A DNA stretch of 38,112 nt from Deltaproteobacteria bacterium. Its GTDB lineage: Bacteria; Myxococcota_A; Polyangia; JAAYKL01. The position numbers were made by a program, and so were the translations under genes. The first letter of the stretch is position 1, and each line of letters opens with the position of its first letter. A model generated the notes under the pieces. The model had not been told where the DNA came from. It did not search any database and saw only the letters and a program-made list of their open reading frames with translations. Shown piece by piece: positions 1 through 38,112 of this stretch. Location of the stretch: NCBI GenBank assembly GCA_016935665.1, contig JAFGQN010000163.1:1-38112 (forward strand). The letters run 5' to 3'.

Positions 1-95
1 GTTTCCTGCAGAGCAAATTTCTCCCCCTGAGAGAGTGTGTAGTCGTCGAAGGTCTGACGTAACATATCTTCCAGTGCTTTTAAATCAGCGGTCAT
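1..95 (-). CDS. Start of a gene cut by the window edge, possibly TerB-like
   Basis: An ATG at 95-93 on the minus strand opens a frame with no stop through the 31 complete codons up to the window edge. A Shine-Dalgarno-like AGAGGA lies about 10 bases upstream. The visible peptide begins MTADLKALEDMLRQTFDDY and continues with LSQGEKFALQE. The 'DD..LS.GE..AL' pattern resembles the first helices of TerB-like or EF-hand-like helical domains, but this rests on about 30 residues. It lies 198 bases downstream of the AAA ATPase on the same strand, so it may be the last gene of the flotillin/PspA operon. The reading frame is well supported; the family is a guess. Confidence 0.55.
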   Translation of the reverse strand, partial: MTADLKALEDMLRQTFDDYTLSQGEKFALQE

Positions 96-293
96 GTTTG
101 GGAAGTCCTCTTTCTGCCTTTTAAAGGCGGTATGACGGATTGCGTGTTGTTGGCACTCTATCGTGAAATATGGATATTCCACCTGGAACGCAGGGCGGTA
201 GTTTATCTGCAGCCACGTCCGGTGCTCGGCCGTTCAACCCCGGACCCTACATTTTTTATGGCAAAACGCATGTTTGTATTATCGATTATTCAT
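96..293. other. Intergenic stretch between AAA ATPase and partial gene
   Basis: No convincing gene is seen on either strand. It contains a 6-bp inverted repeat (GTCCGG at 217-222, CCGGAC at 240-245). It also holds a 13-base palindrome, GCCTTTTAAAGGC, at 116-128, about 20 bases upstream of the partial gene's start on the minus strand. The first could be a weak RNA hairpin but has no U-run on its minus-strand 3' side. The second could be an operator. Both roles are speculative. Confidence 0.3.
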
Positions 294-2030
294 TCAGACC
301 CGCGCCAGCAACGCCGAGTACTCCCTGGCGAGTTCATTGCGGCCCTCTTCGTCTTTGACCTGTTTACGGTAGCTCTCCGGTAAAAAGTTCACATCAGTGG
401 ATTCGATGACCGCGGCCACCACCTGAAGTTGTTTTTCCTCGCTCTGGTGAGAGGGCACAAACTGCGACAGCGACGCGCGTAAATGGGCGGCGGTCACATT
501 GTCGGATTCTTCGAGAATCGCCATGCGTCTTGCACGGGTGATGATCCCTTCAATATCCGCGCCGGAAAGCAGAATTCCATCTGGCATGGGGGGAACATCA
601 TCGCGCGCGATGGCAATACGGTTTTTTTTGCCCATGACCTGGAACATTTCCGTATAGTCTTCCTCGGTTTCCGGATAAAACAGTGGAATGTGCACCTCGC
701 AGCGGCCCTGACGCTTGATGTCAATGGGCAGCAAGTCCGGTCTGCAGGTGAGCAGAAACCAAACGATGCTGCCGCGATACTGCGTATTGCCCATCTGCGT
801 GGCAAACTGACTGAAAATACGACTCGACGTCCCGCTGTCGCTGCCGCCTGTGCGATCGCCCATGACAGCATCGGCTTCGTCAATCATCACGGCCACCGGT
901 CCCATCACACGCAACACCTTTAATATCTTTTCCAGATTTCCCTCGGTCTCGCCCACGTATTTCGAGCGAAAATTGAGCAGCTTTACGCAGGGCATGCCAA
1001 TGGACCCGGCGTAGCACTCGGCCAAAAAGCTTTTACCCGTTCCCACCGGTCCGCAAATGAGATAGCCCATGGGCACCGCATCCAGATGTCCTTTCTGAAT
1101 AAGGGCCGCATCCTCCAGCAGCCGCTGTCTGGCTTCCTGCTGTCCCACCACCATCTCCAGATTGTGCAACGGCTCCACGATTTCCACCAGACCCTGGCAT
1201 TCATCTTCAATCATCTGCTTTTTATATCGGCGCAGGATATCCACCGTCAGTATTGTCTTTTGCCGGATGGCGCGCTGCAGCATCCCCTGCAAATGAATCA
1301 GAGTGAGACCACGGGTAAAATCGGCGAGTGCGCCGGCATCCAGTTCGCAGATCTCGTCAATCGCCATTTCACGAGTCATCCAGTTGATAAAGCGCAGTCG
1401 CTCCTCTCTGTTTGGAAACGGAATTTCAATATTGGTCACATGGGCGTTGCGGGTCACCGCGTCATGCAGGTCAGAGAGTCGCTCGGAAATAAGACAAAAC
1501 GCAAACGGCGCCTTTTTAAAATACGGACTTTTGGCCCAGTTTAGCAAGGTGGCCAATGTGGGCGCCAGTTCACGGGCGGTGGTCGATACAGAGGTGGAAG
1601 GCACCATGAAATGGGCATAATCAAAAATCAATGCAGTGGATTGCCGCTCACTGTCCAGCAGTAACAGCCGCTCCAGATACCTATCGAAAATGGCAAACAC
1701 GCGGGCCACCTGGGTGGTATTGCGCAGCTCCTCCACCGGACCAATAAATCGCTCAATGTGCTGATTGATGGCGTTGAGTCTCTTTTGCGACCCGGCCATG
1801 GCTCTGGGACCACGCACCTGATCGTAATACAGCGCCGCATCGAAGCTGCCAAAAAGCTGAGTGGCCAAATACTCGGAGAGTTGACTGTATTTCAGCTCGC
1901 CGCCGGATTCATATCCAACCAGATCTCCCACATTGCCGTGAAGAACAAACAACTGACGAATGCCACCGGCATGGGCACGGCGGAGTTCATCCGCCCAGTC
2001 GGGTCCAAAATCAGAGGCGCCGTTATTCAT
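294..2030 (-). CDS. AAA+ ATPase of the flotillin/PspA operon
   Basis: This 578-residue protein has a canonical AAA core in its second half. The Walker A motif GPVGTGKS is near residue 329, Walker B VMIDEAD is near 381, and an arginine-rich stretch around GRCEVHIP fits the second region of homology. The N-terminal 280 residues begin with a 'QLFVLHGNVGDLV' signature and contain STALIFDYAHF. They look like a degenerate, P-loop-less ATPase domain similar in layout to Ycf46-type proteins. Its ATG overlaps the pspA stop by 4 bases (ATGA), implying translational coupling. No membrane segment is evident, so it is probably cytoplasmic. Given the neighbours it may remodel PspA or flotillin assemblies, by analogy with PspF on PspA or Vps4 on ESCRT-III. 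That role is inference; the ATPase call is secure. Confidence 0.88.
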   Translation of the reverse strand: MNNGASDFGPDWADELRRAHAGGIRQLFVLHGNVGDLVGYESGGELKYSQLSEYLATQLFGSFDAALYYDQVRGPRAMAGSQKRLNAINQHIERFIGPVEELRNTTQVARVFAIFDRYLERLLLLDSERQSTALIFDYAHFMVPSTSVSTTARELAPTLATLLNWAKSPYFKKAPFAFCLISERLSDLHDAVTRNAHVTNIEIPFPNREERLRFINWMTREMAIDEICELDAGALADFTRGLTLIHLQGMLQRAIRQKTILTVDILRRYKKQMIEDECQGLVEIVEPLHNLEMVVGQQEARQRLLEDAALIQKGHLDAVPMGYLICGPVGTGKSFLAECYAGSIGMPCVKLLNFRSKYVGETEGNLEKILKVLRVMGPVAVMIDEADAVMGDRTGGSDSGTSSRIFSQFATQMGNTQYRGSIVWFLLTCRPDLLPIDIKRQGRCEVHIPLFYPETEEDYTEMFQVMGKKNRIAIARDDVPPMPDGILLSGADIEGIITRARRMAILEESDNVTAAHLRASLSQFVPSHQSEEKQLQVVAAVIESTDVNFLPESYRKQVKDEEGRNELAREYSALLARV

Positions 2031-2761
2031 TCAGTCACTTTTTCAGGGCCAAGCTCTTTGGTCGTGGACGGCAGTTCCGCGGTTTCAGGAGTTTTCAGTC
2101 CCATCTCCACCTCAAACTGACTGAGCAGATCTTCGGCCATGGCCTGCTCCATAACTTTTTCCGCCTGAATGTCTTCCAGTCCCTGAGATGACATATCGCT
2201 GGCCACGCGGGTTTTGGCTCGGTTCAGATCAATTTTTTCCTGCACAATCTGCTCCACCTGACCAAAATCTGTTGTCACATCAAAATCAAACGACTGACTC
2301 AGCTGCGCCATTTGCGCTTCGGCCTCGGACATTTTGAGATCCGCTTCGTACTTGTTGATTTTCTCACGCACTTTGGCGAGATTTTTAGAGGCGAACTTTA
2401 TCTTATCCACATTATTCTGGTAGGAAACCTCATGGAGAGCCAGCTGTTTGCGGTTCTCCTCCAAATCCTTTTTGGCCTCGTTGAGCTGCACCGCACTGCG
2501 CGCGGCCGCTTCCCGCTGTCCCGCTTTGAGATACGCCTTGATTTTGGCCGTAATCTGCTCCACCTTCTTCTCGCCGGTTTCCACCTGACGGGTCACCCGC
2601 TCCACCATGGCGCGATATTTTTCGAGGCCTTCCCGGCCCTCTTTAAGCTGCGCCACGGATTTGTCATATTCCAGCTGCATCTGTGCAATGGGGTCCGCAC
2701 CCCAGAAGAAATTTGTCAATTTATTCATCTGTGCGCGAAACGCGTTCCACAATTTTCCCAT
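2027..2761 (-). CDS. pspA: PspA/IM30 (ESCRT-III-like) membrane-stress protein
   Basis: This 244-residue protein is almost entirely predicted coiled coil, the PspA/Vipp1 architecture. The N-terminus (MGKLWNAFRAQMNKLTNFFWG) is an amphipathic helix of the kind that binds stressed membranes. It is followed by the conserved 'DPIAQMQLEYDKSVAQLKEG' region and long helices with AGQREAAARSAVQLNEAKKDLEE. Family members form helical or ring polymers on damaged inner membranes and help preserve the proton gradient. A GGAGG Shine-Dalgarno lies 5 bases before the ATG. It follows the DUF3686-type ATPase after about 105 bases and overlaps the AAA ATPase start by 4 bases. The acidic tail (residues 215-244) is longer than in E. 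coli PspA and could contact the adjacent ATPase. Family identity is strong; the ATPase contact is inference. Confidence 0.9.
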   Translation of the reverse strand: MGKLWNAFRAQMNKLTNFFWGADPIAQMQLEYDKSVAQLKEGREGLEKYRAMVERVTRQVETGEKKVEQITAKIKAYLKAGQREAAARSAVQLNEAKKDLEENRKQLALHEVSYQNNVDKIKFASKNLAKVREKINKYEADLKMSEAEAQMAQLSQSFDFDVTTDFGQVEQIVQEKIDLNRAKTRVASDMSSQGLEDIQAEKVMEQAMAEDLLSQFEVEMGLKTPETAELPSTTKELGPEKVTE

Positions 2762-2866
2762 GACTCCTCCAAAGTTGCTGTGCGCTCATTCCAAACGCTC
2801 CAGACATGCTGCCCGGATTCTCCCTGATTGGGCATAATATATCCACTTTTCGCCATTTCCAAAAGG

Positions 2867-5800
2867 TCAATCCTTTTTCACCAATTTGGGAATAACCGTA
2901 CGCACCGCCGGCTGCCCGGTCGATGGTGCAGCCGCTGAACCACTCGGATGATGAGGCGTCTGTGGCGGCACCTGGTGGTGCACGGGATGCGACTGCGAGG
3001 TTGGCGCCGGGGGCGATGCGGGTCTTGACGGTCTCGACGATACCGGCGGCGGCGGATGATACGACACCGGCGATGACAGATGGGCCTGTCGGGCCGCCAC
3101 CTGAGCCACTCCCGCCATTGCCGTCTGCTTCAATTGATCGACGCCCAAAGCAAGGGTGCTATTGATTCCCAAAAGGCCATCCTTAAATGCGTCCAGCTGC
3201 ATGAGCACCTGTCCCATGCGGTCGTCTCCGGCGCTTGTCATCATCTGGTTTCGGTTAAACGTCTTTTTTATCTCCTTCCACCGGCTATCCTCCTTTGGTG
3301 AAAGAATATTAAGCATCTCCTTAAACTTCAGCAGATTTGCCTCGGCGCCGGTGGTCAGGGTCTGGGCTTCGCTTTCGTAATGGGAATGAACCAGAGTTTC
3401 CAATTCATCGTCATTCATGATGGGCAACACCTTCTCGGCCAGCCGATTCATGTTTCTGTACGACCCCTGCAGTTTAAACGGTGGCTCCGTGCGGTACTCA
3501 TCGGACTGTGCCGCAGAGAGGATATACTCCTGATTCACCGCCAGAATCACGTCCCGAATCCGCATCAGTTTTTTTATCACAGACAGATATTCGGACATTT
3601 CATCGGCGGAGTAATTGCCCTCGAACTCAATTCCCTCGGTGGTGCCGGTTTCCGCCGCGTTGATGATACTGTAAACATCTTTAAAGTTTTTTGTGGCCAG
3701 CGACGACAATATCGAATTGGAAGTGAGGCAGTTTTCCAGATAACTCAGTTTAAACACATCCGCGCTGTCACCGATAATATCGCCCAGATTGTAAGTATCC
3801 GCGCGGTTGGCCAGCATATCGGGAATCTTAAACGCTTCGCCACTCTCAGAATAGGGGTTGCCTGCCATCACCACACACACCTTGCGTCCACGCAAATCGT
3901 AGGTGCGGGTTTTGCCTTTGTACACCCCTTCGATTTTGCGCTGGGCATCACACAATGAAATAAATTTTTGCAGAAACTCGGGGTTGCAATGCTGAATATC
4001 GTCCAGATACAACATTACGTTGTCCCCCATTTCCAGAGCCAGATTCAGCTTTTTAATTTCCTCACGGGCAGCGGCGTTGGGGGCCTCCACGGGATCGAGA
4101 GAGGTCACTTTGTTGCCAATTGCCGGACCATTGATTTTCATGAAAATAATACCCAGACGATTGGCAATGTACTCCATCAGGGTGGTTTTTCCATATCCCG
4201 GTGGCGAGATAACCAGCAGCATTCCCATGCGATCAGTACGCGTCCCCGCGCCCACCACGCCAATCTGCTTGGCCAGGTTTTCCCCCACCAGTGGCAGATA
4301 CAGCTGATCAATGAGCCGGTTGCGCACAAACGCGCTCAACACCCGCGGCTTGAATTCATCGAGGCGCATCTCCTGGGTGGCTTCTTCCACCAGACGTCGT
4401 TTCAATTCCTGATGCTTGAAAAAGAGGGGCACCGTCTCCAGCTCGAATCGGGCGAGTCGATTCATAAAGTCGCCGTAGCCAAGCGTGTAGTTGCCATCAT
4501 CGATGCGCTTACTACTGCCCACCATCCCTGTAATCTGCGCGGTCACCCTGGCGTGCACCACCTTGAAAAATGGTTCTCCTTTGGGTTTTTCGTCGCAGTT
4601 CAGCTGCAGTAAACACAGGGCGGCCACTTCGGGGACTATTTCCCGCAGATGCGCCTCAGAACGGCTGTTCACAAAACCGGTTAGCCAGTTGCGCGTCAGT
4701 AAAAAGGCGTCAATGGGATTGTCGCACAACTTTGATACCGGGCCGGTAAACGCCACCAGTTCGCCCCGTCGCTCCAGATGGGCCAAAAACTGCTTCAGGG
4801 TTTCAGCACACGTTTCGCTGGTATGCCATTGGCCACCCGATGAAAGCACATTAAACAGATATCGGGCCGCGTCCGCCTGCAGATGAACGGGAAAGAGTGC
4901 TGTCAGCTGCGCGTTCCCTTCCTGGAACAGGCCAATCTGATTTTGGAGGTCGCTCACATATTCCGCTTCGCTGTCGCCAATATCAAAAAAACGGGCCATT
5001 TGCCCCACGCCGGCGAGTTTTGTTTGCAACACGAGTTTGAAGCTGTCTTCCGGCAACCAGTACCAGTACAGCATCGCCAACGCCCTGGCAGCGGTGTCGT
5101 GGCGCAACAAACCAATGGATGCTTCCATTTTGAGCAGTTCGTGCAACAGCAGTCCCGTATCATGGTCGTGCACGCCTTTTACATATCCTTCGGCGTAGCG
5201 CGGCCCCATAAACCGGGTCACTTCCCTGGTGAGATCGTCGACGGACATTTTCAGCCATTCGGCCCGCTGTTCTGCCCCCGATTGTCGCAGCATCACAAGA
5301 GCCAGGTATTCCGACCGATACACATCCTCGTTTTCCGATACCAGTTCCTGTTTCCACACCGCGTGGGTGGCCGCGATTTCCTCTGAGGTGATTCGCTCAA
5401 AGAAGTTGGTGCCGGTCAAGTGCAGATACAGATGGTCGTCCCTATCCACAATGGTGAGCGCCAGCTCCTGGGTGTTGACTGAAAACGCATGGTTGCCAAA
5501 CTTAATGACATCCTGCCCGCCCACATACAGTTCATTGCGGTCTTTGAGCTGCCGCACGGCGTCCTGCTGCAGGGTTTTCAGTCTGGACTGCACATCACCG
5601 GATTTGACACTGTCGCCAAGGTCCGCAAGACTTTTGATGATATCGCGAACCTTGTCCACCATCAAATCACCGGCAAAGTAACCGTTAATATCTTCCACCG
5701 TCTCAAACTGCTCCAGGCGGGTAGCCATTCCTTTTAAGATGCGCTCCGCACTGCGCTGCAAGGCATCGGTTTTCTTATTGAGCGCCTCCACCAGAGCTAT

Positions 5801-8086
5801 TTTTCTGGAACCGAACGTATTGTAAATCTCTTCGCGTTTTTCGGTGAGTATGACTACAAAGTCGCCAAAGTCTGAAAACTTGCCTTCAAGTTCGGTTAAC
5901 TGCACCGACACTTTGGTGAGGTATTCCTCGCACTTGCCCGGCGTATCGCTCACATCCAGATAATTGATGACCGCCTGATCGAGCAACTTGATTTCGGAAG
6001 CAAACTCCGCTTTGCCTTCTGTGGATGCCAGAGATTCGATGCGATTTTTAAGCGCTGCTCTGGCCTGATTGAGCACCGAAAAAATGGTAGAGATATTGTC
6101 AATAATCTGCGTGCGCCAGGAGGCATCATCGATTTTCAGATTGCTGACAATTTCCACCAGCATTTCCAGCTCGTCCGAACAGGTGGATACCTCTTCAGAC
6201 AGCTTTTTGCCCTCAGACACTTTTTCCAGCGGCGCGATTTGCGTTTTCAGATTTTCCACCCGGTTGCGGTAGGGTTCCAGCGCTTCGGCGGTCAGCAAAA
6301 ATTCCACACACTTTTGCGAAATTCGCTCAATGTGCTCGCCCACCTGCCCTTCCATGGCCACCACATGGGACACATCCACATAGCGCAGTTCCTTAAGAGA
6401 AATCACGCCACCGCGCAGACTGCGCAGAGAGGTGAGAATTTTGACAAAATCGTTTATCTGCTCAAACCGACTGGCCCGGATGGAAAGCACCACTTCCTGG
6501 ACTTTGGCTTCCACTTTGGCCACTTCGTCCCGGGTGCTCTTTTTAAGGCGAACCACCTTTTCGAATTGCTCAATGGCCGATTTGGAGGTTTCGCGAATGC
6601 CCTGCAACGGCTCGCGGATATTGAAGGCATCGGCGTGGTCGAGCCAGAAGTAATTGTCCAGAATCTCCCCGGACTCCCGGGAAATATCCACATAAATATT
6701 GGCGTAGCTCTCGTCTTTGGCCACCAGATTCAGCACATTGCGACACGCCGCCATGCTGCGCACGATTTCCTTGTTGCCCAGCTTGTAGAGATACGATTCG
6801 TGTTTGGCGGGCATCTCGTAGTCGACACTCACAAATGGGGTTTGCCAAATCTGAATCTGATGGTGCTTTTGCGGTTCGTCATTGGAGCGAAAATACGCCA
6901 TCTCGCCATTCTCGAACAGTGTAAATCCGTTGCACACAATCGGTGTGGCCACTTTCTGCTCAATCATGTTGTAGGCCAGAATAATGTACATCCCGGTGTT
7001 GCGGCAGATAAACACAAACGCGGTGTCTTCCCCATTGGGAGAACTGATGCGCTTTAAAAATTCCATTCCGCGGATATCGCTGTCAAACTCCTTGTATTCT
7101 CCGGACTGCAGGTAATACCCATTCGAAAAAATAACGCCGTGATCTTCAGGGAGCAGCACGCAGGAATCGGCAATGGAGTCCAACCGACAGGCACTTTGCA
7201 CCTTTGTGTTGTAAACAATGTAACGGTATTTCTTTTCCTTATATGGCAATATCTTCATCAATACGAGATTGCCCACAATAGCATAGGAGATTTCCCCGTC
7301 GTCCAGTGTCTGATCCAGGTCGTCCACCGGCTCGGCATAAATACCCGACCCCGAAGACGTGTTGTCTTCCACCTTCACCGTCAAGTCACCGCCCACGGTT
7401 TCCACAAACACAATATCTTCGATGGACATGTGGGGATGCTCGCCGTGTACCTGATTGTCGCGGGTGCAGCGCTTCCATTCGAACTCGTGCTGTGGAGGCA
7501 GCCTCAACTCGTGATCGCTGCGGTTATCCACATACACCAAACCATTATTTTCTTTGCGTATCCACTTAAAGGTTTTGACATCATCCACGCCGGCGCCAAT
7601 ACGAAAGACCATGAAGATACTGGGGCCCACCGTGGCAAAATGCGAGAAGGACGTTTGCTTGTAGTACCGATACAGGTTTTTGAAATCTTCTTCGAACCGA
7701 TTGTCGTTGATCAGCGTGTTGTCCACTTTGTGAAATGCGCGCTTCGCATACTGATAAACCGCAAACACATCGGATATGTTGGTTTCACTGCGCAACCCCA
7801 TGGTGACGTTGTACCCAAAGAGAAACTGATCCCCCACCGAAAGCATATCCCGGGCCACACAGTTGTTATCTGTGGAAATGCGTTCCGTCCCCAAAAGCTC
7901 AAAGGCCAGCGCGCCAAACACCTCCTTGCGGGAGTCATTTAATTTCGCAAGGCGCTGCTGCAATTCCTTGGCGTTGTGCTTCAGTCGACCGCGAATAATT
8001 TCATAGGTTCCGCCCGCCAGAGCCTCATCCTGTGGCTTCGCAGTTTCGGCTGCCTCGACATTCTGTTTTTGGGTCGATTCCACCAC
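2867..8086 (-). CDS. Giant DUF3686-type 'DNA repair ATPase', 1739 aa
   Basis: The N-terminal third (about residues 20-500) is a mixed domain with WD-like beta-rich sequence, matching my memory of the DUF3686 family annotated 'ATPase involved in DNA repair'. Residues about 500-860 are charged and heptad-like, probably coiled coil. The C-terminal part has an AAA domain with Walker A PPGYGKTTLMEY near residue 1296 and Walker B VMLYLDDIQH near 1360. The last 70 residues are a Pro/Ser/His-rich disordered tail ending KLVKKD. Translation starts at GTG 8086, with AGGT upstream, only 7 bases after the flotillin stop. There is no signal peptide or membrane segment. The database name implies DNA repair, but the flotillin/PspA/NfeD-like setting argues for a membrane-associated role. 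The domain call is firm, the function open. Confidence 0.85.
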   Translation of the reverse strand: MVESTQKQNVEAAETAKPQDEALAGGTYEIIRGRLKHNAKELQQRLAKLNDSRKEVFGALAFELLGTERISTDNNCVARDMLSVGDQFLFGYNVTMGLRSETNISDVFAVYQYAKRAFHKVDNTLINDNRFEEDFKNLYRYYKQTSFSHFATVGPSIFMVFRIGAGVDDVKTFKWIRKENNGLVYVDNRSDHELRLPPQHEFEWKRCTRDNQVHGEHPHMSIEDIVFVETVGGDLTVKVEDNTSSGSGIYAEPVDDLDQTLDDGEISYAIVGNLVLMKILPYKEKKYRYIVYNTKVQSACRLDSIADSCVLLPEDHGVIFSNGYYLQSGEYKEFDSDIRGMEFLKRISSPNGEDTAFVFICRNTGMYIILAYNMIEQKVATPIVCNGFTLFENGEMAYFRSNDEPQKHHQIQIWQTPFVSVDYEMPAKHESYLYKLGNKEIVRSMAACRNVLNLVAKDESYANIYVDISRESGEILDNYFWLDHADAFNIREPLQGIRETSKSAIEQFEKVVRLKKSTRDEVAKVEAKVQEVVLSIRASRFEQINDFVKILTSLRSLRGGVISLKELRYVDVSHVVAMEGQVGEHIERISQKCVEFLLTAEALEPYRNRVENLKTQIAPLEKVSEGKKLSEEVSTCSDELEMLVEIVSNLKIDDASWRTQIIDNISTIFSVLNQARAALKNRIESLASTEGKAEFASEIKLLDQAVINYLDVSDTPGKCEEYLTKVSVQLTELEGKFSDFGDFVVILTEKREEIYNTFGSRKIALVEALNKKTDALQRSAERILKGMATRLEQFETVEDINGYFAGDLMVDKVRDIIKSLADLGDSVKSGDVQSRLKTLQQDAVRQLKDRNELYVGGQDVIKFGNHAFSVNTQELALTIVDRDDHLYLHLTGTNFFERITSEEIAATHAVWKQELVSENEDVYRSEYLALVMLRQSGAEQRAEWLKMSVDDLTREVTRFMGPRYAEGYVKGVHDHDTGLLLHELLKMEASIGLLRHDTAARALAMLYWYWLPEDSFKLVLQTKLAGVGQMARFFDIGDSEAEYVSDLQNQIGLFQEGNAQLTALFPVHLQADAARYLFNVLSSGGQWHTSETCAETLKQFLAHLERRGELVAFTGPVSKLCDNPIDAFLLTRNWLTGFVNSRSEAHLREIVPEVAALCLLQLNCDEKPKGEPFFKVVHARVTAQITGMVGSSKRIDDGNYTLGYGDFMNRLARFELETVPLFFKHQELKRRLVEEATQEMRLDEFKPRVLSAFVRNRLIDQLYLPLVGENLAKQIGVVGAGTRTDRMGMLLVISPPGYGKTTLMEYIANRLGIIFMKINGPAIGNKVTSLDPVEAPNAAAREEIKKLNLALEMGDNVMLYLDDIQHCNPEFLQKFISLCDAQRKIEGVYKGKTRTYDLRGRKVCVVMAGNPYSESGEAFKIPDMLANRADTYNLGDIIGDSADVFKLSYLENCLTSNSILSSLATKNFKDVYSIINAAETGTTEGIEFEGNYSADEMSEYLSVIKKLMRIRDVILAVNQEYILSAAQSDEYRTEPPFKLQGSYRNMNRLAEKVLPIMNDDELETLVHSHYESEAQTLTTGAEANLLKFKEMLNILSPKEDSRWKEIKKTFNRNQMMTSAGDDRMGQVLMQLDAFKDGLLGINSTLALGVDQLKQTAMAGVAQVAARQAHLSSPVSYHPPPPVSSRPSRPASPPAPTSQSHPVHHQVPPQTPHHPSGSAAAPSTGQPAVRTVIPKLVKKD

Positions 8087-8093
8087 GATTTAC

Positions 8094-10358
8094 CTACTTT
8101 TTAGCCGACATCAGCAGTCCGGCGTTTTGGTCGGAAATCCCCAATTCCCTGGCCGTATCAGCCAGTTTGCGAATGGCAGCGATGGTATCGCTGTCATCGG
8201 CCATCAGTGTCAGTTTCGCCAGCATGGCGGCGATGGAGAGATTTTTCATGGAACCGGAATCCATGCCCAACGATTCCATATAATTTTTCAGCTTTTCAAC
8301 CAGCATGGTCTGCTTGTCTCCAAACAGAGACTGGCGCACATCCCCCAGCACGTTGCTGTTGGTCACAGTGCGATCAATGACCTTGCCGGTGGTAATGGAA
8401 TTAACAATCTTGTCGAAGAACTGGGTCTCACCACCCACGATGTCAATACGGGCATGCTTGAGCGCTTCGCCCACAATTTTCGCCTGTTCAGAAGCAACTT
8501 TGGCCTGAATATCGATTTGCGCCAGCTCCACATCGAGTTCTTTTTGCAATCTGAGTTTGAACTCTTCGTGTTCCTTGCCCACAGCGTCGTATTTCTTCAT
8601 GGCATCGGCCTTGCTCTCGATGCCGTGCGCTTCCGCTGCGTACTTCTGCTCGGAGCCCTGGGCTTCCACGCGCAGTTTCTCTTCCATCACGCGCGCCTCC
8701 GCCAGACCGCCTTTTTCGTCAGCCAGATATTTCTGCTCGGCCCCCTGTGCTTCCACGCGCAGCTTCTCTTCCAATACACGAGCTTCGGCCAACCCTTCTT
8801 TTTCCACGGCTTCGGCGCGGGCCTTCATACCCGCAGCTTCGGCCATGGCTTTTTTCTGAATCACATTGGCTTCCGCGGCGCCAAATTTTTCGGCTGCTTC
8901 TGCCTGTGCTTCTGTGGCGCGGGCTTCACCCATTCCTTTAACGGCTTCTTCCTGCGCCTTGGCGTCTGCAATTATCTTGCGCGCATCCGCTTCTTTCTCA
9001 GATGCGGCCCGTTGACCTTCCGCGATAATAATCTGCTGTTCGGCGGACAGCGCTGCCGCTTCCTTCTCTGCCTCGGCCTGTTTCACCGCTTTAATCTTGA
9101 TTTGTTCCGCTTCTTCTTCCGCGCCCAGGATGGCTACTTTTTTGGACCGTTCCGCTTCAGCCAGTTCTTTGGTGTCTTTGATACGTTCTTCCTGTTCCAC
9201 CACCGAACGCTCCACCGTCACACGCTCGCGAATCACTTCCTGAATATTGCGACGTTCGGTTTCCACCGCTTTTTCTTTTTCAATTTGAGCCAGCGTTACA
9301 ATGCGCTCGCGCTCCGTGGCTTCAAGAGCGCGATCTTTTTCAACGCGTTCGGTTTCCACCGCATTGGCCCGTTCCTTGTTTTTGGCCGCAATAACAATCT
9401 GACGCTGTTTATTCTCTTCAGCTATTGCAATTTCTTCTTCGGTCGCAATGCGGGACTGCTCCGCCCGTTTACGCTCTTCCTGACGCACCACAAACGCCGC
9501 TGCTTCCTGCCGTGCTGAAATCTCAGCAATTTCTCTTTTCTGATTCTGCTCGGCCTCAGCCTGCTGCTTGTCCAGCTGTAAAATGGTTTCTTTGGCTTCC
9601 ACATCCTGCTTGCGAATGGTTTTATTCTTGTTCTGGTCAATTTCATTTGCCAGAATAGCCTGTTTGGCCGTCAAATCCGTGATTTTCTTGATACCGTCTG
9701 CATCCAGGATATTCTGAGGATCCAAATGCTTGATGGATGTCTGTTCCAGGTAGTCAATGGCCGCATCGTCCAGCACATACCCATTCAGGTCCGTGCCAAT
9801 CACGTTCAAAATTTCTTCTTTAAAACGCAACCGATTGGTGTACAGCTCCACAAAGTCAAACTGCTTGCCCACCGTTTTGAGCGCTTCGGAAAATTTAGCG
9901 TCGAAAAACTCCACGAGTGCCGCTGTACTGGAAGCGCGCACACATCCCAGAGACTGGGCCACCTTCAACGTATCCTGAGGGGTCTTGTTCACCTGCACAA
10001 AGAACGCCACCTTCACATCGGCGCGCATGTTGTCTTTACAAATCAAACCGTTGGTACCCATCCGGTCAATTTCCACCCGCTTCACCGAAATATCGAGCAT
10101 CTCCCTGCGGTGAATAATTGGAATGACCAGCATCCCGGAGAAGGACACCTTGGTTCCGCCCATACCGTTGCGCACCAGGGCTGTGCCCTGCTCCACCTTG
10201 TGGTAGCATTTCAAAACCATAATCACGCAACCGATAACGATGGCGACAATCAGACCTATCCCCACAGCCAGGGGGCCACCGAATGGATCGAAACCCATCG
10301 CAGAATCAGCAAGGTTCATCAATGTAGTTGCGTTCAGAATTATAGTTCCCATATTCAT
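8094..10358 (-). CDS. Large flotillin (YqiK-like SPFH protein)
   Basis: This 754-residue protein has one N-terminal membrane helix (about residues 30-50, GGPLAVGIGLIVAIVIGCVIM). An SPFH/PHB domain follows (about 55-240, including VRNGMGGTKVSFSGMLVIP and DISVKRVEIDRMGTNG), then a very long Ala/Glu/Lys-rich coiled coil (about 240-640) and a C-terminal helical domain. Flotillins form oligomeric membrane cages that organise lipid microdomains. At this length it matches the YqiK group better than the roughly 500-residue FloT/FloA. The coiled coil contains a near-perfect 29-residue tandem duplication (residues about 522-573). Translation starts at ATG 10358 behind AAGGGG, 19 bases after the YqiJ-like gene. 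That gene pair is the classic flotillin/NfeD-type arrangement. Confidence 0.92.
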   Translation of the reverse strand: MNMGTIILNATTLMNLADSAMGFDPFGGPLAVGIGLIVAIVIGCVIMVLKCYHKVEQGTALVRNGMGGTKVSFSGMLVIPIIHRREMLDISVKRVEIDRMGTNGLICKDNMRADVKVAFFVQVNKTPQDTLKVAQSLGCVRASSTAALVEFFDAKFSEALKTVGKQFDFVELYTNRLRFKEEILNVIGTDLNGYVLDDAAIDYLEQTSIKHLDPQNILDADGIKKITDLTAKQAILANEIDQNKNKTIRKQDVEAKETILQLDKQQAEAEQNQKREIAEISARQEAAAFVVRQEERKRAEQSRIATEEEIAIAEENKQRQIVIAAKNKERANAVETERVEKDRALEATERERIVTLAQIEKEKAVETERRNIQEVIRERVTVERSVVEQEERIKDTKELAEAERSKKVAILGAEEEAEQIKIKAVKQAEAEKEAAALSAEQQIIIAEGQRAASEKEADARKIIADAKAQEEAVKGMGEARATEAQAEAAEKFGAAEANVIQKKAMAEAAGMKARAEAVEKEGLAEARVLEEKLRVEAQGAEQKYLADEKGGLAEARVMEEKLRVEAQGSEQKYAAEAHGIESKADAMKKYDAVGKEHEEFKLRLQKELDVELAQIDIQAKVASEQAKIVGEALKHARIDIVGGETQFFDKIVNSITTGKVIDRTVTNSNVLGDVRQSLFGDKQTMLVEKLKNYMESLGMDSGSMKNLSIAAMLAKLTLMADDSDTIAAIRKLADTARELGISDQNAGLLMSAKK
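8641..8800 (-). repeat. 87-bp in-frame tandem duplication in the flotillin coiled coil
   Basis: Two DNA segments starting at 8641 and 8728 match with a few substitutions at a period of exactly 87 bases (29 codons). They encode GLAEARVLEEKLRVEAQGAE and GLAEARVMEEKLRVEAQGSE. A 29-residue period is near four heptads, which would keep the coiled-coil register nearly intact. Confidence 0.85.
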
Positions 10359-10377
10359 TTACCCCTTTTGTTCACGG

Positions 10378-11073
10378 CTAAGCGCGGTGAATAATTGCGA
10401 TGCTTGTTTTAATGTCATAGGCAACAACTATTGCCTCTTCGTCTTTAAGCAGTATTTCCTCATTTTCGGTACGGGCGTTAATCACAAGCGGCGAACCTTC
10501 TGTCTCAATTCTCGCCTGACCAAAAGTGGCATCCACTTTACTGGTTGCCACTATACAAGTGCGTCCTACCATTTCTTCAAAGTCTTCTTTTTCTTCGCTC
10601 AATTTATTAAATATTCCCTTGAACGGTTGTGTACAAATTTTGGTAAGCAATAGACTTCCCACAAAATTCGGGATCAATAACACGACTGCCCAAAATATAG
10701 ACCCTTTTCCTATATAATATTGAAAAAGTATCGATGCCCACCACATGAAAAAGGTCAAAAAACTAAAGATAATCATCACCGGGACTTCGCCCAGATTGAA
10801 AAACAGGAGCATGGAATGCAGTACCCCCTGGAGGCTGGTGCCTGTATCTGCGTGCGCATCCACATCTGCGTCCGCTTCCACGTCTGCATTCACATCCACG
10901 TCAGCATCCATCCCTACATCCACGTCGGAATCCACGTCGAAATTAAACAAATCCAAATCGAAGACACCCACTATAACAGTGAGCCAGTACAGGATGGCCA
11001 CTCCAAGCAATACGGTGTACACAACGTTGGCCAGCGTCACACAAAATATCAGAAAATTCAGGAATCCGTCCAA
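10378..11073 (-). CDS. YqiJ/NfeD-like membrane protein with OB-fold and Asp-rich loop
   Basis: The frame is open upstream to an ATG at 11157 that has no ribosome site. I place the start at TTG 11073 because GGAGG (11079-11083) lies exactly 5 bases before it; the product is then 231 residues. Residues about 5-37 are hydrophobic. Residues about 38-78 form a low-complexity acidic loop of alternating Asp and Val/Ala. Two more membrane segments cover about 88-140, and the C-terminal 70 residues (MVGRTCIVATSKVDATFGQA) have the small beta-barrel pattern of the NfeD/YqiJ OB-fold. Such proteins are obligate flotillin partners in the E. coli yqiJK and Bacillus yuaF-floT loci. It is the first gene of the operon. 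The Asp-rich loop could bind divalent cations (inference). Confidence 0.82.
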   Translation of the reverse strand: MDGFLNFLIFCVTLANVVYTVLLGVAILYWLTVIVGVFDLDLFNFDVDSDVDVGMDADVDVNADVEADADVDAHADTGTSLQGVLHSMLLFFNLGEVPVMIIFSFLTFFMWWASILFQYYIGKGSIFWAVVLLIPNFVGSLLLTKICTQPFKGIFNKLSEEKEDFEEMVGRTCIVATSKVDATFGQARIETEGSPLVINARTENEEILLKDEEAIVVAYDIKTSIAIIHRA

Positions 11074-11078
11074 TCTGA

Positions 11079-11083
11079 CCTCC
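11079..11083 (-). promoter_or_regulatory. Shine-Dalgarno that fixes the TTG start of the YqiJ-like gene
   Basis: On the minus strand GGAGG sits 5 bases upstream of TTG 11073. The upstream ATG at 11157 has only an A/T-rich leader. The ribosome site therefore decides the start and removes 28 N-terminal residues from the longest frame. Confidence 0.7.
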
Positions 11084-11195
11084 AGAGAATACACGTGGGA
11101 GACAGCAACGCGCTGCCTGTTATCTTCCAGTTTTTGAATACCGATAGTGGCATGCAAAAAATTTCACGGAGCTGTAATTAAAAACAATGACAGAA

Positions 11196-11224
11196 ATTAT
11201 TGCTGCTTTTTCAAACAACGTCAA
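11196..11224 (-). promoter_or_regulatory. Sigma70-type promoter of the flotillin/PspA operon
   Basis: Reading leftward, TTGACG (11224-11219) is separated by exactly 17 bases from AATAAT (11201-11196). Each box matches the consensus at 5 of 6 positions. It lies downstream of the aconitase terminator and about 115 bases before the TTG start of the first gene. I see no sigma54-type GG/GC pair, so PspF-type control is not indicated. Confidence 0.6.
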
Positions 11225-11290
11225 CCGCATAACGAACAAATGCGTGCAACCACTCTTTAAATAAACACAAATAAAATGATGGAATTACAT

Positions 11291-11318
11291 GATAAAAGAA
11301 CGAAAAAAGGGGCGTTCT
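11291..11318 (-). terminator. Rho-independent terminator after aconitase
   Basis: On the minus strand AGAACG (11318-11313) and CGTTCT (11302-11297) form a 6-bp stem around a CCCC/TTTTTT loop, followed by TTTATC. The stem begins inside the TAG stop codon region of the aconitase gene, so the terminator overlaps the end of the gene. It separates aconitase transcription from the flotillin operon promoter. Confidence 0.5.
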
Positions 11319-13578
11319 ACTGCTGACGCGAACGAATGAGATTAAGCGCGGAGCCTGCTTTAAACCATTCTATCTGATTGGCATTATAGGTGTGATTCAC
11401 AGGGAATGTTTCTTCGGTCCCATCACTGTGATGAAGCACAAGTCGTATCTGACTGCCGGCAGAGAATTCCGCCAGCCCCACGACATCAATGACGTCATCC
11501 TCGCGGATTTTATCGTAATCGTCCCTGTTGGCAAACGTCAGCGCCAGCATCCCCTGTTTTTTCAGGTTGGTCTCGTGAATGCGGGCGAATGAACGGGTGA
11601 TCACCACTTTAACGCCCATATGCCGAGGCTCCATCGCGGCGTGTTCCCTGGAAGAGCCCTCGCCGTAATTTTCGTCGCCCACGACGATGGTTCCGATGCC
11701 TGCGTCTTTGTACGCCCGGGCCAAAGCGGGCACTTCGCTCAACTGGCCGGACAACTGATTTTTGACCGCGTTGGTGGCGCCCCCAAAACGATTCACCGCG
11801 CCAATCAGCAGATTGTTGGAAATATTATCCAGATGTCCCCGATATTTCAGCCATGGGCCCGCCATCGAAATATGGTCCGTTGTGCACTTGCCACTTGCTT
11901 GAATGAGCAGCCGCAGCCCTATGAAATCGTTACCGTCAAAGGGCTTAAAGGGCGAAAGCAATTGCAGTCTTTCGGAATCCGAACGCACAACCACTTCCAC
12001 CTGACTGCCATCTTGAGCCGGGGCTTCGTATCCCGGGTCCTCTACAGCAAAACCGTCTTCGGGCAATTCCAAACCGGCGGGTTCATCCAGCATCACTTCT
12101 TCGCCATCTTCATTTATCAGCATGTCAGTTATTGGATTGAACAACAGCGTGCCCGCAATGGAAAACGCCGTTACAATTTCCGGCGATGCCACAAAGGCGT
12201 GGGTATTGGGATTGCCGTCGGCCCGCTTGGCGAAGTTGCGGTTAAACGATGTCATGATGGAATTGGATTCCGCTTTTTCCGCCCCCAGTCTGGCCCATTG
12301 GCCAATGCAGGGGCCACAGGCGTTGGCCAGCACCACGCCACCGATATCTTCGAAATAGCCTAAAATGCCATCGCGTTTCGCGGTGTAACGCACCTGCTCC
12401 GATCCCGGCGTCACGGTATATTTGGAATTCACTTTCAATTTCTTTTCACCCGCCTGTGCCGCCACAGAGGCCGCGCGCGTCAGGTCTTCGTACGAAGAAT
12501 TGGTGCAGGAACCAATTAGCCCCACCTCCAGTTTTTCGGGCCAATTATTGGCCTTTACTTCTGCTGCAAATTGCGACAGTGGGATGGCGCGATCGGGGGT
12601 AAACGGACCGTTGATATGGGGTTCCAGCGTTGAAAGGTCAATCTCTATGACCTGATCAAAATATGTTTCAGGTGAGGCATACACATCTGCATCGCCAGTG
12701 AGCTCGTCAGCCAGCGCGTCTGCCAGATTCGCCACGTTATCTCTTCCGGTTCCCCGCAGATAGTCTGACATTTTCTCGTCGTAGCCAAACAGAGACGTGG
12801 TGGCGCCAATCTCGGCGCCCATATTGCAAATGGTTCCCTTGCCAGTGCAGGACATTGATTTGGCGCCATCCCCGAAGTACTCCACAATACAGCCGGTGCC
12901 GCCTTTTACGGTGAGAATTCCCGCCACTTTAAGAATCACGTCTTTGGCCGAAGTCCAGCCGTTCAGCTGTCCGGTCAATTTGATGCCAATCAGTTTGGGA
13001 AACTTCAATTCCCACGGCATACCGGTCATCACATCCACCGCATCCGCGCCCCCCACACCAATTGCCACCATGCCCAGACCACCGGCATTCACCGTATGAG
13101 AATCGGTGCCAATCATCATTCCCCCGGGGAACGCATAGTTTTCCAACACCACCTGATGGATAATGCCCGCACCGGGCTTCCAAAACCCAATTCCGTATCG
13201 GTTGGAGACTGACCGCAAAAAATCGTACACTTCCCGATTGCTCTGTGATGCTATTTGCAAATCTTCTTTGGCGCCCACTTTGGCTTGAATCAAATGATCA
13301 CAATGAACTGTACTGGGAACTGCAGCGCGTTCTTTGCCCGCCTGCATAAATTGCAGCAGCGCCATCTGTGCGGTGGCATCCTGCATGGCCACCCTATCCG
13401 GGTGAAACTCCACATAATCGACGCCGCGCCCAAACGCCCTGCCTGGTATCGCAGCGCTGTGGGCATACAAAATCTTTTCTGCCAGCGTCAGCGGTCTTCC
13501 ACACGACTCCCGTGCCATAACGACTTTTTCTTTAAAGTCGCTGTATACCTTCTCAATCATTGAAAAATCAAACGTCAT
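11317..13578 (-). CDS. acn: Aconitate hydratase, mitochondrial type
   Basis: This 753-residue cytosolic enzyme interconverts citrate and isocitrate through cis-aconitate in the TCA cycle. The three [4Fe-4S] ligands fall at residues 358 (GSCTNSS), 421 and 424 (ANACGPCIG), the same numbers I recall for porcine mitochondrial aconitase. Also visible are the [19 protein letters not shown] substrate/cluster region and the C-terminal swivel domain with [19 protein letters not shown], which holds the catalytic serine. Length and signatures fit the mitochondrial/ACO2 group rather than AcnA (about 890) or AcnB (about 860). The ATG at 13578 has AGGGAAG upstream. It is transcribed divergently from marR. 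A hairpin lies just upstream of its ribosome site. Identity is very secure. Confidence 0.96.
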
Positions 13579-13593
13579 TCGCTTCCCTCATAT

Positions 13594-13614
13594 GCCGGAT
13601 GCGGACATCCCGGC
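13594..13614 (-). promoter_or_regulatory. Hairpin in the aconitase leader
   Basis: GCCGGATG and CATCCCGGC form a G+C-rich stem with one bulged base and a 4-base loop, about 16 bases upstream of the aconitase ATG and next to its ribosome site. It could modulate translation or be an mRNA-stability element. No T-run follows on the minus strand, so it is not a terminator. Confidence 0.35.
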
Positions 13615-13715
13615 TTCCTTAGCGCAGTTCGTCTCACTCGCGCGGTTCTCAAAATACCCGGGAACCATAATGACATCTCTTCCAAAAGGCAAACATCCCT
13701 ATCCTTAAAAAAGGA

Positions 13716-13747
13716 TTGACAAAGATAGTTGATACAGCAACTATACA
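13716..13747 (+). promoter_or_regulatory. marR promoter region with palindromic operator
   Basis: A perfect -35 box TTGACA lies at 13716-13721. A candidate -10, TATACA, lies at 13742-13747, at an over-long 20-base spacing. Between and overlapping them is the inverted repeat ATAGTTG-atacag-CAACTAT (13725-13744). A site like it occurs before the downstream CMD gene. Operators overlapping their own promoter are typical of MarR autorepression. There is no clear Shine-Dalgarno before the GTG start, so a leaderless or very short-leader mRNA is possible. Confidence 0.55.
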
Positions 13748-13750
13748 GGC

Positions 13751-14203
13751 GTGAGCACGACCCCACCAGGCACAGACAGAGAATTACTGGGATACAAGCT
13801 GGCGCGAACAAACTGGTATCAGCGAAACCTGTTATCTTACCTGTTTAAGAAATACCAGGTGACCATTACCAGCGAGCAATGGGTTATCCTCAAGGTCATT
13901 GCATCGTCCCCCGGGCTTTCCCAAACAGAAATTTCACAGCGTTCCTTAAAAGAAAAAACGAATGTGACACGAATTCTCGATGGGCTGGAAAAAAAACAAT
14001 ACATTGTACGTACCCGTTCAAACGAGGATCGCCGGCGATTCAGCATCACATTGACGCAATCCGGTGTAGCAGTGCTGGAAACCGTGACGCCCGCTGTGAT
14101 ACAAGGAGAAGCATCGCTGCACAAAGTTTTAACGCAGGAAGAAGTAAAGACACTGAAACGACTGCTCGACAAATTATGCGTTGGTATTCAATCGATTACA
14201 TGA
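13751..14203 (+). CDS. MarR-family transcriptional regulator
   Basis: This 150-residue protein has the MarR winged-helix layout: an N-terminal dimer helix, the recognition region SQTEISQRSLKEKTNVTRIL, the wing with the family hallmark 'SNEDRRRFSITLTQSG' (residues about 93-110) and a C-terminal dimerisation helix. MarR proteins usually repress a neighbouring operon and themselves until a phenolic or oxidant ligand releases them. The start is GTG 13751 with no strong ribosome site. The gene is divergent from aconitase and is followed by a good terminator, so the CMD gene downstream is a separate unit. It probably binds the palindromes at 13725-13744 and 14246-14265. Family identity is strong; the targets are inference. 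Confidence 0.9.
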   Translation: MSTTPPGTDRELLGYKLARTNWYQRNLLSYLFKKYQVTITSEQWVILKVIASSPGLSQTEISQRSLKEKTNVTRILDGLEKKQYIVRTRSNEDRRRFSITLTQSGVAVLETVTPAVIQGEASLHKVLTQEEVKTLKRLLDKLCVGIQSIT

Positions 14204-14206
14204 GAC

Positions 14207-14240
14207 GGGACCTGAAAAAAAAAACGGGTCCCTTTTTTTA
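14207..14240 (+). terminator. Rho-independent terminator after marR
   Basis: GGGACC (14207-14212) pairs with GGTCCC (14227-14232) across an A-rich loop and is followed directly by seven T residues. It begins 4 bases after the marR stop and is the clearest intrinsic terminator in the window. Confidence 0.85.
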
Positions 14241-14245
14241 ACCAA

Positions 14246-14271
14246 TTAGTTGCTATAGCAATAATAGCAAC
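14246..14271 (+). promoter_or_regulatory. Second MarR-type operator, before the CMD gene
   Basis: TTAGTTGCTATAGCAATAAT (14246-14265) matches the palindrome before marR at 15 of 20 positions. It is part of a perfect 8-bp inverted repeat, GTTGCTAT (14249-14256) and ATAGCAAC (14264-14271). It lies between the marR terminator and the CMD ribosome site, where a repressor would block transcription of the CMD gene. Confidence 0.6.
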
Positions 14272-14291
14272 AACAACAGAAAGGTCTTCAA

Positions 14292-14585
14292 ATGGCAAAT
14301 CCACAATTGCCCCTGAAAGAGAAAGACAATACCCATGCCGAAATTCTGGATAAATATCACCAGATGGTGTTTGCAGATGGTGCGCTGGATACAAAAACAA
14401 AGCTACTAGTCGCTCTGGCCTTGGATACTTTGGCCAGAGCACAGGACGGCGTATCGTCTCTGTGGGACGGAGCCAAAAAAGCGGGGGCAACAGATGCGGA
14501 AATGCTCGAAGCCATCCGCGTCGCCGGCTTCATTGGCGCTGCGGCAACAATATTCCCGGCCATGTGCGCCATTTCAGAAAAATAA
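14292..14585 (+). CDS. Carboxymuconolactone decarboxylase/AhpD-fold protein lacking CxxC
   Basis: This 97-residue protein has the single-domain CMD all-helical pattern: LDTKTKLLVALALDTLARAQ, then KKAGATDAEMLEAIRVAGFIGAAATIFPA. In redox-active AhpD-like members the position after 'A.A..' carries C-x-x-C and a histidine three or four residues on. Here the aligned stretch is ARAQDGVSSLWDGAKKAG, with no cysteine and no histidine; the only Cys is near the C-terminus. A peroxidase or thiol-reductase role is therefore unlikely, and the protein may be structural or ligand-binding. The ribosome site AGAAAGG precedes the ATG. The operator-like repeat upstream suggests control by the adjacent MarR regulator. 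Confidence 0.8.
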   Translation: MANPQLPLKEKDNTHAEILDKYHQMVFADGALDTKTKLLVALALDTLARAQDGVSSLWDGAKKAGATDAEMLEAIRVAGFIGAAATIFPAMCAISEK

Positions 14586-14948
14586 CAGCTACGCGTACGT
14601 CAACGGTGCCGAATCCATTGCGGGCATGGGAAATACTCAACCGCCAGTTGCCTCATAGTTCTTCCGTTCATGCCCGCCCGCCGCACCTTTTTAGCGGAAT
14701 TACATTGAAATTGCAGAAATAACTTTCATCTCAAAAAAACATTCCGCGCGATACGCGATAAATGAGCTCGAATTTCCACTCCTGGTACTATCCAGTGGAC
14801 CACTTATTTTTATTAAGGATTATACAAAACCAGCTACGCATAAATCGGTGAGATAACAAAGAGGGAAAATTTAAAACAATATCCGATTACATTCCAAATC
14901 GGGAGTGTAATCTCCAATTTGGGCAGATTGAACATAAGGATTGAAGTT
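14586..14948. promoter_or_regulatory. Intergenic region with structured leader of the GH105 gene
   Basis: No gene is seen. GCGGGCATG (14620-14628) and CATGCCCGC (14669-14677) form a perfect 9-bp inverted repeat around a 40-base loop. Nearer the GH105 start are two direct, nearly palindromic boxes exactly 20 bases apart, TCCAAATCGGG (14893-14903) and TCCAATTTGGG (14913-14923). Within the same stretch three pairings compete: CCGATT with AATCGG, GATTACA with TGTAATC, and CCAAAT with ATTTGG. This could be a tandem operator or a switchable RNA leader. I could not identify a convincing promoter. Confidence 0.5.
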
Positions 14949-16361
14949 ATGACAAACAAGGACCCCAATAACAGACCGTTTTGGTCAAACCACTTAACCA
15001 TTATCGCACACCTGCTGCTGGCACTGTTGCTCATGGCAGCGGTACCGGCATGTGGTGGAGATAGCAGCAGCGATGGCTCTGATGGCGATTCTGATGCAGA
15101 CAGTGATTCCGATTCGGACAGTGACTCCGATACGGACGGTGATTCCGATAGCGATGGCGACTCCGACGCCGATGGTGATTCCGATAGTGACGGCGATTCG
15201 GACTCTGATGGCGATTCGGACTCTGATGGCGATTCGGACACAGACGGTGATTCAGACACCGATGGTGACTCCGATAGTGACGGCGATTCAGACTCTGACG
15301 GTGATTCGGACTCTGACAGCGATTCCGATGGTGATTCCGATTCCGATACTGAAATCGAAAATCCACTCAAACATCTGCAAACATCGGCACAGGAAATCGG
15401 ATTGAAATTGGCAAACAGGTTTAACAATCAGAACCTTTCTTTCAATTCCGTGGCCAATCTGCCGGGAGACGGATACAAATCCGCATGCGAATGGTACGGT
15501 TCACTTGGTGTGGCAAGCCTGACTGGCAGTCAGCAGTTGCTGGATTCTCTGGTCACCAAGTTCAATCCCTTCAAGCAAAATTTTGTAAATGACATGAAAG
15601 GTGGAGAAGCTCATGTGGACCGTTACATTTTTGGAATGGTTCCCCTGGAAATCTATTTGCAGACCAACGACGACAGTTATTTGACATTGGGGACGGACGT
15701 GGCAGATCATCAACAGGCAACAAACCAGACCAGAGGGGCTATTGACGACATGTTCATGATGACCGGCCTTCAGGTGCAAGCGTATCGTGCCACAGGTGAC
15801 GACGGCTACCTGAACTTCATGGCCAAAACAATGGTGGACTACCTTAAAGCACAAAAAGACAATGGTCTGTTCTATCACAATGATCGTGAAGCGCCGGTGC
15901 ATTGGGGACGCGGCAACGGTTGGTTCGCATCCGGCATGGCCGAAATCATGAGAGATTTGCCCACAGACAATCAGTATTATGGCACCATCGAAGCCGGTTA
16001 TAAAAAAATGATGGAGGGATTACTCAAATATCAGACCCAAAACGGTCTGTGGTGTCAGGTAATCGATATGCCAGATAACTCTTCGAACTGGGAAGAAACC
16101 TCCGGTTCCGCCATGTTTACGTATGCGATGGTTGCGGGCGTCAAACGGGGCGTTCTGGATGCGGCAACCTATGTTCCGGCCATCGAAAACGCCTGGACGG
16201 GTATTCAAGGTAAAATTGGCGGAAACGGCGATGTCAAAGATATTTGCGTTGGCACCTGGTACAAAAGCTCTCCACAGGAATACATGGGGCTAACGCGATT
16301 AACCGGAGATGGCCACGGTCAGGCGCCCGTTTTATGGATAGCCGCTGAGTTGTTGCGATAA
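14949..16361 (+). CDS. GH105/GH88-like unsaturated glycuronyl hydrolase lipoprotein
   Basis: I choose ATG 14949, with AAGGA 8 bases upstream, over a TTG ten codons earlier; the product is 470 residues. A lipoprotein signal ends at Cys35 (MAAVPAC). Residues about 38-137 are a linker of Ser-Asp/Gly-Asp hexads. The rest is an (alpha/alpha)6-barrel domain with the marks of unsaturated rhamnogalacturonyl hydrolases: AIDDMFMM with Asp266/267, where the catalytic Asp is expected, and [13 protein letters not shown] near 319, followed by [10 protein letters not shown]. Such enzymes hydrate and release delta-4,5-unsaturated uronic acids left by pectin lyases. The long acidic linker should hold the enzyme away from the outer membrane. 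GH105 is more likely than GH88 by motif; exact substrate is unknown. Confidence 0.83.
15064..15355 (+). repeat. Ser-Asp-Gly hexad repeat array encoding the linker
   Basis: About 290 bases consist of degenerate 18-base units (GAT/GAC alternating with TCC/TCG/AGC and GGC/GGT) encoding S-D-x-D-G/S-D hexads. Codon choice varies between units, so the peptide repeat is conserved better than the DNA. The reverse strand reads as an open Ser-Glu-Ser-Pro frame, which is a shadow. Confidence 0.9.
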
Positions 16362-16710
16362 TTCGCAGCGACTATGCCAGCTACTTCCCTCAAATGGTTT
16401 TTAGTGTTGCTGGCCCCCCCTTTCAACTTATCCATAGTCGGAATTGCCGATGAGTCAGGCAGGTCAACGGAGTTCCCGCACGAAATCTAAAATGGCACTA
16501 TAAATTCATAAATAAACCAACTAAACTTATTCATCCAATATCTTTCCCGAGGAACTTTGTTAGGATTATTTACCAAATAATCAGGGAAAAAATGAGCAAA
16601 TCGGTTTGAAAGTTGCGATTTTCGTTGTTTCAAAAAAACTTTGTAAGTATGTTTAACAAACATTTTTTTGGTACCACCGGCTTGCGCAGGATATTTGCAG
16701 AGGAGCAGTT
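16362..16710 (+). promoter_or_regulatory. Regulatory region of the xyl operon
   Basis: No gene is seen in these 349 bases. ATGTTTAACAAACAT (16649-16663) is a perfect 6-bp-arm palindrome with the GTTT..AAAC core common in ROK/XylR operators. It overlaps a plausible -10 (TATGTT, 16648-16653) that lies 17 bases from TTGTTT (16625-16630). A second inverted repeat, TTTGAAA (16605-16611) and TTTCAAA (16628-16634), lies just upstream. The layout fits repression by the XylR encoded next door. The promoter boxes are weak matches. Confidence 0.5.
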
Positions 16711-18015
16711 ATGAGTAAAAAAGAAGCGCCACCTTCTCCAGTGTCGCTAAAAACAGGCGAATCCAGACTCCTTGGAAATGCATATATCCGTGCCGTTAAC
16801 CAGGCGAATATATTGGACTTATTCCGAAGTGGACAGCAATTATCCAGAACCGATATATCCAGAATCTGTAATTTAACCAAGCCTACTGTTAGTGCGATTG
16901 TCGAACAACTCATCGCAGATGATGTGTTGAGAGAAGCCGGAATGGGCCCGAGCGAAGGCGGTCGCAGAGCCCGTCTTCTCGAATTTAACCCGGGCTCTTC
17001 CACTTTTATTGGAATTCATTTTGGTGAAGACACCACCCACGTCGCAATCACTGATGCGCTTGGTCGAAAGCTGGCCCGCCGAACGGCGACCACGGTGGCT
17101 GGAAAACCCGACGCATCGATGGAAATTGCAAGAGTCCTTATAAACGAGTCTCTGTCAGAAATTCATCAGTCACTGAATAAGGTCACTGCGGTGGGGGTGA
17201 GCGTCCCCGGACTAGTGGACAGACAATCCGGCGCCTGCAAAATTGCGCCCAATCTTGATTGGCACAATTATCCAGTGGCCGAGAAGCTCTCAGCACTGCT
17301 TGGAGTCGATGTTTTTGTTGCCAATACAACACAGAATGCAGCACTGGCGGAACATCAAATGGGCGTCGCCCGCGGACTGCAGAATTTCATCTGGGTATAT
17401 GTGGGCAAGGGTGTGGGGTCGTGCGCTGTCATAGGCGGTCGCGTCCAGCTTGGCTCAAGGGGGTTTGCCGGCGAAATTGGTCACTGCAAAATAGAAGCCC
17501 CCGGTGTGCTGTGCGGATGCGGCAAGCGGGGGTGTCTGGAAACCACATGCGCCAATCAGGCAATCGTACGCGAAGCGAAAAAGCAGGTGGATTCCGGCCG
17601 TCCCACATCTCTGTCGGAACTCGGCAACCGTGTCACTGCATGGGATGTGAGCATGATAGCCTCTGAGGGAGACACGGTCGCCCAGAAAATCATGACCGAT
17701 GCGGGACGGGCACTGGGTCAGGGCATTGCCACCCTGTTGAATGTATTTGATCCTCAGATGGTGGTCATCGGAGGACCGGTCGCGGGTACGGACGAACATT
17801 TCCTCGAAGGTGTCAGAGACTATGCTGCCCGCAATTGCCTCGAATCCTGCGGCGCGGAAATCGTTTTTTCCCACCTGGGCAGCGATATTTATCTTATCGG
17901 CGCAGTGCTGATGGCGATGGAGCAGTCCAACGCAGCTTATCGAATTGTTAAAACAACCAAAGCATTGGATGACCAGACCAACAAAGAGATTTCGGTCAGA
18001 TGGAGTGAATTATGA
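16711..18015 (+). CDS. xylR: ROK-family xylose repressor
   Basis: This 434-residue protein has an N-terminal winged helix (residues about 20-85: ANILDLFRSGQQLSRTDISR, then LTKPTVSAIVEQLI). A ROK sugar-binding domain follows with the zinc site CGCGKRGCLE (about 268-277) and the GEIGHCKIE signature. XylR proteins of this type repress xylose genes and let go on binding xylose. It is the first gene of the operon. Its stop overlaps the xylB start by 4 bases (ATGA), and GAGGAG lies upstream of its ATG. Being inside the operon it should be autoregulated through the palindrome at 16649-16663. The symbol rests on family plus neighbours, so another pentose ligand is possible but less likely. Confidence 0.9.
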   Translation: MSKKEAPPSPVSLKTGESRLLGNAYIRAVNQANILDLFRSGQQLSRTDISRICNLTKPTVSAIVEQLIADDVLREAGMGPSEGGRRARLLEFNPGSSTFIGIHFGEDTTHVAITDALGRKLARRTATTVAGKPDASMEIARVLINESLSEIHQSLNKVTAVGVSVPGLVDRQSGACKIAPNLDWHNYPVAEKLSALLGVDVFVANTTQNAALAEHQMGVARGLQNFIWVYVGKGVGSCAVIGGRVQLGSRGFAGEIGHCKIEAPGVLCGCGKRGCLETTCANQAIVREAKKQVDSGRPTSLSELGNRVTAWDVSMIASEGDTVAQKIMTDAGRALGQGIATLLNVFDPQMVVIGGPVAGTDEHFLEGVRDYAARNCLESCGAEIVFSHLGSDIYLIGAVLMAMEQSNAAYRIVKTTKALDDQTNKEISVRWSEL

Positions 18016-19505
18016 GCACTGAAAAATTGGTATTGGGGCTTGATGTGGGCACCCAAAGCACAAAAGCAGTACTGTATGATGCGAATGACAGAAAAATCGT
18101 CGCCGTGGAGTCGGCGCCACACGATATCATTCAAAAGGAAGACGGTACCAGCGAGCAGAAAGCGGAATGGTGGGACACGGCCATAAAAAACAGTATCGCC
18201 GCACTTCCGCAGGAAAAAGTGCAGCAGGTTCTGGCAATTGGAGTTTCGGGACAACAGCATGGATTTGTCCCAATGGGAAACGACGGCCAGGTACTTTACA
18301 ATGCCAAATTGTGGAATGACACCAGTACAACGACGGAATGCGCTCAGATAGAGGAGCGCTTTGGCGGACGGGAAAAAATGGTGCAACAGGTGGGCAATCC
18401 CATGCTGCCCGGGTACACTGCTCCCAAAATTGCATGGCTCAAAAACCACCAGCCGGAAATATACGCCAAACTGGCCACCATTCTTCTTCCCCACGATTAT
18501 GTAAACTACAAATTAACCGGCGTCATTGCCATGGAGTATGGCGATGCCTCTGGCACCGGGCTGCTGAATATCCGCACACGCCGCTGGGATGCGGACATGC
18601 TCAAGGCACTGGACCCCGACAAAGATTTATTGCCCTGCCTGCCGAAACTGATTGAGCAACCCGTCTTTGGGAACGTATCAGCGGACGCCGCCAAAGCGTT
18701 TGGTCTTCCCGTCAAAATACCGGTGTGCACCGGCGGCGGAGACAACATGATGGCCGCGATTGGCACCGGCTGCGTACAAAACGGCGTCGTGAGCGTCAGC
18801 ATGGGAACATCCGGTACCGTTTTCGCGTACAGCGATCATCCGGTGATTGACGAGAAAGGCGAAGTGGCCGCATTTTGCGACTCCACCGGCGGCTGGCTGC
18901 CACTGGTGTGTACCATGAACTGCACTGTGGCCACCGAGCTGGTTCGCAGTATGCTGAATATTTCGGTAAAAGAACTGGATGCGTCAGCAGAAAACGTGGC
19001 GCCCGGCAGCGATGGTCTACTCACTCTGCCCTTTTTCACCGGCGAAAGAACGCCCAATCTCCCGGGTGCTCGCGGCGCGCTGATTGGTCTTACGCCCCTC
19101 AACTTCACTCCGGGCCACCTGGCGCGCTCCGCCATGGAAGCGGCGCTGTTTGGCCTGCGTTACGGTCTGGACGCCATCCGACGCAACGGCGTGGAGCTGA
19201 ACGAAGTACATTTGACCGGCGGTGGCGCCAAAAGTCCATTGTGGCGGCAGATGGCCGCTGACATTCTCGGATGCACCGTTTGTCTCCCACAAATCGGAGA
19301 GGCCGCCGGCTTTGGCGCTGCACTGAAGGCACTTTGGATGCTCGAAGCCCTTGCGGGCAACGCCAGCATGTCTGACATCGCCAAAACACATGTAAAAATG
19401 CGGGATGAAACCATTCCGCCCAACCTTGAAACAGCGCAGGTCTATGACGCTGCCTACAAAAACTATCTCAAAGCGGTTGAAACTGTTGCACCGTTTTTTG
19501 ATTGA
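18012..19505 (+). CDS. xylB: Xylulokinase
   Basis: This 497-residue FGGY-family kinase phosphorylates D-xylulose to xylulose-5-phosphate, feeding the pentose phosphate pathway. Visible features are the N-terminal phosphate-binding loop [16 protein letters not shown], the substrate loop [12 protein letters not shown] (Q-H characteristic of xylulokinases), the [15 protein letters not shown] segment with the catalytic Asp, the [10 protein letters not shown] motif and [18 protein letters not shown] in the C-terminal ATP domain. The start overlaps xylR by 4 bases. The isomerase follows after 25 bases. Length is normal for XylB. Confidence 0.96.
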
Positions 19506-19530
19506 ACGACAGAACGAAGGAGTACAAAAA

Positions 19531-20865
19531 ATGGCATATTATAAAGGTAAAAAAGAACATTTTGCGGGTATTGGCAAAATCCCGTTTGAAGGCAGAGATT
19601 CAGACAACCCTCTGGCATATAAGTTTTACGACGAAAACAAAGTGGTGGCCGGTAAAACAATGAAAGAACACCTGCGTTTTGCAGTGGCATACTGGCACAG
19701 CTTCTGTGGTACCGGCGCCGATCCCTTTGGTGCGGGCACACGTGATTTCAGCTGGGAATGTCATTCCAGCGCCATGGACAACGCCATGGAAAAACTGGAT
19801 GCGGCATTTGAGTTCATTACCAAACTGGGCATTCCCTATTACTGTTTTCACGACAGAGACATCTCTCCCGCCGGTGATTCCCGTGCGGAGTCCGAGGCCA
19901 ATCTTAAAAAAATCGTTGCTGCAGCCAAAGAACGTCAGGACAGTACAGGTGTCAAACTGCTGTGGGGGACGGCCAATCTATTTTCTCACCCAAAATTCAT
20001 GAACGGCGCGTCCACCAACCCGCAATTCGACGTTGTGGCGGCTGCCGGCGCCCAAATTAAAGCCGCCATCGACGCCACCGTCGCACTTGGTGGAGAAAAC
20101 TACGTATTCTGGGGTGGTCGCGAAGGATACACCTGCCTGCTGAATACTGACATGAAAAGAGAGCTGGCTCATATGGGACGCTTCCTGCAGATGTGCAGAG
20201 ATTACGCCAGGAGCGTGGGATTCAATGGTGTTTTCCTCATTGAACCCAAACCCATGGAGCCCTCAAAGCACCAGTACGATGTTGACGCTGCCACGGTAAT
20301 CGGATTCCTTAAAGAGCATGGTCTGGAAAAGGATTTCAAACTGAATATTGAAGCCAACCATGCCACACTGGCGAGCCATTCGTTTACGCACGAGCTGCAA
20401 ACCGCTGCGGATGCCGGCATGCTGGGCAGTATCGATGCCAATCGAGGCGACGAGCAAAACGGCTGGGATACGGACCAGTTCCCCACCAACATCTACCAGA
20501 CAGCCGAAGCCATGATGGTTGTTTTGGAAAATGGCGGTCTGGGCAGTGGCGGTCTCAACTTTGACGCAAAAGTTCGCCGCAATTCAACAGATGCTGAAGA
20601 CCTGTTCCTCGCCCACATTGGCGGCATGGATGCGTTTGCCAGAGGTTTGGAGATTGCGGATAAACTGCTCACCGAATCTGCGCTGCCCAAAATGAAAGCC
20701 GATAGATACGCCTCGTGGAACGATGGCAACGGTCAGACGTTCGAAAAAGGCGAAATGGACTTGAAAGCTCTCGCCGAACTGGCCCCTGCAACTGAAGAGA
20801 TGACACTTGTCAGCGGTAAACAGGAACTGCTGGAGAACATCATCAATCAGTATCTCTACAAATAG
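19531..20865 (+). CDS. xylA: Xylose isomerase
   Basis: This 444-residue TIM-barrel metalloenzyme converts D-xylose to D-xylulose. The true start is ATG 19531 behind AAGGAG; upstream ATGs in the frame lie within xylB. Catalytic and metal features are visible: [11 protein letters not shown] (His107, Asp110), [44 protein letters not shown] with a metal-binding Glu, [14 protein letters not shown], and [19 protein letters not shown]. The N-terminal extension places it in the longer class II type, like the E. coli and Bacteroides/Piromyces enzymes. It sits between xylB and the GH43 xylosidase in one transcription unit. Confidence 0.97.
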
Positions 20866-20902
20866 CCACTCCAGTATTCCTTTAAAAAAGGAGGCTTTTC
20901 TC

Positions 20903-22498
20903 ATGTGTATTGTCAATCCCGTCCTCCCCGGGTTCCATCCAGATCCATCCATTTTACGTGTGGGATCCGACTACTACATTGCGTCATCAACGTTCTGCTG
21001 GCATCCCGCGGTTCGCATCCATCATTCCAAAGATCTCATCAACTGGAAGCTGGTGGGCTACGCGGTTACCCGGGAAAGCCAGCTGAACATGATTGGCAAT
21101 GAAGACCACGGGGGCATCTGGGCGCCATGTTTGAGCTATCATGACGGCACGTTCTTTCTCATTTACACCGACGCCAAAAACTGGTCGACACCAGCGTACA
21201 AGGACGTTCATAATTATCTCATCACCGCGCCATCCATCGAAGGTCCATGGAGTGACCCAATTCACCTGAACAGCAGTGGATTCGACCCGTCGCTATTCCA
21301 CGATGATGACGGCAGAAAATGGCTGGTAAACATGCAATGGGACCATCGTATGGATATTAATCCTTTTTCGGGAATTTTATTGCAGGAGTACGATCACGAG
21401 CAAAAAAAACTGGTTGGCCCCATTAAAAATATCTTCAAGGGCACGGAAATCAAACTGGTGGAAGGCCCCCACATTTATAAAAAAGACGGCTACTACTATC
21501 TTTTGACAGCAGAAGGGGGCACCTCCTGGGGGCATGCTGCGACTTTGGCGCGCGCCAAAAAAATTGATGGGCCGTACGAAGTCATGCCGACAAATCCGCT
21601 CATCACATCGGCCGATGACCACACTTTGGAACTGCAACGCGCAGGACACGGGTCATTTGTGGAAACCCTGGATGGCCAGTGGTATTTCGCGCATCTTTGC
21701 GGACGTCCCGTCATGCCCATGCGCAAGTGTATTCTTGGCAGGGAGACCGCCATCCAAAAACTGGAATGGCCCAAAGGGGAATGGCCCAGGCTGGCGCACG
21801 GCACCAATACCCCTGTTGTGAGAGTTGAAGATGCGGGCCTTCCTGAAGTGTCATTTGAACAGGATTCAAAAAAACCATACTTCAACGATGATTTTGACAG
21901 CGACGTCCTGCACCTGGAATACAACTCTCTAAGGGTTCCCATCGAAGACAGTTGGGCGACATTAAAGGCCAAAAAGGGATACCTGCGCCTCTATGGTCGC
22001 GAATCGCTGATTTCGGTGCATCACCAGAGTCTTGTTGCCAAACGCATTGTACATCTGGACACAACAGCGTCATGTGCAATTGATTTTATTCCCGATAGTT
22101 TTCAGCAGATGGCCGGACTGATTTTTTATTACGACACCACCAACCATCATTACCTGTGTATTTCACAAAACGACGCAGGAAAACGCATTTTGGGCATAAT
22201 TACAGCTGACGGTGGCGCGCACATCGAATATCCTGATGCAATGGTCACACTCCCGGATACTGGAACAGTTTACCTCAAAGGCGAAATGCACGGCGCCTCG
22301 CTGCAGTTTTTCTACGCGACAACTCCAGACAACTGGAAGGCCATCGGAGCCCCCGTTGATGCCACTGTCCTTGCGGATGAACACAAAGCAGAAGTCAAAT
22401 TCACCGGCGCCTACGTCGGTTTATGTGTGCAGGACCTCACGGGGCGGCGTAATCACGCTGATTTTGACTGGTTCAACATGGAGGTGTTGAAAGAATGA
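20903..22498 (+). CDS. GH43 beta-xylosidase, cytoplasmic
   Basis: This 531-residue enzyme starts at ATG 20903 (AGGAGG upstream) and has no signal peptide, so it acts inside the cell on imported xylo-oligosaccharides. The five-blade propeller carries the three GH43 acidic residues: Asp14 in NPVLPGFHPDPS, Asp128 in SSGFDPSLFHDDDG and Glu187 in KLVEGPHIYKKDGYYYL. The C-terminal 200 residues form the beta-sandwich typical of the Selenomonas/Bacillus XynB type (IDFIPDSFQQMAGLIFYYDT, then HADFDWFNMEVL). Xylosidase is favoured over arabinofuranosidase by this two-domain form and by xylAB and the symporter beside it. It overlaps the symporter start by 4 bases. Confidence 0.93.
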   Translation: MCIVNPVLPGFHPDPSILRVGSDYYIASSTFCWHPAVRIHHSKDLINWKLVGYAVTRESQLNMIGNEDHGGIWAPCLSYHDGTFFLIYTDAKNWSTPAYKDVHNYLITAPSIEGPWSDPIHLNSSGFDPSLFHDDDGRKWLVNMQWDHRMDINPFSGILLQEYDHEQKKLVGPIKNIFKGTEIKLVEGPHIYKKDGYYYLLTAEGGTSWGHAATLARAKKIDGPYEVMPTNPLITSADDHTLELQRAGHGSFVETLDGQWYFAHLCGRPVMPMRKCILGRETAIQKLEWPKGEWPRLAHGTNTPVVRVEDAGLPEVSFEQDSKKPYFNDDFDSDVLHLEYNSLRVPIEDSWATLKAKKGYLRLYGRESLISVHHQSLVAKRIVHLDTTASCAIDFIPDSFQQMAGLIFYYDTTNHHYLCISQNDAGKRILGIITADGGAHIEYPDAMVTLPDTGTVYLKGEMHGASLQFFYATTPDNWKAIGAPVDATVLADEHKAEVKFTGAYVGLCVQDLTGRRNHADFDWFNMEVLKE

Positions 22499-23856
22499 AA
22501 ATGCTCAAACCGCTGACCCACAGGCAAATTTTCGGATACACCATTGGTGACCTGGGAATCAACCTGAACTTTCAAATGATGAGCTTCTACCTTGCCTACT
22601 TTTACACAGATGTATTCAGGATTCCCACAGAACAGGTGACCGGGCTGTTTTTCGCCGCACGATTCTGGGACGCCATCAACGATCCGCTCATGGGCTATCT
22701 TGCAGACCGAACCCGCACTAAATGGGGAAAATTTCGCCCCTATCTGTTATTTGGCGCGTTGCCCTTAAACCTGATACTGCTGGCGTGTTTTTTTACGCCG
22801 GAAATGTCAACCACCGCCAGGGTTGTATACGCCTATGTCACGTACATTGCCCACGGGATGCTTTTTACGGCTGTTGGATTGCCCTACTCCTCCATCAGTG
22901 CGGTAATGACGCAGGATCAACAGGAGAGAGCGGTCATTTCGTCGTATCGCATGTTCTTCGCTGTGGTAGTGGCCCTGAGCGTGATCATTTTGGTGCAGCC
23001 ATTTGCGGGGTTGTTTGAACAGGAAACCACCGGATTTACAGTGGCCGTCCTTGCCGTTGCAGCGCTATCCACCACACTGCTTCTCGTGGCCTTTAAAAAC
23101 TCTGAGGAACGGGTGAAAATTCCAGGGGAAAGATACAAAATATCGCAGATTCTTCCCATGGTCCTGGGAAACGGACCACTGCTGTGGCTGGCGCTGGCCA
23201 TGTTTTTAAACACATGTATATGGGTCACAGTCAATGCTGTTGCGTTGTACTATTTTAAATACGTTTTAAAGCACGAAAGCCTGTTTGCCATCTTCTTTTT
23301 CATCATGTTGCCAGCCAATTTACTTGGGGTACTGCTCACGCCGATTATCACCAAACGGATTGGCAAAAAAGCAGCATTCATGATTGGCAGTGCGGTGGTG
23401 CTGATATTCTATCTCACTCGTCATATAGTGCCCAGCAATCCCCTGTACATCTTTATTGCGGTGTCATTTGTGGCTACCTTTGGGATGATGATGTGCTCCG
23501 TTACTCAGTGGGGTATGGTGCCCGACACCGTTGAATACGGCCACTGGAAAAACGGCGTTAGAAGCGAAGGCATTCCATTTGCATTTTTCTCTTTTACACA
23601 AAAAATGGGCATGGCCGTGGCGGGGGCAACGGCGACGGGGGTGCTGTCACTGGCGGGATATGAGGCCAACACAGAACTGACAGAAACCGCCAAAACAGCT
23701 ATTGAAGCCCTGTTCAACCTGTTCCCGGCGGGATACTCGCTCCTGTGTCTCATTGCTCTGGTATTCTATAAACTCGATAACAAAACGTACTCCAAAATCC
23801 TCAACGAGCTAAAACAGCAGGAAGCCTCCGCCACTCCGGACGCCGACGCGAAATAG
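22495..23856 (+). CDS. GPH-family xyloside:cation symporter
   Basis: This 453-residue polytopic membrane protein has about 12 hydrophobic segments. The GPH (MelB/XynP-type) signature spans RFWDAINDPLMGYLADRTRT and KWGKFRPYLLFGALP in the first half, and QWGMVPDTVEYGHWKNGVRSEG follows in the second. The family couples uptake of glycosides, pentosides or hexuronides to H+ or Na+. Its 4-base overlap with the GH43 gene strongly suggests the substrate is xylobiose or a short xylo-oligosaccharide. It is the last gene of the xyl operon. Family assignment is secure; substrate is inferred from context. Confidence 0.93.
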   Translation: MKMLKPLTHRQIFGYTIGDLGINLNFQMMSFYLAYFYTDVFRIPTEQVTGLFFAARFWDAINDPLMGYLADRTRTKWGKFRPYLLFGALPLNLILLACFFTPEMSTTARVVYAYVTYIAHGMLFTAVGLPYSSISAVMTQDQQERAVISSYRMFFAVVVALSVIILVQPFAGLFEQETTGFTVAVLAVAALSTTLLLVAFKNSEERVKIPGERYKISQILPMVLGNGPLLWLALAMFLNTCIWVTVNAVALYYFKYVLKHESLFAIFFFIMLPANLLGVLLTPIITKRIGKKAAFMIGSAVVLIFYLTRHIVPSNPLYIFIAVSFVATFGMMMCSVTQWGMVPDTVEYGHWKNGVRSEGIPFAFFSFTQKMGMAVAGATATGVLSLAGYEANTELTETAKTAIEALFNLFPAGYSLLCLIALVFYKLDNKTYSKILNELKQQEASATPDADAK

Positions 23857-23866
23857 CGCCCCTCTG

Positions 23867-23891
23867 CTCAAAATTATTGAGAAACATTTTT
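23867..23891 (+). terminator. Weak hairpin after the xyl operon
   Basis: CTCAA (23867-23871) and TTGAG (23877-23881) form an A/T-rich 5-bp stem followed by AAACATTTTT. It is the only terminator-like structure in the 160 bases after the symporter. The stem is short and separated from the T-run by four bases, so it may be inefficient. Confidence 0.3.
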
Positions 23892-23969
23892 ACCGCCGTT
23901 AATCATTCAACAGCAATGGTGTGCCCAAAAATCATTCAGGTATGATAGTTCTAATCGCGGTTTCGCGTG

Positions 23970-23975
23970 TATAAT
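23970..23975 (+). promoter_or_regulatory. Candidate -10 box for the alpha/beta hydrolase
   Basis: A perfect TATAAT lies 42 bases upstream of the ATG at 24018, preceded by a small CGCG-gttt-CGCG hairpin. No good -35 box lies 16-18 bases upstream, so the promoter is only suggested. Confidence 0.35.
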
Positions 23976-24017
23976 CGTTTCGGTTCTCAGTGCACAACGC
24001 CTCTTGAAAGGAAAATT

Positions 24018-25127
24018 ATGATCCGAAAACCAAAACGGAATCTGCTGTTCGGCATCACTATTGGACTGCCAATAGTGGCCATCGTCGCTTACAGGCTCTT
24101 TTTTCCAGGCATTCCATTTCTGCTGGACTATATGAAACCGTCAAATTTCGAGGGCACTTATTCTGTCAGGGAACGAAGAATCGATGCGGATGGCCGAACA
24201 GTGCCGCTGCGAATCTACACACCATCTGACAAGATACCCAAAGGCACGATACTACTGGTGCACGGTGTACACAATGACGGATACTACGAAAAACGACTGA
24301 TTCATTTCACCACCACCCTGGCACACAACGGTTTTCGAGTAGTCACCCCCGATATAGATGATCTCAAACAGTATCACATTGTGGAACGCGCTGTGAAGGA
24401 TATAAATGCGGCAGCACTCTGGCTTCTGAATGACTCCGGATTGATTGGCCAGACAGACAAATTTGCATTGTGGGGTATCAGCTTTGCCGGGGGTCTATGC
24501 CTCAGTCTTTGTGCCACTCCGCGTTTAAGGGACCGCATTTCCAGCAGTTTTTCCTTCGGTGGCCATGGGGATTTGGACCGCACCATGCAATACCTGATGA
24601 CGGGTGAAACGCAAGGAGAACATTTGCGCCCCCATGTGTACGGACAGGCAGTCCTGGTGCGCCGTTTCGCCGACCGGCTTGTTCCCGCGCCACAGGTATT
24701 CCCGCTTCAGCAAATGATTTACGAATATCTGCGCGGAAATTACAAAATTGCCAGGCAACGCAGTGCGCAATCCCAAAAGGAATCCCGAACGCTCTTTCAA
24801 TTAATATTTCGACGGGATGTGGACACATTGGGGGCGATTTTAAAATCGAAAGTCGGAAAACCAGTGACGGCAAAAGCACTTTCTGCGGTGAAAGGCCCTG
24901 CCCCTGCGTGCGCAGTCTTTCTGCTTCATGGCAGCTCTGACAATGTCATTCCAAGAGGAGAACTGGAAACGCTAAAAGAGTGGGCAGTGCAATCGGAAAA
25001 ATCAAAGGTATACGCGCTCGTATCGCCCGTAATCAGCCACGTGGAACTGGAAGAAAATCCATCCAGTCAGCTCATGGAATATGTCCGCATTATTCGATTT
25101 TGGAATGAACTGTTGCGCAACAGTTGA
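24018..25127 (+). CDS. Membrane-anchored alpha/beta hydrolase
   Basis: I place the start at ATG 24018 (AAAGGA upstream) rather than 17 codons earlier; the product is 369 residues. An N-terminal hydrophobic helix (about residues 9-30, LLFGITIGLPIVAIVAYRLFF) probably anchors it in the inner membrane. The alpha/beta-hydrolase core shows the oxyanion segment ILLVHGVHNDG, the nucleophile elbow GISFAGG with Ser155, the acid turn LHGSSDNVIP and a candidate catalytic His in VISHVELEE. Substrate cannot be told: lipase, esterase or acyltransferase roles are all possible. It is separated from the xyl operon by 160 bases with a weak terminator and its own candidate promoter, so it is probably independent. 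Confidence 0.75.
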   Translation: MIRKPKRNLLFGITIGLPIVAIVAYRLFFPGIPFLLDYMKPSNFEGTYSVRERRIDADGRTVPLRIYTPSDKIPKGTILLVHGVHNDGYYEKRLIHFTTTLAHNGFRVVTPDIDDLKQYHIVERAVKDINAAALWLLNDSGLIGQTDKFALWGISFAGGLCLSLCATPRLRDRISSSFSFGGHGDLDRTMQYLMTGETQGEHLRPHVYGQAVLVRRFADRLVPAPQVFPLQQMIYEYLRGNYKIARQRSAQSQKESRTLFQLIFRRDVDTLGAILKSKVGKPVTAKALSAVKGPAPACAVFLLHGSSDNVIPRGELETLKEWAVQSEKSKVYALVSPVISHVELEENPSSQLMEYVRIIRFWNELLRNS

Positions 25128-25643
25128 GACCTCACCGGGCCATGTGCCCTCACCGAAACAATGTTAAGTTGATGGAATCACAGAGCCCCTAAAGCCCTGT
25201 GTTTCGACAGGACGTTGAGCACTGATACGATCAACGAATGTGCGTAAAGGCCGAATCTGATTCGACCCTCTGCTGCGATTTAGTCGCCCCCCCCAATTAT
25301 TCGGGATATATGTACAGTTTGCAATCCAATCAGATTATCCGGAATTTATCGATGTCAATCATGAACAGAAAGGCATTGGGCTTCATCTGAACTGCAATTG
25401 CATATCACTGAATCCCAATTATAATTTACTTCAAAGAGCCCTTCAGTGGAAATGGCAACCAGGTTCCTGATTTTTTAGAAAAGAAGAGGCAGTCTATCTG
25501 TCGCTCTAGCTGACATCCGCCAGGCGTAAAGCCGGTCCTACATTGGTGGATAAAATATGACCGACGGCGTGTAAATGATGACTGCAACTGAAAAACCAAA
25601 ATATCACAATTCATCGATTTCAAAAGGAAAATCGACTTTCACC
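25128..25643. other. Intergenic stretch, no gene recognised
   Basis: Both strands have only short frames. An octamer CCTCACCG occurs twice within 30 bases just after the hydrolase stop. CACAG and CTGTG flank a 13-base loop near 25181-25203, followed by TTT, and could be a weak terminator. A run of eight C residues lies at 25287-25294. I find no convincing promoter for the solute-binding protein gene. Confidence 0.3.
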
Positions 25644-26804
25644 ATGATTCATAAAAAAGGACAGCACAAATCTCAATGTTTAATTCTGGCTACGGCAATC
25701 CTCTGCCTGATCAGTGGCTGCGACGGCAAACCCAAAAACAAAAAAAAGAAGGACATCACTGTTGAGCAAACCACTGTTACACTGAGAATTCATGCATGGG
25801 AAGGGTATGTGGAAGAATATGAAAAAACATTTGTTGAAAAAATGAAAAAAGAGCACCGCGTGAATGTTAAAATCGAGCTCACCCATGCATCTGGTCTCGA
25901 TTCTTTTCTTTCATACGCCAAAAATCAGAATGTCCACCTGATTAGTCCCGCAGCCGACCTGCTGGCGCCGTTGAAAAAGGCAGGTGTGCTGCAGCCGGTA
26001 GACTTTGATAAAATACAAAACAGTGCGCAACTCAATCCCATTATTCTCCAAAAAAATTTATATAAAATCGAAGGTGTGCCGTATGCCCTTCCCTTCAACT
26101 TCGGCCCCTATGCCATTGCATGGAACAAAAACAAAATGCAGCAACCAACATCCTACGCTGAACTGTGGAATCCCAAATATCGAAAGCGGGTCACCATCAG
26201 TGGTTTTTACGATACCATTAATATTTACATGACCGCTTTAATGCTGGGGTATCCGAAAGAAGACCTTTTCAATCTTTCTGATGCACAGTTAAACGCTGTG
26301 GAAAAAAAATTGAGCGAGCTCTGCAGACTGCAGATTGTTGATTATTGGCGAGAAAACCTGAACCCCAAAAAACGCGACCTTTTTGATATTGGAATGGACT
26401 GGGGTATTGGCGTAAAGCAAATCAATGAACAATATAAAGGTAACTGGGAATTTACAATCCCCAGGGAGGGTGCGACCGGCTGGATTGACACCTGGGCGTT
26501 GACCGTCAATGTAACCGACAGCCTGACCAAAATGGTCGCCTACGAATTCATGAATTTTATGATAAGTTCCAGGATTCAGGCGCGGGTAGCTCAAAACACC
26601 TCTTACGCCCCCGTTAACCCGTTTGCAGGACGGTATCTTAGTGCTGACGAAAAGAAAAAGTATTATCTGACCGACCCCCAATTCATCGAAAAAATAGTGT
26701 TGTGGCAACCGTTAGACAAAGAAGTGTTGAAAAAATATCAGGCCACCTGGCAACGTGTCAGGAACAATTCCACTATTTCTGCAACAGCATCTTCGGGGTC
26801 CTGA
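25644..26804 (+). CDS. Extracellular solute-binding lipoprotein (PotD-like)
   Basis: I prefer ATG 25644 because it gives a normal lipoprotein signal ending at Cys26 (CLISGC). The longer frame from 25575 adds 23 residues, and neither start has a good ribosome site. The 386-residue protein has the type of fold seen in spermidine/putrescine and iron binders: TLRIHAWEGYVEEYEKTFVE, then PYALPFNFGPYAIAWNKNKM, then REGATGWIDTWALTVN near the ligand cleft. No permease or ATPase gene is nearby. Its stop and the start of a histidine kinase share one base (TGATG). It may therefore be a sensory binding protein that presents its ligand, perhaps a polyamine or amine, to the kinase. The fold is firm; the sensory role is inference. 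Confidence 0.82.
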   Translation: MIHKKGQHKSQCLILATAILCLISGCDGKPKNKKKKDITVEQTTVTLRIHAWEGYVEEYEKTFVEKMKKEHRVNVKIELTHASGLDSFLSYAKNQNVHLISPAADLLAPLKKAGVLQPVDFDKIQNSAQLNPIILQKNLYKIEGVPYALPFNFGPYAIAWNKNKMQQPTSYAELWNPKYRKRVTISGFYDTINIYMTALMLGYPKEDLFNLSDAQLNAVEKKLSELCRLQIVDYWRENLNPKKRDLFDIGMDWGIGVKQINEQYKGNWEFTIPREGATGWIDTWALTVNVTDSLTKMVAYEFMNFMISSRIQARVAQNTSYAPVNPFAGRYLSADEKKKYYLTDPQFIEKIVLWQPLDKEVLKKYQATWQRVRNNSTISATASSGS

Positions 26805-29059
26805 TGGCTCTGCGAAAGACCACACTGCGCGCGAAACTGCTCATGTACACACTGGGATGGGTAGCACTTGTATCACTTGTTTTGACCGCTGTGTATGTAT
26901 GGGTGACGTATGAAGCGCTTTTCGTCCACATAGAAAAAACAAACAACGAAGTGCTGATCAAACTTGAACATATCCTTGCAGTGCCATTGCTCAAACAGGA
27001 TTTTGTGATGATAGTGGACATCATTGATCAGGAGAAAAGAACAGGAGAGCTTGACTACATATGGGTGTTCAACAAAGAGGCGTCCATTATCGCATGTACC
27101 GACGAATATCAAATCATGCAGCCCATCGATGCGCGATTCGCAGAAAATGAATCGTTCAGATGCCGCGAAATGTCGAACGGCGGAAAAATATGCATTCTTC
27201 CAAACTATCATCTGGTAAAAAAGATTGCGCAAACAGTGCTCTTTGGGACAGGCATCGCACTTTTGGTGATACTGACCATGGTGGCGTTTTTTACGGTGCG
27301 ACTAACGGCTGAACTGACAAATGCGTTGCATAAAGTTGTGGATGCATCTGCTCGCATGGCAGAGGGGAATTTTGATTTGCAACTCCCTCACTCATCGATT
27401 CTCGAAGTGGATAATCTATCTGGAACATTAACAGATACTGCAAAGAAACTGTCGGATTTAACCCGACATCTAAAGCAGGAACGCGATTTAATAATTGAAA
27501 GCGAAGAAAAGTATCGAACTTTGCACGACAGCAGTTTTGATGCACTCATTACCTTAAATACGGCAGGTGAAATTCTATTCGCCAATCCCGCGGCGGACAG
27601 TATGTTTGACTGTATCGAAAACATGGCTCTGAAAAAGAGACCATTTCACTCTTTATTGTCGCATGCAGACGCGGAAGAATGGTCTGGAGATGACACAGCC
27701 AGAGTAAAACAATTTGCCGCGTTAAAAGAGAGCGCCGATACATCGGGGACCGCCACAGCAGAGCTGTTGTGCGAAAAGACTACAGGCGAAATATTTTGGG
27801 CGACCGTGCTGTTCAGCCGTATACGATTGAATGGCCAAAATCTGTTTCTGGCGACCATACGCAATATCGACGAGAAGAAAAAAGCACAAGTGGAGATGAA
27901 CCGGATATGGCAGTTACTCAAAAGCATTATTGACTCCATGCCATCCGTTTTGATCACAGTAGATTCAGACGGCAGAATAACAATGATGAATCATGAGGCG
28001 GAAAGAGAGGCCCGAATTTCGTCAAAGGACGCCGTTCAACTGGACATTCAGAAAGTATATCCCGTGCTGGCTCCGCACGTGACACTTATACAACATGCGA
28101 TTAAGGAAAAAAAAATACAACAGGACACGCGGGTGCAACTTTCTCTTGCCGGTCGCGTCGGTTATGCGGACATCACTGTGTACCCACTGGCCTCAGGCGA
28201 AAAAAAAGGCGCTGTGATACGGGTTGACGACATCACTGAACGCGTTCATCTGGAAACAATGATGCTTCAATCTGAAAAGATGCTTTCCCTTGGCGGGTTG
28301 GCGGCGGGGATGGCGCATGAAATCAACAACCCTCTGGCGGGCATTATTCAGAACGTTCAGGTGGTCTCCAGCCGGTTGAAATCCGACATGAAAAAGAACG
28401 AGGAGGTTGCCAGAGAATGCGGCACTGAAATAATTGCCATAGAAAAATATGTCGAAAATCGGGGATTGGGCGAACTTCTAAAAATTATCCACGAGACCGG
28501 ATTACGCGCATCTCAAATTGTGAGAAATATGCTGGGATTCGCCAGGAAGGATACAGACACCTCATCGCTGTGCGATATCGCTGAAGTGATTGAAGACACC
28601 CTGACAATTATTTGGAATGACTATGATTTGAAAAAAAAATACGACTTTCGGCACATTCGAATCGAAAAAAATTACACAAAAGGTTCGGTTCCCAGGCTCA
28701 TGTGCCAGACAGGTCAGATTCAGCAGGTTCTATTCAATCTGTTTAAAAACAGTGCTCAGGAAATGGCACGAAAGAAGGCACAGAGCAAAGACGCCGGCTG
28801 GATACCCTGCCTGTCGATTTCTCTGGAGAGCAACAGCACTGAGGCTATTCTAAAGGTGGAGGATAATGGTCCTGGAATGAGTGAAGCGATTCGCAAAAGA
28901 GTTTTCGAACCGTTTTTTTCAACCAAGAGCGTTGGGGAAGGGACAGGACTGGGGCTGTCGCTCTGTTATTTTATCATTACAAACAATCACAAAGGCAAAA
29001 TGACAGTGGATTCAAAAGAAGGCGAATGGACCCGGTTCATCGTTCGACTTCCAATATGA
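26804..29059 (+). CDS. Membrane sensor histidine kinase with HAMP and PAS domains
   Basis: ATG 26804 overlaps the solute-binding protein stop by one base, giving 751 residues. The order is: membrane helix (about 15-35), a periplasmic region of about 100 residues, a second membrane helix (about 145-165), HAMP (about 166-220), two PAS-like domains (about 230-365 and 375-485), HisKA with phospho-acceptor His505 in GMAHEINNPLAGI, and HATPase_c with N-box FNLFKNSAQE, G1 VEDNGPGM and G2 GEGTGLGLSL. It ends at the ATPase domain, with no receiver. Translational coupling to the binding protein suggests joint sensing. The response regulator at 29909 is the nearest partner candidate. Confidence 0.92.
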   Translation: MALRKTTLRAKLLMYTLGWVALVSLVLTAVYVWVTYEALFVHIEKTNNEVLIKLEHILAVPLLKQDFVMIVDIIDQEKRTGELDYIWVFNKEASIIACTDEYQIMQPIDARFAENESFRCREMSNGGKICILPNYHLVKKIAQTVLFGTGIALLVILTMVAFFTVRLTAELTNALHKVVDASARMAEGNFDLQLPHSSILEVDNLSGTLTDTAKKLSDLTRHLKQERDLIIESEEKYRTLHDSSFDALITLNTAGEILFANPAADSMFDCIENMALKKRPFHSLLSHADAEEWSGDDTARVKQFAALKESADTSGTATAELLCEKTTGEIFWATVLFSRIRLNGQNLFLATIRNIDEKKKAQVEMNRIWQLLKSIIDSMPSVLITVDSDGRITMMNHEAEREARISSKDAVQLDIQKVYPVLAPHVTLIQHAIKEKKIQQDTRVQLSLAGRVGYADITVYPLASGEKKGAVIRVDDITERVHLETMMLQSEKMLSLGGLAAGMAHEINNPLAGIIQNVQVVSSRLKSDMKKNEEVARECGTEIIAIEKYVENRGLGELLKIIHETGLRASQIVRNMLGFARKDTDTSSLCDIAEVIEDTLTIIWNDYDLKKKYDFRHIRIEKNYTKGSVPRLMCQTGQIQQVLFNLFKNSAQEMARKKAQSKDAGWIPCLSISLESNSTEAILKVEDNGPGMSEAIRKRVFEPFFSTKSVGEGTGLGLSLCYFIITNNHKGKMTVDSKEGEWTRFIVRLPI

Positions 29060-29226
29060 TGGGGGCCCCAGGTGAATCCAACCGGTGTGCAAGGTGGCCT
29101 CAGCAGCATGTTCACCATGGATTGGGAGGATATAACCCCAAACCGAAACGCCCTCACATTTAATGTGGCGTCTACCGCCGCCGCCTGGACATTCACACCC
29201 ATTTTTTTACTCGACTTCCGAAAGTA
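29060..29226 (+). pseudogene. Relic 3' end of an unidentified gene
   Basis: In the frame following the kinase stop there are 55 codons ending FLLDFRK and TAA. The text (for example GGLSSMFTMDWEDITPNRNA) reads as the tail of a real protein but has no start codon context. The same tail, PFLLDFRK-stop, occurs at 32796-32822 just before the intact EEP gene. This suggests the segment was copied together with the 5' end of that gene. It might instead be kinase readthrough, which is less likely. Confidence 0.4.
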
Positions 29227-29400
29227 ATGCGCTAAAGAACTACAAATGACAAAAGAAATTCGACTTCGCTTTATCCCGATATTCCCATTGTAACTGTTTT
29301 GGCAACCATGGTTTTTTATTGCCTGCGGCAGCGCTGCGCCACGTGAGTCCGGTCCAGCAACCTGCCCTCGACCCCCTCACGGCCTGCTCTTCGGCCATAA
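29199..29400 (+). pseudogene. Truncated duplicate of the EEP-phosphatase lipoprotein gene
   Basis: From about 29211 to 29362 the DNA matches 32807-32958, the 5' flank and first codons of the gene at 32842, with only about four differences. One change creates TAA at codon 16, after MTKEIRLRFIPIFPL. After 29362 the match jumps to 33383-33421, so 424 bases of the parent are missing. The junction retains one copy of ACC, present at both parental breakpoints. The copy is doubly dead: a stop codon and a frame-shifting deletion. Confidence 0.88.
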
Positions 29401-29908
29401 TTGCCTCACCTGTCTTTCGCTCAATTTCGATTTTCACTAGTGACCTCTTTGGTATACCAAATAAACGCCGTTGCGTTAATTGAAGCATCGCTATTCAAAA
29501 TGTTCTTCCGAACTACGACCGCGGTTTTGGTCCTTAATCTGTCCATGCTGGCTTGTTAAAGGATTTCCACTCTCATCAACCTTGGGATTACCGTCGAGCC
29601 AATGAGGATTTGGGTGTTGTTTATCAGATGAGTGTTGCGTTTGGCCAACTGTCCCGCACGGACTGTCGCCCGCGCCTTGCAGCGGAAGAATGAAGCAATA
29701 ACTTTACGTTCCTTACAGCGTCCCCTATTTCCCTATTTCCTATTTCGCCTGACTGTCTCGGCTATCCTTTTGAAAGGTGAGAGTTTCGAAAAAAATTTCG
29801 CCGAGTCCAGAACAACTTGCGTATTGTTAAGCATAAACAAAACGTTGGCATCTCGCTGCAATGCGATACACGCTGGTACTGTTGGTACCAAAAATACGGA
29901 GTTGCAAA
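29401..29908. other. Decay zone between the EEP relic and the response regulator
   Basis: Apart from the minus-strand fragment at 29491-29680 no gene can be supported. From about 29690 the sequence becomes A/T-rich toward the response regulator. No insertion-sequence ends or target duplications were found by eye. Confidence 0.35.
29491..29680 (-). pseudogene. Minus-strand relic of an unknown hydrophilic protein
   Basis: A minus-strand frame ends at TAG 29493-29491 and reads HPNPHWLDGNPKVDESGNPL followed by TSQHGQIKDQNRGRSSEEHF. It is rich in Asn, Gln, His and Gly and looks like genuine coding sequence, but no plausible start codon or ribosome site is visible. I do not recognise the family. 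It lies inside the decay zone next to the truncated EEP copy, so I call it a fragment. Confidence 0.35.
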
Positions 29909-30580
29909 ATGTTGGTGACAGGAGAAAAATCAGGAAAAGTCAATCGAATTCTTGTTGCAGATAATCAAAGCACCGTTCTGTGCAACGCAGTGTCAGGTCT
30001 TTCAGATTCCAAGTGTACGGTTTATACCGCTCAAACCTGTGATGAAGTCAAAAATTATGTATTGGGGCAAACGTTTGCGCATTTTTTTATTGATGTAGAA
30101 TTAGACGGCCGCAATCAATGTGGCATCGATTTGGTGCGGTGGCTAAAAAAACAGGACATTCAGACGCCAGTACACATGCTTAGTTGTAGTGACAGTACAG
30201 ATTTATTGCTGGCATGTCTTCTGGCTGGTGCAAATGACTATATCTGGAAGGGTGGCATGAAGCCAAATCCACTGTTGCAAATGAAGAGAGTAACAAAAGA
30301 ATTCTCACTATGGAAATGTCGTCTGCAACGAGGAATCATGTGTTACTGGGCATACAGTATTTTTCGTACCAGAGGGTTATGCAACACTCAAATAGACTTA
30401 TTGGCGCGTTATACTGAATTGGGATTTCCAGATATCTACGAGTTGTCGGATATCATGAAAGTCAGTGAGAACGCTCTCGTAAAAAGATTTACCAGAATCG
30501 AGCGAACGTTGCGATTGAAAAATCGTGCAGCGCTTATCCAACTGCTGACAATCGCTTCCGGCTATATGCAGACTGTATGA
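29909..30580 (+). CDS. LuxR-type response regulator, AT-rich
   Basis: I choose ATG 29909, with GGAG 8 bases upstream, giving 223 residues; an in-frame ATG 16 codons earlier lacks a ribosome site. The receiver begins NRILVADNQ (a single acidic residue where most have two). It has the phospho-acceptor Asp62 in HFFIDVEL, a Ser in HMLSCSDS and Lys114 in DYIWKGG. The C-terminal 70 residues (IDLLARYTELGFPDIYELSD, then KVSENALVKRFTRIERTLRL) fit a divergent LuxR/NarL helix-turn-helix. Base composition is clearly more A/T-rich than the neighbours, suggesting horizontal acquisition or relaxed selection. It is the likely partner of the kinase at 26804, although 850 bases of decayed sequence separate them. 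Confidence 0.8.
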   Translation: MLVTGEKSGKVNRILVADNQSTVLCNAVSGLSDSKCTVYTAQTCDEVKNYVLGQTFAHFFIDVELDGRNQCGIDLVRWLKKQDIQTPVHMLSCSDSTDLLLACLLAGANDYIWKGGMKPNPLLQMKRVTKEFSLWKCRLQRGIMCYWAYSIFRTRGLCNTQIDLLARYTELGFPDIYELSDIMKVSENALVKRFTRIERTLRLKNRAALIQLLTIASGYMQTV

Positions 30581-31209
30581 AAGAATCACATCAAAACGTC
30601 AGATTTGTCATGTGTCATAACTCAATTAAAATGTCATATGCCAGTGTCGTTTCAAACTACTACAAATAAAATTGAGTTTTATGCGCATGACAAAAAGTAT
30701 GTCGTTGACACAACTGAGCATATCATCGGCGTCTATATTAAATGCTTTCGAAAAACAGCTGATGATAAAAAATTTGCAAAATCCCAAAAGGGATGTTGAA
30801 TCTGTTTGCATTCCAAAAAAAACATTTTTTATTCATTACAAATTCATAATTTAAATCAAAGAGTTAGTATTGATCCAACACAAATATGCTGTTGATGTGA
30901 GATAGCGTGAAGACTATATTTTTATGCGGTTACCGAGAACGAGGTTTTTGCATGGTTACAGTGCTCTCTAATAGGAGAAAACGTTTATACGCCCTCGAAA
31001 AAAATCAGATTGGGCAGTGCCAAAATTTAGTTCCGAACAAACGTACATCGAATACGTAATTCCACTCATTAGAAAAAGAAAACTGATTTTTTGCGTTCTG
31101 TCCGCGGCAGAATGTCTGCGCATTGATGCGTGGATTAGACGGTGTTATGTGCATCGGTCTCCCAGAGGAGCCGATGGTAAAATTGGGATCAATCCCAGAG
31201 GAGGAGATT
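30581..31209. other. AT-rich intergenic stretch
   Basis: This 629-base region is A/T-rich and holds no convincing gene. A 64-codon frame at 30605-30799 lacks a ribosome site. ATCCC-aaaa-GGGAT (30781-30794) is a small hairpin without a T-run. The last 50 bases contain the leader elements of the secreted-protein gene. Confidence 0.4.
31161..31206 (+). promoter_or_regulatory. Duplicated ribosome site and hairpin before the secreted-protein gene
   Basis: The decamer CCCAGAGGAG occurs at 31161-31170 and again at 31194-31203. The second copy is the ribosome site of ATG 31210. The first sits 3 bases before an in-frame ATG (31174). Between them TGGGA (31184-31188) and TCCCA (31193-31197) form a hairpin around TCAA that ends at the second ribosome site. 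Two start sites or translational gating are possible. Confidence 0.4.
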
Positions 31210-31782
31210 ATGAGTATGAAAAAAAATATTGCAGGAAGTTCAAACACAGTGGGCCGGTTTATCCGAGCTACAATTCTGACGGCGATGGCATCTGTTTTCC
31301 TTACGATCGCCAGCGGAGGCGTCGCTCACGCCAACCTCTGGCAATTGTCGGACGGCTTCGACAGCAATCCATCCGACACGTGGTATTTTGAGACATATGG
31401 CGTTAGTGGAGCCGGGTTCGACATCAATGCCGGAACTGCGCGCAGTGCCCCAAACAATGCATATCTGTGGAGCCAAACCAATTTTTCCGCAGTGGGTCGA
31501 TATGTGACACTGCGCAACAACTCATACCGTGACCAATGCGCAGCAGGAATCCACATACAGGGAATGGCCGGCGCCAAAGTCAACGTTGAAATCATCGATC
31601 CGAAAAAATGGGTTTATGTGTCGTTGAAAACTGCCACTATCAATTCCAGTGGTTACACCAAGGTTCTCGTTCCGGCGTGGACAGGCGGCCCCAACACAGT
31701 ATATTTTCGTGTATCATTGCTGAATGGAAGCGGATTCAGCATGGTGCGTGTCGATGACCTTGTAGTGCAATGTACCTACTAA
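31210..31782 (+). CDS. Small secreted protein of a family seen in Myxococcota
   Basis: ATG 31210 follows GAGGAG; the product is 190 residues. A long signal peptide has basic residues (MSMKKN..R..R), a hydrophobic core and an AHA cleavage site after residue 41. The mature 149 residues are Ser/Asn/Tyr-rich with alternating beta-strand text: LWQLSDGFDSNPSDTWYFET, GFDINAGTARSAPNNAYLWS and VRVDDLVVQCTY at the end. Two or three Cys suggest a disulfide. The pattern resembles small exported beta-sandwich proteins I associate with Myxococcota, with an appearance like carbohydrate-binding modules, but no function is established. Export is well supported; the family link is from memory. Confidence 0.75.
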   Translation: MSMKKNIAGSSNTVGRFIRATILTAMASVFLTIASGGVAHANLWQLSDGFDSNPSDTWYFETYGVSGAGFDINAGTARSAPNNAYLWSQTNFSAVGRYVTLRNNSYRDQCAAGIHIQGMAGAKVNVEIIDPKKWVYVSLKTATINSSGYTKVLVPAWTGGPNTVYFRVSLLNGSGFSMVRVDDLVVQCTY

Positions 31783-32054
31783 ACCGAATATATCTATCTT
31801 CTCGGCGAAGTGCCGGATACGCAAGAGATATCGACAGGGACGCCATCGATAGTCAATACCGGCACGCAATCTCTAAAACTTCTGTTTAACCGAGTTTTCG
31901 AAGCAGCTATTTTTTTGTTTCCCGAACTGCGGCCTTAACCAATAGTAATAGGTGTTTACCGGAGTCGCGCGTGTATGAAGAGTTGAGCCGAAGACGGATT
32001 CCTGTCGAGCGAGCAGTCCATGAAACGTCCTGTTGAGCCACTAAGAAGTTCCCA
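31783..32054. other. Intergenic stretch, no gene supported
   Basis: A plus-strand frame of about 50 codons (31789-31938) includes LGEVPDTQEISTGTPSIVNT and might be a relic, but it has no start site and I cannot place it. Nothing else stands out. Confidence 0.25.
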
Positions 32055-32632
32055 CTAAAAAGTTCCTGGCCATTTCAAATCAACTAAAAACGTTAAAAAT
32101 CGATTGTCCAGCAATACCGGCTGCGCCATGGCAGGGGCGTTTACAACAAAAGACATGCGCAGATCCGCATATTCCCCATTCAGGGCATCGGAAACATTTT
32201 GCGGAATAATAAACGATACATCATTAAACTGCCCCGCAGTCAGCGTGCTCATTTGAATGGTTTCCAGTTGCTCATAATAAGTACCCCAGGAGGGCACCTT
32301 CACAATGTGGTCATGTCGTCATACTGGGGCATCTGGGGCATAAACACGTCCACCGACACTATACACCCAATGTGGACAATGTGACGCTTTCCACCTCAAC
32401 CCAACCCGCTGGGCATAACTTCGATGGATATGGCGCCATCGGTATGGATGATGCTGTTCGCCCGGGTGTTGCGCCAATCTTCAAATCGCTCAAAGCCAAA
32501 AATGTGCGCGCCTTCGTCGTACAGTTTGGCAGCGGCGCCGCAAGACAGTTTGCTGTCGCGCTTATCGCCGGAACAACCTTCGATAAGGGGGATACACAGT
32601 AAGGAAAGAAAAACAAAAGCAACTCGATGCAT
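32055..32632 (-). pseudogene. Frameshifted lipoprotein with a beta-sandwich domain
   Basis: ATG 32632 on the minus strand opens a lipoprotein signal (MHRVAFVFLSLLCIPLIEGC). It runs through FGFERFEDW and ISIEVMPSG to a stop at 32396. The protein continues in a second frame (WVEVESVTLS), returns to the first (VSVDVFMPQMPQYDD), then moves to a third (HIVKVPSWGTYYEQLETIQ to MAQPVLLDN). Joined, these give one coherent polypeptide of about 190 residues, so at least three indels have broken it. The joined domain resembles a beta-sandwich ending 'LLDN(L)RF' that I recall from exported myxobacterial proteins, possibly carbohydrate-binding. No good ribosome site precedes the ATG. Confidence 0.7.
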
Positions 32633-32841
32633 TTGGAACTTCGTGTCAACAAACGGCCTGAGAAGCTTGAACGTCACAAAATGCAACTTTGATTGGGTAT
32701 CAATCACACAACAGTAATTCTTATTAAATCCGGCAACGATACTACCGTCGACAGATAGACTGTCATTCAATCACTGACGTTGTTCGCGCGTCCATACCCT
32801 TTTTGCTCGACTTCCGAAAGTAATGCGCTAAAGAACTACAA

Positions 32842-33906
32842 ATGACAAAAGAAATTCGACTTCGCTTTATCCCGATATTCCCACTGTTACTGATTTGGCA
32901 ACCATGGTTTTTTATTGCCTGCGGCAGCGCTGCGCCACGCGAGTCCGGTCCAGCAACCACACCCCAAAAAAACAGCGCTGACGCGCAACAGACACATCCC
33001 TTCACCGTCATGTCTTACAATGTGCTGAGTCCCAACGAAAGTGATGATGCACTGGGACGTGGATGGGAAATTCGAAAATCGCTTATCGTTAAACAGATTC
33101 GAGAGCAGCAGCCGGACATTCTTTTGCTGCAGGAATTGGTCAAGGACGACAAATCCAATACTGCGGAGTGGATGCGGCGGCAACTGACTGCCAAAGACAT
33201 GCCCCTTCCGTACGCGGTAGTGGGAGGCAGTGGCGCTGAACCCGAAGATATATTTGTAAATACAGATAAATTTGAAATCATTTTCCCCAAAAAAGCAAGG
33301 ACGCACAATGACTATACGCTTTTCGGGGAGACTCTCATCAACACCGGAAACAAAGATTCGTTGGAGCACAACACGGTGTACCTGCCCCCCGACCCCCTCA
33401 CGGCCTGCTCTTCGGCCATAAATCAGGCCACGCCTTTAGAAAGCCGCAAAACGGCTTCGTGGGCTCATCTGCAGCATATTGCCTCCAGGCGCGAACTTGT
33501 CGTTGCCAATGTGCATCTGTACTGGAGACACGAGACATCGAAAGACAACACCATTCGAACCGAGCAGCTTCGATGCGTCAGCAGCATGTTGCATCAGCGA
33601 TTTCCAGGCATCCCCAAAATCGTTGGCGGCGATATAAACGCGGAGCTGGTGAGTGACGAAATCAACCTGTTCCTTGGTGGTTTTGGCCACCCGGACAGGC
33701 GATTTCAAAGCGCGTCACTGCAACCGAACGACCATCTGGGCACATGGAATGGCTTTTGTGCCGATTGCACGCCGGCGCTAAAAATAGATCATCTCTTTCT
33801 CCAGGACTTGGTCGTTGCCCACTCCAGTACGCCCCTGCATCAAAAATTCAACAAGCATTGGCCATCGGACCACTGCCCCATCGTAGCCACTTTTGAATTC
33901 AAGTAA
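32842..33906 (+). CDS. Endonuclease/exonuclease/phosphatase-family lipoprotein
   Basis: This 354-residue protein has a lipoprotein signal ending at Cys27 (WFFIAC). The EEP (DNase I-like) fold motifs follow in order: FTVMSYNVLSP, DILLLQELV with the metal-binding Glu, VVANVHLYWRH, KIVGGDINAEL, KIDHLFL and the C-terminal SDHCPIVATFEF with the catalytic His. The family includes nucleases, sphingomyelinases and inositol phosphatases. A lipid-anchored form would act in the periplasm or on the surface. CSSA and the two C-terminal Cys (FCADC) could form disulfides. The ribosome site is weak (AAAGAAC). A broken duplicate of its 5' part lies at 29199-29400. Substrate is unknown. Confidence 0.85.
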   Translation: MTKEIRLRFIPIFPLLLIWQPWFFIACGSAAPRESGPATTPQKNSADAQQTHPFTVMSYNVLSPNESDDALGRGWEIRKSLIVKQIREQQPDILLLQELVKDDKSNTAEWMRRQLTAKDMPLPYAVVGGSGAEPEDIFVNTDKFEIIFPKKARTHNDYTLFGETLINTGNKDSLEHNTVYLPPDPLTACSSAINQATPLESRKTASWAHLQHIASRRELVVANVHLYWRHETSKDNTIRTEQLRCVSSMLHQRFPGIPKIVGGDINAELVSDEINLFLGGFGHPDRRFQSASLQPNDHLGTWNGFCADCTPALKIDHLFLQDLVVAHSSTPLHQKFNKHWPSDHCPIVATFEFK

Positions 33907-33910
33907 GCCC

Positions 33911-33948
33911 CCAACGAATGCAAAGGCACCGTTGGAAGCGGGTTTTCA
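33911..33948 (+). terminator. Possible terminator after the EEP gene
   Basis: CCAACG (33911-33916) and CGTTGG (33930-33935) form a perfect 6-bp stem with a 13-base loop, followed by AAGCGGGTTTT. The T-run is short and not adjacent to the stem, so efficiency is doubtful. It lies between the EEP and GH43 genes, which are 83 bases apart. Confidence 0.3.
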
Positions 33949-33989
33949 CCGTGTTATGACCAAAGCGTTTTAACAAAAGGGAGAACATT

Positions 33990-35063
33990 TTGCAGAAAGA
34001 CAAAAAAAAACCAGTGGCAATTCCCGCGCATCTGATTGTATTTTCCACCATTGCAATATTGGTAACATCGTGCCTCCTGCCCAGTACCATGAAATACGGA
34101 AAACCATCCAAACCGCCATTAATTAAAGGGATTTACACCGCCGATCCATCCGCCCATGTATTTGATGGCAAAATCTACATTTATCCGTCCCACGACCCGG
34201 ATGCGGCTGGGGTTTCCACAGGGGATGCCAATTCATACAATATGGTGGATTATCATGTGTTTTCCATGAAATCCATCGACGGACCCGTTACCGATCACGG
34301 CGTCGTGCTTCAACTGGCTGATATTCCCTGGGCCACCCGGCAGCTGTGGGCTCCGGATGCCGCGTGCCGAAACGACAAATGCTACCTATACTTTCCTGCC
34401 AGAGACCAAAAGGGCGTTTTTCGCATCGGCGTTGCCGTGGGAGATGGACCGGCAGGGCCATTTACGGCGGAGTCGAAGCCCATTGAAGGCAGCTATAGCA
34501 TCGATCCGGCAGTATTCATCGATGATGATGGACAGGCGTACATGTACTTTGGTGGCATATGGGGCGGAGAACTGGAAAAATGGACAGATGGAAAATACAA
34601 CCCATCTGCACTCGAACCGAGCGGCAACTCGCCGTCTGTAGCGCCCCGGGTCGCTCGATTGTCCGACGATATGAAATCATTTGTTTCGTTGCCCCGGGAA
34701 ATCGAAATCATTGATGACACGAAACAACGCGTGAAAGCCCAAAGCGGCCAACGCTTCTTCGAAGGGGCATGGGTTCATAAGTACAATGACTTGTATTACC
34801 TCTCATATTCAACCGGAGACTACCATCAGATTGTGTACGCCATTGGCACATCGCCCACCGGACCATTTCGATATATGGGGGTTTTGCTCACACCGGTGAT
34901 TGGGTGGACCACACATCACTCCATCGTTAAAGTGGAAGGGAAGTGGTTCCTTTTTTACCACGATGCGTCCCTCTCGGGCGGCATAGACCATCAACGATGT
35001 GTCAAAATGACGCCATTGACATACAGATCGGATGGCGCCATTGAAAAAATCAATCCGGAGTAA
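33990..35063 (+). CDS. GH43-family glycosidase lipoprotein
   Basis: TTG 33990 is the start, with AAGGGAGAA about 8 bases upstream. The product is 357 residues with a lipoprotein signal ending at Cys28 (ILVTSC). The GH43 propeller acids are visible: Asp52 in IYTADPSAHVF, Asp172 in SIDPAVFIDDDG and Glu258 in FFEGAWVHKYNDLYYLSYS. YPSHDPDA and LWAPDAACRNDKCYLYFPA fit subfamilies that cut arabinose or xylose from hemicellulose. It is surface- or periplasm-attached, which complements the cytoplasmic GH43 of the xyl operon. Its last 14 bases overlap the end of the convergent sensor gene. Exact specificity (arabinofuranosidase or xylosidase) cannot be told. Confidence 0.88.
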   Translation: MQKDKKKPVAIPAHLIVFSTIAILVTSCLLPSTMKYGKPSKPPLIKGIYTADPSAHVFDGKIYIYPSHDPDAAGVSTGDANSYNMVDYHVFSMKSIDGPVTDHGVVLQLADIPWATRQLWAPDAACRNDKCYLYFPARDQKGVFRIGVAVGDGPAGPFTAESKPIEGSYSIDPAVFIDDDGQAYMYFGGIWGGELEKWTDGKYNPSALEPSGNSPSVAPRVARLSDDMKSFVSLPREIEIIDDTKQRVKAQSGQRFFEGAWVHKYNDLYYLSYSTGDYHQIVYAIGTSPTGPFRYMGVLLTPVIGWTTHHSIVKVEGKWFLFYHDASLSGGIDHQRCVKMTPLTYRSDGAIEKINPE

Positions 35064-36885
35064 CGGCTGTTTTCGCCCCATTTTTGAAGTTAATTTCTGT
35101 AGGCGTCTGCCGGGACTGCGCCGCATCTACAATTTCTTTAAAACTGCAGGCGGTCATCGCGGCACTTAAATGGCCGCGCAGATTTTCATACATAAACAGC
35201 GGTGCATCGGGAGAATATTCGTACATGGCAAAGCCGATATACTGATTCTCTACATGATAGGGCATAAAAATGTAGTGACTGTTGCAATTGGCACAGCGAA
35301 ACGCCTCCGGTATCAACGTACATGCAGGCATCTCCCCGTCATTTACGGTTACTGGATTTCCATCATCGTCCAGGCGATAAGCCCATACCAGGTCTACCAT
35401 ATCGGGCATCGTCCAATTTTCCGGCAGGATTGGTTTCTTAAATTTCCAAAGGGCAAAACTGCGAATACCAAGTTCCGGAAAGCCCTTTGTTATAGTCTTT
35501 TTAAGTCGTTCGAAATCGAAGCAGTGCACCAGCCGCTGACAGGTGACAGCGATTCTATGCTGAAATTCCTCCTCGATGAGACGCGTACGATTGACGCGTC
35601 CGGCCAGCTGCTCTCTTATGAACGCGCCGGCCTGCTCCAACAGATTGTTGGCTTCGCCGATATGCTCCGCCTTTTCAAACAACGCTCCCACATGAACCGA
35701 CAACTCCCGCAAAAGCGCAAACATAAGGGCATCGGTATCACTGAAATGCTCGGCACGGTAAAGCAGAATATCCACCTCGTTTAAAAATATGTGCCGAATC
35801 ACCGGTCGCTGAACGTCCCAAACGAGACTGCCCACCAGACTCTCAATCAGCTCCCGCAGCGCAATATCACCAGGATACGCCGTTGCATCTTTATGAACAT
35901 TTTCCAGCGCCACCTGCCAAAGTTGAATCACCACCCGCTCCATGGTCAATTCCTCCAGAGGCACCTGACTGGTTCGGGCTCTCAACACTCTTTTAGAAAA
36001 ACAGCCGCACGACCGCCGATGCACCGCCTCGGTGGGCAACACGGTATCCATGGAAAAATCCATCCGGCCCAACTGGGCCAGGATACTCTCCACTGCAACC
36101 TGTCCCAGGCTCTCAAGGGGTTGACGCACCGTTGCCAGAGACGGCGTTACCCGCGCTGCTTCTGGAACATCATCGAACCCGGTCACCGCCACGTCGGTGG
36201 GGACCAGCACGCCATTTTTGGAAAGCTCCTCAAGGGCGCCAAACGCAGAGTAATCATTCACTGCGACAATGCCATCAAACTCAAGATTCCGCTGTATCAG
36301 ATTCCGCACTGCCAAAACGCCATCCCGCGATATAAATCCGCCTTCAAGAACCAGTTCCGGGCGATATTCCAGATTGTTCGCCGCCAGTCCTCGTTTATAT
36401 GCGGCATATCGTTCCTGGGCCTCGTTATGATCATTGGGGCCTTTAATAAAGGCGATACTTCTAAGATTATGTACAGTTACAAGATGAGCGATGGTCGCTT
36501 CAATTCCACTGGCATTATCCACCACCACATGGTGATACCCTGGCACTTTCTCTGACACACATACCAGCGGCAGTTCTCCGAAGCGGGCACACAGTTTTTT
36601 TACGTATTCCCGTCCGTGAGAAGTCGTAATAGGGCTGGTTAGAATGATTATTCCATCGAGTCCGCAATCCACCGCAAAATCGCTGACGACGTTAAAATGG
36701 TTGTCAAGTCGGTCGTCAAACCCGGATTCGAAATCTGCCGTACCATCCTGAGTGGTTCCAACAAACGTCACTAAATCCAAATCATATTTTTTCGCATGAG
36801 ACACTATGCCTTTCCAGACTCCCGCCTGATAAAGTTCATGAACCGCGTCGATCAACACGCCGATTTTCATCCGTGGCCCGGTCAT
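35050..36885 (-). CDS. LacI-type sugar-sensor protein without a DNA-binding domain
   Basis: This 611-residue protein starts directly in a periplasmic-binding-like LacI/GalR effector domain (residues about 6-290): MKIGVLIDAVHELYQAGVWK, FDGIVAVNDYSAFGALEEL and VAVTGFDDVPEAARVTPSLA, closing with RRSCGCF. No helix-turn-helix precedes it, and none is encoded upstream in any frame I checked. A helical segment (about 310-430) and a GAF-like domain (about 440-600, FMPYHVENQYIGFAMYEYS, NLRGHLSAAMTACSFKEI) follow. In related spirochaete-type proteins these lead into GGDEF, kinase or AraC output; here the protein ends. It probably senses a sugar in the cytoplasm and acts through a partner. Start codon choice (36885 or 36870) is uncertain. 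Confidence 0.8.
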   Translation of the reverse strand: MTGPRMKIGVLIDAVHELYQAGVWKGIVSHAKKYDLDLVTFVGTTQDGTADFESGFDDRLDNHFNVVSDFAVDCGLDGIIILTSPITTSHGREYVKKLCARFGELPLVCVSEKVPGYHHVVVDNASGIEATIAHLVTVHNLRSIAFIKGPNDHNEAQERYAAYKRGLAANNLEYRPELVLEGGFISRDGVLAVRNLIQRNLEFDGIVAVNDYSAFGALEELSKNGVLVPTDVAVTGFDDVPEAARVTPSLATVRQPLESLGQVAVESILAQLGRMDFSMDTVLPTEAVHRRSCGCFSKRVLRARTSQVPLEELTMERVVIQLWQVALENVHKDATAYPGDIALRELIESLVGSLVWDVQRPVIRHIFLNEVDILLYRAEHFSDTDALMFALLRELSVHVGALFEKAEHIGEANNLLEQAGAFIREQLAGRVNRTRLIEEEFQHRIAVTCQRLVHCFDFERLKKTITKGFPELGIRSFALWKFKKPILPENWTMPDMVDLVWAYRLDDDGNPVTVNDGEMPACTLIPEAFRCANCNSHYIFMPYHVENQYIGFAMYEYSPDAPLFMYENLRGHLSAAMTACSFKEIVDAAQSRQTPTEINFKNGAKTAVTPD

Positions 36886-37424
36886 ACCATCAACAGCTCC
36901 CTGTTCCGCATCGCAATTTCACAAATTTTTTCCAGTAATTCACGGTCAGACCCTCAGTCGATATTTACCTTGTTTACTATAATCGAAATTCTGAATTCGT
37001 CATTCTTTGGTGGCAAGATTTCAGTTTTGCAGTGCCTGTTTAGCCTCTTCCAAATTTCACAAGGTATGATGCCCTCGCAAAATGGCAACAAAATCATTGT
37101 CTCCCCGATGCAAACAGCGATGGAATATACTATTTGAGCTATTCTGGCATGAATAAGTTTGTAAATTTCATTTACAAATTGAAATATAGCCACCAAATTT
37201 CTGAAACAAAAACGGAACACGCACCGTTGGATGATGTCGGCATTCTCGAAACAACCTTAGTCCGACACCTGCTCCCTTTCCCATCTGGCAACAGCGATTT
37301 GCTCAAAGCAGTTCCCTGCCCAACAAAACCGGAAAACACAGATTGCAGCAGACGTGCAATAGCGATAAAACGTTGCACGAATCCAACATAATTTGAAATT
37401 TAATCCAATAGAGAGGCATATTCG
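36886..37424. promoter_or_regulatory. Divergent intergenic region with a 21-bp palindrome
   Basis: This 539-base stretch separates the sensor (minus) from the lipoprotein (plus). TTTGTAAAT (37158-37166) and ATTTACAAA (37170-37178) form a perfect 9-bp inverted repeat around TTC, a strong operator candidate. TATAGT occurs on the minus strand near 36975 as a possible -10 for the sensor, but without a clear -35. No gene is evident; frames here lack ribosome sites and family resemblance. Confidence 0.45.
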
Positions 37425-37892
37425 ATGAAACAGTTTTCTATTTTTAAACAGTTTTCCATTTCTCATCTGCTGCTTGTCGTTTTGCTTTCAGGTGCAGCGT
37501 GCTCTGGCATCCGAACAGTCGACGTCAGCTATCCCGCTATCCCCGCCAGCCGGCTGAAGGACAACGCCGGCGACTACAGCGCGAAGCTTCACAAAGAGGG
37601 ACTGCTGGTGAAATTTGAGAAAGGAGACACCATACCAGTGGCGATTACATCACAGCTGCCTTTTGCGACATTGACGTCCGGAGAGAACCAGTTTGTCTTC
37701 GCCCGACCCACTTTTGTGTTCCTGAACAAAGAAGGGCTGTTCATCAGTCCGGATGGAAAAAAATTCGCGCCCATCTACAATACCAGAGCCCTGAAAAAGC
37801 TGTACAATGCACGGCAGGGCACCTTTTCAATCGGATTCTCCCTCACTAAAGATTCGGGGGCGCAAATCAAAGCGGACTTTTCACTGGAATAA
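37425..37892 (+). CDS. Small hypothetical lipoprotein
   Basis: ATG 37425 follows GAGAGG; the product is 155 residues. The signal peptide ends in a lipobox at Cys26 (LLSGAAC). The mature part is predicted mostly beta: KLHKEGLLVKFEKGDTIPVA, PFATLTSGENQFVFARPTFV, ISPDGKKFAPIYN and FSIGFSLTKDSGAQIKADFS. It has no cysteine beyond the lipid anchor. I do not recognise a named family. The gene is divergent from the LacI-type sensor and could be controlled by the palindrome upstream. Confidence 0.75.
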   Translation: MKQFSIFKQFSISHLLLVVLLSGAACSGIRTVDVSYPAIPASRLKDNAGDYSAKLHKEGLLVKFEKGDTIPVAITSQLPFATLTSGENQFVFARPTFVFLNKEGLFISPDGKKFAPIYNTRALKKLYNARQGTFSIGFSLTKDSGAQIKADFSLE

Positions 37893-37938
37893 TGTTCAGA
37901 CCTTCCTCTCTGTCATATGCAGCTTTTTCGGGTTTTAC

Positions 37939-37967
37939 TTGACGGTCCATGAAGATTCGGTTAGACA
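37939..37967 (+). promoter_or_regulatory. Candidate promoter before the last partial gene
   Basis: TTGACG (37939-37944) and TAGACA (37962-37967) are spaced by exactly 17 bases. The -10 is a moderate match. It overlaps the candidate terminator at 37968, which would be transcribed immediately and could act as an attenuator. Confidence 0.3.
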
Positions 37968-37986
37968 CCGCGCTTGCGGATTTTTT
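37968..37986 (+). terminator. Probable weak terminator after the small lipoprotein
   Basis: CCGC-gctt-GCGG forms a G+C-only 4-bp stem followed by A and six T residues. It lies 76 bases after the lipoprotein stop and about 100 bases before the next start codon. Confidence 0.4.
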
Positions 37987-38087
37987 AACTGTCCGCTGTG
38001 GTTGACGCGATTGTAAAAACGTCGCGTTCATTATTTAACTCCTTGCTCTAACCATGTATTAGGGCTGGAATCCATGAGGAGACATTC

Positions 38088-38112
38088 ATGACTCAAGTAT
38101 TGCCCAAAGAAA
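38088..38112 (+). CDS. Start of a gene cut by the window edge
   Basis: ATG 38088 is preceded by GAGGAG at 6-8 bases and opens the peptide MTQVLPKE before the window ends. The ribosome site is as good as those of confirmed genes here. Nothing can be said about its function. Confidence 0.55.

Follow-up and report, generated by a model that had tools for sequence, protein, structure and literature searches.

In Escherichia coli, it is established that PspA inhibits the AAA+ activator PspF, and to our knowledge any dependence of PspA on an external ATPase in the known systems is weak at most. Membranes are remodelled by PspA rods and PspA itself has a slow ATPase activity (PMC11746142), and in Bacillus subtilis the SPFH protein YdjI is reported to be required for the placement of PspA on the membrane (PMC8581546). 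The most closely comparable operons are those of Ravi et al. (2024; PMC11237479), who associated PspA with flotillin, YqiJ and propeller/coiled-coil AAA proteins, and also with a double AAA protein, and proposed ATP-dependent remodelling. One kind of operon combines CesT/Tir-PspA, TM-Band7-flotillin, propeller/coiled-coil AAA+ and YqiJ genes, and the other combines PspA, a double AAA with an inactive N-terminal copy and an ABC/permease/PBP-OmpA set, with TM-bearing Snf7 homologues also mentioned in the latter.

Operon layout and comparison with described PspA operons

The window, i.e. the whole stretch of DNA that was analysed (38,112 nucleotides), is an entire contig, and the gene view ends at position 1. 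The set of five co-directional genes and the gap sizes given in the original prediction were borne out by the ORF coordinates, confirming the five-gene operon as a real observation. On ORF reading all five genes lie on the minus strand, encoding in order a YqiJ/DUF1449-like (NfeD-type) membrane protein (231 aa; 10378..11073), a large flotillin/SPFH protein with an N-terminal TM segment, SPFH domain and long coiled coil (754 aa; 8094..10358), a giant DUF3686/DUF7902 AAA+ protein (1739 aa; 2867..8086), a PspA/IM30 protein of the ESCRT-III superfamily (244 aa; 2027..2761) and a tandem AAA ATPase, here termed AAA2 (578 aa; 294..2030). Successive genes are separated by 19, 7 and 105 bases, followed by a 4-base overlap between pspA and the AAA2 gene. 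A sixth, TerB-like member had also been suggested, and is not supported: the end-of-contig ORF in question (3..182, minus strand), which is clipped by the contig end, has no Pfam match, and a congener (locus L012) carries an unrelated convergent ORF in this place, leaving it outside the system on present evidence.

The congener has the same five-gene order, with distances of 22, 8, 101 and -4 bases and proteins 66-84% identical to those of the window. A candidate operon promoter, TTGACG-N17-AATAAT (11196..11224, minus strand; 10/12 consensus match), has identical hexamers and the same 17-nt spacer at the equivalent place upstream of the congener operon; promoter-like sites in the region are no more numerous than in shuffles, and the candidate is backed by this conservation alone. 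The retention of order, spacing and promoter-like site in the congener indicates that the operon is more than chance. The 105-base gap (2762..2866, minus strand) separates two modules; no terminator-like site was listed within it, and the 9/12 promoter-like hexamers at 2862-2834 are not kept in the 101-base gap of the congener. The common gene order and conserved upstream site suggest co-expression of both modules.

As in the flotillin-type operons of Ravi et al., the window clusters a flotillin, a YqiJ-like 3TM protein, a giant AAA+ protein and PspA, if their propeller/coiled-coil AAA+ is equated with DUF3686, a putative identification made here. Unlike those operons, there is no CesT/Tir gene at 294-11157 in the window, nor within 3.6 kb after AAA2 in the congener, and the window PspA belongs to the AAA2-linked type, with a second ATPase after it. 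Like the PspA-double-AAA operons, the window places PspA beside a tandem AAA with a dead D1, but unlike their longer form it lacks the ABC ATPase, permease, PBP-OmpA and CL3 genes and is joined to the flotillin trio. As both modules had thus already been described in PMC11237479, ‘new machine’ would be too strong a term; what is new here is the hybrid operon, a PspA of non-CesT-linked type beside the trio, and a conserved C-terminal tail on that PspA.

The YqiJ-flotillin-DUF3686 trio

The YqiJ-like ORF was first called at 10378-11157 (259 aa), but a start at TTG 11073, giving 231 aa, appears more likely because a CTGGAGG lies just upstream and the congener protein aligns from this point. The protein has only a weak YqiJ_N match (0.0035). 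A homologue at the equivalent position was seen in Hymenobacter, Deinococcus, Vibrio and Proteus and, among 40 Myxococcota loci with DUF3686, in 32. A Pfam search with the flotillin gave no match; over its best pieces it shows 44-54% identity with SPFH/flotillin proteins annotated on pQBR103 and in Streptomyces, and with the positional homologue in Hymenobacter, and the pQBR103 homologue matches Band_7 at 9e-11. The giant protein matches DUF3686 (PF12458; 8.4e-187), DUF7902 (1.7e-27) and AAA (8e-7), and carries a Walker A motif (PPGYGKT, 1295-1301), a Walker B motif (LDDIQH) and an NRAD arginine. Among the aligned rows covering each motif, GKT is retained in 48/48 and DDxQH in 47/47, and the window protein combines the PF12458 match with an intact AAA domain, as tested for family membership.

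DUF3686 is present in 45 of 284 Myxococcota genomes, and in none of 45 other Myxococcota loci does a window-type PspA or AAA2 lie beside it; the trio is a widespread, separate module. A PspA somewhere in the genome was found in 45/45 DUF3686 genomes versus 177/239 others (p = 7e-6, with shared ancestry ignored). In Hymenobacter and pQBR103 the trio carries an unrelated, CesT-linked PspA, a type to which the window PspA does not belong. Genes upstream of the Deinococcus trio, considered as PspA/AAA candidates, proved to be transposase pieces and a GGDEF protein. That the trio carries differing PspA types by lineage provides an evolutionary handle on the system.

No paper was found in a literature search on DUF3686, for which Pfam supplies the title ‘ATPase involved in DNA repair’. 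This title, the fact that several plasmids or secondary replicons carry DUF3686, and weak PADLOC matches (the AAA domain of IetA, coiled-coil parts of JetC and LmuB) could point to a DNA-repair or anti-phage defence operon, but the PADLOC matches cover generic AAA or coiled coil only, the operon contains no nuclease, methylase or sensor, and membrane-protein partners were present in every lineage read, making such a role very improbable. The earlier doubt about the repair name was a fair one, given that 37 of 40 Myxococcota loci have a flotillin gene as the immediate upstream neighbour of DUF3686.

The PspA-AAA2 dyad

The window PspA matches the Pfam PspA family at 3.5e-8 (33.8 bits, just under the cut-off of 33.9). 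When the PspA alignment was searched against PDB sequences, nothing was returned at 0.01, and a structure model was therefore used to assess the fold. The model contains an amphipathic alpha0, a long alpha1-alpha2/3 hairpin and further helices, with low confidence in the alpha4 region, and its ten best PDB matches are all Vipp1, supporting a PspA/ESCRT-III fold. No relatives were detected on the viral contigs scanned with PspA. The protein carries a flexible C-terminal tail (...FEVEMGLKTPETAELPSTTKELGPEKVTE) that ends in KxLGP, and this ‘LGP’ tail is conserved in 60 of 67 dyad PspAs and kept in three divergent tier-2 PspAs. None of the classical Myxococcota PspAs (six) or CesT-linked PspAs (two) examined has it, and it is not universal even beside AAA2-like proteins, since the adjacent PspAs of a lower-scoring subfamily (L206-L208) are without it. 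The tail is a candidate ATPase-docking signal.

AAA2 contains only AAA (1.8e-24) and lid_3 domains in Pfam, and the best PDB matches to its model (pLDDT 87) are Rix7, p97 and Cdc48, spanning both domains. D1 (about residues 1-280) models as a degenerate AAA domain, without a P-loop GKT/S and with the Walker B acid not conserved, while D2 has Walker A (GPVGTGKS, 327), Walker B (DEAD, 384), a pore loop (SKYVGE, 356-361) and arginines 440/443. All 43 orthologues keep the D2 motifs intact and the pore loop aromatic. As judged from these motifs, the first ring is predicted to be catalytically dead and the second to be intact and equipped like a classical AAA that threads its substrate.

The association of AAA2 with the window-type PspA is supported at several scales. 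AAA2 is present in all eight relatives having this PspA, which occurs in 8/9 AAA2 genomes versus 0/30 others (Fisher 1.5e-7, with shared ancestry ignored); the ninth AAA2 genome is 71% complete. In the set of 284 Myxococcota genomes, AAA2 scores above 800 bits in five, a strong PspA is found in exactly these five, and five divergent AAA2 copies directly adjoin divergent PspAs. The pair is found intact at 62 loci among the 80 best, spanning Myxococcota, Planctomycetota, Acidobacteriota and Gemmatimonadota, and many of the remaining loci are on short contigs.

One explanation for this coupling is regulatory, with PspA binding and inhibiting the AAA2 ATPase and releasing it under membrane stress, as for PspF. 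The PspF precedent for inhibition of an AAA+ ring and the 4-base gene overlap, which fits a fixed stoichiometry, are consistent with this, and both systems pair PspA with an AAA+ protein. However, AAA2 is a classical threading AAA on its Pfam and fold matches rather than an NtrC-type activator, it has no transcription factor domain, and the conserved element is the flexible PspA tail and not the hairpin alone; this explanation is accordingly improbable. Because of the PspA fold, the coupling and the threading parts of AAA2, the most likely reading is instead a Vps4-like use of ATP by AAA2 on a PspA polymer. This part of the original prediction stood, and the dyad resembles the ESCRT-III/Vps4 (CdvB/CdvC) systems of archaea and eukaryotes in that a polymer of ESCRT-III fold is paired with its own classical AAA, whose pore loop is aromatic, and in the flexible, conserved C-terminal tail on the polymer subunit. 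The likeness does not extend to lineage: AAA2 is modelled closest to Rix7/p97 and is no relative of Vps4, has no Pfam match to MIT or Vps4_C, scores 50 bits with the CdvC model versus 81 with Pan, and has a tandem AAA in place of the N-terminal MIT and single ring of Vps4/CdvC, while the PspA tail is no known MIM. Bacteria may have their counterpart of ESCRT-III/Vps4 in the PspA-AAA2 pair, which is a good candidate for this role.

Joining of the modules and proposed mechanism

A PBP/OmpA gene accompanies the dyad at 55 of these 80 loci, where permease, ABC and CL3 genes are usually found too, and the transporter is present in six of the eight relatives with PspA and AAA2. The window lacks the transporter and CL3 genes, and its genome has no PBP/OmpA; that gene is absent from G000 and G002 alike. 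The five-gene arrangement was seen solely in the genus of the window, where two genomes show the fusion, so the co-occurrence check did not uphold the claim of one conserved five-gene machine, such rarity being the first refuting outcome named in the original prediction; nor are both ATPases dedicated to PspA as had been proposed, as DUF3686 pairs with flotillin, normally with no PspA adjacent. The operon is a hybrid of two separable modules, each conserved by itself, and neither needs the other, given that the trio is usually without an adjacent PspA and the dyad is usually with a transporter.

These modules could be independent systems sharing a promoter in one genus, with the dyad serving as an ATP-driven assembly or maintenance factor for the PBP/OmpA-ABC transporter and its move being functionally meaningless. 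The frequent transporter linkage, the restriction of the fusion to two genomes and the weak genome-level association of dyad and trio (p = 0.03, with shared ancestry ignored) are in keeping with this. However, both dyad-bearing genomes of the window genus retained the dyad and its LGP tail after loss of the transporter, which indicates that the dyad is useful without it, and co-expression is suggested by the conserved upstream site and gene order. The presence of a different PspA type beside the trio elsewhere also argues against independence, which is considered unlikely.

On balance, a hybrid envelope-stress operon of two scaffold-plus-ATPase modules, in which AAA2 remodels a PspA coat in a Vps4-like manner, is modestly favoured. 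The YqiJ-like protein and large flotillin would together make up a platform in the membrane, with the giant DUF3686 protein serving it, and PspA would be expected to polymerise on curved or damaged inner membrane, most likely assembling at the platform sites, to which the flotillin would recruit it. In B. subtilis an SPFH protein likewise accompanies and anchors PspA (PspA-YdjGHI), whereas the window flotillin is large and YqiJ-linked. AAA2 would then grip PspA subunits, probably via the conserved tail, and thread or extract them, thereby remodelling or recycling the coat, an action like that of Vps4 on ESCRT-III by an ATPase of another lineage and build; membrane repair may be the purpose of the operon. 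The more specific proposal, that AAA2 is a dedicated, p97/Rix7-derived disassembly ATPase reading the LGP tail much as Vps4 reads MIMs, and that the pair moved from a transporter operon to a flotillin platform, is more tentative. The conservation of the pair in four phyla, together with the candidate docking tail, makes this a directly testable question.

CL3 is not claimed as a second ESCRT-III protein, its profile comparison with PspA having given a probability of 0.2%. In 79 of the 80 dyad loci AAA2 is 44-76% identical to that of the window, with one at 43%. About 45 genomes encode AAA2-like proteins at 410-460 bits, which in the examples read lie beside rplU/rpmA/obgE rather than PspA.

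Operon structure and protein identities

Reading of the open reading frames bore out the predicted positions and gaps of five minus-strand genes, encoding a YqiJ-like protein, a flotillin, a 1739-residue DUF3686 AAA protein, PspA and a 578-residue tandem AAA ATPase (AAA2), with the start of the YqiJ-like gene corrected to 11073, giving 231 residues. The window is one complete contig of a Myxococcota genome and ends close after AAA2. A congeneric genome (L012/L046) has the same gene order and spacing, with protein identities of 66% (YqiJ), 78% (flotillin), 73% (DUF3686), 84% (PspA) and 76% (AAA2). The possible TerB-like sixth gene of the original prediction found no support, its open reading frame, cut by the contig end, having no family match and no counterpart in the congener. 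A promoter-like TTGACG-N17-AATAAT upstream of the first gene is common to both genomes, while hexamers in the 105-base gap were not conserved in this two-genome comparison, a pattern that appears to favour a single transcript for all five genes; the number of promoter-like sites did not exceed that in shuffled sequence.

Pfam matches were obtained for DUF3686, both AAA domains and, just at threshold, PspA. The 754-residue protein was identified as a flotillin from sequence identities of 44-54% over the best pieces, both with annotated SPFH/flotillin proteins and with a Hymenobacter homologue, and the YqiJ-like assignment rests on synteny, its Pfam match being weak. The PspA model (pLDDT 68, above 80 in the hairpin) had Vipp1 structures as all ten of its best PDB matches. 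Among rows covering each motif, DUF3686 proteins retained GKT in 48/48 and DDxQH in 47/47, and their AAA domain gave the impression of being MoxR-like.

Distribution of the two modules

The operon is real, with parts that are mostly known in a combination that is new. Both modules, the YqiJ-flotillin-DUF3686 trio and the PspA-AAA2 dyad, are described by Ravi et al. 2024 (PMC11237479), if, as we infer from the descriptions given, their ‘novel AAA+ with propeller and coiled coil’ is DUF3686 and their double AAA is AAA2; the hybrid operon, the PspA tail and distribution counts were not found in the main text of that paper.

Hand tallies from lists put DUF3686 in 45 of 284 Myxococcota genomes, a sample with one genome per species, some of them incomplete. 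Across the 40 of these 45 loci that were read, flotillin lay directly upstream in 37 and a YqiJ-like gene was present in 32, the exceptions being mostly contig ends. As to the proposed check for co-occurrence of all five families, PspA or AAA2 adjoined DUF3686 in 0/40 of these loci, and five further relatives (L013-L017) showed the same pattern. Some PspA was encoded in 45/45 DUF3686 genomes vs 177/239 others (Fisher p 7e-6, uncontrolled for ancestry and genome size). Outside the phylum, the trio occurs in Deinococcus, Streptomyces, Nonomuraea, Vibrio, Halomonas, Proteus, Pseudomonas and Hymenobacter; in Hymenobacter and pQBR103 the cluster also holds a CesT-type gene and a PspA of another kind. 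In Vibrio campbellii (L213:13831-15609), the trio is followed by PLD-like and TelA (toxic anion resistance) genes.

A scan of named genomes found 218 AAA2 relatives, the best 80 loci being mostly from Myxococcota, Planctomycetota, Acidobacteriota and Gemmatimonadota. PspA was in the AAA2 cluster at 62 of these 80; many of the other 18 are short or truncated contigs and three are full-length. The usual dyad neighbours in the 80 were genes for PBP/OmpA, permease, ABC and CL3, the last a transmembrane coiled-coil protein, and full-length AAA2 occurred in nine of 39 relatives, eight of which had this PspA. PBP/OmpA was present in 6/6 relatives with AAA2 and PspA outside the window's genus and absent from the window's genome and its congener. 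In the AAA2 tree, the two trio-linked copies cluster (100/100) and are nested within transporter-linked Myxococcota copies; this is consistent with the dyad having left the transporter operon and joined the trio operon within the window's genus, a direction inferred from the nesting.

CL3 (L040:6292-7170 and others, alignment A4) is a conserved transmembrane and helical protein of the PspA-AAA2-transporter operon, with no Pfam family and no similarity to PspA in profile comparison, and may correspond to a Snf7-like protein with a transmembrane segment to which Ravi et al. refer. About 45 Myxococcota genomes carry AAA2-like tandem AAA genes at 410-460 bits (L198-L205, L210); in several of those read, the gene adjoins L27, ObgE and RsfS genes, and no PspA was recognised in its vicinity. 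An AAA2 in a contig titled Lysobacterales (L103), with no PspA found in the locus, may reflect transfer or a binning error.

AAA2, the PspA tail and a possible mechanism

The AAA2 model (pLDDT 87) matched Rix7, p97, Cdc48 and Drg1 across both AAA domains. The first domain lacks a P-loop, with FxLHGNVxDL in its place, and does not conserve the Walker B acid; the second has GPxGTGK[ST], DEAD, the pore loop SK[YF]VGE and arginines in 43/43 orthologues, its P-loop reading PVGTGK with one S and two S-for-P variants among the 43. AAA2-linked PspAs share a C-terminal extension, FEvexGLxTPETA...KxLGP, which lies outside the modelled helices at low confidence. LGP falls within the last 50 residues in 60 of 67 non-identical AAA2-linked PspAs. 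Three strongly diverged PspAs adjoining AAA2 of about 510-530 bits also have LGP; it is absent from classical Myxococcota PspAs (0/6), CesT-linked PspAs (0/2) and PspAs adjoining a still more distant AAA2 (0/3). The tail is a candidate docking element, a hypothesis that is testable.

The simplest reading of the operon is two scaffold-plus-ATPase pairs. ATP-dependent remodelling by PspA-AAA pairs was proposed by Ravi et al. 2024 (PMC11237479). Since AAA2 is built for threading and has a constant PspA partner with a conserved flexible tail, it most likely acts by threading polypeptide to extract or remodel PspA subunits, by analogy with Vps4 and ESCRT-III. The suggestion of Vps4-like remodelling would hold for the probable action and not for the protein, which is no Vps4 and has Rix7/p97-type folds. 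A role in recruiting PspA is possible for the flotillin platform, a task attributed in Bacillus subtilis to the SPFH protein YdjI (PMC8581546). Membrane repair is a plausible purpose of the operon, given the known roles of PspA.

Other genes of the window

A carbohydrate-use cluster (14919-25127 and 33990-36885) encodes GH88, a ROK regulator, an FGGY kinase, a xylose-isomerase-like protein, two GH43 proteins, an MFS_2 transporter and a LacI/PBP-like protein, and is adjoined by a mitochondrial-type aconitase (11317-13578). A solute-binding protein, a PAS/HAMP histidine kinase and a response regulator in a row (25575-30580) are likely a two-component system linked to a transporter.
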